A DNA stretch of 64,000 nt from Mangrovibacterium lignilyticum (GTDB lineage Bacteria; Bacteroidota; Bacteroidia; Bacteroidales; Prolixibacteraceae): positions 1,071,464-1,135,463 of the forward strand of contig NZ_WKLH01000001.1 of NCBI RefSeq assembly GCF_010882175.1, given 5' to 3'. Under the pieces are notes generated by a model. The model was not told the DNA's origin. It did no database searches and saw only the letters and a list, made by a program, of their open reading frames with translations. Every line of letters starts with the position of its first letter. Positions within the stretch are counted from its first letter, which is position 1. Of this stretch, positions 1-64,000 are shown piece after piece. The position numbers and the translations under genes were made by a program.

Positions 1-704
1 TATTCTTCAGCAACCGGAATCACATCCTGCAAAAACAAGCGCAGATGCTCACGCAACCGATCAGCATCAATTTCACGATAAGTATTGATAAAATCAAGAA
101 ACAGCTTTTTATAATCCGGAGCAGAACCATCCACCACACCATCAATGAAACCTTGCGTGACAACAATGGTATTATAGGCAAGTTTCTCCTTTTCCTCATC
201 GCTCATTTCAACCATCAACCGGCGAGCCTTTTCGACAATTCCCGCCGGATAATCCTGCTCAGCACCGGGACGTTTCAAAATGAACGCATCGAAAGCCACA
301 AAAGTTGGGAAATCGAAAAACATGACTTCACCACCGTCATCCAGTTTATAATGAAGGTCGGTTCGTACCCAGTCAATTACCGGCATAAAATTATAGCAAA
401 CCCGGTCGATTCCACATTTCCCGAGACTGCGGATTGATTCCCGGTAATTTTCGATCAACCGTGGATAGTCCTCGTTGTGGGTTTTTATTCCTTCCGAAAC
501 CGGTAAACTTTCCACAACACTCCAGCGCATACCATGCGCTTCAATCTGAGATTTCACCTTCAGTATCTCTTCAACCGGCCAAAGTTCACCGTTCGGAATG
601 TGGTGCAAAGCAGTAACCACACCTTCAATACCCATTTGTTTTAAGTCGGCCAAACTCACCGAATCTTTTTCACCAAACCAACGCCATGTTTTCTCCAAGC
701 CCAT
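1..704 (-). CDS. uxuA: Mannonate dehydratase, C-terminal part missing at window edge
   Basis: UxuA (EC 4.2.1.8) dehydrates D-mannonate to 2-keto-3-deoxygluconate in hexuronate (glucuronate) catabolism in the cytoplasm. Reading the minus strand from ATG at 704, the protein begins MGLEKTWRWFGEKD and continues open for 234 codons to the window edge. Family features seen are the N-terminal WRWFG, GVVTALHHIPNGELW and the stretch CYNFMPVIDWVRTD, which match the UxuA TIM-barrel start. The upstream SDR gene ends 42 bp before this start on the same strand, which suggests a two-gene operon for mannonate metabolism, divergent from an AraC regulator. About 235 of roughly 390 residues are visible, so the C-terminal metal-site residues cannot be checked. 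Family call is confident. Confidence 0.93.
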   Translation of the reverse strand, partial: MGLEKTWRWFGEKDSVSLADLKQMGIEGVVTALHHIPNGELWPVEEILKVKSQIEAHGMRWSVVESLPVSEGIKTHNEDYPRLIENYRESIRSLGKCGIDRVCYNFMPVIDWVRTDLHYKLDDGGEVMFFDFPTFVAFDAFILKRPGAEQDYPAGIVEKARRLMVEMSDEEKEKLAYNTIVVTQGFIDGVVDGSAPDYKKLFLDFINTYREIDADRLREHLRLFLQDVIPVAEE

Positions 705-746
705 ACTTCTCTATATTACATGTTTCAAATTTCGGGGTACTCACCT

Positions 747-1556
747 CTACACCCCACTAAAAGAGCTAAATCCTCCGTCGACCGGAATAATTGTGCCGGT
801 GATGAAACTAGCTGCATCGGAACAAAGAAACTGCACCAAGCCATTTAGTTCGCTAATATCACCAAAACGTCCCATCGGTGTTTTAGCCAATACTTTTTTA
901 CTTCGATCGGTATACGAACCATCCGGATTAATCAACACCGCCCTGTTTTGGTCGCCAATAAAAAAGCCTGGGGCAATCGCATTCACCCGAACTTTGTCAC
1001 CAAATTTCATGGCCATTTCCATCGCCATCCATTGCGTAAAAATATTGATCCCTGTCTTTGCAACCGAATACCCCATCACCCTTGTAATAGCGGAATAGGT
1101 TGCCATCGACGAGATATTGATAATACTTCCTTTGCCGCTTTTAGCAATCACTTCTCCAAGAATAAGACTCGGAACAATTGTCCCATCCATATTCAACTCC
1201 GTCACTTTTTTGTAATCATCGATTTTAAGGTCGAAAATAGTTTGATCCTCCCGCAGCGTAGCTCCGGGGATATTTCCGCCTGCCACATTGATCAGGATAT
1301 TGATTTGCCCCCATTTCGCCAAAATAAGATCGCGAACTTCGGTAACACGCTTTTCGTCTAAAACGTCACATGCAAAACCAACCAGGTTTTCATTTCCTGA
1401 AAAATCGGCCACAAAATTTTGTAACTTTTCTTCCTGCCGCCCCAGAACAACCACACGTGCCCCAGCCTCAAGCAAGCTTTTTGAAATACTTCCACCGAGT
1501 ACACCGGTGCCTCCGGTAACAACTGCTACCTGACCTTCGATACTAAAATTGTTCAT
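747..1556 (-). CDS. SDR family oxidoreductase, probable D-mannonate oxidoreductase (fructuronate reductase)
   Basis: A 269-residue classical short-chain dehydrogenase. Seen: N-terminal Rossmann glycine motif TGGTGVLG near residue 16, NVAGG after beta-4, catalytic Ser in INISSM and the YSVAK Tyr/Lys pair, and a C-terminal VDGGFSSFSGV tail. The reaction is inferred from context: the next gene on the same strand, 42 bp away, is mannonate dehydratase, and SDR-type mannonate oxidoreductases paired with UxuA are known (for example B. subtilis YjmF). It would interconvert D-fructuronate and D-mannonate with NAD(P)H. A TAnnTTTG -7 box lies 26-33 bp upstream of the start. It could instead be a gluconate 5-dehydrogenase-like SDR; the sequence alone does not settle substrate. 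Confidence 0.85.
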   Translation of the reverse strand: MNNFSIEGQVAVVTGGTGVLGGSISKSLLEAGARVVVLGRQEEKLQNFVADFSGNENLVGFACDVLDEKRVTEVRDLILAKWGQINILINVAGGNIPGATLREDQTIFDLKIDDYKKVTELNMDGTIVPSLILGEVIAKSGKGSIINISSMATYSAITRVMGYSVAKTGINIFTQWMAMEMAMKFGDKVRVNAIAPGFFIGDQNRAVLINPDGSYTDRSKKVLAKTPMGRFGDISELNGLVQFLCSDAASFITGTIIPVDGGFSSFSGV

Positions 1557-1581
1557 CCTTTACAGTTAATTGTCGTTCACC

Positions 1582-1589
1582 CAAAACTA
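1582..1589 (-). promoter_or_regulatory. -7 promoter box TAGTTTTG for the SDR-uxuA operon
   Basis: Read on the minus strand the bases are TAGTTTTG, a match to the Bacteroidota -7 consensus TAnnTTTG, 26-33 bp upstream of the SDR start. No clear -33 TTG was found at the usual 19-21 bp distance, so this is a half-supported promoter. Confidence 0.45.
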
Positions 1590-1665
1590 CACAAAAGCAA
1601 CACTCGAAATCAGTATTTTTTTTGCACAATCTTATACTATCTTTACGAAAAATTTAAATACGACC

Positions 1666-2541
1666 ATGAAAATCATGCACGAGAAAGTGAGTTTCACAGG
1701 AAATAATTCACTCAATATTAAGTGGGACGATTTTCCTCATTTCACTTTTCCCTGGCATTTTCATACCGAATACGAATTGGTTTATGTCATTAAAAGCTTT
1801 GGAAAGCGATTTGTCGCCGACCATGCTGAAGATTTTACGGATGGCGACCTGGTTCTGTTAGGCCCTAAACTGCCCCATTTCTGGAAGAACGATGAAGTAT
1901 TCTTCCAAAATGACCCAAATTATAAGGTGAATGCGCTTGTGATTCATTTCCCGGCTGACTTTTTCAGCCAGCAACTGGAAGAACATCCGGAGTTCTCGAG
2001 TCTAAAAAAACTGCTACAGGATGCCAAACGAGGAATCCACTTTTCATCAACAACAGCGGCGCAACTCGATAAAAAATTCCGTCGACTCCTGAAACTGAAA
2101 GGTTTTGAACTCACCATCGCTTTTCTGTCTCTTTTAAATGAGTTGGCAAAAAAAGGGAACTACCGGCTTTTGGCAAGCAAAAGCTACCAACCCGATTTGC
2201 AGAATTGGAGTGGCAACCGCATGGACAAAATCATGTTTCTCATGAATTCGAATTACCGCCGACAATTAAAGCTGGAGGATATTGCCGCTGAAATCGGGAT
2301 GAATCCAACTGCCTTTTGCCGGTATTTTAAAGAAAAGACGGGTAAATCCTTCATTCAGCTCATCAACGAAATGCGTGTTGGTTATGCCTGTAAGTTACTC
2401 CAGGAAAATAAAATGAGCGTTTCTGAAATCGGGTTCACAAGTGGGTTCAACAACCTGTCGAACTTCAACCGCTGCTTCAAAAAAAACACCGGACATAGCC
2501 CGTTGAGCTACCGGAATCAGTTTATCCACGCACACCCGTAA
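1666..2541 (+). CDS. AraC family transcriptional regulator
   Basis: A 291-residue regulator with an N-terminal cupin-like sensing domain (HFTFPWHFHTEYELVYV, then GDLVLLGPKLPHFW) and a C-terminal double helix-turn-helix from about residue 190 (IAAEIGMNPTAFCRYFKEKT and MSVSEIGFTSGFNNLSNFNR). The open frame extends to 1570, but the residues before the ATG at 1666 do not resemble the family and 291 residues is the normal AraC length, so the start at 1666 is preferred; ATG at 1675 is possible. It is divergent from the SDR-uxuA pair with a 109-bp gap, so it probably controls that operon in response to a sugar acid or oligosaccharide. Function as regulator is certain; the ligand is inference. Confidence 0.9.
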   Translation: MKIMHEKVSFTGNNSLNIKWDDFPHFTFPWHFHTEYELVYVIKSFGKRFVADHAEDFTDGDLVLLGPKLPHFWKNDEVFFQNDPNYKVNALVIHFPADFFSQQLEEHPEFSSLKKLLQDAKRGIHFSSTTAAQLDKKFRRLLKLKGFELTIAFLSLLNELAKKGNYRLLASKSYQPDLQNWSGNRMDKIMFLMNSNYRRQLKLEDIAAEIGMNPTAFCRYFKEKTGKSFIQLINEMRVGYACKLLQENKMSVSEIGFTSGFNNLSNFNRCFKKNTGHSPLSYRNQFIHAHP

Positions 2542-2702
2542 GTCTAAGCAGTAATAAATAAAGACTGAATTGTCTTCTAATTCTTTCTACAACACATAAT
2601 TACAGACTATCTAAATATCGATTTTTTCAAAACAATATTTGATCGTATATGTTTCGGTACTGGTGAAGGATATTTTCACCTTTTTATCTTGACATTAAAA
2701 AC

Positions 2703-4250
2703 ATGAATGAAACTATTTTAAAAGCTACCACCCTGAAGAAAGAAATTGCTAGTCAGACCACAGAACCGATCCAGGAATTTTTATCGAAATTGAAAGAAAA
2801 GATGCAGCAGGTTTTCCACCTGCGTGGCGACATCAATCAATATGCACAACAACGCGGACTTCCGCCATTTGTGTTGCGTGAAATTATGGATACGAATCCG
2901 CTTTCCATTGGTATTCCGGTAGAATACGGTGGCCGCGGTGCGGTTATGCGTGAGAACCTGGCCCTTTTGGAGACTGCGTCATACGAGTCATTAGCACTGT
3001 CTTTAACCTTCGGTATAAATTCTGCACTGTTCCTGCAACCGGTTGCCAAATATGCTTCGCACGAAGCAAAAGCTCCGGTATTTAAACGCTTTTTGGAAAA
3101 CAAAACCATGGGCGGCTTAATGATTACTGAGCCCGACTATGGCAGCGATGCCTTAAACATGCAGACTTTATTTACCGAGGACGAAGACCATTATAATTTA
3201 TCGGGTAAAAAACACTGGGCCGGATTAACCGGATGGGCCGAATTCTGGTTGTTGACTGCCCGTCAGCAAACCGCCAAAGGCGACCTGCAACGCGATATCG
3301 ATTTCTTTATTTGCGATGTAACTCAGCCCGGTCAGTCAATTAAAGTTGAAGAGTTTTACGACAACCTGGGATTGTACCAAATTCCTTACGGTCGTAACCA
3401 CATTGATGTCAGCATTCCAAAAACACATAAACTGACACCTCATTCAACGGGTGTTAAAATGATGCTCGACCTGCTTCACCGCAGCCGGATGCAATTCCCG
3501 GGAATGGGAATGGGCTTCATCCACCGCATGTTGGACGAAGGATTAAATCACTGTAAGCAACGTTTAGTAGGCGGAAAAAGCTTGTTCAATTACGATCAGG
3601 TTCAGGAACGTCTTTCAAAACTGCAGGCTTCTTTTACCGTTTGTTCGGCCATGTGTGCCAACAGCGCAAAGAATGCAGGCCTGGATAAAGACCTCACCGG
3701 AATTGGCATTGAAGCGAACGCTGTAAAATCGGTCATCACCGACTTAATGCAACAAGCCGCTCAATCGGTTACTCAATTGGTTGGCGCCAAAGCATATCGC
3801 AACAGCCACGTAGCCGGACGTGGTATCGTCGACAGCCGTCCGTTCCAGATTTTCGAAGGTTCGAATGATATTTTATACGCTCAAATCTCGGAAGGTATAT
3901 TGAAACAAATGAAACGACTGAAAGAGTCTAATCTCTTCGATTTCATGAAATCAAACCCGCTTACCAGCCGCTCGGCGGATCAGTTGAAAGAACTTTTCAA
4001 TTTCAAATTGGACTTTCAATTACCACAGCGCAAACTGGTTGAACTGGGACAAATCATGGGCCGTGTAATTTCAATGGACATGGTGCATAAATTGGGCGAC
4101 GAAGGGTTCCATAAAGATTTGATTGATGGTGGTATTGAAATGCTTCATCAGGAAATCCTGCAATTAATGGGATCGTTCCACCGCAATTCACAAATTCAGG
4201 TTATCGACAATTATCAGGAAAATAGCTCTTGGTTAAGATATACAATTTAA
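2703..4250 (+). CDS. Acyl-CoA dehydrogenase family protein
   Basis: A 515-residue flavoprotein of the acyl-CoA dehydrogenase superfamily, catalysing FAD-dependent alpha-beta desaturation of an acyl-CoA. Seen: the N-terminal helical domain with IPVEYGG, the middle beta domain signature MITEPDYGSDALN followed by SGKKHWAGLT, and the C-terminal domain with SRPFQIFEGSNDILYAQI, equivalent to the QxFGGxG/FEGTNxI flavin-contact segment. About 120 residues follow this segment, longer than the short-chain enzymes (about 380 residues). The start at 2703 gives a family-like N-terminus. A terminator directly downstream makes it a single-gene unit. Substrate is not deducible. Confidence 0.88.
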   Translation: MNETILKATTLKKEIASQTTEPIQEFLSKLKEKMQQVFHLRGDINQYAQQRGLPPFVLREIMDTNPLSIGIPVEYGGRGAVMRENLALLETASYESLALSLTFGINSALFLQPVAKYASHEAKAPVFKRFLENKTMGGLMITEPDYGSDALNMQTLFTEDEDHYNLSGKKHWAGLTGWAEFWLLTARQQTAKGDLQRDIDFFICDVTQPGQSIKVEEFYDNLGLYQIPYGRNHIDVSIPKTHKLTPHSTGVKMMLDLLHRSRMQFPGMGMGFIHRMLDEGLNHCKQRLVGGKSLFNYDQVQERLSKLQASFTVCSAMCANSAKNAGLDKDLTGIGIEANAVKSVITDLMQQAAQSVTQLVGAKAYRNSHVAGRGIVDSRPFQIFEGSNDILYAQISEGILKQMKRLKESNLFDFMKSNPLTSRSADQLKELFNFKLDFQLPQRKLVELGQIMGRVISMDMVHKLGDEGFHKDLIDGGIEMLHQEILQLMGSFHRNSQIQVIDNYQENSSWLRYTI

Positions 4251-4273
4251 GTGCTGATTATTATTTTAGGGTT

Positions 4274-4304
4274 AAAGCATCTTCTTCGGAAGGTGCTTTT
4301 TTAT
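4274..4304 (+). terminator. Rho-independent terminator after acyl-CoA dehydrogenase gene
   Basis: Stem of about ten pairs (AAGCATCTTC with GAAGGTGCTT, one G-U pair) around a TTCG loop, followed by a run of T. It begins 24 bp past the stop codon. Confidence 0.85.
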
Positions 4305-4406
4305 TTTATAATAGTTAACGAATGCACGGCGAAGGTACACGGCTCGCCATTCAACAAATGGTTTTACTAATTTTACCCCCGGTAAAGACCTTTAAAATCC
4401 CCAAGA

Positions 4407-6560
4407 GTGAAGCTGACAAAGCAAATAAGTAGTTGGTTTGAGAAACAAACGTGGTACGAACCCTGGCGTCGTGCTTTCTGGAGTCGGCCCGACAGAATGA
4501 TGGCCACAAAAGCCACCCTGGCAATTGCCTTGGTAAGCATCCCCTTTGTGGCAATTGGCAAACCGTTCTTCGGAATTACACTTGGTCTTGGTGCTTTAGC
4601 CGGTGCACTTTCTGAAACCGATGACCACCCCAAAGGACGTATTAAATCGTTATTGTTGAAGGTTGTCAGCTTTGGCATCTCAAGCTTTGCTGTTGGCATT
4701 TTGCGCCCCTACCCCATCCTTCTAGGTTTGGGATTGGGCATTTCCACCATTGGCTTTTTATTGATTGGCGGCTTGGGCGAACGCTACCGCGGCGTAACAT
4801 TCGGTGCTATCCTGGTCGGAATTTATGCCATGCTGGGTATCGAAATCAGTCCCGACTGGTATTGGCCGGCCGTACTGATGCCTACCGGAGCGCTATTCTA
4901 CGGGATTCTATCCCTGTTATTGCTTTATTACCGTCCCTACCGGCTTTTGGAGGAACAACTAGCCCGCGGTTTCAGCGCGCTCTCAGACTACTTTGATGAG
5001 AAAGCAAACCTGTTCCCAAGCGACGAGAAAGTGCAAAGTGAAGTTCGCAATAAACTCGCTTTACTCAATGTCAAGCTGGTGGGATCGTTGGACAGCTGCC
5101 GGGAAGTGATGCGAAGTTATGCCGATGCGCTGGAGGATGATAAGCCGCTAAAGCCCTATTTGCAAAACTTCATGTTGCTGCAAAGCCTACATGAGCGGGC
5201 AACTTCGAGTCACGAGCGTTACGATCTGCTCAGCCAGGATCCGCACAACCAGGAGATGATGGAAGGAATCGGACAGATTTTACATCAAATGGCCGGAGCC
5301 ATTAAGCAGTTCTCGTATTCTCTGCTCACCGGTGTGCCTTACCGTCACCCCATCGCATTAAACTGGAGCGTTAAAGCCCTTCACGATAAACAGACCTTGT
5401 ATAAACAGGACGAGAACCACCCGTTGAGCTTTTTGATTCTCAACCTGACCCGGACCAACCTGTCGATGCAACGATTGACCGACGAAAACCAACGTCCGAT
5501 TACGCCCAAACTGGCCAAAGACACCCGCACACTCTATCAGCGGCTCAAAGACCAGCTGAGTTTTCATCATCCGCGCATGCGCCATGCGATCCGGCTGAGC
5601 ATTTGTTTCATGATTGGATTCGCCATTTCTGAAATTTTCAATATGACCAAAGGAGAATGGATTATATTGACCAGTTTGTTCGTTTGCCAACCCAGCTACA
5701 GCGAAACCCGCCGGCGACTGTTCCAACGGATACTTGGAACGATTACCGGTGTTATCGTTGGTGTTCTCATCATCCAGATACTCCCCACCGTTACCGGTCA
5801 GCTGTTATTTATGCTGGCATCGGCGTTCTTCTTTTTTATCTGGCTGCGCCGCAAATATTCGACAGCCGTTGTGTTCATTACAACCTTTGTTTTGTGTGTT
5901 TTCAACCTGGCCTCCCACCAGGGTGTAGCGGCAATGCTTCCGCGCCTGATCGATACGATTATCGGATCGACCTTAGCCATTATCACCGTGCGCCTGCTTT
6001 GGCCCGATTGGCAGCACAAACGCTTGCCCGACTTGCTGAATACGGCCTTTCATAAGAATGCCGCCTACTTCGATGCCATCATCAACGAATATCAGCAAAA
6101 CTCAACCGGCGACGACTTCGACTATCGTGTTGCGCGTCGTCAGGCACACCGGGCCGACAACGCGCTGGTACTGGCCTGGCAAGACATGCAGCTGGAGCCA
6201 CGAAAGCACCAGCTTTTGCGCGAGCAGTCCTTCACACTCACGTATTTGAATCACGCGCTTTTGTCCTACCTTTCGGCGCTGGGAGCCCACCGCGAAACCA
6301 GCGACAAAGAAACGACCATCCTTATTAAGCCAGCAAAACTAATCCTGTCCATCTTGCAGGAGGCGAAGGTACCGATGCCTGAAATCCTGATTGACCGGAA
6401 AGAAGAATTGCTTGAGCTAATCAATGATTTACGGGAAAAACAAATCCCGGGCGACCACAATCTGCCGATTCAACAAATCCGGGTATTGACAAATATTGCG
6501 GAACTGACACTCAAACTGGTCGAGCGAGCGCAGCCGTTCAACGCTGAACAACCAGCCTGA
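4407..6560 (+). CDS. FUSC family inner membrane protein (YccS/YhfK-like)
   Basis: A 717-residue integral membrane protein with the duplicated architecture of the FUSC/YccS group: a first hydrophobic bundle at about residues 28-175 (includes ATLAIALVSIPFVAIGKPFF), a long soluble helical part at about 180-390, a second bundle at about 395-540 (ISICFMIGFAISE, GTITGVIVGVLIIQ) and a helical C-terminal region. Family members are proposed transport or efflux proteins (relatives include aromatic acid exporter AaeB and plant aluminium-activated transporters), but no substrate is established. The second bundle contains TRRRLFQRILGTITGV, a typical FUSC segment. The neighbour downstream is an M20 dipeptidase, with no evident functional link. 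Confidence 0.85.
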   Translation: MKLTKQISSWFEKQTWYEPWRRAFWSRPDRMMATKATLAIALVSIPFVAIGKPFFGITLGLGALAGALSETDDHPKGRIKSLLLKVVSFGISSFAVGILRPYPILLGLGLGISTIGFLLIGGLGERYRGVTFGAILVGIYAMLGIEISPDWYWPAVLMPTGALFYGILSLLLLYYRPYRLLEEQLARGFSALSDYFDEKANLFPSDEKVQSEVRNKLALLNVKLVGSLDSCREVMRSYADALEDDKPLKPYLQNFMLLQSLHERATSSHERYDLLSQDPHNQEMMEGIGQILHQMAGAIKQFSYSLLTGVPYRHPIALNWSVKALHDKQTLYKQDENHPLSFLILNLTRTNLSMQRLTDENQRPITPKLAKDTRTLYQRLKDQLSFHHPRMRHAIRLSICFMIGFAISEIFNMTKGEWIILTSLFVCQPSYSETRRRLFQRILGTITGVIVGVLIIQILPTVTGQLLFMLASAFFFFIWLRRKYSTAVVFITTFVLCVFNLASHQGVAAMLPRLIDTIIGSTLAIITVRLLWPDWQHKRLPDLLNTAFHKNAAYFDAIINEYQQNSTGDDFDYRVARRQAHRADNALVLAWQDMQLEPRKHQLLREQSFTLTYLNHALLSYLSALGAHRETSDKETTILIKPAKLILSILQEAKVPMPEILIDRKEELLELINDLREKQIPGDHNLPIQQIRVLTNIAELTLKLVERAQPFNAEQPA

Positions 6561-6668
6561 AGTCTGACAAATATCAAGTTTTTAAGCCCGAAAAGCTTTC
6601 AAATATGCTGGATCGTTGTCTTCGAAAAGGTTAATTTTAATGCGAATTATATTCCAAAAATTCCTTGA

Positions 6669-8039
6669 ATGAATAATATTGAACAGTATCTCGAAGAAAA
6701 CAAACAACCAATCCTTGACGAACTTTTCGGTCTGATCCGAATTCCTTCTATCAGTTCTATTTCCTTGCACAAGCCCGACATGTACAGAGCGGCTGAGTAC
6801 TGGAAGGAAATTCTGCTGAAAGCCGGCGCCGATCGGGCTGATATCTATGAAACAGCCGGCAACCCGGTTACCTATGGCGAAAAAATAATCGATCCGGCTA
6901 AACCCACCGTGTTGGTTTACGGCCACATGGATGTGATGCCGGTTGAACCGCTGGAGCTATGGAAAACTGCTCCGTTCGATCCGCAAATTCGCGACGGCAA
7001 AATCTACGCCCGCGGAGCCGACGACGATAAAGGCCAATCATTCATGCATGCCAAAGCATTCGAATACATGGTTGCCAACGACTGCCTGCCGTGCAACGTG
7101 AAATTTATGATTGAAGGTGAAGAAGAAATTGGTTCACCCAACCTGGGCAAATGGTGCCAACAAAATAAAGAGATGCTGAAGGCTGATGTGATTCTGGTGT
7201 CAGACACATCGCTTCTTGCAGCCGATATCCCATCGATTACGACCGGTTTACGCGGTTTGGCTTACTGGCAGGTTGAAGTAACCGGCCCCAACCGCGACCT
7301 GCACTCCGGTCTTTATGGCGGTGGTGTGGCGAATCCGATTAATGTTTTGGCGAAGATGATCGCTCAAATGACCGATGATGAAGGTCGGATTACGGTCCCC
7401 GGATTTTACGATGATGTGATGGACGTTTCGCCCGAGGAACGCGAGCTGCTGGGCCGTGCGCCATTCAATTTGGAGAACTACAAGCAGGCACTGGATCTTG
7501 GCGATGTAGCGGGAGAAGCCGGCTACACAACCGGTGAACGTACCGGCATCCGTCCGTCGTTTGATGTGTGCGGAATTTGGGGTGGCTATACCGGCGAAGG
7601 TGCCAAGACGGTGATCCCGTCGAAAGCGTTTGCCAAAATCAGCAGCCGTTTGGTCCCCAATCAAAATCACGAAAAGATTGCCGTTTTGTTTAAAGAACAT
7701 TTCGAAGCCATTGCGCCGAAAACGGTTAAGGTTGAAGTTACATCCCTGCACGGTGGCCAGGCTTACGTTTGCCCGATTGACATTCCGGCCTACCAGGCAG
7801 CCGAAAAAGCGTACACCGATACTTTTGGCAAACGCCCCGTTCCGATCCGCAGTGGCGGCAGCATCCCGATCATTTCAACCTTCGAACAGGTGTTGGGCAT
7901 TAAAACAGTGTTGATGGGCTTCGGCCTCGAGTCGGATGCGATTCACTCGCCCAACGAAAACTATCCGCTGGAGCAGTTTTTCAAAGGCATTGCAACGATC
8001 CCGAAATTCTACCAACATTTCGTTGAGTTAAGCAAATAA
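6669..8039 (+). CDS. M20 family dipeptidase
   Basis: A 456-residue zinc metallopeptidase of the M20/M25/M40 group, cytoplasmic (no signal peptide), cleaving dipeptides. Metal-site motifs are visible: VYGHMDVMPVEP (His ligand), YARGADDDKG (bridging Asp), EGEEEIGS (catalytic Glu plus Glu ligand), and a C-terminal IHSPNENY with the last His ligand. The lid domain lies between, around residues 195-345. Length is normal for the family. It ends 21 bp before a strong terminator and starts 108 bp after the FUSC gene. Confidence 0.92.
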   Translation: MNNIEQYLEENKQPILDELFGLIRIPSISSISLHKPDMYRAAEYWKEILLKAGADRADIYETAGNPVTYGEKIIDPAKPTVLVYGHMDVMPVEPLELWKTAPFDPQIRDGKIYARGADDDKGQSFMHAKAFEYMVANDCLPCNVKFMIEGEEEIGSPNLGKWCQQNKEMLKADVILVSDTSLLAADIPSITTGLRGLAYWQVEVTGPNRDLHSGLYGGGVANPINVLAKMIAQMTDDEGRITVPGFYDDVMDVSPEERELLGRAPFNLENYKQALDLGDVAGEAGYTTGERTGIRPSFDVCGIWGGYTGEGAKTVIPSKAFAKISSRLVPNQNHEKIAVLFKEHFEAIAPKTVKVEVTSLHGGQAYVCPIDIPAYQAAEKAYTDTFGKRPVPIRSGGSIPIISTFEQVLGIKTVLMGFGLESDAIHSPNENYPLEQFFKGIATIPKFYQHFVELSK

Positions 8040-8060
8040 AAGAACTCCGATAATCGTCAG

Positions 8061-8095
8061 AATCCGCTTTGCCTTTTTGGTTAAGCGGATTTTTT
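8061..8095 (+). terminator. Rho-independent terminator after M20 dipeptidase gene
   Basis: Nine-pair stem AATCCGCTT with AAGCGGATT, loop of about 12 bases, then TTTTTT. Confidence 0.88.
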
Positions 8096-8289
8096 GCGTT
8101 TTCATGCTGCTTCGTTTTTGAGTATTGATTCAATGTTGAATCAAAAAGCCGCCTTTCTCCAATGGAAGTCACCGAACTGGCGGATTTGGGGGATGAACTG
8201 TCAGTGGCCATTCAAAACACCTGTTCCCGGGTCGGAAAATCCTTACTTTATACGATATGATATCATATCGATATGCCAAACAATAAACC

Positions 8290-8401
8290 AACTAAATAAT
8301 GAATCATATCTTATTCAATCCACTTATCTCATCTAAATAAGTCATCATATCTGATTCAATTACTCGGTTTTTATAAAATATGATTCATTATCTATTTAGT
8401 T
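8290..8401. repeat. Nested inverted and direct repeats in an AT-rich non-coding gap
   Basis: The gap 8040-8554 contains no convincing long gene. Two arms, 8290-8309 and 8378-8401, are reverse complements over 20 bases with a single GATA insertion in the right arm. Inside, a 16-base sequence TCATATCTTATTCAAT at 8304-8319 recurs at 8345-8360 with one mismatch. The stretch just upstream (8248-8275) is also rich in ATATGATATCATATC-type palindromes. The whole could be a binding region or a folded 5' leader of the downstream DUF6261-like gene; no mobile-element gene is present. Confidence 0.6.
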
Positions 8402-8458
8402 CAAACCGATTCACAAAAACATGAAACCTTATTTCATTGAAACACGAATAAAGAGGAT

Positions 8459-8542
8459 ATGAATACATATTCGAAAGCTGAAGAGCCTTTAAACTGCTCT
8501 AATCAACCGATCGATGTCCGGCAAACCCAATCGTCCAACTAA
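8459..8542 (+). CDS. Possible 27-residue short ORF upstream of the DUF6261-like gene
   Basis: An ATG at 8459 follows AAAGAGGAT, a purine-rich ribosome-site-like sequence unusual in this genome, and opens a 27-codon frame (starts MNTYSKAEEPLNCSNQP) ending 12 bp before the next gene. No homology is recognised. It could be a leader peptide or chance; only the ribosome-site-like sequence and the tight spacing speak for it. Confidence 0.2.
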   Translation: MNTYSKAEEPLNCSNQPIDVRQTQSSN

Positions 8543-8554
8543 AAATCAAACCAG

Positions 8555-9289
8555 ATGGCCTCACTAAAAAAAATTCATTTCAATAGTTCGAACGCCGAAG
8601 TTGACGTGATAGCAAAAGAGCTTGTCATGCTATATGCGCAATCGGACTTAACGCAGATGCCCTACCTGCCGGCCATGATGGGAAAGGTACACGAGATGCG
8701 GCAGCAGTTGAACCAGGCAATCAAGCGCCTTAAAACCATGTCGTCGTTAAAACAGTACGATCACGAGCGGGATCAGGCACTGGCGGCACTGATGTATTTT
8801 GTTTTCGGCCTGCAATACCAGCCGGATGCCGCCATTAACGCGGCTGCCGGAACAATTTACAAGACCCTGAATAATTATGGACTTAGTATTACCCGCGACA
8901 ACTACACGGCCGAAAGTGCACTGATTGACTCGTTACTGCTCGATCTGTCGAAGCCGGATTTACAACCGGCGATTGCTCAATTAGCGGGCTGTGCCGAGTT
9001 GATTGAGATTGTTCGCGAAAAACAGGAGGCCTTCGTTCAGCTGCAAAACCAGTATTCAACGGCGAAAGCGAAGGAGCAGTCGCTTCTTTCGGCCACCCGC
9101 TTGAGACGGCAGTTGAGAAAGTACCTGAACGGAATGGTGCTGGTTTACCTGAACGCCATGTTCCTGGTGGACGAGCCGCTGTACGGGCAGTTTGTGCAGA
9201 CAGTGGCGGTTATCGTCGACGACAGCAACCGGAATGTGAAACGCCGACAGGGCAAGCGCAAGGAGAGGACCGTGAGCAATGAGCAGTGA
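8555..9289 (+). CDS. DUF6261-like helical protein of unknown function
   Basis: A 244-residue, mostly helical soluble protein with no signal peptide or membrane segment. It resembles the Bacteroidota DUF6261 family in length and style (N-terminal LKKIHFNSSNAEVDVIAKEL, central LNQAIKRLKTMSSLKQYDHE, C-terminal LNGMVLVYLNAMFLV); this family assignment is from memory and not certain. The very C-terminus is strongly basic (VKRRQGKRKER), suggesting nucleic acid contact, which is inference. It stands alone: an AT-rich repeat region upstream and a terminator for the opposite strand downstream. Function unknown. Confidence 0.75.
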   Translation: MASLKKIHFNSSNAEVDVIAKELVMLYAQSDLTQMPYLPAMMGKVHEMRQQLNQAIKRLKTMSSLKQYDHERDQALAALMYFVFGLQYQPDAAINAAAGTIYKTLNNYGLSITRDNYTAESALIDSLLLDLSKPDLQPAIAQLAGCAELIEIVREKQEAFVQLQNQYSTAKAKEQSLLSATRLRRQLRKYLNGMVLVYLNAMFLVDEPLYGQFVQTVAVIVDDSNRNVKRRQGKRKERTVSNEQ

Positions 9290-9314
9290 GCAGTGATCAG
9301 TCCCAGTGATCAGT

Positions 9315-9353
9315 AAAAAAAAAAGGCTGCCTCAACCCGTGTTGAAACAGCCC
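9315..9353 (-). terminator. Rho-independent terminator for the OmpA-like lipoprotein gene
   Basis: On the minus strand a GGCTG/CAGCC plus GTTGA/TCAAC stem is followed by ten T. It lies 30 bp past the stop of the minus-strand gene. Just beyond it (9276-9314) short GCAGTGA/TGATCAGT direct repeats are visible at the end of the convergent gene. Confidence 0.85.
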
Positions 9354-9382
9354 CTGTATAATCATAAAACTTTCTTTTTTTC

Positions 9383-10096
9383 CTATTTCAACGTACCGGC
9401 TTCAGCTTGCTGAATCATGGTTTCGTTGGCGGTAATGAAGATCTCCACACGACGGTTTTGCGCACGACCTTCAGCGGTTTCGTTGCTGGCAACCGGTTCG
9501 TCGTAAGCTTTTCCTTCGGTTACCAAGCGGCTTCCGGCCACCCCATTTTCAATCAGGTATTTCGCAACCGACTCAGCCCGTTCGTTCGATATCTTCTCGT
9601 TGATTTCGCGTGAACCGGTGTTATCCGTGTGACCATAAATTTTCACATCGGTTTCCTGCGTTGTCTTCAACGAAGTGGCAAACTTCACCAGCGCGTCTTT
9701 CGATGCGGTACTTAATGCACTTTTCCCGGTTGCAAACAGGATTCCGCTGTCGAAGGTTACTTTGATCGCTTGCAGGTTGTTCGAGTCGGTCACCGTCTCC
9801 ACCTGAGCACCTTCAATTTTTTCGAGCTCGGCTTGTTGCTGATCCATTTTCTTACCCACCAGGATTCCGGCACCCGTTCCGACAGCGCCACCAATAGCGG
9901 CACCAATGATCGCTCCTTTGCCCGAATTTTTGGCAAATATGGCCCCCAGTCCGGCACCAACCGCGGCACCACCGGTACCACCTAAAATTCCGCCTTTTGT
10001 TTTGTTATTTTGCGCTGCCCATTTGCTGCTCGAACAACCGGCAAACATCAATGCTCCGCTTAACAGCAGAACCATCACATAATTAAATCGTTTCAT
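9383..10096 (-). CDS. OmpA family outer membrane lipoprotein with glycine-zipper region
   Basis: A 237-residue envelope protein. Seen in order: lipoprotein signal peptide with lipobox LMFAGC (Cys21), a glycine-zipper segment at about residues 35-80 (GGTGGAAVGAGLGAIF, IIGAAIGGAVGTGAG), a linker, and a C-terminal OmpA/Pal peptidoglycan-binding domain at about 110-225 with the hallmark YGHTDNTG and SNERAESVAKYL. It should be anchored in the outer membrane and hold peptidoglycan through the diaminopimelate-binding Asp/Arg pair of the OmpA domain. A purine-rich AGAGGA precedes the ATG. It is transcribed alone with its own terminator. Confidence 0.92.
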   Translation of the reverse strand: MKRFNYVMVLLLSGALMFAGCSSSKWAAQNNKTKGGILGGTGGAAVGAGLGAIFAKNSGKGAIIGAAIGGAVGTGAGILVGKKMDQQQAELEKIEGAQVETVTDSNNLQAIKVTFDSGILFATGKSALSTASKDALVKFATSLKTTQETDVKIYGHTDNTGSREINEKISNERAESVAKYLIENGVAGSRLVTEGKAYDEPVASNETAEGRAQNRRVEIFITANETMIQQAEAGTLK

Positions 10097-10296
10097 TTGA
10101 ATTCCTCTTTTCTGTTTGATTGATTATTTTCATTTCCTTCCGAAAACACTTAAAATCCCCGCTAAATTAGAACATGTTTTAATTTTATTTCTTTCCGGAA
10201 TGTTAAATAAAATTGGAAGTTCTCAACAACTTATTACGTCAAACGGCCAATTGAAGTTCCGCAACATCGCTATTTGAATCCGGATCCGGAGGACAC

Positions 10297-10333
10297 AAAA
10301 AAATCCCTGCGTCTTCGTAAAAGCACAGGGATT
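10297..10333 (-). terminator. Rho-independent terminator after spondin-domain gene
   Basis: Minus-strand stem AATCCCTG with CAGGGATT around a 14-base loop, followed by TTTTT, 35 bp past the stop. Confidence 0.8.
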
Positions 10334-10367
10334 CATCAGGCCATTCCTCAATCCATCGTCCTTAAGT

Positions 10368-11642
10368 CTAATTTTTGGTGATGGTCACTTTAATCACCTG
10401 GCTGGCTTCCGGCCATGGCAAACCATCGTTTAGTACATGAACTGTTCCCCCCTCTTCGGTATCGGCCGATGTCTGGGCACCGGGATATTCATTCACTTCG
10501 GTACCGGCATCGTACAATTCAATTAAATGGGTAATGTCTTTTTCGGCCTCACCATACGACAGCTTGATTCCCTTGTCTCCGGTGGAAAAGAAAATATCGT
10601 TTGAAGCGCCCAACATCGAAGCAATGCTCAGGCTTTGTCCCACATGCCCTTCAATGGTGAACATGTATTTCTGACCGGGGAAGAGCGGGCCACCTGTACC
10701 ATCGGTGCGCATTGCCTGAAATCCGGTTTCATATCCGGCTGCCATCAGCGAATTGTACAAAGGTCCCGGGTTTCCGGTTTCGGCAAGCGTCTCCAAACCT
10801 TCACCGTAATCGGGCGTTCCTTCAGTAAAAACAGGCCTATCTTCTTTATCGTGCAGCACCCAAAGAACCGGTGCAACCGGAGAAACATAACCGCTGTTCA
10901 TCGACAGGTACTCGCTCAGTGGGCCGGCGTTACCGGTTTCGGCAAGCGGTTCCAATCCTTGATCGTAATCAGCGGCACCTTCTGTAAAGATCGGCATTTG
11001 TCCGTCAGAATGAACCACCCATGCCACGGGAGAAATAGCTGTTGTACTTGCGTCGAGCACTTCAATGGTCACTGAAAACAGGCTGTTGCCATGCGCATAT
11101 AAGGTTGCTTTTAAATTGGTCGCAACTGATCCGTAATCATAGCCATCGCCGACAGCTGCCATCAACTGTACCACACCGTTTTCGTCGGCACCACTGTGCG
11201 GATTATCAGGTCCAGGCATTTGGTTGACTTGCGTTCCGGCATCCCACAGCATAATTTCCGAAGTAATATCGCGCTCACTGACGGTAGCCGGAAAGTCGCC
11301 GTCGTAAACACTGATACCGCCCTGTCCCGGTGCGTAAAATCCATCATTCGACAAGCCATACATGGTTGCAAACGACAATTTGTGGTTCGGCCCGGCGTGG
11401 AACCAGAAGGTAAAGGAATGACCGGGGAAGGCTGGTCCCGCAGCCTCTGCACCATCGGGAATAAACTTTGCTCCGGCCTCGAAGAAGTCATAAGGCACCG
11501 AAACATTTTCAACCATTACGGTATAGGTTCCCGACGGAAGATCAGCTTTTTTAAGAACATTGTTTTCATTCATGTCATCGTTACACTGCGTAAACAACCC
11601 TGCTACCAGTGCCAAAATCAACGTTAAGCGAAAAAGTTTCAT
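10368..11642 (-). CDS. Spondin-domain lipoprotein with duplicated domain
   Basis: A 424-residue secreted lipoprotein (lipobox LVAGLFTQC near residue 19). The N-terminal half carries a spondin_N-like domain (YTVMVENVSVPYDFFEAGAK, then PAFPGHSFTFWFHAGPNHKL and LSFATMYGLSNDGFYAP); a second, related block with FPGQKYMFTIEGHVGQSL and LSIASMLGASNDIFFS lies at about 310-424. Between them a linker of about 45 residues is repeated (GLEPLAETGNAGPL and GLETLAETGNPGPL). Bacterial spondin proteins are extracellular and of unknown role; in animals the domain mediates matrix adhesion. Surface adhesion is inference. It has its own terminator and no obvious operon partner. Confidence 0.85.
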   Translation of the reverse strand: MKLFRLTLILALVAGLFTQCNDDMNENNVLKKADLPSGTYTVMVENVSVPYDFFEAGAKFIPDGAEAAGPAFPGHSFTFWFHAGPNHKLSFATMYGLSNDGFYAPGQGGISVYDGDFPATVSERDITSEIMLWDAGTQVNQMPGPDNPHSGADENGVVQLMAAVGDGYDYGSVATNLKATLYAHGNSLFSVTIEVLDASTTAISPVAWVVHSDGQMPIFTEGAADYDQGLEPLAETGNAGPLSEYLSMNSGYVSPVAPVLWVLHDKEDRPVFTEGTPDYGEGLETLAETGNPGPLYNSLMAAGYETGFQAMRTDGTGGPLFPGQKYMFTIEGHVGQSLSIASMLGASNDIFFSTGDKGIKLSYGEAEKDITHLIELYDAGTEVNEYPGAQTSADTEEGGTVHVLNDGLPWPEASQVIKVTITKN

Positions 11643-11737
11643 AGCATTAGATTTTAAAATTTGTACAGCTAAATTCCTGATAAAGTATCACAGGGCTGTC
11701 ACGTCACTTTAAACCTTTTGTCACAATGCCAGGACAA

Positions 11738-11775
11738 GAAAAAACAAAGCCGCCATTGCAAACGCAGTGACGGCT
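11738..11775 (-). terminator. Rho-independent terminator after msrB-msrA gene
   Basis: Minus-strand hairpin AGCCGTCACTGC with GCAATGGCGGCT (mismatched), followed by TTTGTTTTTT, 25 bp past the stop. Confidence 0.75.
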
Positions 11776-11800
11776 AAACGGATCGTTGTGATGCTATTTT

Positions 11801-12751
11801 TTAAAACCGCTTGGTGTATTTGTGGCAGTATGGTGTGCCACCTTTCCGCACATAGTGGTTTTGATGGTACTCTTCGGCGGTCCAGAATTTCGACGCGGGT
11901 TTAACTTCGGTAGCCACATTGTAGCCTTTTTGTTCCAGCAGTGAAATCAACTTTTCGGCTGTTTTCTTTTGGTCTTCATTTTTATAGAAGACGGCCGAAC
12001 GATACTGGTCTCCAATATCGGGTCCCTGCCGGTCGACCTGTGTCGGATCGTGAATTTCGAAAAACAGGCGGGCCAAGGTTTCATAGTCTGTTTTCGACGG
12101 ATCGAAGGCCACGCGAACAGCTTCGGCATAACCGGTCGTGTGGCTGCACACATCTTCGTATGAAGGGTCATCGGTATGCCCGTCGATGTAACCACTCTCC
12201 ACATTCAGCACGCCCGGCGCCTGCTCCATGTAATATTCAACACCCCAAAAACAGCCACCGGCGAAGATGGCCGTATCCTGTTTGGCTTTTTTCGGCGCAC
12301 TGGCCGGAATAAACTCCATGGAGATTGAATTGACACAATGCCGGGTATTCTTGTCGGTAAAACCTTCGTTTAAGAAGACATGCCCCAAGTGCGCACCGCA
12401 ATTGCTGCAGGTGATCTCGGTGCGCATACCATCCGGATCGGTTGTGCGGGTCACGGCACCGGGAATTTCATCATCAAAGGCAGGCCATCCGCAACCGGCA
12501 TCAAACTTATCGGACGATCGGTATAACTCGGCACCACATCGTTTGCAGACGTATACGCCGTCTTCGTAAAAGTCATCGTATTCACCGGTAAACGGAGCTT
12601 CGGTTCCTTTGTGAACGATTACCCGTTCTTCCGCTTTTGTCAGCGGCCGGTAGTAGCGTGATTCTTTATCTGTTTTCATATTTTTCCCTCCCTGCGCGCA
12701 GCTCGTCAGCGCGATCATGGTAATTAGCAAGACATTCATTAAGCGTTTCAT
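11801..12751 (-). CDS. msrAB: Bifunctional peptide methionine sulfoxide reductase MsrB-MsrA, exported lipoprotein
   Basis: Repairs oxidised methionines; the MsrB half reduces R-sulfoxides and the MsrA half S-sulfoxides. From the ATG at 12751 the protein has 316 residues: lipoprotein signal peptide ending LTSC (Cys18), MsrB domain with two zinc CxxC pairs (CKRCGAEL, CSNCGAHLGH) and catalytic RHCVNS, then MsrA with GGCFWG and GYAEAVRV. The open frame extends 26 residues further upstream, but AAAGGAGA lies just before 12751 and a signal peptide begins there, so that start is chosen. The lipobox places the enzyme in the cell envelope, where it would protect secreted proteins. Order B-A is one of the known fusion orders. 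Confidence 0.93.
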   Translation of the reverse strand: MKRLMNVLLITMIALTSCAQGGKNMKTDKESRYYRPLTKAEERVIVHKGTEAPFTGEYDDFYEDGVYVCKRCGAELYRSSDKFDAGCGWPAFDDEIPGAVTRTTDPDGMRTEITCSNCGAHLGHVFLNEGFTDKNTRHCVNSISMEFIPASAPKKAKQDTAIFAGGCFWGVEYYMEQAPGVLNVESGYIDGHTDDPSYEDVCSHTTGYAEAVRVAFDPSKTDYETLARLFFEIHDPTQVDRQGPDIGDQYRSAVFYKNEDQKKTAEKLISLLEQKGYNVATEVKPASKFWTAEEYHQNHYVRKGGTPYCHKYTKRF

Positions 12752-12890
12752 GTTCTGTTCTCCTTTCTGAATTTGATTTAAGTTGAAAACCATCCATCTC
12801 CAACGGGGCGATCCATAATGACTTTCCACTTGTAAAAATCACAGAAGTTTATCACAACAAGTTCACAGAGAGATCTTATTTTCATGACGT

Positions 12891-14363
12891 TTAAGCCACA
12901 ACCGGCAAATCAAACACGAAGGTTGTTCCCTTTCCGTATTGACTAAACACCTGGATGTTCGAATGGTGCAGCTCAATAATTTTCTGCACAATGGCCAACC
13001 CCAAACCGGTGCTCTGCTGGTCTTCCCTCCCTTTGTAGTAGCGTTGAAAAACATTCGGCAAATCTTCCTGACTGATTCCCTGTCCGGAATCGGCAACGCG
13101 CACCTCTACTTTCCCCGGAAACTTGCTGTCAATTTCAATATTGATCGTATCTCCTTCCTGACAGAATTTCATGGCATTGTCTATCAGGTTTTGAAGCACC
13201 CGGTCAATCATCGAAATATCAGCTTCCACTAAAGGGACATTTTTCGCAATGGTTGTGTTCACGCTAATGCCTTTCTTTTGCGAAATAATCCGGTATTTAT
13301 TGGCAATATCGTACACCAGCTCGGCGATTGAAAAAGGTTCGGCATTGGGTTTCACCTGCTGGGTTTGCAGCTTCGACAGTTCAAATAAATCTTCGACCAG
13401 TTTTTTCAGGCGGCCACAGCTCTTGAAAATTACCTCGAGGTATTTCCGTTGCTCCTCCTCTTTTATCTTGCCCTGTTTCAACAGCAGCGTTTCGGCGTAT
13501 CCCTGTATGGAAGCCACCGGTGTCCGCAAATCGTGCGACACATTACTGATCAGCTCACGGCGAAGGTTATCCACGCCCTTCAGTTCCTCAATATTTTGCT
13601 GAATGGTATCGGCCATCTCGTTAAATACCATCCCTATTCGATCGATCTCTGTCTCCGTTCGAACCGGAATTCGCGCAGCAAGATTGCCTTTTCGGAACTC
13701 ATCAATTCCGTGAATAATCGGGTTGAGCTTGTTTGTAATCAGCCAAATTGCCAGCAAACCAACCAAGGCCGAAATAATCAGGATCATAATAACCGACCGA
13801 ATAGACAGCCCGAGGATGTAGCTTCCCAATACTGCCTGCGCATTTGAGACATATTCCTGGCTGGCCAACACAATGTAAATGTACCCGGTCAGCTGGCCAT
13901 TTTCGACAACTTCGGTCGCGGAGAACGTTTTGTATTCTCCCGGATTGCGGGGATCATCACCGTAAATAATGCTATGCTCCGGGTCTTGCAGGAACTCCCG
14001 AATGGGCGAAAGATTCACCTCCTCCAACTTCACAACTTTATCGGGCGCTACATATTTTAAGATCTTGCCATGGGTATCCAGAATGTACACCTCCACAATT
14101 GGATTAATAACCATCATGGAGTGCATAATATCGGCAATCGCTTCATCGCTAATCTTCCCGTCTTTGATATAGGGTTTGATCATATCAGCCGTGTTTTGCG
14201 CCAAGTCGCGATTCAGGCGCTGATTCACCTCCACCGAGTAATCGCGCGAAGCTTCGACAGAAACATACATGGCAATGGCTGTGAATAAAAACAACACCAA
14301 CAGGAAAATAGCCGACACCTGAAGGTACAAACGGTTCACTAATTTTGGTCTCAATCTGGTCAT
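12891..14363 (-). CDS. Sensor histidine kinase, HAMP-containing, partner of downstream-listed OmpR-type regulator
   Basis: A 490-residue membrane kinase. Seen: first membrane helix at about residues 14-36, a periplasmic sensor of about 145 residues, second helix at about 180-208, HAMP region at about 210-260, HisKA with phospho-acceptor His277 in NVSHDLRTP, and HATPase with LQNLIDNAMKF, DSGQGIS and GLGLAIVQKI. The response regulator gene ends 17 bp upstream of its start on the same strand, so the two form an operon. The stimulus is unknown. Architecture is PhoR/VicK-like. Confidence 0.92.
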   Translation of the reverse strand: MTRLRPKLVNRLYLQVSAIFLLVLFLFTAIAMYVSVEASRDYSVEVNQRLNRDLAQNTADMIKPYIKDGKISDEAIADIMHSMMVINPIVEVYILDTHGKILKYVAPDKVVKLEEVNLSPIREFLQDPEHSIIYGDDPRNPGEYKTFSATEVVENGQLTGYIYIVLASQEYVSNAQAVLGSYILGLSIRSVIMILIISALVGLLAIWLITNKLNPIIHGIDEFRKGNLAARIPVRTETEIDRIGMVFNEMADTIQQNIEELKGVDNLRRELISNVSHDLRTPVASIQGYAETLLLKQGKIKEEEQRKYLEVIFKSCGRLKKLVEDLFELSKLQTQQVKPNAEPFSIAELVYDIANKYRIISQKKGISVNTTIAKNVPLVEADISMIDRVLQNLIDNAMKFCQEGDTINIEIDSKFPGKVEVRVADSGQGISQEDLPNVFQRYYKGREDQQSTGLGLAIVQKIIELHHSNIQVFSQYGKGTTFVFDLPVVA

Positions 14364-14380
14364 TGTACTTCCCCTTTCTC

Positions 14381-15082
14381 TCAGGCTTCCCTGAATTTAT
14401 ATCCAACTCCCCAAGTCGTTAAAATGTACTCCGGCTGACTCATGTTTTGCTCAATCTTCGAACGCAACCGGTTAATATGCGAGTTCACAGTGTGCTCAAA
14501 ACCTTCGAACTCATAGCCCCAAATCTGATTCAGCAATTGCATACGCGAATAGGTTTTCCCGGGATGCGAGGCCAGGTATACCAACAGATCGAACTCTTTC
14601 GGCGAAAGCTCAATCCGCTCACCTTTCAGCTCAACGACCCGCATACCGACGTTGACGTATAGATCATCGTAACGCAGCTCGACATTTTCAGCATCGCCTA
14701 GTTCCGGAACATGCTCAGCCCGCCTCAAAACGGCTTTGATCCGCGCCAACAGCTCCCGGATTCCGAAAGGTTTAGAGATGTAGTCGTCTGCACCGATTTC
14801 CAGCCCCAAAACTTTGTCAATCTCTTCCGACTTGGAGGTGATCATCAGCACCGGCGTGTTGTTCTTCTCCATCCGAATGCGTTTACACACCTCAAAACCA
14901 TCGAGCAGCGGCAAGCGGATGTCGAGTAAAATGAAGCGGTATTTGTTGTTCAGGGCTTTCATTAAGCCATCCTTTCCATCGAATGCCTTGTCGACTTCCA
15001 TATCCATATCTGCCAGATGAATTGCAATTAATTCGGAGATATCTTTATCGTCTTCAATAATTAGCGCCTTTTCCATTTGCAT
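14381..15082 (-). CDS. OmpR/PhoB-type response regulator
   Basis: A 233-residue regulator from the ATG at 15082 (ATG at 15076 equally possible; the open frame runs back to 15160 but the extra residues are not family-like). Receiver domain at about 1-120 with acidic pair in IIEDDKDI, phospho-acceptor Asp in ILLDIRLPLLDG, Thr/Ser in MITSKS and Lys in YISKPF. Winged-helix DNA-binding domain at about 130-230 with LSPKEFDLLVYLASHPGK and WGVGYKF. It is co-transcribed with the histidine kinase that follows 17 bp later. Confidence 0.93.
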   Translation of the reverse strand: MQMEKALIIEDDKDISELIAIHLADMDMEVDKAFDGKDGLMKALNNKYRFILLDIRLPLLDGFEVCKRIRMEKNNTPVLMITSKSEEIDKVLGLEIGADDYISKPFGIRELLARIKAVLRRAEHVPELGDAENVELRYDDLYVNVGMRVVELKGERIELSPKEFDLLVYLASHPGKTYSRMQLLNQIWGYEFEGFEHTVNSHINRLRSKIEQNMSQPEYILTTWGVGYKFREA

Positions 15083-15288
15083 TTTTATTGCTGAAACGTA
15101 GGAAAGGTAGGATGAGTTTATCACAGAATTATCACAAAGGTTTAAAATAACAGGAATCACCGATCAAAAGGCTCTGAACAATCTCCTAAAATGCCCGATA
15201 TAACAGGGCTATACTCAACCTTTTATAAAGCAGATTTATTCTGAAAATAAGTTGCTATATTCAACAACTGAATGCAAAAACCAGCAAA

Positions 15289-15747
15289 ATGACGCCTTTA
15301 CTAAACCATCCCACGTTAAAATCTATCCGTATTATTTATTCCATATTGATCGTTGGTCTCGTGTTCTTCTCGTGTATGAGCTTTTTTATTACTCATACGA
15401 GCGGCGCTATCGGTGATTTTGACGAGTCGACAACAAATATGCTCCTGATCTTTGCGAATACATTGCCAATAATCGCTATTCCCGGCGGAATTTTTATTGC
15501 CCGAAAACGATTAGTTGGAATTGAAACGGTGACGCTGAAAGAAAAGCTGGCCCAATTCCAATCGGCCATGATCGTGCGGGCTGCCACCATTGAGGCAAGC
15601 GGCTATTTATTTTTGGTTTGCTTTGCTTTGACCGGCTCCATAATTTTTTTCTTTGAAGCCATTGCGATCATCACCCTCCAACTCTACTTTTTCCCAAACA
15701 ATACCCGCCTTGCCAACGAAATGAAACACGATTTGCGGGAACTGTAA
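15289..15747 (+). CDS. Small integral membrane protein, unknown function
   Basis: A 152-residue protein with about four hydrophobic helices (IIYSILIVGLVFFSCMSFFI, MLLIFANTLPIIAIPGGIFI, IEASGYLFLVCFALTGSII, FFFEAIAIITLQLYFF). Small Bacteroidota membrane proteins of this kind are common and unnamed; no domain is recognised. It is divergent from the two-component operon and convergent with the acyl-CoA ligase. Codon use and length are normal, so it is likely a real gene. Confidence 0.75.
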   Translation: MTPLLNHPTLKSIRIIYSILIVGLVFFSCMSFFITHTSGAIGDFDESTTNMLLIFANTLPIIAIPGGIFIARKRLVGIETVTLKEKLAQFQSAMIVRAATIEASGYLFLVCFALTGSIIFFFEAIAIITLQLYFFPNNTRLANEMKHDLREL

Positions 15748-15771
15748 CAAAAGTTAGATCCGGATAGACGT

Positions 15772-15803
15772 AAAAAATCCCTTCCAAAAAATTGAAAGGG
15801 ATC
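15772..15803 (-). terminator. Rho-independent terminator after acyl-CoA ligase gene
   Basis: Minus-strand stem GATCCCTTTC with GGAAGGGAT, followed by TTTTTT, 28 bp past the stop. Confidence 0.82.
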
Positions 15804-15831
15804 GCTGTATATTGTGGTATTTACGATCTTC

Positions 15832-17472
15832 TTACAAATACAAAAAACGCTTTATCTTCATCGTTGGAGTCTTCTCAAAAGGAACGGGTTGAAGGACGAC
15901 TGTCTGGATTCTGGAGAATTTATTGACTTCATCGTTTACCTTTTTCTGAATTTCCACCAGGATGTCATCAACCTTTGCGTTAAATTTCAGCACAGCTTCT
16001 TCTTTGGCTTGTTGAAAGCGGGCTTCAATCTCCTCCATATTCAGGTGAACCATCGCGACCAAACGTCCTTTTTGCTGAACAACCAAAGACTCTAATACGT
16101 ATTCCATCCGATTGATCACCGATTCAATCTCCTCAGGATAAATATTCTCGCCACTGGCTCCTAAAATCATATTTTTAATCCGGCCTTTGATAAACAACGA
16201 ACCTTTATCAAATTTCCCCAAATCGCCGGTTTTGAACCAACCATCTTCAGAGAACACATCGGCTGTTAGTCCGGGTTCTTTAAAATACCCTTTCATCACA
16301 TTGTTGCCTCGAGCCTGCACTTCACCCTCGCCGGTTTTCGGATCCGCATTAGCAATCCGCAACTTCACACCTTGCAATGGAACACCGGTAGAAAGATAGC
16401 GAACATTTTTGCCGACAGCTCCGGCCAACAACGGTGAAGTCTCAGTTAGACCGTAACCAATTGCCAACGGAAATTTAGCATCTATCAAAAAACGTTCGAC
16501 CTGATCATCCAGCTTAGCTCCGCCAATTCCAAAGAATTTAAGCTTTCCTCCAAAAGTCTGGTACAATTTCTTTCCGGCAATACGACTCAGTATTTTTTGG
16601 AAAGGGCGAATTTTAAATAAAGTACGGGTGATCGCCTTACTATTGATCTGTGGCAAAATTTTGCCTTTATAAACCTTTTCAATAATCAACGGCACCACCA
16701 ACATCACGGTTGGTTGCACCTCTTGCAGTGCAGGCAACAAAACCGAAGCAGTTGGAGCTTTCCTCAAATAATGGATGGAACAACCGTACATGATCGGAAA
16801 CACCAAACCTAAGGTATTTTCGAATGTATGTGATAACGGCAAAACCGACAAAAAGCGGTCACTTGAATCAACATACTGAAATGTTAAACTTTGCTGCGCA
16901 GTCCAAACTATATTTTTGTGAGAAAGCATTACGCCTTTTGACTTCCCGGTTGTTCCTGATGTATAAATGATCGACAACAGATCTTCTTCATCAACCTCAG
17001 TATATTCAAATGCTCCATCTGTTAAAGGTTCATTATCAAAAAGCTTACCATCCGGAGCAATTTCGTCAAAATCCTCCATACAAATAACCCGCAGTTGAGC
17101 TAATTCCTTACGGTCAACTTTGAATGCCAAAGCTTCTGAAACGAAAACCATTTCTACTTCGGCATGCTGCAAAATATTGGTGATTTCGGTAATAGAAAAG
17201 TCAGGGAGAATTGGCACAACAACTCCACCAACAGACCCGATGGCAAAAAAGGCAACTCCCCAATTCGGCATATTCGCACTGAGAATCGCAACCTTCATTC
17301 CTTTCTGAACGCCCATCGCTCTCAACTGATTGCCCAGATGTTCAACATCTGCACGCAAATCACCGTAGGTCTTGGCTTCTTCTCCGGCAAACATCAAGGC
17401 CTTATTCGAACTATATTTTCTAAAACTCGCCTGGAGCATTTCAGGCAAAGTCAATTTCATATTTTCCTTCAT
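15832..17472 (-). CDS. AMP-binding long-chain fatty acid--CoA ligase
   Basis: Activates fatty acids to acyl-CoA through an acyl-adenylate. ANL superfamily motifs are seen in order: P-loop YTSGTTGKSKGVMLSH, a PLSHTFE segment, GYGLTETSPLL, GWFKTGDLGKFD and a C-terminal KIKRFLYL with the catalytic Lys. From ATG at 17472 it has 546 residues (MKENMKLTLPEML); ATG at 17460 (MKLTLPEML, preceded by AAGGA) or 17511 are alternatives. Its size and motifs fit the long-chain FACS group. It is a one-gene unit with its own terminator. Acyl-CoA dehydrogenase lies 11 kb away and is not obviously linked. Confidence 0.9.
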   Translation of the reverse strand: MKENMKLTLPEMLQASFRKYSSNKALMFAGEEAKTYGDLRADVEHLGNQLRAMGVQKGMKVAILSANMPNWGVAFFAIGSVGGVVVPILPDFSITEITNILQHAEVEMVFVSEALAFKVDRKELAQLRVICMEDFDEIAPDGKLFDNEPLTDGAFEYTEVDEEDLLSIIYTSGTTGKSKGVMLSHKNIVWTAQQSLTFQYVDSSDRFLSVLPLSHTFENTLGLVFPIMYGCSIHYLRKAPTASVLLPALQEVQPTVMLVVPLIIEKVYKGKILPQINSKAITRTLFKIRPFQKILSRIAGKKLYQTFGGKLKFFGIGGAKLDDQVERFLIDAKFPLAIGYGLTETSPLLAGAVGKNVRYLSTGVPLQGVKLRIANADPKTGEGEVQARGNNVMKGYFKEPGLTADVFSEDGWFKTGDLGKFDKGSLFIKGRIKNMILGASGENIYPEEIESVINRMEYVLESLVVQQKGRLVAMVHLNMEEIEARFQQAKEEAVLKFNAKVDDILVEIQKKVNDEVNKFSRIQTVVLQPVPFEKTPTMKIKRFLYL

Positions 17473-17524
17473 AATATAACTGCCAACTTCCTCTAATTCA
17501 TGGAAGAACACGCAAGCTGAGCTG

Positions 17525-17532
17525 CAAAAGTA
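17525..17532 (-). promoter_or_regulatory. -7 promoter box TACTTTTG for the acyl-CoA ligase gene
   Basis: Minus-strand TACTTTTG matches TAnnTTTG and lies about 53 bp upstream of the chosen start. No good -33 TTG at standard spacing. Confidence 0.4.
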
Positions 17533-17833
17533 ACTATTTCTCCCAAATTAGATTTTATTTTAACATGTTTTAGTGACAAGGTCAAAGTCTAAATCTTCGC
17601 CCTTGAAACAAACAGTCCAAAGGCGTTCAAAAATCCTGCCGAAGATCCACAACAAACATACAAACCTAAATATAAGAACATTACAAACACAAATATTTCA
17701 TGTCAACTCAAAAACATACTAGCGAACACCTGTAATACGCGTTCTGCAGTATTGAAATTGCACGATGAACACTCCGTTGAAATTATCTCTCAAAGTCGAA
17801 ATCTTCTGACCAGATTTGTGTAATTTAGGGGAT
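17533..17833. other. Non-coding gap between divergent genes
   Basis: About 300 bases between the acyl-CoA ligase and HD-hydrolase genes. No convincing gene, RNA or strong hairpin was seen. TAATTTAG at 17820-17827, close to the HD gene start, may be a variant -7 box. Confidence 0.5.
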
Positions 17834-18475
17834 ATGGATAAGTCGGTTTATATACAAGAAACGGCCATGTATGTCAGGCTGCAATTTGAGCAAGATGCTG
17901 GTGGACATGATTGGTGGCACATACAAAGAGTATGGCAATTGGCCAGGAAAATTGCGCAGCATGAAAAGGCAGATTTGTTTTTAGTTGAAATGGCTGCCCT
18001 TCTCCATGATTTAGATGATTGGAAACTCAAGCAACCAAAACAGGAAACCCGTTCCCGAAAATGGATGATAAAGCTGGGGGTGGATATGGAATACATTGAC
18101 AAAATTGAGAAAATCATCACTGAAGTGTCATACAAAGGAGCCGGAGTAGATACAACACCAAACACCATTGAGGCTAAAGTGGTGCAGGATGCCGATCGGC
18201 TTGATGCAATGGGAGCCATCGGTATTGCCCGTACTTTTGCTTACGGCGGGAACAAAAACCGACTCATCTACAATCCGGAAATCAAACCGGAATTGCACAT
18301 TGATTTTGAGTCGTATAAAAAAGCAAATGCTCCAACCATAAACCACTTTTACGAAAAACTGTTATTGTTGAAAGATCGCATGAATACAGACTATGGAAAG
18401 AAGATGGCGGAAGAACGACATCGTTTTATGAAACTATACCTGGATCAGTTTTTCAAAGAATGGAATCTCAATTGA
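17834..18475 (+). CDS. HD domain phosphohydrolase
   Basis: A 213-residue HD-superfamily protein. Motifs: HDWWHIQRVW (first His-Asp), LLHDLDDWK (HD pair), and a downstream QDADRLDAMGAIGIARTF that supplies the last metal Asp. This arrangement matches the YedJ/PF01966 group of small metal-dependent phosphohydrolases, whose physiological substrates are poorly known (nucleotide hydrolysis reported for relatives). The ATG at 17834 follows AGGGGAT and gives MDKSVYIQ; the open frame reaches 17816, but those residues look non-coding. The VOC gene starts 25 bp after its stop, suggesting an operon. Confidence 0.88.
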   Translation: MDKSVYIQETAMYVRLQFEQDAGGHDWWHIQRVWQLARKIAQHEKADLFLVEMAALLHDLDDWKLKQPKQETRSRKWMIKLGVDMEYIDKIEKIITEVSYKGAGVDTTPNTIEAKVVQDADRLDAMGAIGIARTFAYGGNKNRLIYNPEIKPELHIDFESYKKANAPTINHFYEKLLLLKDRMNTDYGKKMAEERHRFMKLYLDQFFKEWNLN

Positions 18476-18500
18476 GTGACTTGTCTAAATCATACCGAAT

Positions 18501-18890
18501 ATGAAAATTGCACACATTGCTATTTGGACCCGTGATCTGGAGGGAATGAGAAATTTTTACCTCCATTATTTTGATGCCAGTTCAAAAGAGGCCTATTACA
18601 ATCACACTCGAGATTTCAAGTCGTATATGATTGGTTTTAGTGGTGACTGCTACCTTGAACTCATGCAAATGCCCGGAATCCCAGCCAATAAAAACGATAT
18701 TCGCAAACAAGCAATCGGCTTTATTCATCTGGCAATTAGTGTTGGGTCGAAAATAAAAGTGGACGAAATCACCCAACAACTTAAAGAAGATGGCTTTCGG
18801 GTATTAAGTGAACCCCGCACAACAGGAGACGGTTTTTATGAGTCGGTAATTTTGGATCCCGAAGGCAATCGAATAGAACTGACCGTCTAG
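18501..18890 (+). CDS. VOC family protein (glyoxalase/bleomycin-resistance fold)
   Basis: A 129-residue single-domain VOC protein with two beta-alpha-beta-beta-beta halves: MKIAHIAIWTRDLEGMRNFY at the start, CYLELMQMPG in the middle, FIHLAIS at the start of the second half and DPEGNRIELTV at the end. Candidate metal ligands are His5, Glu in YLELM, His in FIHLA and the terminal Glu. Members include glyoxalase I, dioxygenases and thiol transferases; specificity cannot be told. It probably shares a transcript with the HD hydrolase. Confidence 0.88.
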   Translation: MKIAHIAIWTRDLEGMRNFYLHYFDASSKEAYYNHTRDFKSYMIGFSGDCYLELMQMPGIPANKNDIRKQAIGFIHLAISVGSKIKVDEITQQLKEDGFRVLSEPRTTGDGFYESVILDPEGNRIELTV

Positions 18891-18941
18891 TTTCCACTTG
18901 TAATTTCTCTATTTTCCAGCCAAATCCAACGCATTCGGCGT

Positions 18942-19009
18942 TTTGGGAATTTTCAGTAAAAAACGGGGAAATCCCGGAAAATCGTTTCTGCAAAGGCATG
19001 GTAATTTAG
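18942..19009 (+). promoter_or_regulatory. Candidate promoter with upstream element, shared with the 25.6-kb lipoprotein gene
   Basis: TTTGGGAA at 18942, TAAAAAAC at 18957 and GGGGAAAT ending at 18972, then TAATTTAG at 19002. The region at 25594-25661 shows the same order of blocks, with the same 60-bp distance from TTTGGGAA to a TAATTT box. The gene starts 99 bp from the first block here and 95 bp there. Shared regulation is inference. Confidence 0.45.
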
Positions 19010-19040
19010 GTTAAAGTTTCAAACCTAAAATCAACATGCT

Positions 19041-20240
19041 ATGAAAACAAAATCATTCGTCTACATTCTGATGATGGTCTTTTTCACCATCTCTTGCCAG
19101 CAAGATCTGCTCCCGGACGAAGAACTTTCGGCAGAAGCACAAACCAAAAGCGCGATTACTATCCCTGATGGATTAACAGAGGGTACAGTAATAACGACAC
19201 AGTTCTACAGCCCCTCATTGGAAGGGAATTTAGTCGGCGATCCTGCGCTGCGCAATGTGAATATTTATCTTCCTAAATCCTATTTCCTCTGTCCTGAAAA
19301 ACGATTCCCGGTCATTTACTTTTTGCATGGAATGCCAGCTTGGGAAAAAATGCTGATGGAGCCTGCCTCCTTCGAAATCTTCCAGCAAATATCAGGGTTG
19401 GCTCCAGTCGACTTTCCTGCCGAAGGTTTCACCCAATGGTTGAACCAACTCATCGATGAAGGCGGGATGAAAGAAACCATCATTGTGATGCCAAATGCCC
19501 AAACGATATTTGGCCCTTCCTTATACCTCAATTCCGAGGTTTTAGGCAACTATGAAGACTACATTGTTAACGAGCTCACTGCCTTTATCGACCATAACCT
19601 CAGGACTATTCCTCATTTTAATTGGAGAGCTATTTCCGGGCACTGTGCCGGCGGTTACGGTGCGCTGAATATTGGCATGCGTCACCCGAAATTGTTCCGG
19701 TATGTCGGTGCACTATCGCCAGCACATTTCTCCGAAGCACATTTCAACCAAATTGCCCTTTATTCTGCTTACGAAGAAATGGTTTGGCAACAGCAAGGAG
19801 CTCCCGCGGGGCCTCTTCCTTACTCTCCTTTCGAACCTGCCAAATTTATGACAAACACGGTTTATTTACTCTGCCAATTTTGGTTGCCGAATCCGCAGAA
19901 TCCACCGTATTATTGTGATCTTCCTTATACTTATATCGACGGTCAACCGGAAATCATTCCGGAATTGATGGCACGGATCGATCAACAAAACCTACTGGCT
20001 GAAACAAAACAGTTCCAGAAAGAATTGAGACAATTAAAAACCGTCTATTTTGATTGCGGTTCAAACGATGAGCTATTTATGTTTCCGTTTAACCAAATGC
20101 TCGATGCACAATTAACAGAAATGCACATCAAACACCAATTCGAAGCTTTCGAAGGAACTCACATCAACCATTTGTACGAAAGATTGGCCAAAGCCTGGAT
20201 TAAATTATCCAACGATTTCCCGGACTATGAAGACGAATAA
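19041..20240 (+). CDS. Secreted alpha/beta hydrolase (esterase D/tributyrin esterase type) lipoprotein with Cys at the nucleophile position
   Basis: A 399-residue lipoprotein (signal peptide ending FFTISC, Cys19) with the esterase fold of the Fes/EstD/antigen-85 type: RFPVIYFLHGMPAWEKML, TIIVMPNAQTIFGPS, the nucleophile elbow SGHCAGGYGALNIG, and a C-terminal FEGTHINH. The elbow is normally G-x-S-x-G-G; here residue 202 is Cys (codon TGT at 19644-19646). Asp343 in CGSNDE and His374 would complete a Cys-Asp-His triad. Likely exported and anchored at the envelope, acting on an ester or thioester. It stands just upstream of two hybrid regulators and shares a promoter pattern with a lipoprotein gene beyond them. 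A strong terminator follows. Confidence 0.82.
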   Translation: MKTKSFVYILMMVFFTISCQQDLLPDEELSAEAQTKSAITIPDGLTEGTVITTQFYSPSLEGNLVGDPALRNVNIYLPKSYFLCPEKRFPVIYFLHGMPAWEKMLMEPASFEIFQQISGLAPVDFPAEGFTQWLNQLIDEGGMKETIIVMPNAQTIFGPSLYLNSEVLGNYEDYIVNELTAFIDHNLRTIPHFNWRAISGHCAGGYGALNIGMRHPKLFRYVGALSPAHFSEAHFNQIALYSAYEEMVWQQQGAPAGPLPYSPFEPAKFMTNTVYLLCQFWLPNPQNPPYYCDLPYTYIDGQPEIIPELMARIDQQNLLAETKQFQKELRQLKTVYFDCGSNDELFMFPFNQMLDAQLTEMHIKHQFEAFEGTHINHLYERLAKAWIKLSNDFPDYEDE

Positions 20241-20246
20241 TTTCCT

Positions 20247-20288
20247 AAAGGAGGTGTAGAATGCCCCTCGGCTTCTGCCCTCCTTTTT
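20247..20288 (+). terminator. Rho-independent terminator after esterase gene
   Basis: AAAGGAGG pairs with CCTCCTTT, extended inward by GTAGAA/TTCTGC, followed by TTTTT; begins 6 bp after the stop. Confidence 0.85.
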
Positions 20289-20370
20289 CAAACCTGGGTT
20301 AATCCAATCAAAAAGAGTCAATCGACGTATAATCGATCAGGAATGTAAATAGCAACCAGAAATCACGGCC

Positions 20371-22545
20371 ATGAAATTCGAACGTCTGATTAATAGGGGC
20401 GAAAGATTCTTGACGCAAGCCTCTCGAAAAACACCCAAAAGCCAGGAAACAACCGAGCTGTTCAGATATTTCATTGCCGAATCTGTAGTTGGCATTGCTC
20501 TCTGCGGATCACTACTTATCATTTCCTTAATCGTTCGGGCTCCAATCATGGTCGAATACGCCGCAAGCCTTTTGATCGTTCTTGGCCCACTGTCGCTTAG
20601 CGGTTATTTTCTATTTAAAAAAGTGGAGTATTGCATGCTACTCCAAAAACTTGTAACCATCAGTACTGTCGTTTTCTTCACCGTAAAAATGGGAGGGCTA
20701 CTAACCAGCGGTGGAATAATCATACTGGGAGCTGCTCCGGTTTTTAAAACATTGGTATTCAAACAACGCGCGCGGATGGTCCTTGTATACATTCTATTTC
20801 TCTGCTGCATCATCTTTCTAGCAGTTTTTGACTCCCACTTTAGTGGAAAAAATCTGCTGTCCGTCAGCCAAAACAAATTCTTTTTCGCTTTGAACTTTAC
20901 AGTTATCATTAGCTATATTTTCTTTTTTGCCAGGTACATACAGCGGATGTTTACTAAGCTTGAGCACAACGAGACTCTTCGCCAAAAAGAAATCAATAGA
21001 GCTAAAAGTCGACTCTACACCAACATCACTCATGAGTTCAGAACACCACTCAGCGTGATTTTAGCCATTGCCGATTCCTTAAAAAAGCGAGCAGACACCG
21101 ATACAAAAACGAAAGCAGACACGCTCATCCGCAACGGCCGGAACTTACTTCAACTCATCGACAATCTATTGGATTTAAACAAACTGGAAACCGGGAACCT
21201 GCGCATAAACCAATGCCATGGAAACATCATCCCATTTCTAAAGGAAACGTTCCAACTTCAGGAATACGCCGCACGACAAAAAAATATTCGATTCATTTTT
21301 AAAGCAGAACCTGCTTGTTGCTCAATGGACTTCGATGCTCTGAAAATCAAAACGATTGTTACAAACCTGCTGAGCAACGCCATCAAATTCACCCCTGCGG
21401 ACGGTTATGTTCTGATGAGAGTTCGCTGCACCGAAAAACAACTGACAATTGCTGTTCACGACAGTGGAATTGGCATCCCGACGGATCGACAACAGAAAAT
21501 ATTCGAACGCTTCTACCAAATAGATGATAGTGACTCCCGACCTGCTGAGGGAAGCGGAATTGGCCTTGCGCTGACTAAAGAGTTGGTCGAATTGCTAAAG
21601 GGAACTATAAACTTAGTAAGCAAACCCGGCAAAACTGTCTTTAAAGTCAACATACCGATTACGTCTCATTCAAACAAAGAGCTCCTTGTGCCAAAGGCCG
21701 TCATAACTTCTCATCAGGAACAAACTCCAGCCAGGTCGTTCACCAATGAGATTGAGTCGCCCGAAAACGAAAGCTACAAACTCCTGATTGCTGAAGATAA
21801 CGCGGACTTAATTGACTACCTGACAAATTGTTTCGATACTCGATATGAAATACAAACGGCTACAACCGGTTCCGAAGCGAGGCTGAAAGCACTCCAGACC
21901 ATTCCGGATCTAATCATCAGTGATGTCATGATGCCGGAGATGGATGGATTCACCCTCTGTAAAAAACTCAAGGAAGATTACCGCACGAGTCATATTCCGA
22001 TCATATTGCTAACCGCTAAGGCCGATATGCCTTCCCGTATAGAAGGTTTGGAACAGGGTGCAGACGCCTACATCGCCAAACCATTCAGTCAAGAGGAACT
22101 GGAAGTTCGGATGAAAAAACTACTGGAGCTTCGCCTTAAATTATATGAAAGATATGCGAACGGAAATTTGAGTCAACTGTCTCCAACAACGGCCTTTATT
22201 CGCGAAGATCAGTTTATGACACAAGTAACAGATATTATAAACCGACAACTTGTCGAGGAAAACTTTAACGTTCATGTGCTTTGCGCGGAAATGGCCATGA
22301 GCAAATCGCAATTATACCGTAAGTTCAGTGCGCTGACCAACATGTCGGCAGCTAAATATATCCGAAAACTACGCATGCAGCGAGCCAGACACTTGTTGTT
22401 GACATCTTCCCTCAACATCACAGAAATCAGCTACGAAGTTGGCATAAAAACGCCATCTACTTTTAGCGAAATATTTAAAGATGAATTTGGACAAAGCCCA
22501 TCTGACTACCAAAACCACTTCAACGGCCATCTTCGAAAAAACTGA
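20371..22545 (+). CDS. Hybrid sensor histidine kinase/response regulator/AraC regulator with six-helix membrane sensor
   Basis: A 724-residue one-protein phosphorelay. Six membrane helices at about residues 34-190, including VKMGGLLTSGGIIILGAAPV, a short coiled linker, HisKA with His221 in NITHEFRTPLSV, HATPase with NLLSNAIKF, DSGIGIP and GSGIGLALTKEL, a receiver with Asp in IISDVMMPEMDGF, and an AraC double helix-turn-helix at about 626-720 (MSKSQLYRKFSALTNMSAAK). Unlike classical hybrid regulators it has no periplasmic propeller or Y_Y_Y domain. A paralogue with the same layout lies 0.8 kb downstream. It presumably controls the surrounding secreted-protein genes; the stimulus is unknown. 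Confidence 0.92.
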   Translation: MKFERLINRGERFLTQASRKTPKSQETTELFRYFIAESVVGIALCGSLLIISLIVRAPIMVEYAASLLIVLGPLSLSGYFLFKKVEYCMLLQKLVTISTVVFFTVKMGGLLTSGGIIILGAAPVFKTLVFKQRARMVLVYILFLCCIIFLAVFDSHFSGKNLLSVSQNKFFFALNFTVIISYIFFFARYIQRMFTKLEHNETLRQKEINRAKSRLYTNITHEFRTPLSVILAIADSLKKRADTDTKTKADTLIRNGRNLLQLIDNLLDLNKLETGNLRINQCHGNIIPFLKETFQLQEYAARQKNIRFIFKAEPACCSMDFDALKIKTIVTNLLSNAIKFTPADGYVLMRVRCTEKQLTIAVHDSGIGIPTDRQQKIFERFYQIDDSDSRPAEGSGIGLALTKELVELLKGTINLVSKPGKTVFKVNIPITSHSNKELLVPKAVITSHQEQTPARSFTNEIESPENESYKLLIAEDNADLIDYLTNCFDTRYEIQTATTGSEARLKALQTIPDLIISDVMMPEMDGFTLCKKLKEDYRTSHIPIILLTAKADMPSRIEGLEQGADAYIAKPFSQEELEVRMKKLLELRLKLYERYANGNLSQLSPTTAFIREDQFMTQVTDIINRQLVEENFNVHVLCAEMAMSKSQLYRKFSALTNMSAAKYIRKLRMQRARHLLLTSSLNITEISYEVGIKTPSTFSEIFKDEFGQSPSDYQNHFNGHLRKN

Positions 22546-22772
22546 CCGCACAAAAACCATCCTCCTCTGCGAATGCAACATCGAATTGATCCGGTTTTTG
22601 TTAACCGAAAAACTAAATGGATAGTAATTTTTGGGTTAAAAACCGGAAATCGAATCAACCGTTGAAACCAATAGACAACAAAAAACCGTAAAAAACTAAA
22701 TAAGCTATTAATCAATGTCTCGATCAAATACATTCAAATAATTCACAACATCTAATTTTAAAACTTCAAGTT

Positions 22773-23054
22773 ATGGCTAAAATAAATTTAACACCTGAAG
22801 AAGAAGAAACCCTCGAAATCATAAAAGAAGAACAAAGTATTGAAAAGGAAAAAATCTTAAAAATATTAGTTGGGGAAACCTATTTTGAAGATCAAAACGT
22901 TGTGAGATTCTTGAAAGACAGCTGGTATACCGATTTGGAAAAATACTACAAAAAGAAATCTCAAGGTGAAATCAATTATCAAAAAAAGTTTGAAAAATTA
23001 ATTAATAAAATGGACAAGCTAATTCAAAAGCATAAAATAGAAGATGCTTATTAG
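22773..23054 (+). CDS. Small charged helical protein, unknown
   Basis: A 93-residue, strongly charged protein (more than a third Lys/Glu), predicted all helical with coiled-coil character in the C-terminal half (YQKKFEKLINKMDKLIQKHK). No signal peptide, membrane helix or known domain. It sits between two paralogous hybrid regulators, 227 bp after the first, and ends before a terminator, so it is its own short transcript. Base composition is more AT-rich than its neighbours, which may hint at separate origin. A partner or adaptor of the regulators is possible but only inference. Confidence 0.65.
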   Translation: MAKINLTPEEEETLEIIKEEQSIEKEKILKILVGETYFEDQNVVRFLKDSWYTDLEKYYKKKSQGEINYQKKFEKLINKMDKLIQKHKIEDAY

Positions 23055-23107
23055 GCTTAGTTCTTTTTATACGAATATCTTATACTAATAAAATTGTTTC
23101 TACGTTT

Positions 23108-23132
23108 AAGCTGTCAATACTGGCAGCTTTTT
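23108..23132 (+). terminator. Rho-independent terminator after small charged protein gene
   Basis: Nine-pair stem AAGCTGTCA with TGGCAGCTT (one G-U), loop ATAC, then T-run. Confidence 0.8.
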
Positions 23133-23296
23133 CAATTATCCCCCTGCCGATAAACCACTCTCGTACGTCCCCCTAAAACTCAAAACAGTATTTCTCAAAT
23201 TATATCCCCGGCAAGATGCAAACTCACCAGTATGAACAAGGGTTATTACGCATCGTGAACCAATGGTGTTGGATGATTTACCCTCTGAAATTTTAT

Positions 23297-23330
23297 AAGC
23301 TAGAGTTCATTCGAGGAAAAACTCTAGCTT
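23297..23330. repeat. Perfect 11-bp inverted repeat upstream of second hybrid regulator
   Basis: AAGCTAGAGTT at 23297-23307 and AACTCTAGCTT at 23320-23330, 12 bases apart, 20 bp before the ATG at 23351. No T-run follows, so an operator or a 5' leader hairpin is more likely than a terminator. The rest of the gap 23133-23296 shows nothing recognisable. Confidence 0.6.
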
Positions 23331-23350
23331 GTAAAAATTCGTAAAGGAAT

Positions 23351-25573
23351 ATGCCTCCGGAAAACGACAGAATTGGACAAAGTGCTTGTTTTCAACTAAC
23401 CTTAACGATAAACACCATGGGTTCAGTCCGCACACAGCAGAGCTTAAGGGCCAAGCTAAACTATTTACTTTTTGACCGGTTTGACGCTTCTGAAAGAGAA
23501 ATGAGAAAGTTTCATTTTGGCACGCAAATGGGATTTATGGGTGGAATGCTTTTTTGTCTGATTGAGTCTGTTATCTTCAATATCGCAATCCTCCGACATT
23601 TCGGTTTAACGGGAATTATTTACGCTTTCATTTTACTTGTCATCTTCTTTTTCATCCAAAAAGTCAAGTATTTGATACTGGTGAAAGAGCTTGGATTACT
23701 GGCTATTGTATTTTATTTTACATACCACACCGGAGGCCTTTTGACCTGTGGGGGAATCATTCTTGTCGGAATAGTACCGGTTTTGGTATCACTTAGTTTT
23801 AAGAATTACCGGCAGATCATACCGGTTTTTTCTACCTATTTTGTTTCTGTAATTTACCTGGCAATCGCCGACAAACAGCTCCCGGGGAAAGAGCTAATTC
23901 CGCCGAATTGGAACCTGGTATTGTTTGCCTCAACTTTATTGGCATGCACTTTCGTCTTCTTCGTTTTTGCATTATTGGCACAACGAATTTACACGAACCT
24001 GGAACACCGGGAAACCGAACGTCAAAAGGAAATCAACGATGCGAAAACCAGGTTATACACCAATATCACGCACGAATTTCGCACACCGCTGACTGTGATT
24101 CTGGGCTTGGCTGATTCAACGAAAAATAATGGACAAACCGACTTTCCGTCCAAAATGGACACGATTATAAAAAACGGGAAAAACCTGCTTCAGCTGGTTG
24201 ATCAGATGTTGGATTTAAGTAAGCTGGAATCAGGCCGGATGTCCGTCAATAAAATCGGCGCCAACATCATTCCATTTCTGAAATATGTCTTCCAGTTGCA
24301 GGAGTTTTACGCCGAGGAAAAAAACATATCCATGAAGTTCTCATCGGAAAGCCAGTCGCACGAAATCGAATTTGATCCGGAAAAGCTGGCCTCAATTGTG
24401 TCCAATCTTATAAGCAATGCCATCAAATTCACACCCGACGACGGCCAAATCAACATGAAAGTTTATCGGAACGATGAAAATATCTGTATAGAGATTATGG
24501 ACAACGGTATTGGAATTCCGCCCGAAAAGCAGGAGACGATATTCGACCGCTTTTACCAGGTGGATAGCAAAACTACCCGAAAAGAAGGTGGCGCCGGAAT
24601 AGGGCTCGCCATAACACGGGAATTGGTTCACCTGCTGAATGGCACAATAGAGCTACGAAGTCACCCCGATGTTGGCACCGCCTTTACCGTAAAGCTTCCC
24701 TACATTGCAGCTTCCGAAAAACCAGTTACAGTTATCAACAAAGGACTTGAACCCGATTCCAACGGGGACGCTGAGGCTGAGACTCAGCTCCCTCTTGAAG
24801 TGGGCAATCATCAGCGACTACTGATTGTTGAAGATAACGCCGATGTGGTCGGCTACCTGAAAGCCTGCTATCAAAACCATTTTTCTATTCAAACTGCAAA
24901 AAATGGAAATGAAGGTTTCCTGTTCGCCGTTGAAGAAATTCCGGATATCATTATCAGCGATGTGATGATGCCTGGAATGGATGGTTTTGAATTGTGCCAA
25001 AAGCTGAAAGACGACTACCGAACCAGCCATATCCCAATAATCTTATTAACTGCCAAAGCAGATATTCCATCCCGAATCGAAGGTTTGGAGACCGGAGCCG
25101 ACGCCTATATTGTAAAACCATTCAATCAACGCGAACTGCTGGTGCGCATGCAAAAACTGCTGGAACTGAGAAGAAAGCTTTTCCAAAGGTATAGTCACGA
25201 GACAAATCTGGAACTTTCGCCCGATCCGATCCTTCAGAAAGAAGATCAATTTATTCAAAAAATAAACGAAACGATCCGCAACAATTTGGGAGATGAATTC
25301 TTCAATATTCAGGTGCTTTGCAGCGAAATGGCCATGAGCAAATCGCAACTCTACCGGAAATTCAAAGCCCTTACCAACCAATCGGCAGCAAAACACATCC
25401 GCACACTTCGAATGAAAAAAGCAAAGGACTTGTTGCAAACCACTTCTATGAATATCACGGAAGTTGGCTACGAAGTTGGGATGAAAAGTGTTTCAGCTTT
25501 TAGCCAGGTTTTCAAGGAAGAATTTGGACAGAGCCCGAGCGAATTTGCACACCACATGGCGGACAATCAATAG
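23351..25573 (+). CDS. Hybrid sensor histidine kinase/response regulator/AraC regulator, paralogue of the gene at 20371
   Basis: A 740-residue regulator with the same architecture as the gene at 20371: six membrane helices (with TGGLLTCGGIILVGIVPVL), HisKA (NITHEFRTPLTVILGL), HATPase (NLISNAIKF, GAGIGLAITREL), receiver (IISDVMMPGMDGFELCQKL) and AraC domain (MSKSQLYRKFKALTNQSAAK). The two proteins are alike over their whole length, pointing to tandem duplication. ATG at 23351 follows AAGGAA; ATG at 23417 (MGSVRTQQSLRAKL) would give an N-terminus whose distance to the first helix matches the paralogue better. Four small secreted-protein genes follow, and these are candidate targets. Confidence 0.9.
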   Translation: MPPENDRIGQSACFQLTLTINTMGSVRTQQSLRAKLNYLLFDRFDASEREMRKFHFGTQMGFMGGMLFCLIESVIFNIAILRHFGLTGIIYAFILLVIFFFIQKVKYLILVKELGLLAIVFYFTYHTGGLLTCGGIILVGIVPVLVSLSFKNYRQIIPVFSTYFVSVIYLAIADKQLPGKELIPPNWNLVLFASTLLACTFVFFVFALLAQRIYTNLEHRETERQKEINDAKTRLYTNITHEFRTPLTVILGLADSTKNNGQTDFPSKMDTIIKNGKNLLQLVDQMLDLSKLESGRMSVNKIGANIIPFLKYVFQLQEFYAEEKNISMKFSSESQSHEIEFDPEKLASIVSNLISNAIKFTPDDGQINMKVYRNDENICIEIMDNGIGIPPEKQETIFDRFYQVDSKTTRKEGGAGIGLAITRELVHLLNGTIELRSHPDVGTAFTVKLPYIAASEKPVTVINKGLEPDSNGDAEAETQLPLEVGNHQRLLIVEDNADVVGYLKACYQNHFSIQTAKNGNEGFLFAVEEIPDIIISDVMMPGMDGFELCQKLKDDYRTSHIPIILLTAKADIPSRIEGLETGADAYIVKPFNQRELLVRMQKLLELRRKLFQRYSHETNLELSPDPILQKEDQFIQKINETIRNNLGDEFFNIQVLCSEMAMSKSQLYRKFKALTNQSAAKHIRTLRMKKAKDLLQTTSMNITEVGYEVGMKSVSAFSQVFKEEFGQSPSEFAHHMADNQ

Positions 25574-25593
25574 AATTCCGGTCAATTTCCCGA

Positions 25594-25661
25594 TTTGGGA
25601 AGTATCCTAAAAACTCCGGGAAAATGCATAAACGCGTTTTATGACTTTAGCAGTAATTTGG
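25594..25661 (+). promoter_or_regulatory. Candidate promoter with upstream element, shared with the esterase gene
   Basis: TTTGGGAA at 25594, TAAAAAC at 25608, CCGGGAAAAT ending at 25625 and TAATTTGG at 25654. The block order and the 60-bp distance from TTTGGGAA to the TAATTT box equal those upstream of the esterase gene (18942-19009). Confidence 0.45.
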
Positions 25662-25688
25662 ATTGTAATAACCAAAAAGCCAAAAGTC

Positions 25689-26204
25689 ATGAAACGAATT
25701 ATTCTTTTACTAATCAGTATTTTCATCATTGCTTACGGATGCAATGATGATATCCTCCCTGCAGATTCTGCATTGGAAAATGGAACCCTAAAGAACGCTG
25801 AAGTCAAGATGGTACCAATAAAAGGTGAAGTGTTTAATCATTTTTACGGAGAACATCCTGACTATGGAACAATGTCTGGTTTTCTTTCGCATGTGGGGAT
25901 ACTAAATGAAACGGAAAGCACCTGGAAATCTGTTGATGATGGTGATGGCAGTCCTCTTACCATTTCTAAAGATATTGTATTCTGTGCCGCTAATGGAGAT
26001 AAGCTAACAGGAAGGTGGGACGGAATGTTTATAAGTCAGACTGAACTTGAAGGCATTATGTTTTTTGAAGGCGGTACCGGCAGATTTGAAAATGCATCCG
26101 GCCAAACAACTGCCAATGGATACATTGTCATCGATGGAGGCAAGCTCATTGGAATGTATTTAGCAGGCGAAGGTGAAATTTCAAACGTTGGAAGCGGTAA
26201 ATAA
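25689..26204 (+). CDS. Small secreted lipoprotein, possible allene-oxide-cyclase-like barrel
   Basis: A 171-residue lipoprotein from the ATG at 25689 (MKRIILLLISIFIIAYGCND, Cys18). The mature part contains CAANGDKLTGRWDG and FFEGGTGRFENASGQ, the latter typical of small beta-barrel proteins of the AOC/DUF3224-like kind in which GTGRF-x-x-x-x-G marks a turn. The next gene carries related segments, so the two are likely paralogues. Immediately upstream is a leader (AAGCCAAAAGTCATG) repeated before four consecutive genes. The frame is open back to 25641, but the lipoprotein signal defines the start. Biological role unknown; fold assignment tentative. Confidence 0.7.
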   Translation: MKRIILLLISIFIIAYGCNDDILPADSALENGTLKNAEVKMVPIKGEVFNHFYGEHPDYGTMSGFLSHVGILNETESTWKSVDDGDGSPLTISKDIVFCAANGDKLTGRWDGMFISQTELEGIMFFEGGTGRFENASGQTTANGYIVIDGGKLIGMYLAGEGEISNVGSGK

Positions 26205-26366
26205 TTTGTATACCGGCAGTAATTTTCCACCTCCAGACTAACATCGTTAAGGATTGTATACAAAAACGTTGGAATGCCCATCCCCAATTTGCTGCATTGC
26301 CAATCAATCTTGAGTTCTCTTATAGAATCCGGTTTTAAACCCGGAAAAATCCGAAAACCAAAAGCT

Positions 26367-26939
26367 ATGAAACGAATTGTTTTTTTACTAATCGGATTCC
26401 TGATGCTCAGTGTAGCCTGTCAGGATGAGTTTGTTGAAACTGGAAACGACGCAACCACTTTGACGAAAAGCGCCAAATACGAAAAGGTGAAAACGTTCCA
26501 TGTAAAAGGACATGTCGACGCGATTCCCAATATTAATTTGCCCTTCACTTGCTGCACCCCTGTTGACGCTGAAATTGCTTTACCCGGTAGTGGTTGGGTA
26601 AGCGGACATAAAAACATTTTCGGCGAATTCGTCCAGGAGGAAAGCTTTTTTAACCGGGATTTCTGCGAATTCAACTTAACTCCGGAAGGACCGGTTATTT
26701 ACAGCCATGCAAATGTTGAACTTACAAAGAGCAATGGTGATAAACTTTTTGTTGATAGCCATTCGTGGGTCAATGCGGCTACTGGTGTTATTACCGGCTA
26801 TAATGAAATTAAAGATGGAACAGGCCGGTTTGAAGGAGCGTTTGGCCTGTCCGATATTGTGAACGGCACTGTGGACCCCGATACAGGAATAGCCAGCAGG
26901 GAAGAAGACGGGTACATCACGTTGGTGCTGAAAGAATAA
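26367..26939 (+). CDS. Small secreted lipoprotein, related to the preceding gene
   Basis: A 190-residue lipoprotein from ATG at 26367 (MKRIVFLLIGFLMLSVACQD, Cys18). It shares LTKSNGDKLFV and IKDGTGRFEGAFG with the gene at 25689, implying the same barrel-type fold, plus a CC pair in LPFTCCTPVDAE and another Cys in NRDFCEF that could form disulfides in the envelope. The open frame extends to 26274, but the lipobox fixes the start. It carries the same AAACCAAAAG leader just before the ATG and lies 72 bp upstream of the propeller gene. Function unknown. Confidence 0.68.
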   Translation: MKRIVFLLIGFLMLSVACQDEFVETGNDATTLTKSAKYEKVKTFHVKGHVDAIPNINLPFTCCTPVDAEIALPGSGWVSGHKNIFGEFVQEESFFNRDFCEFNLTPEGPVIYSHANVELTKSNGDKLFVDSHSWVNAATGVITGYNEIKDGTGRFEGAFGLSDIVNGTVDPDTGIASREEDGYITLVLKE

Positions 26940-27011
26940 CGAGTCGAGTACAACCACTAAGCACCGAACTCGATTTCGGGTCCGGTGCTAGAACCTAAAA
27001 AACCAAAAGCC

Positions 27012-28178
27012 ATGAAACTAATTCTATTACTTGCAATTACGTTATTCATCTACAGCTGGACTGTAAATGGACAAAACAACACACAATGGAATACGCATCT
27101 CGAAGGAATTACAATAGATGATATCGCCGATGCAGGTGATTATCTCTGGTTGATTTCGGGGCTCGGTACTAAAGTTATAAAATATGACAAAAACTCTGGC
27201 AATGTTGAACTGTACGATTACGTGGATTTTAACATCCAACCCGATGATTGGTTTACTGATGTGGTATGCGATAATAATGGAATCCCATGGGTTGGAACAT
27301 TTGTTGGAGCATTTAAAATGACTGATGATAATACCTGGATTTTGGTACACCCCGAAGGTGCATGGGCAATGACGAAGTCGAAAGATGGAGTCGTATGGAT
27401 CGCCTATCAATACGAAACAATAAGATACGAAGGAAATAATATTAAAGTATTTGATGCTGGAGATTACTTTTCATCGTTAGCAACGGATAATGTTGGTGAT
27501 TTATGGGGCGCTAGACAAGGTATTCTATTCCGGGGCCTTTCGAAATATGATGGCAATAGCTGGAATACTTACACTCCGCCATACATTGTGGGATATGTTA
27601 CGGATTTAGCTATCGATGCAAATGGCATGAAATGGATGTCTGGTGGAGCGCTAATTTCGTACGATGGTACAAACTGGGAAGAATATTATACTCCTGTAGA
27701 AACTCATATCAATTCCATTGCTATTGAAAATAAAAGTATCTGGTGTGGAACAAAGGACGGTCTGATGCGATTTAGTAATTCCCAATGGACCGTTTTTGAT
27801 ACAGCAAATTCAGAACTGCCTTCCAATGTTGTCAATTCCATTGCTATTGACGACAATGGAACAAAATGGATTGGAACAAAAAATGGTCTGGTTGCCATCT
27901 ACAATTTAGCGACAGCCAATGTGTCTGTTGCTTCCAAAGATGCCGGTTTTGAAATTCACCCTAACCCGGCAACAACTTATTTTAATATCGCGCAGAACGA
28001 TGCATTGCCGAAAGGCAGCAGCCTGGAAATATTCACCATTGAAGGCAAAATACTTAAACGCCAACTGATAACAACCGAAAATAGTCGGATTGGCATTAGC
28101 GACTTGACCAATGGTGTATACCTTTTGAGAATAAAATCCTCACAAGGCACAACGGTTAGAAAACTGGTTAAAAACTGA
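27012..28178 (+). CDS. Secreted two-component-regulator-type propeller protein with T9SS sorting domain
   Basis: A 388-residue protein from ATG at 27012: signal peptide (MKLILLLAITLFIYSWTVNG), then propeller repeats resembling the sensor repeats of hybrid regulators (VVCDNNGIPWVGTFVGAFKM, IAIDDNGTKWIGTKNGLVAI), and a C-terminal type A type IX sorting domain at about residues 315-388 (FEIHPNPATTYFNI, LTNGVYLLRIKS, TVRKLVKN). It should be exported by the type IX system and attached to or released from the surface. No kinase part is present, although two kinases lacking such propellers lie upstream. Whether it binds a glycan is unknown. Confidence 0.82.
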   Translation: MKLILLLAITLFIYSWTVNGQNNTQWNTHLEGITIDDIADAGDYLWLISGLGTKVIKYDKNSGNVELYDYVDFNIQPDDWFTDVVCDNNGIPWVGTFVGAFKMTDDNTWILVHPEGAWAMTKSKDGVVWIAYQYETIRYEGNNIKVFDAGDYFSSLATDNVGDLWGARQGILFRGLSKYDGNSWNTYTPPYIVGYVTDLAIDANGMKWMSGGALISYDGTNWEEYYTPVETHINSIAIENKSIWCGTKDGLMRFSNSQWTVFDTANSELPSNVVNSIAIDDNGTKWIGTKNGLVAIYNLATANVSVASKDAGFEIHPNPATTYFNIAQNDALPKGSSLEIFTIEGKILKRQLITTENSRIGISDLTNGVYLLRIKSSQGTTVRKLVKN

Positions 28179-28399
28179 TACGAAATGCTGGGTTCGAAGA
28201 ATTAAATCCGGTTAGGGGGGGCCAATTCTTTCGAAATCCACCTTTACAATAGGGCTCTTTGTTCGCCCCAAGCTGATGAAAATCGAAAAAGCTGAAAGAA
28301 ATGGCTCACAATTGCGAATAAATAGCCAAAAGCCAAAGTCTAAGAAACGTCCTGATTTGAAGCGTAAAAATCAATGTTTAACCTAAAAAACCAAAAGTC

Positions 28400-29530
28400 A
28401 TGAAACTGTTCAAAATATTACTAATTGTAATGCTCATCCTGGTATTCGCCTGCGATGACGACTATATCCCAGAGGAAGAACCAACCATTGCAACTATTGA
28501 GGTAGTATTGCCAGACAGCACAACTCAAGAGCCAGACACACCTGAAGTGCCTGCTGTTGTTCCTCCGGATGAACCGGTAACTGTCCCGGTCGAGCTGTCC
28601 AATGTATACCTTTCGGGGCACCCCGTTAAATCAATTGATTTTGAAAACGATTATGTATGGGCTACGACTGACAGTTTCTTAGTCAAACTAGATCAGTTTA
28701 ATAAGACCATCACCTACTATCCATATCCATACACGGATCAGAATGGCAGTTCCTACAACTTAAAGGTTGATAAAAACGGAGAAAAATGGATTGCCCGTTC
28801 CGAATACTTACCTCATTGGTCAAGTATTTATGAGAGTCATAGCAGCAGCATGTATCGTTTCGATGAAAACCAGTGGACAAAAGTTAAATCTATCGGTTAT
28901 GGTGAAATTCTGTCACTGGCAGTAGACAAAAACAACAACAAATGGATAGCTACGCTAGGTAATAGCGGGGTATATGTAATCAAGCAGGATAGTTGCTTAC
29001 ACTACACGTCTGCAAACTCGGGGCTCGTCTACAATAGCGTGGAACAAATTTCTTCAGACAGAGATGGAAATATATGGCTGTATAATTATGGTAATTTAGG
29101 TGGTCTCATTTCTGCAGATGTATCAATGATAAGATACGATGGAGATAATTGGATTTCTTATTTTTTGGGGAGGAATTTTTATCTCGTGTGGATGAGGCTA
29201 GACAGCCAAGGGAATCCTTGGGTTCAAAATCCCTGGATAATTCAAAAACTGGATACCGCCAACATATCATGGTCTGAAATAACCCCATTAGACATCAACG
29301 AACATTTACGATTACAGACAATTGAAGGAGACCGTAAATTCTGGTATACAAGAAGCCTAAATCTAAAAGGTAATGGTATCGCAGTTTACAATGGTTCGGA
29401 TTGGAACTACTACACAACTTCCAATTCTAATTTGCCTTCCGATACGGTTTATCAAATAGCGATCGATTCATTCGGTACAAAATGGATCGGAACGGCCAAT
29501 GGACTGGCTAGATTGGAAACAATACCGTAA
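28400..29530 (+). CDS. Propeller-repeat lipoprotein
   Basis: A 376-residue lipoprotein (MKLFKILLIVMLILVFACDD, Cys18) with a Pro/Glu/Thr-rich linker at about residues 25-65 and then propeller repeats of the two-component-regulator type (LKVDKNGEKWIARS, LAVDKNNNKWIATLGNSGVY, IAIDSFGTKWIGTANGLARL). It is related to the gene at 27012 but membrane-anchored and without a sorting domain. The gap 28179-28399 before it holds a G-run (GGGGGGG near 28216) and the same AAACCAAAAG leader next to the ATG; nothing else is seen. Role unknown; a surface sensor or binding protein is plausible. Confidence 0.78.
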   Translation: MKLFKILLIVMLILVFACDDDYIPEEEPTIATIEVVLPDSTTQEPDTPEVPAVVPPDEPVTVPVELSNVYLSGHPVKSIDFENDYVWATTDSFLVKLDQFNKTITYYPYPYTDQNGSSYNLKVDKNGEKWIARSEYLPHWSSIYESHSSSMYRFDENQWTKVKSIGYGEILSLAVDKNNNKWIATLGNSGVYVIKQDSCLHYTSANSGLVYNSVEQISSDRDGNIWLYNYGNLGGLISADVSMIRYDGDNWISYFLGRNFYLVWMRLDSQGNPWVQNPWIIQKLDTANISWSEITPLDINEHLRLQTIEGDRKFWYTRSLNLKGNGIAVYNGSDWNYYTTSNSNLPSDTVYQIAIDSFGTKWIGTANGLARLETIP

Positions 29531-29565
29531 ATAGCTGATTGTTGCTAACGGAAACTTGCCTCAGC

Positions 29566-30144
29566 TTATTTTTGTTCCCAAGGCCGTTGCTCAGCAGCAT
29601 AGCTTAGCTGCTCGTACCAGCTTTTGCCATATTTGCGGATCAGGGGTTCTTTTAAAAACTTGTATAGCGGCAATTTCTGACCAATACCACACTGTCGGCC
29701 CGGCTTGCAAATATCCAGTTCCTGGTAATTCACAGCATCGAATCGTTTATACTCGGTAATGCGAATCGGGAACAAGGCACAGGAAACAGGCTTCCGAAAA
29801 TCGAGCTTTCCATCCAGAAAAGCTTTTTCAATACCACACTTGGTGATGCCTTTTTCGTCGACAAATACAAAAGCACAGGCTTCATTACTCATCAATGGCG
29901 TAACCAAATCGCCATCACTGTCGATCACCGAAGTTCCTTTTTCAGCAACCACCTGCTTACCTTCTTCCGTAATATATGGCTCGAAAACAGGATACAATTT
30001 CTCTATAGTAATCGCTTCCTCCTGCGTAAGTGGAGCACCGGAGTCTCCTTCCACACAACAAGCGCCTTTACACTTCATCAAATCGCACAGGAAGTGCTCT
30101 TCAACGACATCAAAACTAACGATGGTTTTTCCTATTTCGAGCAT
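29566..30144 (-). CDS. DUF3109 family cysteine-rich protein
   Basis: A 192-residue protein from ATG at 30144 (MLEIGKTIVSFDVVEEHFLC). Conserved Cys positions are CDLMKCKGACC, EACAFVF, CGIEKAF, KPVSCALFPIRI and CKPGRQCG, matching DUF3109, a Bacteroidota-rich relative of the YkgJ zinc/iron-sulfur group. It probably binds a metal or cluster; function is unknown. The open frame extends to 30180, but that stretch overlaps the terminator of the upstream gene, so the later ATG is used. It follows gpmI on the same strand but is separated by that terminator. Confidence 0.85.
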   Translation of the reverse strand: MLEIGKTIVSFDVVEEHFLCDLMKCKGACCVEGDSGAPLTQEEAITIEKLYPVFEPYITEEGKQVVAEKGTSVIDSDGDLVTPLMSNEACAFVFVDEKGITKCGIEKAFLDGKLDFRKPVSCALFPIRITEYKRFDAVNYQELDICKPGRQCGIGQKLPLYKFLKEPLIRKYGKSWYEQLSYAAEQRPWEQK

Positions 30145-30161
30145 AATATCTTTCGGACAAT

Positions 30162-30193
30162 AAAAAAAGCCTCTCCTCAAAATCGGGAGAGGC
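30162..30193 (-). terminator. Rho-independent terminator after gpmI
   Basis: Minus-strand stem GCCTCTCC with GGAGAGGC and seven T, 23 bp after the gpmI stop and 18 bp before the DUF3109 start, so read-through would supply the DUF3109 mRNA unless it has its own promoter within or before the hairpin. Confidence 0.88.
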
Positions 30194-30215
30194 CTGCAAA
30201 TATAAATGAATTTAC

Positions 30216-31742
30216 TTAACGTTCAATCAATACTTTACCGGTCATTTCAGCAGGAATTTCCAAGCCCATTTCTGAAAGAAGGGTTGGGGCAACATCAGCC
30301 AAAATACCGTTGTTGATTTTCAAATTCTTGTCATCACTCACATACACACATGGAACCGGGTTCAATGAATGAGCAGTGTTTGGAGATCCGTCAGGGTTTA
30401 CAGCATTGTCTGCATTACCGTGGTCGGCAATGATCAATACATTGTAATTGTTTGCACGAGCTGTTTCAACAACTTCTTTAGCGCAAGCATCAACAGCTTC
30501 AACAGCTTTAGTAATTGCCTGGTAATCGCCGGTGTGTCCAACCATATCGCCATTCGCGAAGTTCAAACAAACAAAATCAACTTCACCTTTTTTCAACTCA
30601 GGAATGATCGCATCTTTAATATTCGGAGCTGACATTTCCGGTTGATGATCGTAGGTAGGAACTTTAGGAGAAGGGCACAACAAACGTGTCTCACCTTCAA
30701 ATTCCTCTTCGCGGCCACCGCTAAAGAAGAAAGTTACGTGGGCATATTTTTCAGTCTCTGCAATCCGGATTTGCTTTAATCCAGCTTTAGAAACCACTTC
30801 ACCCATTGTGTTTATTGGGTTTTCCTTTTCGAAAATAACATTCACATTTTTGAAGTCGGCTTTATAGCTGGTCATGGTATACCATTGTAAATCCATTGTG
30901 TGCATATCAAATTCGTGCAGATCTTCCTGTGTGAAAGCAATGGTTGTTTGACGCAAACGGTCGGTACGGAAGTTGAAACAAATTACAACGTCTCCCTCTT
31001 CAATAACAGCCACCGGACTTCCGTCTTCTTTCACCATACAAATTGGCTTGATGAATTCGTCGGTTACACCGGCTTCGTATGAAGCCTTCATTGTAGCCAA
31101 CAGGTCAGTTGATTTCTCACCTTCACCTTTTGTATAAAGATCGTAAGCCAGTCTCATACGATCCCAGTTTTTGTCGCGATCCATTCCGTAGTAACGACCG
31201 ATGATAGAAGCAAATTTACCATTGGTCCCTTTTAGTCCTTCAAGATCAGACTCCAGGAATCCGTATCCTGAGCGCGGGTCTGTATCGCGACCATCTGTCA
31301 GCCCGTGTACAAATACGTCGCTCAATCCTAAATCGGTACCCATTTGGCAAAGGGCAATCATGTGCTTACTTAAAGCGTGAACACCGCCAGGGCCAATCAA
31401 GCCAATCAGGTGAACTTTTTTATTGTTGTCTTTAGCGTAATTAAAGGCTTTCAGCAGTTGTGGATTTTCCCACATTGTTTTTTCGCGGATAGCTTTGGTA
31501 ATCTTAACCATGTCCTGATACAAAACACGGCCGGCACCAATATTCAGGTGACCAACTTCCGAGTTACCCATTTGTCCGTCTGGCAAACCAACATTTTCTC
31601 CGGAGGTAAGCAATTGTGAATTCGGATATTCTTTGATCATAGAATCCATGAATGGTGTTGATGCCTGAGCAATTACATCGCGTTCGGAACCATCACCAAT
31701 ACCCCATCCGTCGAGAATCATCAAAAGTGTTTTCTGTGCCAT
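30216..31742 (-). CDS. gpmI: 2,3-bisphosphoglycerate-independent phosphoglycerate mutase
   Basis: Interconverts 3- and 2-phosphoglycerate in glycolysis using two metal ions and a phosphoserine intermediate. The 508-residue length is typical. Seen: LMILDGWGIGDG (metal Asp), nucleophile Ser61 in GNSEVGHLNIGAGR, FVHGLTDGRDTDPRSG, FNFRTDRLRQ (substrate Arg), and the C-terminal metal motif LIIADHGNADN. Alkaline-phosphatase superfamily order is intact. A TAATTTTG -7 box lies 40-47 bp upstream of the start on the minus strand. Confidence 0.97.
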   Translation of the reverse strand: MAQKTLLMILDGWGIGDGSERDVIAQASTPFMDSMIKEYPNSQLLTSGENVGLPDGQMGNSEVGHLNIGAGRVLYQDMVKITKAIREKTMWENPQLLKAFNYAKDNNKKVHLIGLIGPGGVHALSKHMIALCQMGTDLGLSDVFVHGLTDGRDTDPRSGYGFLESDLEGLKGTNGKFASIIGRYYGMDRDKNWDRMRLAYDLYTKGEGEKSTDLLATMKASYEAGVTDEFIKPICMVKEDGSPVAVIEEGDVVICFNFRTDRLRQTTIAFTQEDLHEFDMHTMDLQWYTMTSYKADFKNVNVIFEKENPINTMGEVVSKAGLKQIRIAETEKYAHVTFFFSGGREEEFEGETRLLCPSPKVPTYDHQPEMSAPNIKDAIIPELKKGEVDFVCLNFANGDMVGHTGDYQAITKAVEAVDACAKEVVETARANNYNVLIIADHGNADNAVNPDGSPNTAHSLNPVPCVYVSDDKNLKINNGILADVAPTLLSEMGLEIPAEMTGKVLIER

Positions 31743-31781
31743 AATTTATAATCAATTTAAACTAGTTATTCTTTCGGCTCA

Positions 31782-31789
31782 CAAAATTA
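31782..31789 (-). promoter_or_regulatory. -7 promoter box TAATTTTG for gpmI
   Basis: Minus-strand TAATTTTG matches TAnnTTTG, 40-47 bp upstream of gpmI. No convincing -33 box. Confidence 0.45.
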
Positions 31790-32179
31790 TTCTTTTTTCA
31801 CCAACATCGGAAACGATCTCTCCTTCCTTTGGTCAAATTAACAATTAAATAATTGGTATTGACACACCTTAATTTCGATTCCTGGCTTTTCAATGTTCAC
31901 AGCGAGCACTAAAATGACGTCACTATTGGAGTTCCTTATTTATTAGCACGGTTTAACGAGATTACCTATCCTCGACGCAAAACAACTATTGCCTGAAACG
32001 CCCTTCATTGTTGGGAGAAAGCAGCTGCTAAAAGCAGGATGAAATTGAATGAAAATTATTTCTGAGAAACAGGTCTTTTTATTCTATTCTATTGATTTAT
32101 GGCACATTAACCATCACAAATGGGGATAATGACGGGAATTTAAAGGAATAGTCCGAAATAAAACCCCTACATCATGGGA
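31790..32179. other. Non-coding divergent gap between gpmI and the iron operon
   Basis: About 390 bases without a convincing gene or RNA. A short palindrome CAATTAAATAATTG occurs near 31842-31855. GATAATGACGGGAAT near 32125 faintly recalls a Fur half-site, too weak to call. Confidence 0.4.
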
Positions 32180-32210
32180 TTGATGCATGCCCTTGCTAAA
32201 AATACTTTTA
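32180..32210 (+). promoter_or_regulatory. Candidate promoter of the OprB-feoAB operon
   Basis: TTG at 32180-32182, a 20-bp spacer, and TACTTTTA at 32203-32210, close to the Bacteroidota TTG-N19-21-TAnnTTTG pattern with one mismatch in the last base. It lies 31 bp upstream of the chosen ATG of the porin gene. Confidence 0.5.
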
Positions 32211-32240
32211 CAACAGAAAACCAAAACACCTTTTATCTGT

Positions 32241-33383
32241 ATGAAAATCTTCAATAACATCGGAATGATGGCAATGGCTCTTTTGATATCGGGTTATGCC
32301 ATGGCGGGGTCGGACGAAGAAAACAAAAACCCGGCATTGAGCTTCTACGGAGCCTACAAAGGCGATGCTGTTTCTAATTTTAACGGTGGGATCAAAACCG
32401 GATCCACCTATTTAGGCTTGGCCGATTTATTTCTTGAATTTAACACGGAAAACGCAGGCTTGTGGAAAGGCGGCACCTTCATGGTACACGGAGCGAACAC
32501 CCACGGCGGCGAACCCTCTGCTAATCTGATCGGCGACTTTCAGGTCGCATCAAATATTGAAGCCGGAAATCACACCTTCCTATACGAACTTTGGTACAGC
32601 CAAACTTTTGGGAATTTCCATGCGACTATTGGTCTACAAGATCTGAACGTAGAATTTGCCAACAGCGAATTTGGAGGTCTCTTTCTGAACAGTTCATTCG
32701 GGATTCACTCCATAATTGCTGACAATATTGCTGCACCAATTTTCCCATTAACATCTCACGGGATTACTTTATGCTGGGAAGTATCCAGTCGTTTAAATCT
32801 AAAAACAGCCGTCTATAAGGGAAGTCCAATTGATTTTGAAGACAATCCCAACAACCTAAAATGGAACCTCAACTATTCAGACGGATTACTATGGGTGGGC
32901 GAAGCCAACCTGCACTGCAGCCAGCAGGAAGATTGCGCCGAAATTATTAAAGCGGGGTTCTTCTATCACCAGCACAGTGAAGACTGGACCGTCTCTGATG
33001 AATTGGAGTCCGACTACGGATTTTACCTGGTGGGCGACCATCGAATTAGTCCAGCCAATGACTATGACAAGGGACTCAGCATCTTCTATCAATTGGGGGT
33101 TAGTCCACGCAACGACAATGTTGCTTACGTTGGAACCGGCATTCATTACACCGGACTATTTTCGGACAAAGGAAAAGACACTTTTGGGCTGGCAATGGCC
33201 AGAGGGGTGATGACCGAAGAAGCGGGACAGGACGAAACAACATTTGAGCTTACATACAAATTACAAATCAACAAATACCTCTATCTCCAACCTGACATCC
33301 AATACATCATCCATCCCGGCGGGACTGACATGATGCTTGACAATGCCTTGGTTGCCCTATTTCGTTTAGGATTGGAATTTTAA
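32241..33383 (+). CDS. OprB-like carbohydrate porin family outer membrane protein
   Basis: A 380-residue outer-membrane beta-barrel: signal peptide MKIFNNIGMMAMALLISGYAMA, then NPALSFYGAYKGDAVSNFNGGI and AGLWKGGTFMVHGANTHGG, typical of the OprB carbohydrate-selective porin family, and a C-terminal strand ending in Phe (LGLEF). The ATG at 32241 is chosen because it starts the signal peptide; the frame is open back to 32187. Its stop is only 11 bp before feoAB, so it should be co-transcribed with ferrous iron uptake genes, which suggests a role in metal rather than sugar passage. That role is inference. Confidence 0.85.
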   Translation: MKIFNNIGMMAMALLISGYAMAGSDEENKNPALSFYGAYKGDAVSNFNGGIKTGSTYLGLADLFLEFNTENAGLWKGGTFMVHGANTHGGEPSANLIGDFQVASNIEAGNHTFLYELWYSQTFGNFHATIGLQDLNVEFANSEFGGLFLNSSFGIHSIIADNIAAPIFPLTSHGITLCWEVSSRLNLKTAVYKGSPIDFEDNPNNLKWNLNYSDGLLWVGEANLHCSQQEDCAEIIKAGFFYHQHSEDWTVSDELESDYGFYLVGDHRISPANDYDKGLSIFYQLGVSPRNDNVAYVGTGIHYTGLFSDKGKDTFGLAMARGVMTEEAGQDETTFELTYKLQINKYLYLQPDIQYIIHPGGTDMMLDNALVALFRLGLEF

Positions 33384-33394
33384 TACTTCAGCTT

Positions 33395-35893
33395 ATGTTC
33401 TTACAAACTTCAGATAATAGCAATAAAAGGCTGGCTGGTTTGAAAACCGGAGAAGAAGCCATCATCAAATACGTATTCGGACAAGGTGCTTTCCGTAAGC
33501 GAATCTCAGAAATGGGATTCGTAAAGGGACAAAAAGTAAAAGTAATCAAAAATGCGCCGATGAAAGACCCGGTTGAGTATGAAATAATGGGGTACAAAGT
33601 TTCGTTACGTCGCAGCGAAGCGGAAATGATTGAAGTGATCGCTGAAAGTGAAGCGTCACAAGCACTGGCCGGTAAATTCGAAGGCACAATCGACCATCAC
33701 CGATTGAAAGTATCGGGCGGCAAAAAGAGCAAGAACATCTCGGTGGCTTTGGTCGGCAATCCGAACTCCGGGAAAACGACCTTATTCAATTACGCCTCAG
33801 GGTCAAAAGAGCGCGTTGGTAACTATGCCGGCGTAACCATCGATGCCAAAGAAGCCCGCTTCCGACAAAACGAATTTACATTCCGGATCTCCGACCTTCC
33901 GGGAACTTATTCTATTACCGAATACTCACCCGAAGAACTATTCGTCCGCAACCAAATTGCAGAGCGCAAGCCCGACGTAGTGGTCAACGTAGTGGATGCA
34001 TCGAACCTGGAGCGCAACCTCTACCTCACAACCCAGCTGATCGACATGAATATCAAAGTGGTCATTGCCCTGAACATGTACGACGAACTGGAACAAAAAG
34101 CGGTAACATTCGACTATACACGTCTGGGCGAGATGATCGGTGTTCCGATTGTACCGACTGTCGCATCGAAGGGAAAAGGGCTCAAAGAACTTTTCGATAA
34201 AATTGCTGAAGTATATGAAGAACGCGACCCAATTGTCCGGCATATCCACATCAACTATGGAAGCGATATTGAACAATCAATTTCTCTCATTCAATCTGAA
34301 ATAAAGAAGGATGAGCACCGCAACAAGAACTATTCAACCCGCTACTTGTCCATCAAACTATTAGAGGATGACAAACAGACTCGTGAGCTATTGACTGAAA
34401 ATGCCAACTGCGATGCTGTCATCAAGCTTGCGGACAAAGAGACTGCGCGTTTGGAAATTCTGATGGGTGATAAATCGGAGACGTTGATCGCCGATGCTAA
34501 ATATGGTTTTATTGCCGGAGCACTGAAAGAAACATACAAACCGGGAGCCCATTCCCGCCGAAAAAACAGTCGTGAAATTGACAAAATACTGACCCACAAA
34601 GTTTGGGGATTTCCGATATTCATTTTCTTCATTTGGGCAACGTTCCAATTGACCTTCACCCTGGGTAGCTACCCTATGGACTGGATGGATGGCGGAGTCG
34701 GCTTTCTCGGAGACCTTGTGTCTTCAATCATGCCCGACGGCGCGTTGAAAGACCTGCTCGTTGACGGAATTATCGGAGGCGTTGGCGGAGTAATCATATT
34801 CCTTCCGAACATCATGATCCTGTTTTTCTGTATCTCACTGATGGAAGACTCCGGTTATATGGCCCGCGCGGCCTTCATTATGGACAAACTGATGCACAAA
34901 ATGGGATTGCACGGAAAATCGTTCATCCCTCTGATTATGGGTTTCGGGTGTAACGTTCCGGCAGTGATGGCTACCCGTACACTCGACAACAAAAACGATC
35001 GTTTGCTGACCATGCTCATCATTCCGTTCATGTCGTGTAGTGCGCGTCTACCTGTTTATGTGCTGTTGATCTCCGCGTTCTTTGTCAGCAACCAGGGAGC
35101 AATTTTATTCCTCATTTATTTCATCGGAATCGCCCTCGCCGTTTTGGTCGGTTTGCTCTTCAAAAAGACTTTGTTTGCGAAAAAAGAAGTCCCTTTTGTA
35201 ATGGAGCTCCCTCCCTATCGGATGCCGACTCTGAAAAACACCACCATTCACATGTGGCACAAGGGGGTGCAATACCTGAACAAAATGGGGACAGTGATTC
35301 TGTTTGCATCGATTATCATCTGGGCAATGGGATACTATCCGCGCCATGTGGAGTTCACTAAAGATTACGACAGCCTGATTTCTCAGGTTGAAACAAATTC
35401 GACATTGAACGAAACGGATAAAGGCCAGCAAATAGACCAATTGGAACTTTCAAAAGAAGAAGAAAGATTAGAAAAATCGTATATCGGCCAGATGGGGCAT
35501 TTCATTGAGCCGGTTATTCAGCCACTAGGCTTCGACTGGAAAGTTGGCATGAGTATTATAACCGGAATGGCCGCTAAAGAAATTGTGGTCAGCTCCATGG
35601 GGGTCCTTTACCATGCGGGGATGGATACCGACGAAAATTCGCAATCGCTGAAGGAAAAACTGCAAAGCCAAACATATACCAACGGCCCAAAAGCCGGGCA
35701 AAAGGTATTTTCACCCATCGTCGCGTTTGCATTGATGATTTTCGTTCTCATCTATTTCCCTTGCGTTGCCGTGATTGCTGCGATTAAAAAAGAGGCAAAC
35801 TGGAGATGGGCCATTTTCACAACGGTTTACACTACAGCAATAGCATGGATTGCAGCTTTTGCAATTTACCAAGTCGGTAATTTATTCATCTAA
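33395..35893 (+). CDS. feoB: Ferrous iron transporter FeoB with fused N-terminal FeoA domain
   Basis: An 832-residue Fe(II) transporter of the inner membrane. FeoA (SH3-like) domain at about residues 10-85 (RKRISEMGFVKGQKVKV); FeoB G-domain from about 115 with G1 GNPNSGKTT, G3 DLPGTYS and G4-like NMYD; a helical guanine-dissociation-inhibitor region to about 390; then the membrane part with Gate motifs including LIMGFGCNVPAVMATRTL and FMSCSARLPVYV. The fusion replaces separate feoA and feoB genes, as is common in Bacteroidota. An OprB-like porin precedes by 11 bp and the Cys-rich accessory peptide follows by 13 bp, forming an iron operon. Confidence 0.97.
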   Translation: MFLQTSDNSNKRLAGLKTGEEAIIKYVFGQGAFRKRISEMGFVKGQKVKVIKNAPMKDPVEYEIMGYKVSLRRSEAEMIEVIAESEASQALAGKFEGTIDHHRLKVSGGKKSKNISVALVGNPNSGKTTLFNYASGSKERVGNYAGVTIDAKEARFRQNEFTFRISDLPGTYSITEYSPEELFVRNQIAERKPDVVVNVVDASNLERNLYLTTQLIDMNIKVVIALNMYDELEQKAVTFDYTRLGEMIGVPIVPTVASKGKGLKELFDKIAEVYEERDPIVRHIHINYGSDIEQSISLIQSEIKKDEHRNKNYSTRYLSIKLLEDDKQTRELLTENANCDAVIKLADKETARLEILMGDKSETLIADAKYGFIAGALKETYKPGAHSRRKNSREIDKILTHKVWGFPIFIFFIWATFQLTFTLGSYPMDWMDGGVGFLGDLVSSIMPDGALKDLLVDGIIGGVGGVIIFLPNIMILFFCISLMEDSGYMARAAFIMDKLMHKMGLHGKSFIPLIMGFGCNVPAVMATRTLDNKNDRLLTMLIIPFMSCSARLPVYVLLISAFFVSNQGAILFLIYFIGIALAVLVGLLFKKTLFAKKEVPFVMELPPYRMPTLKNTTIHMWHKGVQYLNKMGTVILFASIIIWAMGYYPRHVEFTKDYDSLISQVETNSTLNETDKGQQIDQLELSKEEERLEKSYIGQMGHFIEPVIQPLGFDWKVGMSIITGMAAKEIVVSSMGVLYHAGMDTDENSQSLKEKLQSQTYTNGPKAGQKVFSPIVAFALMIFVLIYFPCVAVIAAIKKEANWRWAIFTTVYTTAIAWIAAFAIYQVGNLFI

Positions 35894-35906
35894 ATGACCA
35901 AACATC

Positions 35907-36134
35907 ATGATTCAAAATATTATTGTTTTAGTTATTCTTGCGGCAGTTCTCATCAAAGTCGGATACAGCACTTACAAATCGTTGATCACAAAAGAAAAAG
36001 GGCTCTGCGGTAGTTGTGTCAGTTGCGATTTTAAACGAGAGCTAAAAAAGCGAGGAAAACTAAAGCCTTACAGTCCAAACAAGCTGGTCTCGTTCCGTAA
36101 GGAAGAAATTCGCTTTGCTCCAAGGCAACAATAA
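35907..36134 (+). CDS. FeoB-associated Cys-rich membrane protein
   Basis: A 75-residue protein with one N-terminal membrane helix (IIVLVILAAVLIKVGY) followed by the cysteine motif GLCGSCVSCDF and a basic tail. This matches the small FeoB-associated Cys-rich family that takes the place of FeoC in many bacteria. It starts 13 bp after feoAB and ends before a strong terminator, so it is the last gene of the iron operon. The cysteines may bind iron; this is inference from the family. Confidence 0.9.
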   Translation: MIQNIIVLVILAAVLIKVGYSTYKSLITKEKGLCGSCVSCDFKRELKKRGKLKPYSPNKLVSFRKEEIRFAPRQQ

Positions 36135-36210
36135 ATTTAACGAGCTAAATACTCCGGATTTTCGATAATTTCCACATAAAATTCGGTACAAATTTAGAGG
36201 GGAATACTTC

Positions 36211-36239
36211 AAGGCTGTCAGATATGACAGCCTTTTTTT
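36211..36239 (+). terminator. Rho-independent terminator of the iron operon
   Basis: Perfect eight-pair stem GGCTGTCA/TGACAGCC, loop GATA, then TTTTTTT. Confidence 0.92.
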
Positions 36240-36364
36240 GTGCCAAAAACCACGTAAAAAGTCAAGGTAAATCAAACCAACGGAACAACCACACTAATCA
36301 CTCAAATACAACCCATTAGAGATGAATAGACAATCCAACAACCACCTAAAAAAACACCAATTAT

Positions 36365-36398
36365 ACATTCGTGCAAGTTATTTAGACATTGGTTAAGG
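36365..36398 (+). promoter_or_regulatory. Candidate operator, copy 1: direct repeat with 21-bp spacing upstream of GH127
   Basis: ACATTCGTGCAAG at 36365 and ACATTGGTTAAGG at 36386 are 21 bp apart. Over 25 bases from 36366 the sequence matches copy 2 (48247) and copy 3 (51864) at about 21 positions each, with the same AGTT-TTTA core between the ACATT blocks. It is 67 bp upstream of the GH127 start, and a TAAGTTAG at 36415 could be the -7 box. Binding by the cluster's hybrid regulator is inference. Confidence 0.55.
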
Positions 36399-36464
36399 TA
36401 CTCCATCGAAAGAATAAGTTAGTTCACCTTCGGGATTTTAACCGAAAATTTTGACAGAAAAGGT

Positions 36465-38879
36465 ATGGGAATGAGAATATCAAAATTCAAAACACGTTTA
36501 CGCAAAAACCGGGCGATCTACTTTCAGATCCTGCCGTGTATTATTGCACTATCGTGTTCGCTGCAAACTAAAGAAACCACGATTAAGACCGGGGGCCCGG
36601 AAGTGGTCGATTTTAAAGTTTTGCCATTCAGTCTGGCTGATGTAAAACTATCGGATGGCCCTTACCTGCATGCGACAGATCTTGGAATTAACACCTTATT
36701 GGAATACGAACCCGACCGGTTCCTTGCCAAATTCAGAAAAGAAGCCGGACTGGAGCCAAAAGCTGAAAACTACGGTGGATGGGAAGGTGAATCGCTGGCC
36801 GGACACAGTTTAGGCCATTACATGACAGCCATAAGCTTCATGTATCTCACCACCGGCAATGACGAATTTTTAACTCGCGCGAATTACATTGTCGATGAAC
36901 TGGCCACCTGTCAGGATGCCAATGGAACCGGTTATATTGGTGCATTCGAAAATGGCGAAAAGATATTGACGGAAGAAGTGGCAAAAGGTCAAATCAAAGC
37001 TCAGGGTTTTAACCTGAACGGTTTGTGGTCGCCTTTCTACACGATCCATAAAATTATGGATGGACTGTACCATGTGTACAAATATTGTGGTAACGCAAAA
37101 GCACTTGAGGTCGAAAAAAAGTTTGGAGACTGGGTTGGAACTGTTGTCAATGGCCTAACCGATGAACAGCGTCAGGAAATGTTGCATTGTGAATTTGGCG
37201 GCATGAACGAAGCGCTTGCAGATCTCTACGCTGAAACAGGAGATGAAAAGTACATGCAGTTGTCTTTCAAATTTAAGCACGACGCAATCATCGATCCAAT
37301 TGTTGCCGGGGATGATATTCTTGCAGGGAAACATGCCAATACACAAATCCCCAAGTTTGTAGGCTTGGCTCGTCGCTACGAATTAACAGGCGACAGCGCC
37401 GATTACGAAGGAGCCACCAACTTCTGGAACATGATGGTTCATCATCATGCTTATGTAGCGGGAGACTTCGACAACTACGAATACCTCGGGGAACCGAATC
37501 AACTAAACGATCAGTTAAGTAACAGCACTGCTGAAACCTGCTGTGTTTACAACATGCTAAAATTGTCGCGCCACCTGTTTGAGTGGAACGCTTCGGCCGA
37601 AGTGATGGACTACTACGAACGCGCACTGATCAACCACATCCTTTCGTCGCAACACCCCGAGACAGGACATGTCATCTACAACCTGTCGCTCGACATGGGA
37701 GGATTTAAGGAATACCAAAATCCGTACGACTTTACCTGTTGTGTCGGATCGGGCATGGAAAATCATTCCAAATATGGACGAAACATTTACTATCATTCCG
37801 AAAACTCACTGTACGTTGGGCAGTTTATCGGTTCCGAATTGAGCTGGAAAGACAAGGGAGTTGAAATCATCCAAACCACCGAATATCCGGAAGAAGAAGG
37901 CACGACATTGGAAATCAAAACCGATTCGGATAGAACCGTTTCTTTCAACCTGAAAGTGCGGTATCCCTCGTGGGCAAAAAAAGGCATATCTGTCAAAATA
38001 AACGGAAAAAACAAACAAATTGAAGGCCAGCCGGGAAGCTTCGTTAGCCTTGGTGACAAATGGAATGATAGTGACATAATTGAGATCAACATTCCGTTCA
38101 GCTTGTACCAGGAAACGATGCCGGACAACAAAAACAGAGTCGCAATTTTCAACGGGCCCGTTTTGCTGGCTGGCTACCTGGGGCCACTTGACGACCCGAA
38201 AGCGACCGATCCCATGTATGTTCCTGTACTGATGACCAAGGACACTGTTCCTTCGAATTGGCTGACTCCGATTGAAGAACTGAAAAACACATTCAAAACC
38301 TCCGGAGTAGGCTATCCCCGTCAGGTAATGTTGAAACCTTTTTACCGCACTCAGGACTGCCACTACACGGTTTACTGGGATAGCTATTCCGCAGAAGAGT
38401 GGGAACACTACCAGACAGAATACCAAGCAGAACAAGCCCGAAAAAAAGCCTTGGAAGCCAAAACCATCGACATTTTCCGCCTGGGTGAAATGCAGCCGGA
38501 GCGCGACCACAACTTCAAAGAAGAGAAATCATGGGTTGGCGAATACAAATCGAAAAAATACCGGGAAGTTGATCGTGGCGGGCAAGCCTCGTTTGACATG
38601 AAAATTGACGGAAATGGGCCAGATGCGTTGGTGTTTGAATATTGGGGCGGATTTGCGGGTTCGCATACCTTTGACATTGTTGTTGAAGGAACGAAAATCG
38701 CAACCGAAAACATTACCAACAAGGCTCCGGGCAAGTATATCGACGTAACTTACTTGATCCCTGAAAAACTAACAAAAGGGAAAAGTCGTATTAAAGTTGA
38801 ACTGCTTCCGCATGACGGACACCGTGCTGGTCCTTTATTTACGGCCCGAACAATCAAAAACGTTAGATCGGAGAACTAG
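36465..38879 (+). CDS. GH127 beta-L-arabinofuranosidase, lipoprotein
   Basis: An 804-residue exported enzyme that should remove beta-L-arabinofuranose residues, as in hydroxyproline-linked arabinans of plant cell-wall glycoproteins. A basic N-terminus and hydrophobic segment end in IIALSC (lipobox). The (alpha/alpha)6 catalytic domain runs to about residue 560 with the metal site visible: Glu357-x-Cys359 in ETCCVYNMLK and Cys425-Cys426 in FTCCVGSGMENH, equivalent to Glu338, Cys340, Cys417 and Cys418 of Bifidobacterium HypBA1, where Cys417 is the nucleophile. A beta domain follows, and an extra C-terminal domain at about 680-804 (DALVFEYWGGFAGSHTFDIV) is probably carbohydrate-binding. ATG at 36471 is an alternative start. 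Confidence 0.92.
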   Translation: MGMRISKFKTRLRKNRAIYFQILPCIIALSCSLQTKETTIKTGGPEVVDFKVLPFSLADVKLSDGPYLHATDLGINTLLEYEPDRFLAKFRKEAGLEPKAENYGGWEGESLAGHSLGHYMTAISFMYLTTGNDEFLTRANYIVDELATCQDANGTGYIGAFENGEKILTEEVAKGQIKAQGFNLNGLWSPFYTIHKIMDGLYHVYKYCGNAKALEVEKKFGDWVGTVVNGLTDEQRQEMLHCEFGGMNEALADLYAETGDEKYMQLSFKFKHDAIIDPIVAGDDILAGKHANTQIPKFVGLARRYELTGDSADYEGATNFWNMMVHHHAYVAGDFDNYEYLGEPNQLNDQLSNSTAETCCVYNMLKLSRHLFEWNASAEVMDYYERALINHILSSQHPETGHVIYNLSLDMGGFKEYQNPYDFTCCVGSGMENHSKYGRNIYYHSENSLYVGQFIGSELSWKDKGVEIIQTTEYPEEEGTTLEIKTDSDRTVSFNLKVRYPSWAKKGISVKINGKNKQIEGQPGSFVSLGDKWNDSDIIEINIPFSLYQETMPDNKNRVAIFNGPVLLAGYLGPLDDPKATDPMYVPVLMTKDTVPSNWLTPIEELKNTFKTSGVGYPRQVMLKPFYRTQDCHYTVYWDSYSAEEWEHYQTEYQAEQARKKALEAKTIDIFRLGEMQPERDHNFKEEKSWVGEYKSKKYREVDRGGQASFDMKIDGNGPDALVFEYWGGFAGSHTFDIVVEGTKIATENITNKAPGKYIDVTYLIPEKLTKGKSRIKVELLPHDGHRAGPLFTARTIKNVRSEN

Positions 38880-38911
38880 TTTTAATAAAAGCATCAATTC
38901 TTTTTCTCTGT

Positions 38912-38940
38912 AACCATGGTGCCCCCACACCATGGTTTTT
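38912..38940 (+). terminator. Terminator-like hairpin between GH127 and GH43 genes
   Basis: Perfect ten-pair stem AACCATGGTG/CACCATGGTT, loop CCCCCA, then TTTTT. It lies 33 bp after the GH127 stop and may reduce transcription into the rest of the cluster. Confidence 0.85.
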
Positions 38941-38996
38941 ACACCTTAAAACAGATTCCTGAAATACATCTAAAACCGACCAACGGAATGACAAAC

Positions 38997-41141
38997 ATGA
39001 AAATTCAGCTTACAACAATAACGGCTTTCTTTGCCCTTCTTCTATCGATCAGCGGATATGCACAATATTGCCCCATGAAACCGGCAAACGGCAATCCAGT
39101 TCTTCCCGGATATTTTGCAGATCCGACAATTAAAAAGTTTGGCGACACCTATTACATTTATGCCACGACCGATGGCATAAAGCTGGCATCGGGCGAGCCA
39201 CAAGTATGGATCAGCGAAGATTTGGGAAACTGGTACGACCAGGAAATGGATATTGAATTGCCGGAAGGGCTAACTAATTGCTGGGCACCCGATGTACTTC
39301 AGGGGGAGGATGGTAAATATTATTACTACATGGGAAACTGCCAGTTTGGGTGTAACATCTACGGTTACGTCTCCGACACGCCAACCGGTCCGTGGAAACC
39401 TTTAAACAACGGCGAAGCAGTCATTCCGGTTGGTACCGGCAAAGAATATTTGCCGGCGCTAGATGCCCAGTTTCTCGTTGACGACGACGGCTCATTATAT
39501 AACTATTTCGGAACCTGGTGTACTTCGTTTAAAGGAATGGGGTGGGTGAAAATCAACTCAGACGATATGCACACCATCGAGAAGGAAGGTTTTATCCCAA
39601 TAGAGCAAATCCCTCAGGCTTTCGAAGCAGCCTACCCGATCAAAAAAGACAGCATTTATTTTCTGATGTACTCATCGGGCGATTGCCGTCTAGGTACGTA
39701 TGCAGTTCATTATTCCTGGTCGCTATCACCCGAAGGTCCCTGGACTTATGGCGAAAACTGCCCCATTCTGGAAACAACATCCGATGGCTATATCGACAGC
39801 CCCGGACACCACTCAGTACTGGAGAAAGATGGCGAATATTACATTGTTTATCATCGTCACGACAACCCGCACAGCAGTGGAGGCGAGTTCCGCCAGGTAT
39901 GTATCGACAAAATGGAATTCTCCGATCCCTACACCATTGAAAAAGTAACGCCGACACACGAAGGTGTCTGCTTCGAAAGCAGCATGCCCGGCAATTTGGC
40001 TTTCGGCGCAAAAGCAAGCGCCACATCAAGCTATCGTTTGGTAGCCGAAGCCAATCAGTATACCCGCAAAGATGTTGATCATCTTTACGCTCCGGAATTG
40101 GCAACCGACGACAACAACGGAACCATGTGGAAAGCTGCCAGTGCAACCTTGCCGCAATCACTGGTTATCGACCTTGGAAAACAGCAAGACATTAAGCGAA
40201 TATTTACGCAATTCGAATATCCGACATTCTACTATCAGTATAAAATTGAAGTGTCTGCCGACAGCACAAATTGGGAACTTTTCGCCGATCAAACCGCGAA
40301 TAAAACAAGCGGATCGCCAATGATCGATGACAACAACACCTTGGCCCGCTATGTAAAAATTACGGTAACCGGAACAGAAAAAGCAGGCATGTTCCCGGCC
40401 ATCTGGAATGTAAAGGTATTCGACGAAATCTTCGAAACACCTGCAACAAAGAATCACCCCATAGTCGGAAAAGACGGGAACACCAAAAGCCAAGGGCTGC
40501 TGGTTAACTTCGACGCTTCCAAAGTAGGAAAAGGTGAAATCAGCCACGTGAAAAACACAGGGCTGCTGGGTGGTGAATTCAAATTAGCCGGGACGGCATC
40601 AATCGAAAAGGTTGACGGTGTAAAATCGGTTCAACTTGATGGTCAAAGTTTCTTTGAGCTATCCGAAAAAGCTCCGCAAAGCCTCGACTGGAACTCACCA
40701 TTTACTGCTTCAGCCTGGGTTTACATCCCAGAACATCAGGATGGAGCTTGCGTCATTGCATGGAACTCGCGCGAAAATATGCTGCAGGCGTCTTACGCTG
40801 CCATGATGGTCGGAAAAGGCAACTACGGAGCGATTGCACATGGCGACGGTTCCGTTGACCTGAGTTTTAAAAATGTTCCCTCGGAGAATGAATGGCATCA
40901 CTTGGCAGTCACTTTCGACGGTATGAAAGAAAGCATTTATGTTGATGGGAAATTGGATCGCGAAATGCCGCTGATGCTTTTCGTGGAAAAAAGTAAAATT
41001 CTGATCGGCGCTTCCGGCATCGAACCGGAGAATTTGAAAGGATCAATTGCCAACGTTCGCTTATACGATCAACCAATGACTGCGACACAAATCGCGGAAC
41101 TTTACCTGGAAACGAAACCGAAAGGACTTTCGAACAAATAG
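38997..41141 (+). CDS. GH43 family glycosidase with CBM32-like and LamG-like domains
   Basis: A 714-residue secreted enzyme. Signal peptide MKIQLTTITAFFALLLSISG; GH43 five-bladed propeller at about residues 25-330 with base Asp in GYFADPTIKKF, modulator Asp in ALDAQFLVDDDG and acid Glu in QAFEAAYPIK; an F5/8-type (CBM32-like) discoidin domain at about 345-490 (LVIDLGKQQDIKRIFTQFEY, ARYVKITVTG); and a LamG/concanavalin domain at about 510-705 (FTASAWVYIPEHQDGA, WHHLAVTFDGMKESIYVDG). Typical activities are arabinofuranosidase or xylosidase; with GH127 next door an arabinan-type substrate is likely. The frame extends to 38916, but that passes through the terminator hairpin, so 38997 is chosen. 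Confidence 0.92.
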   Translation: MKIQLTTITAFFALLLSISGYAQYCPMKPANGNPVLPGYFADPTIKKFGDTYYIYATTDGIKLASGEPQVWISEDLGNWYDQEMDIELPEGLTNCWAPDVLQGEDGKYYYYMGNCQFGCNIYGYVSDTPTGPWKPLNNGEAVIPVGTGKEYLPALDAQFLVDDDGSLYNYFGTWCTSFKGMGWVKINSDDMHTIEKEGFIPIEQIPQAFEAAYPIKKDSIYFLMYSSGDCRLGTYAVHYSWSLSPEGPWTYGENCPILETTSDGYIDSPGHHSVLEKDGEYYIVYHRHDNPHSSGGEFRQVCIDKMEFSDPYTIEKVTPTHEGVCFESSMPGNLAFGAKASATSSYRLVAEANQYTRKDVDHLYAPELATDDNNGTMWKAASATLPQSLVIDLGKQQDIKRIFTQFEYPTFYYQYKIEVSADSTNWELFADQTANKTSGSPMIDDNNTLARYVKITVTGTEKAGMFPAIWNVKVFDEIFETPATKNHPIVGKDGNTKSQGLLVNFDASKVGKGEISHVKNTGLLGGEFKLAGTASIEKVDGVKSVQLDGQSFFELSEKAPQSLDWNSPFTASAWVYIPEHQDGACVIAWNSRENMLQASYAAMMVGKGNYGAIAHGDGSVDLSFKNVPSENEWHHLAVTFDGMKESIYVDGKLDREMPLMLFVEKSKILIGASGIEPENLKGSIANVRLYDQPMTATQIAELYLETKPKGLSNK

Positions 41142-41168
41142 TTTACAAACAAAAAAAGAACGGTCGCT

Positions 41169-43901
41169 ATGATAAAAAAGATGTTTAACACCTCTTTCCA
41201 ACGAACAATGCGATACACATTTTTCGCATTGCTTGCCTTCAATTTTCTTGCTTGTACAAGCGGTCAACCCCAAGAAACGAAGCGACCAAAAGTGCTGAAA
41301 CTGGAAGAAGGTTTTTCATCCTACCACACGCCTACGTTAGGACTGGAGTTAGTGAATTCATCGCAAACAGTGGCAAAACTGGAGGCGACCGATTACGATA
41401 ATTTTGATTTAGCGCCTTATGAATGGCTAGAGAAAAGGGATGCTGATGGCTTTTACCACTTAGGCGATATCAATTTGTCTGTTAGAAATCCGGATAGCCT
41501 GAGTTGGACAAAATATTCATCGGCCGCCAAGCGTCAACCGGTTAAAGCAATTACCTCAGAAGACAGCTCCGTTTTGGCTGCTGCTGATTTGAAAAATACT
41601 TTTCCGGACGATTTTCCACTGCAGCTCACTCGTTTTTGGCAGAAAAAGGATGACCATTTAGTTTTAAAATTTCAACTAAAGAATCCACTAGAGCATGCCG
41701 TAGAAATCGGGGCGCTTGGCATCCCTTTAATTTTCGACAACAACTTTGATCACAAACACCTGGATGAGGCTCATGCTGAAAATGTCTTTTTCGATCCGTA
41801 TATTGGCGAAGATGCAGGTTACCTTCAGGTTGCCCGCCTAAACGGAGAGGGGCCAGTCATGCTCGTTTTACCTTACGGCCATTCCCCCTTCGAAGCCTAC
41901 CGCCCCTTGCTGGACGATCCGACAAACAGAAGCTTCACCTTTGAAGGCTTTCACGAATGGATGATCTACAGCAAAGCTTATGCTGACAACGAATGGAAAG
42001 GTTCGGAACAATGGAATGAGCCAAGGTCAAAAGTACTGGCTGCAGGTGAGACAATTGAATTTGGACTGGAATTCGTTTTAGCTGACTCCATCAAGGCCAT
42101 CGAAAAAACGTTGATCAGGCACGATCGACCAGTGGTGGTAGGTGTTCCCGGTTATGTTTTACCGGAGGATGTCAATGGCAACCTCTTCATCAAAAGTAAC
42201 AAGTCGATTGCTGCAGTCCAGGTGGAACCAAAAGGTGCACTGGAGGTCAGCTACGACTCCCAAACCAAAGGCAATTGGAGCAAGTACCGGGTGAAAGGTG
42301 CAAAATGGGGACGCGCCCGACTGACGCTCGTTTACGACGATAAATCCATTCAAACGATCAATTATAAAATCATCAAACCCGAAGCGGAAGTTGTTGCCGA
42401 CAACGGGCACTTCCTGACAACCAAGCAATGGTATGTCAACGATGATGATTTATTTGGCAGAAGTCCTTCCGTAATCACTTACGATTACGAAGCAAAAAAA
42501 CAACTGACCGAAGACCGGCGTGCCTGGGTAGCAGGCTTGAGCGATGAAGGCGGTGCCGGCGCCTGGCTGAATGCGATCATGAAACAACTGGTAGAACCAA
42601 ACAAAGAAGAAATTGCTAAACTCGAAGATTTTGTCAATCTAACGATCGTTGGCGGCATTCAATCTGATGAAGGTCCGGGAAAATACGGTGTGCGAAAAAG
42701 CATGTTCTATTACGAACCGGACTCGATGCCTTCCGGCACCTACAGCGATACAGTTGACTACAGCAGTTGGTCGGCATGGCCAAAAAAAGAAGCCATATCG
42801 GTTGGACGTTCCTATAATTATCCCCATGTTACCGCTGCCTATTGGGTGATGTATCGGCTGGCTCGCAACCACGTTGGACTGACCACGCAACAGGACTGGA
42901 GCTGGTATCTTGAACAATCGTTCCACACCGCAATGGCAATGGTAAACCTGGCCCCGTACTACGCACAATTTGGACAAATGGAGGGCTCTGTTTTTCTATT
43001 TTTACTGAAGGACCTTCAAGCCGAAGGGTTCAGCGACATGGCTGCAGAACTGGAAGAAGCCATGAAAACTCGTGCTACCCATTGGGCATCGTTGAACTAT
43101 CCGTTTGGAAGCGAAATGCCTTGGGACTCAACCGGACAAGAAGAAGTGTACATGTGGTCCCATTACTTCGGATTCTCTGAAAAATCGTTGGTGACAATCA
43201 ATGCCATTTTAGCGTACATGCCTACAATACCACATTGGGCCTACAACGGGAACGCCCGCCGCTATTGGGATTTTCTCTACGGAGGAAAACTATCCCGCAT
43301 CGAACGGATGATTCACCATTACGGTTCGCCGCTCAACGCTATCCCTGTTTTAACCGAATACCGCGATCACCCGGAAGACCTGTACCTGCTACGGGTTGGG
43401 TATGGCGGATTAATGGGTGCTCTTTCAAACATCACCGAAGATGGTTTTGCTCCCTGCGCCTCTCACTCCTTCCCTTCCACCCTCAAAAATGATGGTATTT
43501 CGGGAGACTACGGCTCCGGCTATTACGGTTATGCGGTGAACAGTGCAAGCTACATCACTCACGACGACGAACTCGGCTGGCTGGCTTTTGGCGGTAATCT
43601 TTCGGAAAAAGGACCATGGATTGAAACCGCTATTACTACTGCGTCAAAATCGAAAATTTATATTTCCCCCGCCAAGGCATGGATCACCCTGACTGCGGGA
43701 GCGATTGAGAAAGTGAGCTACAACAAAACAACCGGAGAGATAAATTTGACATTGTTGCCAGCTGACACCTACACCCCAAACGCCTACCTTTTAGTTGAAA
43801 AAAATCATCAGAAAGTGGCGATCAAAGGTGACTATCGAAAAAATGAACGCGGTGATTTCATCATTCCATTGAAGAAATCGTCCGTAACAATCAGCATATA
43901 A
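41169..43901 (+). CDS. DUF5695-like large secreted protein, candidate six-hairpin glycosidase
   Basis: A 910-residue exported protein, lipobox-like FNFLACTSG near residue 28. The N-terminal half (about 40-430) reads as beta-rich (LELVNSSQTVAKLEATDYDN, FQLKNPLEHAVEIGALGIPL); the C-terminal half (about 470-830) is helical and resembles an (alpha/alpha)-barrel glycosidase (SVGRSYNYPHVTAAYWVMYR, WDSTGQEEVYMWSHYFGF, HWAYNGNARRYWDFLYGG). It resembles the Bacteroidota DUF5695 family, an assignment made from memory. Acidic residues in DSTGQEEVY are possible catalytic residues. It starts 27 bp after the GH43 gene, so it shares that operon. A new glycoside hydrolase or lyase activity is plausible. Confidence 0.75.
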   Translation: MIKKMFNTSFQRTMRYTFFALLAFNFLACTSGQPQETKRPKVLKLEEGFSSYHTPTLGLELVNSSQTVAKLEATDYDNFDLAPYEWLEKRDADGFYHLGDINLSVRNPDSLSWTKYSSAAKRQPVKAITSEDSSVLAAADLKNTFPDDFPLQLTRFWQKKDDHLVLKFQLKNPLEHAVEIGALGIPLIFDNNFDHKHLDEAHAENVFFDPYIGEDAGYLQVARLNGEGPVMLVLPYGHSPFEAYRPLLDDPTNRSFTFEGFHEWMIYSKAYADNEWKGSEQWNEPRSKVLAAGETIEFGLEFVLADSIKAIEKTLIRHDRPVVVGVPGYVLPEDVNGNLFIKSNKSIAAVQVEPKGALEVSYDSQTKGNWSKYRVKGAKWGRARLTLVYDDKSIQTINYKIIKPEAEVVADNGHFLTTKQWYVNDDDLFGRSPSVITYDYEAKKQLTEDRRAWVAGLSDEGGAGAWLNAIMKQLVEPNKEEIAKLEDFVNLTIVGGIQSDEGPGKYGVRKSMFYYEPDSMPSGTYSDTVDYSSWSAWPKKEAISVGRSYNYPHVTAAYWVMYRLARNHVGLTTQQDWSWYLEQSFHTAMAMVNLAPYYAQFGQMEGSVFLFLLKDLQAEGFSDMAAELEEAMKTRATHWASLNYPFGSEMPWDSTGQEEVYMWSHYFGFSEKSLVTINAILAYMPTIPHWAYNGNARRYWDFLYGGKLSRIERMIHHYGSPLNAIPVLTEYRDHPEDLYLLRVGYGGLMGALSNITEDGFAPCASHSFPSTLKNDGISGDYGSGYYGYAVNSASYITHDDELGWLAFGGNLSEKGPWIETAITTASKSKIYISPAKAWITLTAGAIEKVSYNKTTGEINLTLLPADTYTPNAYLLVEKNHQKVAIKGDYRKNERGDFIIPLKKSSVTISI

Positions 43902-43935
43902 TCTTAGTTGAAGTGCTATAAATATAATGGAAGCG

Positions 43936-43972
43936 TGACCTCGGTTCATCTAAAACAGATCAACTGAGGTCA
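43936..43972 (+). terminator. Long imperfect hairpin after the DUF5695-like gene
   Basis: TGACCTCGGTT pairs with AACTGAGGTCA (one G-U) and continues with ATCT/AGAT, about 15 pairs around an AAAAC loop. There is no T-run, so it may act as an mRNA 3' end stabiliser or a Rho-type boundary. Confidence 0.6.
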
Positions 43973-44132
43973 TTCAATTAAAAAGAACACTTTAATCAAA
44001 AAAAACATTTTTTGGATTCAGTGACAATATGGGAGCAAAAAATATTTAAATGCTATTTTTACCGAAATCAGGAAGATGCTTTCCCAGACAAATAAGAACA
44101 ACGAAGATCGACAACAATTGATGGATGCTTAA

Positions 44133-47100
44133 ATGAAAAAAAACGGCGCAAAATATCATTTATTCTTTTTAAATACGCTTGTGTGTTTAATCGCATTGCT
44201 CTGCTTTCATCAAACCGTTTTTGCTCAAGATCAGGAACCTATTCAATTCCGTCACTACACCCCGGAAGATGGCTTACCATCGTCGTACGTTAAAAGCATT
44301 ACACAAGATACCGACGGATTTATTTGGGCTGCCACGCGTACAGCAGTTGTTCGTTTCGACGGTCAGAACTTTCAGGAATTCCCAACCTACAATGATTCTC
44401 TGAAGCCCCTTCAGATTTTCTGCAACAAGCTGTTCATGACCAAAGATTCAATTCCGATTGCCAGAACAAACAACGAATCTTATTACTATTTCAATCGGGA
44501 TCTTGAAAGCTTCTACCCGTATCCGTTATTGACGGCATTAGGCCCAACCAGCTCCATTGTCGCATCCAAAGGAGGCTTCTGGGTTTGTCAAAACGACCAG
44601 ATTTTCTTTCTAAATGAAGCTACCGGGCAGCGGGAAGGATTAAGACAAAAACTCAAACTTTTCCAGATTCCAGAAGGGAGTTTATTCACATCTATCCTTG
44701 AACGAGGCAACCGTCTGGTTTTTGCGACCACTAAGGGTAAAATATATTCCTACCAAAACAACGAACTCCGGGAATTCGATCTTCCCAATGAACTGAACAA
44801 GGACCAATTCGACCTTCGTTTTATTGATTCCCACGATAATCTTTGGATTCACTCCCAGGATTATGGATTAGCTAATTTAAATCTCACGAATAACTATTAC
44901 AGTTTTTATGCTGAAGCAAGAAAAGACAGCTACCACTTACCACACAATTTAGTACACTGTTTCACGGAAGACCACGAAGGAAGGGTCTGGGTCGGAACAG
45001 AATCAGGACTGGCCATTTATGATCCTGAAACCGACAATCTGGCACTTCATCATTACAAACTAGCAGAACCTAACGGGTTGAATACAGATCCGATTTATGA
45101 TGCTTTTTGTGATCAGCAAGGCAACATTTGGTTGGGGACTTATTTCGGCGGAATTAATTTCTGGAATGGCGAAAAACAGTTTTTCAGAACCTGGACTTCC
45201 GGATTTGGGAAATGGCACCTAAGCGGCAATGTGGTTAGTTGCTTAACGGAAGACGTAGCAGGCAATTTATGGATCGGCCTCGAAGACAAAGGCCTCAACA
45301 AATTGAATCGCCAAAACGGGAAAATGACTCACTATTCGTCGGAAGATGGTCCAAATAGTTTGTCCTATAACAACCTTCACGATTTACTCTTCGTGAACGA
45401 CCATGAATTGTGGATTGCGACCTATACAGGCGGAATCAATGTTCTGAATACCAAAACAAACCGTTTTGAGTATTACAACCGAAAAAATACCAACAACGCT
45501 CTTTCAGACGTCATTTACCAATTTGAAAAAGTTGATGACCGCGTTTACATTGCGACCTCAGAGGGAATAGTCGTATTTGAACAGAAGGACAAAAAGTTCC
45601 ATAAGCTCAAACCTGAGATCACGAGCAGTTTCCAGTTTGAAAGCATCGCAAAAAACGGACAATTCCTTTGGTTTTCATCTGCCCAACAAGTATTCCGATA
45701 CGATATCAGTAAAGACTCCATCGCTCCATTTAGATTAAACGATGAACTTCAAATTGTTAATTTTGTAAAAACCGACTCGAAAGGAAGAGTGTGGTTTGGC
45801 AGCTGTTACAATGGACTATTCTATTTGGATGGAACAACAGGTGAAATCACCCAAATTAACGAGGATAATGGTTTCCCGGCACAATGGATTTTCAGTTTGG
45901 AAGAAGGAAAAAATGGCTGGTATTGGGCGAGCACCAATAAAGGACTGGTGAAATTTCAACCTGAAACAGGCGCCAGTACGCTTTACGACAGTAATTCAGG
46001 CATCCCATTCAACCAGTTTAACTACCGCGCTTCTTTCACCGATAGTAAAGGAAACACCTATTTTGGTGGCAACAACGGAATGATCTCTTTCAACGAAGAG
46101 TCGAAACCGAGCCAGATTCATAAATTACCGGTTGTTTTTACCGGGTTCCAATTATTCAACAAACATGTTCATCCGGGCGACATCAAATGCATGGACAGGT
46201 CAATCAACGAACTGGACGAGCTGGTGTTAAAATACAACCAAAACGTATTCACACTGGAGTACACTGCTTTTAGTTACGCGACCGGCGGTCGTTGTCAATA
46301 TTCGTATTTTCTGGACGGCTTTGAAACGAAGTGGAATAATGTGGGGAACCGGAACTTTGCGACTTATACCAACCTTTCGCCTGGCACATACACCTTCCGC
46401 GTTAAAGCAATCATAAACGACAACCTAAACGAACCACAGGAGCGACAACTCACAATCACCATTTTGCCACCATTTTGGCTGACCAACTGGGCTTTCGGCA
46501 TTTATGGCATCCTGGCTATTCTGATTTTCATCCTTGTATTCCGGGTCGGTAAAAACCTGGAAAAAACAAAAGCGATGGCCGAACTGCAACGTCGCGAGAA
46601 AGTACATGCTGACGAAATACACAAGGTGAAACTCGAGTTTTTCACTAATATCTCACACGAACTAAAAACACCGCTCACCCTCATTCTAGGACCGCTGAAC
46701 AAGCTGATGGCAGAAGAAAAGCTTAGCCCTGCATTTCGGAAGCGTCTAATCGGAATTGAGCGAAACGCAAACCGACTATTCCTGTTGATTAACCAACTGC
46801 TGGAATTCCGGAAAATAGAAAATGGTAAGGAAAAGCTCAAAGTCTCGCCTTGTGATGTTAGCTTGATGATGGATGATATATCCAACTCATTCACTAATTT
46901 GTCGGAAACGAGAGATATCGATTTTCAGCTTGAGTTTCCGGCCCCCGGTAAAATGGCTTGGTTCGACGTCAACAAAGTCGATAAAATCATTTTTAACCTT
47001 TTATCGAATGCCTTTAAGTTTACACCTGAGGGTGGTAAAATTAGTTTTACTGTTGAGTTGAAAAAACGAATTCCCCGAACGCCGGATGAACTCATCGACA

Positions 47101-48200
47101 TGGTTATCACTGTTTCCGACTCCGGAAAAGGAATCAAACAGGAAATGCTGAATAAAGTATTCGACCGTTTTTTCCAGATCGAAGAGGAACAAGTAGACAA
47201 TACCGGATCGGGTATAGGACTAGCCTTTGTAAAAAGCTTGGTGTTACTGCATAAAGGGCAGATTACTGTTGACAGTATCGTAAATAAAGGAACAAGCTTC
47301 AAAGTTCAGTTACCGGTCAGCAAGGAGGACTTCAACTCTCAGGAAATTTCCATCGAGCCGGTTCAGTATCATCAGGCGATGCGTGCTCCGGTTATTCAGG
47401 ACGTCTCCGGCGGCAAAAGCGAAACCATCAACCCGGATGCACTTTCCTCAAAACCAACCATCCTCATCGTGGAGGATAATATCGACCTGATCAACTTTAT
47501 GAAAGAGTCGCTCGAAATGAGCTACCAGGTCGTGATGGCCCTAAATGGTGTTAAGGCGTTGGAAAAACTGGAGAAAGTTACCCCCGAATTAATTATCAGC
47601 GATGTGATGATGCCAGAAATGGATGGCATTGAATTGACTAACCGCCTAAAGTCGGACCTGAAATTATCGCACATACCAATCATTCTGCTGACATCGAAAA
47701 GTGGCATGGAAAGCAAACTTCAGGGACTGCGTTCCGGAGCTGACTATTACATTGAAAAACCATTCTACCCAAATATTCTGGAGCAAAACATCGAAAATAT
47801 TCTAAATACACGGCGTCGTTTGATTGAGCGTTTTAAGACTGATGATACAATTCAAATTGAAGAAGTAGCTCACTCTGAATCAGACAAAATTTTCATTGAA
47901 AAACTGACTGTAATCATCAAAGAGAATATTAGCAATCCGGATATGGATGTGAGCTTCCTCATCAAAGAAATGGGCGTAAGCCGCTCCCTGCTTCATATCA
48001 AATTAAAAGGATTAGTCGGCTGCTCCAGTACTGAATTCATTCGGGCGATCCGCTTGAAAGAAGCAGTCAAATTAATTTCAAGCGGGAAGTGCAACATCTC
48101 CGAAGCCGCCTACGAAACAGGCTTTTCGAGCCCAACTTATTTTACGCGCCGGTTCCGCGAATTCTATGGAAAATCACCCCGGGACTATTTCAACCACTAG
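44133..48200 (+). CDS. Classical hybrid two-component regulator (periplasmic propeller, kinase, receiver, AraC)
   Basis: A 1355-residue glycan-cluster regulator. Signal peptide (about 1-32), periplasmic sensor with propeller repeats to about residue 690 (LTEDVAGNLWIGLEDKGLN, TEDHEGRVWVGTESGLAIY), Y_Y_Y domain to about 780, one membrane helix (IYGILAILIFILVFRVG), HisKA with His near 839 in NISHELKTPLT, HATPase (LLSNAFKF, GSGIGLAFVKSL), receiver with Asp near 1153 in IISDVMMPEMDGI, and AraC domain at about 1275-1355. It lies between the GH127-GH43 block and the DUF6055-GH97 block and is their obvious regulator. Known relatives sense oligosaccharides in the periplasm. Confidence 0.95.
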   Translation: MKKNGAKYHLFFLNTLVCLIALLCFHQTVFAQDQEPIQFRHYTPEDGLPSSYVKSITQDTDGFIWAATRTAVVRFDGQNFQEFPTYNDSLKPLQIFCNKLFMTKDSIPIARTNNESYYYFNRDLESFYPYPLLTALGPTSSIVASKGGFWVCQNDQIFFLNEATGQREGLRQKLKLFQIPEGSLFTSILERGNRLVFATTKGKIYSYQNNELREFDLPNELNKDQFDLRFIDSHDNLWIHSQDYGLANLNLTNNYYSFYAEARKDSYHLPHNLVHCFTEDHEGRVWVGTESGLAIYDPETDNLALHHYKLAEPNGLNTDPIYDAFCDQQGNIWLGTYFGGINFWNGEKQFFRTWTSGFGKWHLSGNVVSCLTEDVAGNLWIGLEDKGLNKLNRQNGKMTHYSSEDGPNSLSYNNLHDLLFVNDHELWIATYTGGINVLNTKTNRFEYYNRKNTNNALSDVIYQFEKVDDRVYIATSEGIVVFEQKDKKFHKLKPEITSSFQFESIAKNGQFLWFSSAQQVFRYDISKDSIAPFRLNDELQIVNFVKTDSKGRVWFGSCYNGLFYLDGTTGEITQINEDNGFPAQWIFSLEEGKNGWYWASTNKGLVKFQPETGASTLYDSNSGIPFNQFNYRASFTDSKGNTYFGGNNGMISFNEESKPSQIHKLPVVFTGFQLFNKHVHPGDIKCMDRSINELDELVLKYNQNVFTLEYTAFSYATGGRCQYSYFLDGFETKWNNVGNRNFATYTNLSPGTYTFRVKAIINDNLNEPQERQLTITILPPFWLTNWAFGIYGILAILIFILVFRVGKNLEKTKAMAELQRREKVHADEIHKVKLEFFTNISHELKTPLTLILGPLNKLMAEEKLSPAFRKRLIGIERNANRLFLLINQLLEFRKIENGKEKLKVSPCDVSLMMDDISNSFTNLSETRDIDFQLEFPAPGKMAWFDVNKVDKIIFNLLSNAFKFTPEGGKISFTVELKKRIPRTPDELIDMVITVSDSGKGIKQEMLNKVFDRFFQIEEEQVDNTGSGIGLAFVKSLVLLHKGQITVDSIVNKGTSFKVQLPVSKEDFNSQEISIEPVQYHQAMRAPVIQDVSGGKSETINPDALSSKPTILIVEDNIDLINFMKESLEMSYQVVMALNGVKALEKLEKVTPELIISDVMMPEMDGIELTNRLKSDLKLSHIPIILLTSKSGMESKLQGLRSGADYYIEKPFYPNILEQNIENILNTRRRLIERFKTDDTIQIEEVAHSESDKIFIEKLTVIIKENISNPDMDVSFLIKEMGVSRSLLHIKLKGLVGCSSTEFIRAIRLKEAVKLISSGKCNISEAAYETGFSSPTYFTRRFREFYGKSPRDYFNH

Positions 48201-48243
48201 GAACTACAACCGCTCTGATCTGTTTTACCCCGTAGCTGAATCT

Positions 48244-48280
48244 ACACATTGCTGCAAGTTTTTTACACATTGCTGCCAAG
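48244..48280 (+). promoter_or_regulatory. Candidate operator, copy 2: ACACATTGCTGC direct repeat with 21-bp spacing
   Basis: ACACATTGCTGCAAG at 48244 and ACACATTGCTGCCAAG at 48265 are identical over the first 12 bases and 21 bp apart. Over 25 bases it matches copy 1 (36366) at about 21 positions. It lies 83 bp upstream of the DUF6055-like gene. A further CTACACATCC within GATCTGC/GCAGATC arms occurs at 48313-48337. Confidence 0.6.
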
Positions 48281-48362
48281 CCAACTCATGCCTTTTCCGC
48301 TACTTTATCTTGAGATCTGCTACACATCCGGCAGATCATGAAAATCATTCATCCGATTAAAA

Positions 48363-49745
48363 ATGGCAAAAACGAAATTAGCTTTTTACACAGCGTTCAT
48401 CCTTCTGATCCAGGTGGCTTGTCAACTTTCAAAAAAGACAAACAGCACCAATCCGGCTACAGTCGAAAATAAAGAAACCTATCTTCCGGTTGACGCCTGG
48501 CAGGTTGCAAAAGACAATGACTACAACGACAGCACCAGCCGGTTCAACTTTTACCGGATGAAAGAAACCGAAAACCTGGTCGCGTTTTGGGAATCCGGAT
48601 TTGGCAAAGCCCCTTCCAACACAAGCGATCCTAAATTCCGGTTCGATTTGGATGATTTAATTGCAGAAAGTGAAAAGATGTTTCAATTTTTTCGCGACAG
48701 CCTTAAATTTGTTGAACAAGGCCATTCGCTCACCGACAAATACCGGATGAACTTTTACGTTTTCTACAACGAAGACGGAACCGTTTACGGAGGCGGTGCC
48801 GACGACTCGATCGGAGTCATGTGGCTTTCGCCGGGACGCATTCAGGATAAACCTTACGGAGCCATGGCGCACGAGATGGGGCATGCGTTTCAGTATATGG
48901 TTTCAGCCGATGGCCACTGGGGGTTCACTTCGTCGCCGGAAGGCAGCAAAGGCCAAAGTATTTTCGAAATGACTTCACAATATATGCTCTGGCATTATTA
49001 CCCGGACTGGATGCGCTTTGAGAACTATCATTTAAAAATTTTCATGCATAATACGCACAAGGCATTTTTGCACGAAGACAACATGTATTGCTCTCCCTAC
49101 GTGCTCGAATACTGGTCCGAAAAACATGGAATTGACTTTATTGCCAAGCTCTGGCGCAAAGCGAAAGAAGGAGAAGATGCGATCATGACCTACAAACGGA
49201 TCACCGGAATTGACCAGTCAGCATTTAACGACGAGATGCTGGATGCTTATCTCCATTTCATGACTTGGGATATGAATCGAATCCGAAAAGTTGCCAGCAA
49301 TTTTGCCAACCAACACACGACAAAAATGGAAATTGACGGTGACGGTTGGTACAAAATTTCTGCCGACAAATGTCCCCAGAATTATGGGTACAACGGCATT
49401 CAATTGGAGGTTCCGGCAGGTGGGACCGAAATAAAACTTGATTTCAAAGGAATTGCCGGTGCAGAGGGATATCATGCAGTCAACACGGACAGAGCAGGTT
49501 GGAGATACGGTTTTGTTGCTGAAAAAAGCAACGGTGAGCGCATCTATAGCGACACCTCCTCTCAGAACAACGGTCAGGCAAAATTCACGGTTCCTGAGAA
49601 TACGCAATGGCTTTGGTTGGTTGTCGTTGGCGCTCCTACTCAGCATTGGGAACACATCTTCGATGGAGATCCGGACAATGATGAACAATGGCCTTATGAG
49701 ATCAAGCTTGATGGTACAAAACCGATTCAGTCCGTTGTGAACTAA
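48363..49745 (+). CDS. DUF6055-like secreted protein with HExxH motif, candidate metallopeptidase
   Basis: A 460-residue exported protein (hydrophobic start with LLIQVACQ lipobox). It contains AMAHEMGHAFQYM, an HExxH zinc-protease motif, around residue 175, preceded by a gluzincin-like region (GGGADDSIGVMWLSPGRI) and followed by helical parts with conserved Trp/Tyr (YCSPYVLEYWSEKHG). The last 150 residues look like a beta domain (GGTEIKLDFKGIAG). Resemblance to the DUF6055 family is from memory. In a glycan cluster it could trim the protein part of a glycoprotein or proteoglycan, in line with GH127. Activity is unproven. Confidence 0.75.
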   Translation: MAKTKLAFYTAFILLIQVACQLSKKTNSTNPATVENKETYLPVDAWQVAKDNDYNDSTSRFNFYRMKETENLVAFWESGFGKAPSNTSDPKFRFDLDDLIAESEKMFQFFRDSLKFVEQGHSLTDKYRMNFYVFYNEDGTVYGGGADDSIGVMWLSPGRIQDKPYGAMAHEMGHAFQYMVSADGHWGFTSSPEGSKGQSIFEMTSQYMLWHYYPDWMRFENYHLKIFMHNTHKAFLHEDNMYCSPYVLEYWSEKHGIDFIAKLWRKAKEGEDAIMTYKRITGIDQSAFNDEMLDAYLHFMTWDMNRIRKVASNFANQHTTKMEIDGDGWYKISADKCPQNYGYNGIQLEVPAGGTEIKLDFKGIAGAEGYHAVNTDRAGWRYGFVAEKSNGERIYSDTSSQNNGQAKFTVPENTQWLWLVVVGAPTQHWEHIFDGDPDNDEQWPYEIKLDGTKPIQSVVN

Positions 49746-49781
49746 ATGTAGTCGACGACGGCACCATAATTCTTCTTTTTT

Positions 49782-49789
49782 TAACTTTG
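49782..49789 (+). promoter_or_regulatory. -7 promoter box TAACTTTG upstream of GH97
   Basis: Perfect TAnnTTTG match 31-38 bp before the GH97 start, within the 74-bp gap. No -33 TTG at normal spacing, so the gene may be both read from upstream and started here. Confidence 0.4.
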
Positions 49790-49819
49790 GGTTCCAATAA
49801 ACCTTAACAACAACATACA

Positions 49820-51772
49820 ATGATTAAACGATTATTATTCACTCTCGTGGTCGCACTGACATTCTACACGGGAGTACTGGGGCAGGTAGCCTCTGTTTCG
49901 TCCCCCAACAACACCATTAAAATCAACGTCAAACTAACCGACCGGATTTACTACAATTTGGAGGTAGACGAGAAAGGAACCATGTGGTACTCTCCTATTT
50001 CGATGAGCACAAACCAGGGAGAACTGGGACAAAATCCGGTGCTTTTGAATCAATCTTCAAACTCTGTTGATCAATCCATCAAAACTGTTTGGGGAACCCG
50101 CAGCGAAGTCAAAGATCAGTACAACGAGCTGACACTCGATTTCAAAAATGGGTACTCCCTAATCTTTCGTGCTTATGATGACGGAGTTGCCTATCGATTC
50201 AAAACTAGTAAAAAGGGCGAGCTGCTGGTTTATAACGAAGAAGTTGAATATCGCTTTTGGAAAAACCATAACATGCTGAGCAAGGTCGCCGATTCCTTTT
50301 CCACTTCCTTTGAGCAATTATACACGCGTGAGCGATTGCGGGACGTAAGCCCTCAGAATCTCATCAACCTGCCAACGGTTATTATGGCCGACAGCATTTA
50401 CCTGACTGTACTTGAATCGGATTTGTTCGATTATCCGGGCATGTACCTGTCAAAATCGATCAACCACGCACACCGATCATACCTCGACGGAAAGTTTGCA
50501 ACCTACCCAACAAAATGGCAACAAAACAACTTCCATCTTGAAGTGACAGACCGTGCTGACTACATCGCAAAAACAGAAGGAAGCCGCTTATTTCCCTGGC
50601 GGGTTATCGCTGTTTCGCGCACCGATTTGGAAATGGCTGACTCGGATCTGGTTTATAAACTGGCCCGTCCCTCAAAAATTAATGCCGATTGGGTAAAACC
50701 GGGTAAAGTAGCCTGGGATTGGTGGAATGCCATGAACCTGGAAGGAGTTGATTTTGAAACCGGAGTCAACAACAAAACCTATGAATACTACATCGACTTT
50801 GCCGCTAAAAACAACATTGAGTATGTAATTATGGATGAAGGCTGGTCCGATCAGTTCGATGTGCTGCTACCAACCCCAATGGTTGACATGGAGCACCTGA
50901 CTCAGTATGCCAAAGAGAAAGGAGTTAAACTGATTTTATGGGCGGTTTGGCACACCATCGACCGTCAGTACAAAGAAGCATTCGAGTTGTTTGAAAAGTG
51001 GGGCATCGCTGGTGTGAAAGTTGATTTCATTGACCGTGACGATCAATTGGCAATCGAATTTTACGAACGACTAATTCAGGAAGCAGCCAAGCACCATTTG
51101 TTGGTCGACTTTCATGGTTGCTCCAAGCCAACCGGCTTACACCGCACCTACCCCAACCTGATCAACTACGAAGGAGTGCACGGCAACGAATACAATAAGT
51201 TTAACGACGAGCAAACTCCGTCGCACAACGTCGATCTGCCGTTCACTCGCATGATGACCGGCCCAATGGATTACACGCCTGGCGCAATGACCAATTTTGT
51301 ACAGAACGATTTTCACCTCAGCTACTATAATCCGGGGAGTAATGGTACCCGCTGTCACCAACTGGGTATGTTTGTAGTCTACTTTGCTCCGCTGCAAATG
51401 CTATGCGATGCGCCAACGGCCTACGAAAAGTATCCGGACATTCTGGAATTCTTGAGCGCTGTTCCAACAACCTGGGACGAAACAAAAGTACTGGATGGTA
51501 AGCTGGGCGAATTCATTGTAATTGCCAGAAAAAAGGACAACATCTGGTATATCGGAGGAATGAATGATTGGACAGAACGGGATGTCACATTAGATCTTTC
51601 GTCTTTACTCGGCACCGGAAATTATGAAGCGACAATGCTCGTTGATGGTGTTAACGCCAATCGAAATGCGGAAGATTACAAAGCAGTCAAAAAAGATGTT
51701 TCGGCAAACAAACCGCTTCATCTAACGATGAAAAAAGGTGGTGGCTTTGTTGTCCGGATTCAAACAAAATAA
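49820..51772 (+). CDS. GH97 family glycosidase (alpha-glucosidase/alpha-galactosidase)
   Basis: A 650-residue secreted enzyme: signal peptide (to about residue 20, VLGQVASVSSPNN), N-terminal beta-sandwich to about 270, TIM barrel at about 275-540 and C-terminal beta domain. GH97 hallmarks seen: WDWWNAMNLEGVDFETGVN, IMDEGWSDQFDVL, GVKVDFIDRDDQ, FHGCSKPTGLHRTYPNLINY and GVHGNEYN. Asp402 sits where retaining members such as BtGal97b place the nucleophile, whereas inverting SusB-type alpha-glucosidases lack an Asp there; this suggests a retaining alpha-galactosidase, with moderate confidence. It is the last gene of the cluster. Confidence 0.92.
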   Translation: MIKRLLFTLVVALTFYTGVLGQVASVSSPNNTIKINVKLTDRIYYNLEVDEKGTMWYSPISMSTNQGELGQNPVLLNQSSNSVDQSIKTVWGTRSEVKDQYNELTLDFKNGYSLIFRAYDDGVAYRFKTSKKGELLVYNEEVEYRFWKNHNMLSKVADSFSTSFEQLYTRERLRDVSPQNLINLPTVIMADSIYLTVLESDLFDYPGMYLSKSINHAHRSYLDGKFATYPTKWQQNNFHLEVTDRADYIAKTEGSRLFPWRVIAVSRTDLEMADSDLVYKLARPSKINADWVKPGKVAWDWWNAMNLEGVDFETGVNNKTYEYYIDFAAKNNIEYVIMDEGWSDQFDVLLPTPMVDMEHLTQYAKEKGVKLILWAVWHTIDRQYKEAFELFEKWGIAGVKVDFIDRDDQLAIEFYERLIQEAAKHHLLVDFHGCSKPTGLHRTYPNLINYEGVHGNEYNKFNDEQTPSHNVDLPFTRMMTGPMDYTPGAMTNFVQNDFHLSYYNPGSNGTRCHQLGMFVVYFAPLQMLCDAPTAYEKYPDILEFLSAVPTTWDETKVLDGKLGEFIVIARKKDNIWYIGGMNDWTERDVTLDLSSLLGTGNYEATMLVDGVNANRNAEDYKAVKKDVSANKPLHLTMKKGGGFVVRIQTK

Positions 51773-51862
51773 AGATTAACCATCATTGGCAAAATAAGAG
51801 TTAAACGTATTCACAAAAAGATATAACACTGAAGTAAAAGCCATTAACCCAGATCACTTTAA

Positions 51863-51896
51863 ACATCCGTGACAGTTTTTTAGACATTAATACTAC
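51863..51896 (+). promoter_or_regulatory. Candidate operator, copy 3, downstream of the glycan cluster with no gene after it
   Basis: ACATCCGTGACAG at 51863 and ACATTAATACTAC at 51884, 21 bp apart, with the AGTT-TTTA core between; matches copy 1 at about 21 of 25 bases. The gap 51773-52194 holds no gene: after this element come ACACCATGGTTTTTA at 51924 (15 bases identical to the GH127-GH43 hairpin) and a terminator at 52025. Confidence 0.45.
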
Positions 51897-52024
51897 TTGA
51901 CTGAGAAGATAAACGTGATATTTACACCATGGTTTTTAGATCAAAACATTAGTGAAATTTGACAAGAGCACACCCCAAAGGCTGCTTTAGTCATCGTAAT
52001 ACTTTTATAACTTTTGCCCCGAAA

Positions 52025-52055
52025 AACACCGTCCCTCTGGCACGGTGTTTTTTTT
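52025..52055 (+). terminator. Rho-independent terminator 250 bp past GH97
   Basis: Stem AACACCGT/ACGGTGTT, loop of about nine bases, then eight T. It ends any plus-strand transcript coming from GH97 or from the orphan operator region. Confidence 0.9.
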
Positions 52056-52145
52056 GTTCGTTTGAATCAACATAACCAGAGAGAATTCAGGTTCCGAGTT
52101 TCAAACAATCAGAACGATCCACTTTCCACCACTATTCCTTAGTGC

Positions 52146-52188
52146 AATAATGAAGAGCCTCCGTGTTTATCGAAGGCTCTTCATTATT
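52146..52188 (-). terminator. Perfect 15-bp hairpin after S9 peptidase gene
   Basis: AATAATGAAGAGCCT and AGGCTCTTCATTATT, 13-base loop, 7 bp beyond the stop of the minus-strand gene. The AT-rich base of the stem can supply the T-tract in either direction. Confidence 0.8.
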
Positions 52189-52194
52189 GATCGC

Positions 52195-54711
52195 TTATAA
52201 TTGCTTATCAGGATACATTTCATCCCAATGTTCAGGTTGGTTTTTCAACTTTTTATCGAACCACGAAATAATGGTATCATGCCATTCCAGCCGCTTCTTG
52301 TAATCCAGAATATGGTGATCTTGTCCATCCACCAGCACCATCTCAACATCCTTACCCAGAATTTTCAAGGCTGCATAAAACTGCAGGCTCTCTCCGACCG
52401 GCACATTCGTGTCAGATGTTCCATGCAATAGCAAGATGGAATTTTGAAATTTATCGGCATTGTACAGCGGGCTTTCATCTACATAAATATCTTTTCGGTT
52501 CCAGGGATAGCTGTACCTACCGGCACCGGCATTGTAGGAATACCCCCAATAGCCTTCGCCCCAGTAACTACTCAATGCACTAATCCCGGCGTGAGATATG
52601 GCTGTTTTAAAAATATTGGTTCGGGTTTGCAGCAACATCGTTGTAAACCCACCATACGAGGCACCAATACAACCTACATTTTCATCGTCCGCAGTTGGAT
52701 GCGCTGCTAAAAATTGTTGGGTACCGTCAATAATGTCGTCAATGGCATCCAACCCCCATCCGTTTACATGCAAAGCCGAAAAACCCTGACCAAAACCTGT
52801 TGCACCACTGGGTTGCAGAATATAAACCATGTAGCCGTTAGCAGCCCAGGTATTTGCCGGATAACGTCCTCCAAATGAACGATCAATCGGCAATGTACCA
52901 CCGTAATAATTGACAATCAAAGGGTATTTCTTAGTTGGATCGTAATTCACAGGATAGTAAATACGGCCGTAAATAGTGGTTCCATTTGCATTGGTGAAAT
53001 TCCAATCCTCATTCTTACCAAACCCAATCGATTGAAAATCATCCTTTTTCGGGAAATCCAACAGCTCTGACTTTCCGCTTTCTAAATCAATCGCGTACAA
53101 CTTTTGCGGCGAACTAATACTGGTTCCTTCAAATACAGCTGATGCTTTATCGCGGGCGTAACTCATTTTACCCAAAACATCTACCGGCAAATCGATTTTT
53201 GTAAACTTCTTCGACTTTAGCTCCAACCGGTAAAGATTGACGTAATCTTTCTCCGCGACCGACAAATAAACGGAGCCATCCCTTGCCCAATGAACATCGT
53301 TGATCACCGGGTCAAATTCCCGGGTCAGCGCTTGGGCCGTTTTATGCTGAAGGTCGAAAAGATAAAGTTGATTATCGTAGCTGTTCGGAATTCGTCCTTC
53401 GCTCACATTCACGCCAATTTCACCAAAACATTCCGAACCGCCAGTCACCAGCAATTGCTTTCCGTCGGACGAATATTGACAATAGCCGCCATAAAGTTTG
53501 TCTTTCCAAACTGTATCGACTTCCATCGTACGAATATCCAATTCATACAGATTCTGTTTACTGAAGGGAATTTCAGCATAATCCATCCGGCTGGTTGAAA
53601 AAAGAATCCTGGTTCCATCAGGTTTAATATCCTGCAAGTTTGCCGAAAGGTAACCGGCAGTCAAGGGCGTCACGATTCCATTGCTAAGGTCCAAATGATA
53701 CAAGAACGATCGATCGCGGAAGTAAGGCAAACGATCATCATTACCATAGATTCGCTTCAAATCACCCGGATCTTTCCCTTTCTCAAAACGCGAGTAGATC
53801 AAGTAGTCTTCATTGGGCGACCAGCTAGCAGCACCCATATCTTTAATCGAGGAGGCCACTTTTTGCTCCTCCCCTGTTTTCAGATCGTAAATAAATAAAT
53901 CCGACAAACCATCCTTTTCAACGGTGTAAGTCAATCGGTCTGTTTTTGGCATCCAGTCGGCCCTGTACGAATCAGCATTGCGCAACACAAACACATTCGT
54001 GTTCCGTTCCAGATCGAAAACCCGGGTATGTTTGCTGCTCTCTCCGCTTCCGGGAAGGACTTTGGTATAATTGACTAAAACATATTTCCCCGAAGGTGAA
54101 ATTTTGGCCGATGAAACCGATTCGCCCTCCAAAACATCGTGAATGTTTAACGGCCGTATTTCATTCAAAGTCCAGTTCAGCATCGCTTCACTCGAGTCAC
54201 TTTTACAACTGATTGACGCTCCAAGTTTCAGCACTTCCTCTGAACTAATGAGCTTCAGCAGAAGTTGATGTTTGCCATTTGTCAAGGTCAAATCAACATC
54301 CACCTGATCCTTACTCACCTGGCTTTGCGATTTTAGTTTTTGACCATCCAGAAACAGTTCATAAATCGCATTGGTGCTCAAACTTACCTGAGCTTTCACC
54401 CACCGGTCACTCGAAATATAACCGCACAACTGAATCAACTCATCCGCGACACTGATCTGCGACAATAAGCTATCTGTGCCAACCTCAACGGAATTCCATT
54501 CCTTTGTTTCCGGGTTCAGGTCAACTTGAGAATTTTCGAGCAAAGCTGCCCTGTCAAACTCTTTCCCGTCTATCGATCCATCGGCTGCAAATGCAGGCAG
54601 ATTCAGCTGCACAGCCTCAGAGCTTTTCCATTGAACACATTCAACCTTGTTTTGGGCAAAAACAATCCCACCGCCCCACAGGAGCAGGCAGACTAAAACA
54701 AACTTTTTCAT
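52195..54711 (-). CDS. S9 family (prolyl oligopeptidase-type) serine peptidase
   Basis: An 838-residue exported peptidase. Signal peptide MKKFVLVCLLLWGGGIVFA; N-terminal sandwich of about 170 residues; beta-propeller of WD40-like repeats at about 190-540 (LIYSRFEKGKDPGD, ILFSTSRMDYAEIP); C-terminal alpha/beta hydrolase with Ser in CIGASYGGFTTM near residue 683, Asp in LHGTSDTNVPVGES and His in DGQDHHILDY. It should cleave peptides in the periplasm or at the surface. It is convergent with the glycan cluster and separated from it by two hairpins, so it is probably not part of that operon. Confidence 0.92.
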   Translation of the reverse strand: MKKFVLVCLLLWGGGIVFAQNKVECVQWKSSEAVQLNLPAFAADGSIDGKEFDRAALLENSQVDLNPETKEWNSVEVGTDSLLSQISVADELIQLCGYISSDRWVKAQVSLSTNAIYELFLDGQKLKSQSQVSKDQVDVDLTLTNGKHQLLLKLISSEEVLKLGASISCKSDSSEAMLNWTLNEIRPLNIHDVLEGESVSSAKISPSGKYVLVNYTKVLPGSGESSKHTRVFDLERNTNVFVLRNADSYRADWMPKTDRLTYTVEKDGLSDLFIYDLKTGEEQKVASSIKDMGAASWSPNEDYLIYSRFEKGKDPGDLKRIYGNDDRLPYFRDRSFLYHLDLSNGIVTPLTAGYLSANLQDIKPDGTRILFSTSRMDYAEIPFSKQNLYELDIRTMEVDTVWKDKLYGGYCQYSSDGKQLLVTGGSECFGEIGVNVSEGRIPNSYDNQLYLFDLQHKTAQALTREFDPVINDVHWARDGSVYLSVAEKDYVNLYRLELKSKKFTKIDLPVDVLGKMSYARDKASAVFEGTSISSPQKLYAIDLESGKSELLDFPKKDDFQSIGFGKNEDWNFTNANGTTIYGRIYYPVNYDPTKKYPLIVNYYGGTLPIDRSFGGRYPANTWAANGYMVYILQPSGATGFGQGFSALHVNGWGLDAIDDIIDGTQQFLAAHPTADDENVGCIGASYGGFTTMLLQTRTNIFKTAISHAGISALSSYWGEGYWGYSYNAGAGRYSYPWNRKDIYVDESPLYNADKFQNSILLLHGTSDTNVPVGESLQFYAALKILGKDVEMVLVDGQDHHILDYKKRLEWHDTIISWFDKKLKNQPEHWDEMYPDKQL

Positions 54712-54916
54712 AGGCTTTATCTGAATTTTAGAATCTTTTCAAATTGAATCGCCTAAAAATAGCGAGTATAAAAGGAAATAAATATGATAAAGCCCGTAAA
54801 AATCTAAAAATCGGACATGAACATCCGAAACAGATTCAACCGGATTCAGTATAACCGGTTAGAGATAGACCAAAATTGAGTTTTCAAACCGACGACAGTC
54901 AAAAAATCTTCAACCT

Positions 54917-55264
54917 ATGGAAAATCAATTAAATCAGGTACAACAAGAAATCTTAGATATTCTGTACAACAACGGAAGTCCAGCGGAGAAATCACTTCAA
55001 GGCGTATTAAACTATAAGGATGCTAATGGCATCCAACCGCTGCATGATTTTAAGGGTTCTGAAATCTTATACGCCAAAAAGAATTTGGCAAAAATGGGAC
55101 TCATTGAGGTCATTGAAGCGCAACGACGCCACGACTTGGAAGAAGGTGATGGTTTTACCCGCGTAGGCGACGATGTAACTTTTTACTATTACGATCTGGA
55201 CAAAAAGTTAAAAATTACTGCAGAAGGAGTCAAGTGGTGTAAAATGCACTTTGCGCAACACTGA
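54917..55264 (+). CDS. Small protein, possible winged-helix fold, unknown
   Basis: A 115-residue soluble protein. The start (LNQVQQEILDILYNNGSP) and the later KKNLAKMGLIEVIE plus KLKITAEGVKWCKMHF have the rhythm of a winged-helix domain (helix, recognition helix, wing, ITAEGxxW typical of small transcriptional regulators), but no family is recognised. It has its own 205-bp upstream gap, where nothing distinctive is seen, and lies before the glutathione-type genes with which it may or may not be linked. Confidence 0.6.
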   Translation: MENQLNQVQQEILDILYNNGSPAEKSLQGVLNYKDANGIQPLHDFKGSEILYAKKNLAKMGLIEVIEAQRRHDLEEGDGFTRVGDDVTFYYYDLDKKLKITAEGVKWCKMHFAQH

Positions 55265-55426
55265 CCGAAAAACCAGACAAAACACTGAAAACAAATCAGA
55301 ACTGAGGGAAATTTCATCGATTGAGAAACTGTTTAATCTTTTTGACTGCCCGTCTGTTTTAGTTGGACTGCATACTCCCTTTGCGCCTCTTTCGGAAAAC
55401 CGCAAACAATTCAACGGGTTTATGCT

Positions 55427-55434
55427 TAACTTTG
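55427..55434 (+). promoter_or_regulatory. -7 promoter box TAACTTTG before the ATP-grasp gene
   Basis: Perfect TAnnTTTG match 24-31 bp before ATG 55458. It supports that start over the upstream in-frame ATG at 55251, which overlaps the preceding gene. No -33 at normal spacing. Confidence 0.45.
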
Positions 55435-55457
55435 AATGCTCCGAACGAAAACAGAAA

Positions 55458-56459
55458 ATGGAAAACCCGAATTACAATTTCACGCCGCTCGCTGGCTACG
55501 AAGAATTTGAAGCCACCACACAAATTATTATTGCCGAAATTCTGCGGAGGAAGCTTCCCTTCGAGGTCATTGACGCAAATAATAACCTGATTGCGTTGAC
55601 CTACAAAGGTAAAGAGTACGTCATTCATGAAGGCACCATCTCGGATGCCAACAGCCTGATTGCATACTGGATTTCAAACGATAAATGGATGACACGCCAG
55701 TTTCTGAAAAGAAAAGGCATCCGTCAGGCAAAAGGACTGTTGCTGCAAAACGGATTCGATCCGAAATCACTTGAGACAATCAGTTTTCCTGCGGTCGTAA
55801 AACCTGCTGACACGGATCACGGGATTGCTGTAGCCACCAACATTCAATCGCAAGCAGAATTGCAGGAGGCCATCGAACGGGCTTTCACTTTCTCCAAACG
55901 GGTGATTGTCGAAGAGTTCTTTGCAGGACGCGAGTTCCGTTTCCTGGTGATTGACGGAATAGTCAGAGCAATCGCTTTCCGCGAGCCGGCAAACATCACC
56001 GGCGATGGAAAACACACTGTGGAGCAACTCATTGACCAGAAAAACAAAGGACGCGGAAACGATTACCGCCATCCGCTGTTGAAGATCAAAGTTGACGAAG
56101 AAGTTAAAAGACATTTAAAAGCCCAGTCAATCTCTTTGGAAAGTATCTTAGACGCCGGTGAAAAGGTATATTTGCGTAAGAATTCGAATTTGAGCACCGG
56201 AGGAGACAGCATTGATGTGACCGATGAGATGCCCGTTTTTTACAACCAAATAGCCGAGCAAGCTGCGCAGGCTGCCGGCTTGAGCATTGCCGGGATCGAC
56301 ATTATCATTAATGATTGGCAAGCTGAACCGTCAACAGACAACTATATTGTTGTGGAACTGAACGCACCGGCTATGTTGTCGATGCACGATTTTCCGTACA
56401 TCGGGAAAAACAGGCAAGTTGAAAAATATGTCCTTGATAGTATTTTGAATTCCAAATAA
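55458..56459 (+). CDS. ATP-grasp ligase, GshF/cyanophycin-synthetase-like; probable glutathione synthetase
   Basis: A 333-residue ATP-grasp enzyme from ATG 55458. Seen: MTRQFLKRKGIRQAKGLLLQ (typical of the GshF and cyanophycin synthetase grasp domain), FPAVVKPADTDHGIAVATNI (ATP-binding Lys and loop), VIVEEFFAGREFRFLVIDG, and metal-site acids in IAGIDIIINDW and YIVVELNAPAML. It stands 31 bp upstream of a plant-type glutamate-cysteine ligase; the natural reading is that it adds glycine to gamma-glutamylcysteine. The frame is open back to 55251, but a -7 box and overlap with the previous gene favour the later start. Substrate is inferred from context. Confidence 0.8.
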   Translation: MENPNYNFTPLAGYEEFEATTQIIIAEILRRKLPFEVIDANNNLIALTYKGKEYVIHEGTISDANSLIAYWISNDKWMTRQFLKRKGIRQAKGLLLQNGFDPKSLETISFPAVVKPADTDHGIAVATNIQSQAELQEAIERAFTFSKRVIVEEFFAGREFRFLVIDGIVRAIAFREPANITGDGKHTVEQLIDQKNKGRGNDYRHPLLKIKVDEEVKRHLKAQSISLESILDAGEKVYLRKNSNLSTGGDSIDVTDEMPVFYNQIAEQAAQAAGLSIAGIDIIINDWQAEPSTDNYIVVELNAPAMLSMHDFPYIGKNRQVEKYVLDSILNSK

Positions 56460-56490
56460 GAACGCGTTTATATGCCATGAACTGCCCCCA

Positions 56491-57858
56491 ATGACAGAAA
56501 TAGAGAAAAAAATAGCAATTCTAAACAAATCCCAACTGATCGATTATTTCGTTCAGGGTTGTACGCCATTCGACGACTGGGGAATTGGTACCGAACACGA
56601 GAAATTCCTGTACCGGATTGAAAACTTCAAACGGTTGGGATACAATACCGAATCAGGCATTAGCACCATCCTGAAGCATATGCAAACCTCCGGATGGGAG
56701 CCCATCATGGAAAAAGAATTTCTGATAGGACTGCAACAAAACGGAGCCTCAATCACACTGGAGCCGGGAGGGCAATTCGAGCTTTCGGGGAAGAACTTCA
56801 AAACCATTCACCACACCTTTATCGAAACAAAGAAACATTTCGAGGAGCTGCGTGCGATTTGCCAGCAATTTGGATTCTTCAGTTTGCCAATGGGTGTTGA
56901 TCCACTTTGGAAAGTGCAAGATATTCCATGGATGCCCAAAAAACGGTATGCCATTATGAAAGAACACATGCCAACGAAAGGAAATCTGGGGTTGGAAATG
57001 ATGGCCAACACAGCGACCATTCAGGTCAACCTGGACTATGCCAGCGAAAAAGATATGATTCAGAAAATGCGTGTTGCACAAGCGCTTCAACCCTTTGCTT
57101 CGGCTATTTTTGCCAATTCTCCTTTTTCTGAAGGAAAGCCTAACGGCTACCTCAGCTACCGCACACAAATCTGGAACGACACTGATCCGGATCGCTGCGG
57201 ATTTCAATCTTTCATTTTCGACGAAAGTTTCGGTTTTGAGCGCTGGGTCGATTACTTGCTCGACATCCCGATGTATTTCATTTACCGTGATGGTGAATAT
57301 TTGTCGGCTAATGGAATCACCTTCCGTGAATTTATGAACGGCAAACACCAATTGTCACCAACGATGGAAGACTGGGAGATTCACTGTTCAACGGTGTTCC
57401 CCGATGTCCGCCTGAAACAATACATTGAAATGCGCGGAGCCGATGCAAGCTGTGTGAAACACATCGCGGCACTTTCTGCTTTCTGGGTTGGACTGTTGTA
57501 TGATGAAGAGAGTCGCAACGAAGCGATGGAACTGATTTCTGGCTGGGATATCAATGAAATTCAGGAAATCCGGGATCAAGTTCCGGTAAAAGGATTGAAA
57601 GCAAGCAGCAAACATTTGGATGCAGGAAAGATTTCAAAATATTTATACACCTTGGCTTCAGCCGGATTAACCCGACGGGCCAAACGGTGTGGCACCAACG
57701 ACGAAAGTCAATACCTGGATCCGGTTCGGTGTATTACCAACAGTGGTATCACGCAGGCTGAACGGCTGTTGGATTGCTACCGGGACGATTTCAACTCGGA
57801 TTTAATTCAACTGTTGGAAAACTGGCGCGAATTACAATTGCAAAGCTGTCCAAGCTGA
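56491..57858 (+). CDS. gshA: Glutamate--cysteine ligase, GCS2 (plant/alphaproteobacterial) type
   Basis: A 455-residue gamma-glutamylcysteine synthetase, the first step of glutathione synthesis. Seen: WGIGTEHEKFLYR (GTExE-type substrate motif), ITLEPGGQFELSG (metal and glutamate site), PMGVDPLWKVQDIPWMPKKR, and MMANTATIQVNLDY, all characteristic of the plant-type GCS2 family. No signal peptide; cytoplasmic. Paired with the ATP-grasp ligase just upstream, it gives a complete two-enzyme pathway. The intergenic gap after it (57859-57986) has no clear terminator. Confidence 0.92.
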   Translation: MTEIEKKIAILNKSQLIDYFVQGCTPFDDWGIGTEHEKFLYRIENFKRLGYNTESGISTILKHMQTSGWEPIMEKEFLIGLQQNGASITLEPGGQFELSGKNFKTIHHTFIETKKHFEELRAICQQFGFFSLPMGVDPLWKVQDIPWMPKKRYAIMKEHMPTKGNLGLEMMANTATIQVNLDYASEKDMIQKMRVAQALQPFASAIFANSPFSEGKPNGYLSYRTQIWNDTDPDRCGFQSFIFDESFGFERWVDYLLDIPMYFIYRDGEYLSANGITFREFMNGKHQLSPTMEDWEIHCSTVFPDVRLKQYIEMRGADASCVKHIAALSAFWVGLLYDEESRNEAMELISGWDINEIQEIRDQVPVKGLKASSKHLDAGKISKYLYTLASAGLTRRAKRCGTNDESQYLDPVRCITNSGITQAERLLDCYRDDFNSDLIQLLENWRELQLQSCPS

Positions 57859-57986
57859 TCAGTAAATATTAAATAGAATGACGGATGTTAAAAATAAGTT
57901 CCCGAATAACAAAAACACCCGCGCATCTGAATAGTCGATTTCCCGTAGAATGGTGAATCGTAAATTGCTCAATAGGAAATAACTTC

Positions 57987-59732
57987 ATGCTTTCAAAACT
58001 AAAGTTCTTATTACGTTACACAAATCAATACCGCTGGTGGTATACCGGAGGGATTATTTTCCTGACCCTAACGGTTTGGGCATCGGTTACCATTCCGGTA
58101 TACATTCAAAAAGCCATCGACCTGATCGCGAATGGCAAAAGTGGAAATGAAGCCGACTTTCAACGAAATATTTTGATTATTGCCGCCCTGGCAATTGGCC
58201 TGATCGTTGTCCGCTCGCTCTCGCGCATCTTAATTTTCGTTCCGGCACGCCTGATTGAACGAAAACTAAAAGGTGCCATGTTTAAGAAGCTGGCATCCTT
58301 TGGGAAAGACTATTACGATGGCAACTCCACGGGATCGATCATCTCACGTATCAACAACGACATAAATGGGGTGCGGATGATCACTGGCTTTGGAATCCTA
58401 CAAATCGCAAACATCATCCTGTCGCTTTCCATAACCCCTTATAAAATGTGGCAACTTTCGCCGGCACTGACGCTTTACTGCATCATCCCAATGGTTGTCA
58501 TTTTTGTTACCGTTCGGGTTGGGATGGCCGTTATGGTGAAATATACGCACATGCGTATGAATACCCTTCAAAGTTTATCAGGAAAAACCATTTCGTTTCT
58601 TTCCGGAAACAGTGTCATTAAAAGTTTCAATATTTATAATTATGCCGAAGGTGAGCTGAAAAAAGACAACGAACAGTTGTATGACGAAACCATGAAAATT
58701 ACCTGGATTCGTTCCTTCATCATGCCGCTGCTTGCCAACCTCGGTCAAATACTCAAAATACTGGTTCTGTTGGTTGGCGGTATGTACGTGATCAACGCGA
58801 AATTTACCATTGGTGAGCTGACGGCGTACATCGCGTACGCAGCCTTGCTGGCGCAACCGATCATGGGACTGGGATGGGTACTCACCATTTTTCAGCAAGG
58901 GATGGTCGGTATTGACAGCGTTCAAACCATCCTGGCACGCAAAGGAACTGATGACGACAAGCCACATTTGCCGAAAAACGAAAAAGACACTCTTTTTAAG
59001 GAAGGGATTCGGGTGAACAACCTAAGCTACACCTTCCACAACGGAGAACAACCCGCCTTGCAAAACATTTCCTTTACCATAAAGCCGGGGCAAGTAATCG
59101 GGATAACCGGGCAAGTCGGAGCCGGAAAAACCACTTTAATCAATTGCCTAAACGGACATCTGCGAGCAGGCAAAGGCATGATTTATTTCGGAGAAAAAGA
59201 CGCGGCTGAAATGCATGGAGAAGATATTCGATCGGTGATTCGGACTGTTAGCCAGGAAGTATTTTTGTTCTCCGACTCGATTGAAAACAACATTGCTTTT
59301 GGCTCTGAGAATGCAAAAGAAAAGAATGATTTCGATGAGGTAATTTTCAAAAGTGCCTTCAAAGACGAAATGGCCCGATTCACCAAAAAAGAGAAAACCC
59401 TCGTTGGCGAAAAAGGCATTATGCTCTCCGGTGGACAAAAACAGCGAATCAGCCTGGCTCGAGCCCTATACACACCTTGTGATGTACTGATTCTCGACGA
59501 TGTGTTCTCGGCGGTCGACACTGACACCGAACGTTTCCTGATTAAGCAAATTGTCGATAATCATCCAGCCAAAAGTTTGGTAATCATTTCGAACCGGATT
59601 AGTGTATTGGAAAAAACAGACCACACATTGGTATTGGAAAACGGACGAATCGCAGCACAAGGCAGCCCCGATGAATTAATGCAGCAATCGGAGTTTTACC
59701 GTGAAATAGCCAAACTGCAGAAGGAAAAATAA
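57987..59732 (+). CDS. ABC exporter half-transporter with degenerate nucleotide site (heterodimer partner 1)
   Basis: A 581-residue type IV ABC exporter subunit: six membrane helices in the first 320 residues and a nucleotide-binding domain. Walker A GQVGAGKTT near 374, Q-loop in TVSQEVFLF, signature LSGGQKQRISLARAL near 478, Walker B VLILDDVFSAVD near 500. Two departures from consensus: Asp replaces the catalytic Glu after Walker B, and the switch His is Asn in VIISNRISVL. Such subunits pair with a normal partner, and the next gene, 17 bp away, is that partner. Substrate (lipid, drug or peptide) unknown. Confidence 0.92.
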   Translation: MLSKLKFLLRYTNQYRWWYTGGIIFLTLTVWASVTIPVYIQKAIDLIANGKSGNEADFQRNILIIAALAIGLIVVRSLSRILIFVPARLIERKLKGAMFKKLASFGKDYYDGNSTGSIISRINNDINGVRMITGFGILQIANIILSLSITPYKMWQLSPALTLYCIIPMVVIFVTVRVGMAVMVKYTHMRMNTLQSLSGKTISFLSGNSVIKSFNIYNYAEGELKKDNEQLYDETMKITWIRSFIMPLLANLGQILKILVLLVGGMYVINAKFTIGELTAYIAYAALLAQPIMGLGWVLTIFQQGMVGIDSVQTILARKGTDDDKPHLPKNEKDTLFKEGIRVNNLSYTFHNGEQPALQNISFTIKPGQVIGITGQVGAGKTTLINCLNGHLRAGKGMIYFGEKDAAEMHGEDIRSVIRTVSQEVFLFSDSIENNIAFGSENAKEKNDFDEVIFKSAFKDEMARFTKKEKTLVGEKGIMLSGGQKQRISLARALYTPCDVLILDDVFSAVDTDTERFLIKQIVDNHPAKSLVIISNRISVLEKTDHTLVLENGRIAAQGSPDELMQQSEFYREIAKLQKEK

Positions 59733-59749
59733 TTTCGAAAACGAAGATC

Positions 59750-61537
59750 ATGACCAAGATTAAAAATAGTTTTCTACAAGGCAAAGACTGGCAACTGCTT
59801 CGGAAGTTCGGACGCTATTTTGTTCCGCACAAAAAGTGGTTCTTCCTAAGCATGGCGTCCATTCCCATCACAACGGTGGCAGGCATCCTGTTTCTTTGGC
59901 TGGTTGAAAATATTATTGACCAATACATTGTACCGGGGAATGTGGACGGACTGAAAATTCAGATCGTATTTCTCGCCTTGGTATTAATTCTAAACCTGCT
60001 GTTCGACGGAGTTTACAGCTATTCATTCTCCAAGTCGGGTGGTTTGGCAATTGTCGATATTCGGAAAGAATTGTTTGCAAAATCGCTGCGTTTCCCACTG
60101 AGCTATTTCGATAAAAAACCAATCGGGGTAACGCTGTCAAGACTCACCAGCGACATGGAATCCATTTCGGAATCGTTTGCTGCTGGGATTCTTGGCTTAC
60201 TGGCCGACAGTATCAAAACCATCGCTTTGGTGGCTTACCTCTGCTACCTGAATTGGTCACTCACCCTGGTATTATTGTTGGTTGTACCGGTAATTGTTTT
60301 GGTGATGCGCTTTTTACGCCAAAAGATGCGGACAGCCTATAACAACTCGCGAACCAGCCTTGCCAAGTCGGCAGCCTACCTGCAGGAATCATTGAACGGG
60401 ATGAAAACCATTCAACTTTATGCGGCCGAAAATGAAGCTCATCAAAAGTTTGATGAACTGAACAAGCAATATTGCGATGCGCAAAACCACTCCAACGTTT
60501 ACGATTCGGCATTGTATTCGACTGTTGAAGGAATTACCTCGGTAGCAACAGCGCTGGTAATTTGGTACGGAGCTATCCAAATTTGGGATCATGCATTTAC
60601 ACTTGGCGTACTGATCGTGTTTGTCACAACACTGGAACGGTTGTTTATTCCGGTAAAGCAGTTTGCCCAACAAATATCGACTATACAACGGGCCTTGTCG
60701 GCCTTGGAACACGTGAGCGAACTATACGAGCAACCCGTTGAAACAGGAAATACCGGACAGGCACTAACAACACCGCAACCGCTGGCCTTGCAGGAAATTG
60801 AGTTCAATCAGGTTTCCTTTCGCTATGCAGAAGATGGTCCCGATGTTCTGAAAGATATTTCCTTCAAACTAAACAAAGGAGATCGACTGGCATTAGTTGG
60901 CACAACCGGTTCAGGAAAGTCAACCATCATCAAACTGTTGGCAAAGACTTACACCGGCTACCGCGGGTCCATCAAAATTAACAGCACCGAGCTTCGCGAC
61001 ATTCCTTTGGCCCAATTGCGCGAAACCGTTTCGGTCATGCAGCAAGACATTTTCATGTTCAACAACTCGGTTGAATTCAATATTGCTCTCGGCCGGAAAG
61101 CCGTCAGCCACGATGATGTTGTGCAAGCGGCTTCATTTGTATATGCTGACCGATTCATTAACAACCTGCCCAATAAATACCAGTTTGTGGTTCAGGATAA
61201 TGGAGACAACCTTTCCAAAGGGCAAGCTCAACTGATTTCGTTCGCCAGAGCGATTGCAGGCAACAGCGAGTTGATCATCCTTGACGAAGCAACCAGTGCA
61301 GTTGATTCGGTAACCGAGCAATACATTCAGCGAGCCATTGCCAATATCTTCTCTTTAAAAACAGTTATTGCCGTGGCTCACCGCCTCAGCACGATTAAAA
61401 ACTCCAATCTGATTTTGGTTTTGGAAGAAGGGCAAATCATTGAGCGCGGTAATCACGCCCAACTGCTGGAGCATGGCGGCAAATACGCCCAACTGTTACA
61501 TCAGTTTGAAGAAGAAAATGCCGAACAGGGAGAATAA
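59750..61537 (+). CDS. ABC exporter half-transporter (heterodimer partner 2)
   Basis: A 595-residue subunit with six membrane helices (first about 330 residues; FPLSYFDKKPIGVTLSRLTS is the typical coupling region) and a nucleotide-binding domain with consensus Walker A GTTGSGKSTI near 384, Walker B LIILDEATSAVD with catalytic Glu near 508, and switch His in AVAHRLSTIK. Its signature is LSKGQAQLISFARAI instead of LSGGQ. Combined with the partner, one composite site is intact (this Walker A/B with the partner's LSGGQ) and one is degenerate, as in TM287/288. Its stop codon abuts the stop of the convergent glycosyltransferase gene. Confidence 0.92.
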   Translation: MTKIKNSFLQGKDWQLLRKFGRYFVPHKKWFFLSMASIPITTVAGILFLWLVENIIDQYIVPGNVDGLKIQIVFLALVLILNLLFDGVYSYSFSKSGGLAIVDIRKELFAKSLRFPLSYFDKKPIGVTLSRLTSDMESISESFAAGILGLLADSIKTIALVAYLCYLNWSLTLVLLLVVPVIVLVMRFLRQKMRTAYNNSRTSLAKSAAYLQESLNGMKTIQLYAAENEAHQKFDELNKQYCDAQNHSNVYDSALYSTVEGITSVATALVIWYGAIQIWDHAFTLGVLIVFVTTLERLFIPVKQFAQQISTIQRALSALEHVSELYEQPVETGNTGQALTTPQPLALQEIEFNQVSFRYAEDGPDVLKDISFKLNKGDRLALVGTTGSGKSTIIKLLAKTYTGYRGSIKINSTELRDIPLAQLRETVSVMQQDIFMFNNSVEFNIALGRKAVSHDDVVQAASFVYADRFINNLPNKYQFVVQDNGDNLSKGQAQLISFARAIAGNSELIILDEATSAVDSVTEQYIQRAIANIFSLKTVIAVAHRLSTIKNSNLILVLEEGQIIERGNHAQLLEHGGKYAQLLHQFEEENAEQGE

Positions 61538-63139
61538 TCAGTTTGATTCAAACACCAGGTTTTCCTTAGATTCAACAGCCTTGCTTCTGTTGTGATAAAC
61601 ACCCGATGACCGACGGCTAAACAGGTCGTGATCGATGCTTACACGCCGTAAGTTCGGAATACTGTCCATGTAAGTCAAGTTCCGGTCACGACATAATACA
61701 AGTACATCTTTGTGATTCCCCAAATAGGCTTCCAGCTCTTTTTCAGTTTGAAATACCGGAATGGGATTTTGCACATAAAAAGCAAAAGCATCGTCGAAGT
61801 TCTTGTAGGCAACAACATTTTCGTGAGACCGAACAAGCTCCTCGTATTTACGAATGGGAGATTGATCATCGATGATCTGATACGGACCGGCAAAAAACAC
61901 AACTGTTGCAAGCATAAAGGTTATCGACATCGCAAGTATTCCTTTCTCCAGTGATTTTCGACTTAAGAAAAGTGCAAGTAGGGCTCCTATTGGTAAAAAC
62001 AGGAAGAACCAGAAAATCCATGAAACAGAATCCAAAGGTTCAGTATTTTGGGTCAGGAAATAAGCCGCAAAAGGAAACGCGACAGCCAAAAGTGCAAAAA
62101 TATACAGTTCGGGCTTAACAAGCTTTTTCGTTTGTTTTTCATCCACCAACTTCGCAATACAACCACCAATAATAATCGCAAGAAACGGATATGCTGGTGT
62201 CGTGTAGTTAATCAATTTTGTTTTTGAAAATGCGTAGAAAACAGCGACTGATGCAACGGAAATAATCGCAAACAGCAGAATCGGCTCTGCCTTTTTGCTC
62301 TTCCAGGCATTTCTGAAAGCCCGAACGGCAAAAACCGAGAAAGGAAGCATTCCGGCAATAATGAAAAGAAAGCTTAGAACAAACGGTCCGCTGTGACTTC
62401 CCATCCCACTATTAAAACGATCAAAATTATGCTCCCAGAAAAAACCTTGAGTCCATCGACCACCGGTCTCCATATCAACTGCCAAATACCAGGGCAAACT
62501 AAAAAGAAGAGTTAATAGAATTCCCCACCAGGGTTTCAACGCCAGAATTGTTCGCCAGTTGAACGTTTGGGTGGCGAGCAGAAACACAAAAGCCGACAAC
62601 GCCGGTAATAGAAGCCCGACAGGTCCTTTGGCCAGAATACCCAACCCCAGGAAAATGTACATTCCGCCATACCACTTCCATTTTCCGCTACTCCAGCCCT
62701 CGTAAAACAAGTACAGCGAAAGCGTGTGGCAAAAAATCAGGTACGGGTCGGGTGTGGCCACCCTGAACTGGGCAACAACATGCATCGACGAGAGTAAAAT
62801 CAAAGCCGACCACCAAGCTGCTTTCAGACTGATATGGCGTTTGGCAATCCAAAAGGTAGCCAGTACGATTAACACACCGCACACGGCCGAGAAAAAGCGC
62901 GCACTGGCCTCATTCACGCCACCGACCAAATAAGCGATCATCATACCGTAGTACTCCAAAACCGGTTTATCGGTCCGCAGTTCGCCATTAAACGTCGGCA
63001 CTACCCAATTATTTTGTTGCAGCATCTCACGGGCACATTCTGCATTGCGCGCCTCTGCCACCGGAAAAACACTTGTTCCTCCAAGGAACGAAAAAAACAA
63101 AACCAAGCTTAATAAAAAAATCACCAGAAAGTATTTCAT
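61538..63139 (-). CDS. GT39/ArnT-like membrane glycosyltransferase
   Basis: A 533-residue polytopic membrane protein with about 11-12 helices and a C-terminal soluble part (about 430-533). The first loop holds the family hallmark VAEARNAECAREML followed by WVVPTFNGELRTDKPVLEYY, matching the GT-C family of ArnT and protein mannosyltransferases, where the acidic/Arg residues near the first loop bind the lipid-phosphate sugar. It should move a sugar from a polyprenyl phosphate to lipid A, another lipid or a protein on the periplasmic side. Acceptor unknown. No terminator is evident between it and the convergent gene, whose stop is adjacent. Confidence 0.88.
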   Translation of the reverse strand: MKYFLVIFLLSLVLFFSFLGGTSVFPVAEARNAECAREMLQQNNWVVPTFNGELRTDKPVLEYYGMMIAYLVGGVNEASARFFSAVCGVLIVLATFWIAKRHISLKAAWWSALILLSSMHVVAQFRVATPDPYLIFCHTLSLYLFYEGWSSGKWKWYGGMYIFLGLGILAKGPVGLLLPALSAFVFLLATQTFNWRTILALKPWWGILLTLLFSLPWYLAVDMETGGRWTQGFFWEHNFDRFNSGMGSHSGPFVLSFLFIIAGMLPFSVFAVRAFRNAWKSKKAEPILLFAIISVASVAVFYAFSKTKLINYTTPAYPFLAIIIGGCIAKLVDEKQTKKLVKPELYIFALLAVAFPFAAYFLTQNTEPLDSVSWIFWFFLFLPIGALLALFLSRKSLEKGILAMSITFMLATVVFFAGPYQIIDDQSPIRKYEELVRSHENVVAYKNFDDAFAFYVQNPIPVFQTEKELEAYLGNHKDVLVLCRDRNLTYMDSIPNLRRVSIDHDLFSRRSSGVYHNRSKAVESKENLVFESN

Positions 63140-63310
63140 CCTTCAAACGTTAATCTCATTGTTCAAACGTAAACATTAAAAGCAAAGAAACAGTTGGGTT
63201 TGTATGTATGGAGTAGTATGAATACGAATTTGATAATTTAATCTCAGAAATCTCCGGGAACCTCCATTTTTTTTTGTCCTCCCTTTTAGAAAAAGCCAAA
63301 TTAAAAAACA

Positions 63311-63342
63311 AAAAAAGAGGAAAGACTTTCATCTTTCCTCTT
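63311..63342 (-). terminator. Terminator of the downstream tRNA-Phe copy
   Basis: Minus-strand AGAGGAAAGA/TCTTTCCTCT stem, followed by TTTTTT, directly after the tRNA 3' end. Confidence 0.88.
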
Positions 63343-63348
63343 GACCGG

Positions 63349-63421
63349 TGGTGCCACCTGGAATCGAACCAGGGACACATGGATTTTCAGTCCATTGCTC
63401 TACCAACTGAGCTATGGCACC
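63349..63421 (-). tRNA. tRNA-Phe (anticodon GAA), copy 1
   Basis: A 73-nt cloverleaf on the minus strand: acceptor GGTGCCA/TGGCACC, D-arm GCTCAGTTGGTAGAGC, anticodon stem-loop ATGGACTGAAAATCCAT with anticodon GAA, T-arm CCTGGTTCGATTCCAGG, discriminator A. CCA is not encoded (CCG follows). Identical to the copy at 63578-63650. Confidence 0.98.
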
Positions 63422-63458
63422 GTTGGTGTGCGACTGCAGCATTTTGCAATTGCGGTCG

Positions 63459-63466
63459 CAAATATA
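63459..63466 (-). promoter_or_regulatory. -7 promoter box TATATTTG of tRNA-Phe copy 1
   Basis: Minus-strand TATATTTG, perfect TAnnTTTG, 38 bp upstream of the tRNA 5' end; the same box precedes copy 2 at the same distance. Confidence 0.6.
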
Positions 63467-63539
63467 GTAGAAAACTTTAGAGTAACGAACGGATTTTCAT
63501 TTTCATCAAAAAAAAATATTTCCCCAACAACAAGGAGAT

Positions 63540-63571
63540 AAAAAAAGGGGAAAGATTTTCATCTTTCCCCT
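63540..63571 (-). terminator. Terminator of the upstream tRNA-Phe copy
   Basis: Minus-strand GGGGAAAGA/TCTTTCCCC stem with a TTTTTTT tail, the repeat-equivalent of the hairpin at 63311. Confidence 0.88.
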
Positions 63572-63577
63572 GACCGG

Positions 63578-63650
63578 TGGTGCCACCTGGAATCGAACCA
63601 GGGACACATGGATTTTCAGTCCATTGCTCTACCAACTGAGCTATGGCACC
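63578..63650 (-). tRNA. tRNA-Phe (anticodon GAA), copy 2
   Basis: Same 73-nt sequence as copy 1, 229 bp away in the same orientation, with its own promoter box and terminator; no encoded CCA. Confidence 0.98.
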
Positions 63651-63687
63651 GTTGGTGTGCGACTGCGGTGTTTCGCAATTGCGGTTG

Positions 63688-63695
63688 CAAATATA
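63688..63695 (-). promoter_or_regulatory. -7 promoter box TATATTTG of tRNA-Phe copy 2
   Basis: Minus-strand TATATTTG 38 bp upstream of the tRNA 5' end, with a TTTTG about 18 bp further upstream as a possible -33 box. Confidence 0.6.
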
Positions 63696-63790
63696 GAGCA
63701 AAATTTTTGACTTCAAAATAAAAAATAAGGCCCTCGAATGTTTTTTCCGGCTCTTTCGTTAGAAATCTCTCTTTTTCATGAAATTATCGA

Positions 63791-63820
63791 TTGTATTTAT
63801 TTCGCGTATTCCTACTTTTG
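63791..63820 (+). promoter_or_regulatory. Promoter TTG-N19-TACTTTTG of the M16 protease gene
   Basis: TTG at 63791-63793, exactly 19 bp, then TACTTTTG at 63813-63820: a full match to the Bacteroidota -33/-7 pattern, 20 bp before the GTG start. Confidence 0.7.
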
Positions 63821-63839
63821 CACTCCAATTAAGCATCAC

Positions 63840-64000
63840 GTGAAAATAGACACAAGCATATTATCGAATGGAATCAGGATAATCCACCAACAAGTAGATT
63901 CTCCGGCGGCACATTTCGGCATCATCCTGAATACCGGCTCGCGCGATGAGCTGATCGAAGAACAGGGTATTGCCCATTTCATTGAGCACGTCATTTTTAA
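63840..64000 (+). CDS. M16 family zinc peptidase (processing protease-like), N-terminal fragment
   Basis: The first 53 residues of an M16 (pitrilysin/insulinase) protease, cut by the window end. Starting from GTG at 63840 the protein reads MKIDTSILSNGIRIIHQQ, then LNTGSRDELIEEQGIAHFIEH, containing the inverted zinc motif HxxEH (HFIEH). No in-frame ATG gives a better start and a clear promoter sits just upstream. No signal peptide is visible, so a cytoplasmic enzyme of about 410 residues is expected by family size. The rest is outside the window. Confidence 0.92.
   Translation, partial: MKIDTSILSNGIRIIHQQVDSPAAHFGIILNTGSRDELIEEQGIAHFIEHVIF

What the first reader, a model, noticed from the sequence alone, without database searches (positions are those of the whole stretch)
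36365..48280. Candidate operator of the glycan-cluster regulator: 25-bp element with ACATT direct repeats 21 bp apart
Seen: ACATT blocks spaced exactly 21 bp with an AGTT-TTTA core occur at 36365 (67 bp before GH127) and 48244 (83 bp before the DUF6055-like gene), about 21 of 25 bases identical. A 21-bp spacing is two helical turns, fitting a tandem AraC-domain dimer on one DNA face. Both mark the first genes of the two transcription blocks flanking the hybrid regulator at 44133. That the regulator binds here is inference.
Basis: partly seen in the sequence, partly recalled or inferred. Interest (0 to 1): 0.72.

Follow-up and report, generated by a model that had tools for sequence, protein, structure and literature searches.

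The report
Operator sites of a sugar-sensing regulator
A repeated DNA address tag marks the genes that one sugar-sensing switch protein probably turns on, and the same tag appears in front of a second, distant gene cluster in the same bacterium, which suggests one switch controlling both halves of a plant-glycan digestion system.

Summary
Confirmed and extended. The two 26-bp elements (36365, 48246) are real, 22/26 identical, with ACATT repeats exactly 21 bp apart. A model trained only on other genera puts all three among the top six hits in the 5.63-Mb genome (E 7e-6, 6e-4, 0.017). Two of the other three are new: they precede a SusC/SusD operon and a GH127 gene on another contig. Eight relatives carry a 74-76% identical SusC right after this hybrid two-component regulator (HTCS), with a site between. 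Sites occur in 21 of 21 genomes with an HTCS ortholog (in one, on a separate small contig) and precede SusC, the HTCS, GH127 or DUF6055 at 42 of 49 places. Around 80 other HTCS genes none reaches 24 bits. A -7 promoter box lies at a preferred distance. So it is very probably the HTCS operator, in cis here and in trans on a separated SusC/D half. Direct repeats about 21 bp apart are the published HTCS architecture (Ravcheev 2013): a new member of a known kind. Binding is inferred. Boldest open reading: the third site drives a short noncoding RNA.

The parts
36365..36390 (+). operator S1 (direct repeat, 21 bp), 74 bp before the GH127 gene; 44-nt matrix window 36357-36400
   Evidence: held-out score 35.2; genome-wide E 7e-6 with a model built without this genus; equivalent sites precede GH127 in same-genus relatives G105 and G106
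36415..36422 (+). possible -7 promoter box TAAGTTAG (5 of 6 to TAnnTTTG), offset 50 from S1 start
   Evidence: 3 bases short of the 53-55 peak, so weak
36465..38879 (+). GH127-type beta-L-arabinofuranosidase
   Evidence: Pfam E 2e-115; best solved relatives 5opj and 8k7x
38916..41141 (+). GH43 with Laminin_G_3 and F5/8 domains
41169..43901 (+). DUF5695 protein
44133..48200 (+). HTCS regulator: Reg_prop propeller, Y_Y_Y, HisKA, HATPase, receiver, AraC-type HTH; phospho-His, receiver Asp and SHIP motif present
48246..48271 (+). operator S2, 45 bp after the HTCS stop and 91 bp before DUF6055
   Evidence: held-out score 20.7; genome-wide E 0.017
48301..48308 (+). possible -7 box TACTTTAT (4 of 6), offset 55 from S2
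48363..49745 (+). DUF6055 protein with an HExxH motif (putative metalloprotease)
49820..51772 (+). GH97, close to the retaining alpha-galactosidase model NF053844 (738 bits, cut-off 800)
51863..51888 (+). operator S3 (new), after the GH97 stop; longest + strand ORF between it and the convergent gene is 46 aa
   Evidence: held-out score 23.3; genome-wide E 6.3e-4
51917..51924 (+). possible -7 box GATATTTA (4 of 6), offset 54 from S3
52022..52052 (+). terminator-like hairpin with T tract; end of the GH97 transcript and/or of a short S3-driven RNA

Best explanation
The elements are operators of the hybrid two-component regulator at 44133-48200. Each has two half-sites (consensus near ACATTTGTGATAGTT in relatives, ACATTsSTGCAAGTT here) 21 bp apart, so two AraC-type DNA-binding domains would sit on one face of the helix. 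The Bacteroidota -7 box tends to follow 53-55 bp from the start of the site, and the downstream half-site lies where a -33 element would be expected. The simplest mechanism is activation: ligand sensed by the periplasmic propeller, phosphorylation of the receiver, release of the DNA-binding domain, binding as a tandem dimer, recruitment of RNA polymerase to promoters without a recognisable -33 element. The regulon here has two parts: the window cluster (GH127-GH43-DUF5695, then DUF6055-GH97, then S3) and, on another contig, a SusC-SusD-DUF4859-DUF6055-CotH operon and a GH127 operon with their own sites. Shown: sites, statistics, conservation, linkage to this regulator's orthologs, preferred distance to the -7 box. 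Inferred: binding, activation, operon limits, ligand.
For: Orthologs: the HTH search gives 24 matches of 151 bits or more in 21 of 140 family genomes, then a drop to 106 bits. Sites of 24 bits or more lie in 21 of 22 fetched segments, 21 of 21 genomes; the segment without one is G122's HTCS contig, which ends inside the HTCS gene, and G122's site is on another small contig. With each genus held out of training, 51 hits of 15 bits or more appear across the 21 genomes (at least one is an overlapping register shift); the window's three score 35.2, 23.3 and 20.7, the only ones at 15 or more in 32 kb. Control: 80 loci around other HTCSs, 1.51 Mb: 3 at 15 or more, none at 24 or more. All 8 pattern hits with at most 2 mismatches in 140 genomes fall in ortholog-bearing genomes. 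Next gene after the 49 sites: SusC-like 22, HTCS 13, GH127 6, DUF6055 1, other 5, none 2. Whole own genome: S1, C9 SusC site, C9 GH127 site, S3, one probable false hit, S2, then noise. The C9 SusC is 77% identical to the SusC next to the HTCS in G105 and 74-76% to those after a site next to the HTCS in seven further genomes. -7 box (5 of 6 at offset 52-55): 19 of 49 sites, shuffle mean 2.5, largest 8 of 1000. Architecture agrees with published HTCS motifs.
Against: No binding or expression data. The matrix was seeded with a pattern from the window sites and first scored on its own training data; only the held-out runs exclude the genus. The best control place (21.7 bits, full matrix) is above the held-out score of S2 (20.7), and S2 ranks below an unrelated hit genome-wide (0.017 against 0.008). 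The window's own -7 boxes are poorer than those of many relatives. No site lies upstream of the HTCS gene in the window, unlike several relatives. The reversed pattern gives as many 3-mismatch hits in the family as the real one.
Confidence: 0.9

Rival explanations
1. The sites are bound by another regulator (a different HTCS or a free AraC protein) whose targets overlap this cluster.
For: The genome holds 7 HTH matches at E<=1e-20, this one included; an HTCS 26% identical lies about 10 kb from the C9 SusC. HTCS motifs of related paralogs can resemble each other (Ravcheev 2013 passages).
Against: Sites track this HTH ortholog clade: 21 of 21 genomes, against none of 24 bits or more in 80 loci around other HTCSs. 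Same-genus relative G104, without an ortholog, has no pattern match. In several relatives sites flank the HTCS gene on both sides, and 13 of 49 sites precede the HTCS gene.
Confidence: 0.07
2. Chance or shared-ancestry similarity with no regulatory role.
For: A bare ACATT repeat at this spacing is as frequent as chance; S2 is weak alone; family-wide 3-mismatch hits equal the reversed control.
Against: Genome-wide ranking with the genus held out, held-out scores, the genes that follow the sites and the -7 box position.
Confidence: 0.02
3. The regulator uses these sites mainly to repress rather than to activate.
For: An HTCS (BT2391) is reported to repress its PUL genes (mBio 2024 passages). A half-site at the -33 position would also suit repression.
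Against: BT2391 deviates from the S/CHIP consensus, whereas this protein has SHIP, the phosphorylation-gated class. The sites lie upstream of the -7 box, not over it.
Confidence: 0.08

Closest known systems
HTCS direct-repeat operators of Bacteroides (Ravcheev et al. 2013, PMC3878776; passages read)
   Same: Direct repeat, average distance 21 bp, upstream of PUL operons, proposed tandem dimer on one face; distant regulon members (BT4675, BT2680) were also reported there.
   Different: Another family (probably Prolixibacteraceae); no SusC/D among the genes of the regulator's own cluster; a site with no gene downstream (S3). The published logos are in figures I could not see, so the motifs were not compared base by base.
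BT4124 and BT4663 binding to the bt4114 and bt4662 promoters (PMC11253607; passages read)
   Same: Same kind of regulator with a receiver and AraC-type HTH; promoters drive susCD genes.
   Different: Those were tested by gel shift; the sites here were not. Motif sequences were not compared.
Bacteroidota sigma-ABfr promoter, TAnnTTTG at -7 and TTTG near -33 (PMC7366714; passages read)
   Same: TTTG of a -7 box recurs: exact TTTG at offset 57 or 58 in 24 of 49 sites.
   Different: No site of 49 has TTTG at offsets 28-36, where a -33 element would be expected (the expected place is my reckoning from recalled spacing).
PUL-associated small RNAs (DonS, FopS; passages of PMC7366714 and PMC11697453)
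   Same: Short RNAs linked to glycan clusters.
   Different: DonS is antisense to a susC gene; the S3 candidate is on the sense strand at the end of the cluster behind an HTCS site. The pairing test was negative.

Membership tests
HTCS operator (Ravcheev type) | direct repeat with about 21 bp between units | tested here: met
HTCS operator (Ravcheev type) | upstream of operons of the locus that encodes the HTCS | tested here: met
   S1 and S2 precede GH127 and DUF6055; S3 has no coding gene
HTCS operator (Ravcheev type) | conserved upstream of genes linked to HTCS orthologs in related genomes | tested here: met
   21 of 21 ortholog-bearing genomes; next genes tallied
HTCS operator (Ravcheev type) | rare elsewhere in the genome | tested here: met
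   5 of the top 6 hits lie in the two halves of the regulon
HTCS operator (Ravcheev type) | bound by the HTCS DNA-binding domain | not testable with these tools
   needs gel shift, DAP-seq or footprinting
HTCS regulator | periplasmic propeller sensor, HisKA, HATPase, receiver and AraC HTH in one chain | tested here: met
   (periplasmic location inferred)
HTCS regulator | phospho-accepting His and Asp, S/CHIP motif in the receiver | tested here: met
   SHELKTP at 841, DVMMPEMDG at 1157, SHIP at 1179
SusC/D polysaccharide utilization locus | susC/susD pair in the regulator's locus | tested here: not met
   no SusC/D Pfam match among the genes 32187-59732 that were scanned; a pair with operators is on contig C9
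sigma-ABfr promoter | TAnnTTTG -7 box | tested here: inconclusive
   clear for the set (19 of 49); the window's boxes reach 5/6 at offset 50, 4/6 and 4/6
HTCS-controlled small RNA (S3) | transcript from S3 to the 52022-52052 terminator | not testable with these tools
   operator, possible -7 box and hairpin present; not conserved in the genus; pairing with cluster mRNAs not above shuffles

The most novel reading that the evidence does not exclude
One HTCS regulon that has been split across the genome and that includes a noncoding output: S3 (51863) would drive a transcript of about 125 nt ending at the 52022-52052 terminator, with no protein gene. A relative of another genus (G033) shows a similar layout at the end of its cluster: site, -7 box, about 150 nt, terminator, no ORF of 120 aa or more, then a convergent gene. 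If real, a glycan sensor directly switches on a small RNA at the end of its own locus.
Probability: 0.3. Interest if true: 0.6.

Novelty: new member of a known kind. Interest (0 to 1): 0.45.

Why it matters
It turns a two-site guess into a defined regulator-operator pair with a matrix that works across eight genera of what is probably the family Prolixibacteraceae. The preferred distance to the -7 box gives a concrete activation geometry to test. The enzyme set (GH127, GH43, alpha-galactosidase-like GH97, HExxH DUF6055) would suit arabinosylated plant glycoproteins such as extensins (inference from recalled chemistry).

Tried and rejected
Bare ACATT-N16-ACATT: not above chance. Search for the S3 downstream RNA in 140 genomes: three weak partial matches outside the own genome, none in the genus; conservation rejected. 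Duplex energies of the S3 RNA against nine translation starts: 33 to 181 of 200 shuffles did as well. My simple terminator script missed the S3 hairpin (loop limit); it is seen. Rfam on 35800-52400: one match at E 0.81, far under its cut-off. sigma-70 promoter scan: 28 against 26 expected, and the wrong promoter type for this phylum. Covariation of HTH and site: the core differs between the closer clade (GCAAG) and the rest, and five HTH columns (1261, 1267, 1293, 1295, 1328) do not overlap between 9 and 14 sequences, but this is confounded with phylogeny (G107's HTH fell under that script's threshold). Hit C9:393257 (E 0.008) precedes a gene that looks like 2-oxoglutarate dehydrogenase E1 (recalled from its N-terminus), with ACATT-like blocks about 24 bp apart by my reading; judged a probable false positive. 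Other SusC homologs at C8:1201758 and C9:740856 (46 and 44%): no site above 8.2 bits in the fetched stretches. Papers: none held all of Prolixibacteraceae, GH127 and polysaccharide utilization; DUF6055 occurs in one fungal degradome paper (listing only). The library is limited to open papers.

Full report
The observation. They agree at 22 of 26 bases. The ACATT blocks start exactly 21 bp apart in both; the second site is an exact 13-nt repeat, TACACATTGCTGC. The distances to the next ATG are 74 and 91 bp. A pattern written from these two finds, at up to 3 mismatches, one more place in the window, 51863-51888, with none in 100 shuffles, and nothing else in the 5.63-Mb genome; the reversed pattern finds none. 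The bare ACATT spacing alone is not unusual.

The surroundings. 36465-43901 holds GH127, GH43 and DUF5695 genes; 44133-48200 is a complete hybrid two-component regulator; 48363-51772 holds DUF6055 and GH97. The regulator has the phospho-acceptor His and Asp and the SHIP motif, which a 2024 mBio paper links to phosphorylation-gated DNA binding (passages read). No SusC or SusD match was found among the scanned genes from 32187 to 59732.

Orthologs. The DNA-binding domain finds 24 matches of 151 bits or more in 21 of 140 genomes of the family; the next match has 106 bits. One genome, G052, has a contig of the same length as Maribellus sp. CM-23 contig NZ_JADWYJ010000001.1 with an HTCS ending at the same coordinate, so the family is probably Prolixibacteraceae. 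I fetched stretches around the HTCS in all 21 genomes (the window's own from the window; G106 and G122 only as short contigs) and scanned them. A 44-nt matrix, started from the window pattern and iterated, gives 49 sites of 24 bits or more; five-fold Markov controls give none above 14. The gene after the site is SusC-like in 22 cases, the HTCS in 13, GH127 in 6, DUF6055 in 1, something else in 5, and none of 120 aa within 600 bp in 2.

Independence. With each genus left out of training, all 21 genomes carry at least one hit of 15 bits or more (51 hits, at least one an overlapping register shift), and the window's three score 35.2, 23.3 and 20.7, the only ones at 15 or more in 32 kb. Around 80 other HTCS genes in named genomes (1.51 Mb; 24-38% identical) three places reach 15 bits, the best 21.7, and none 24; so a site as weak as S2 is not decisive alone. 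In the 140-genome pattern scan all 8 hits with at most 2 mismatches fall in ortholog-bearing genomes; of the 20 hits with 3 mismatches 14 do not, and the reversed control gives 27 hits in total (tallies mine).

Whole-genome test. A sequence-only model of 42 sites from other genera was run on the window's own genome. Ranked: S1 (7.0e-6), C9:1287810 (3.9e-5), C9:1297826 (6.1e-4), S3 (6.3e-4), C9:393257 (0.008, probably false), S2 (0.017); the other nine listed are 0.06 or worse. E-values are rough.

The second locus. The SusC that follows the HTCS in same-genus relative G105 has a 77% identical ortholog in the window's genome on contig C9. It is followed by SusD, DUF4859, DUF6055 and CotH genes and then GH127 genes, in the order of G105. 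The C9 operators lie before SusC (33.5 bits) and before the first of those GH127 genes (22.0 bits). In G105 this is one contiguous run: GH127-GH43-HTCS-site-SusC-SusD and on. In seven genomes of another genus (G044, G057, G061, G065, G068, G070, G071) a site next to an HTCS ortholog likewise precedes a SusC 74-76% identical to the C9 one. In G113, site-SusC-SusD-GH127-GH43-DUF5695 and, after three more ORFs, the HTCS form one run (SusC 43% and SusD 32% to the C9 pair). From contig lengths the two halves in the window's genome are at least about 1.25 Mb apart. So the operators very probably join a separated regulon. HTCS regulons with distant members are already known (Ravcheev 2013 passages).

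Geometry. Across 49 sites a TAnnTTTG-like box with at least 5 of 6 bases lies at offset 52-55 in 19, against a shuffle mean of 2.5 and a maximum of 8 in 1000; windows not overlapping this peak reach at most about 8. Exact TTTG falls at offset 57 or 58 in 24 of 49 and at offsets 28-36 in none. The window's own boxes are weaker: 5/6 at offset 50 for S1, 4/6 at 55 for S2, 4/6 at 54 for S3. TAnnTTTG is the published -7 consensus (PMC7366714 passages). The second half-site would then lie where a -33 element is expected, consistent with an activator that replaces it (inference).

The third site. S3 lies behind the last gene of the cluster with a possible -7 box and, 133 nt after the site, a strong hairpin with a T tract; no long ORF follows on that strand before the convergent gene. 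G033 shows a similar layout. This may be a small RNA, a relic promoter, or an operator in the GH97 3' region. The sequence is not conserved in the genus, and pairing with cluster mRNAs is not above shuffles.

Verdict. The kind is known. I found no report of this instance in the listings; of six papers I read passages only.

Noticed in passing
G000:C9:1287814 and C9:1297831 (L180, L181): Two further operators of the same regulator before a SusC/D operon and a GH127 gene: the separated half of the locus.
   Followed up: yes
51925-52058: Candidate short noncoding transcript between S3 and the terminator.
   Followed up: partly
48363-49745 and L181:4265-6292: Both DUF6055 proteins carry HExxH; the window one shows distant similarity to the Svx/AvrXca model (71 bits, cut-off 625), so possibly a secreted metalloprotease.
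   Followed up: partly
36465-51772 and C9:1287977-1306029: Enzyme set (GH127 once in the window and three times on C9, GH43, alpha-galactosidase-like GH97, HExxH protein) would suit extensin-type arabinosylated glycoproteins; inference from recalled chemistry.
   Followed up: no
43936-43972: Inverted repeat TGACCTCGGTT / AACTGAGGTCA between DUF5695 and the HTCS gene, with no T tract after it (read from the sequence).
   Followed up: no
L069-L076, L078 (genus g6 relatives): In several of these genomes a site with a degenerate first half lies shortly upstream of the HTCS gene (61-63 bp in G037, G039, G065 and one copy in G068) with a strong -7 box: probable autoregulation, not seen in the window.
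   Followed up: partly
L129:6633: In a locus around another HTCS (Paludibacter MAG), ACAATTGTGCAATTT occurs twice, 21 bp apart: possibly the operator of a different HTCS.
   Followed up: no
63347-63421 and 63576-63650: Two tRNA-Phe genes (GAA) in tandem on the - strand.
   Followed up: no
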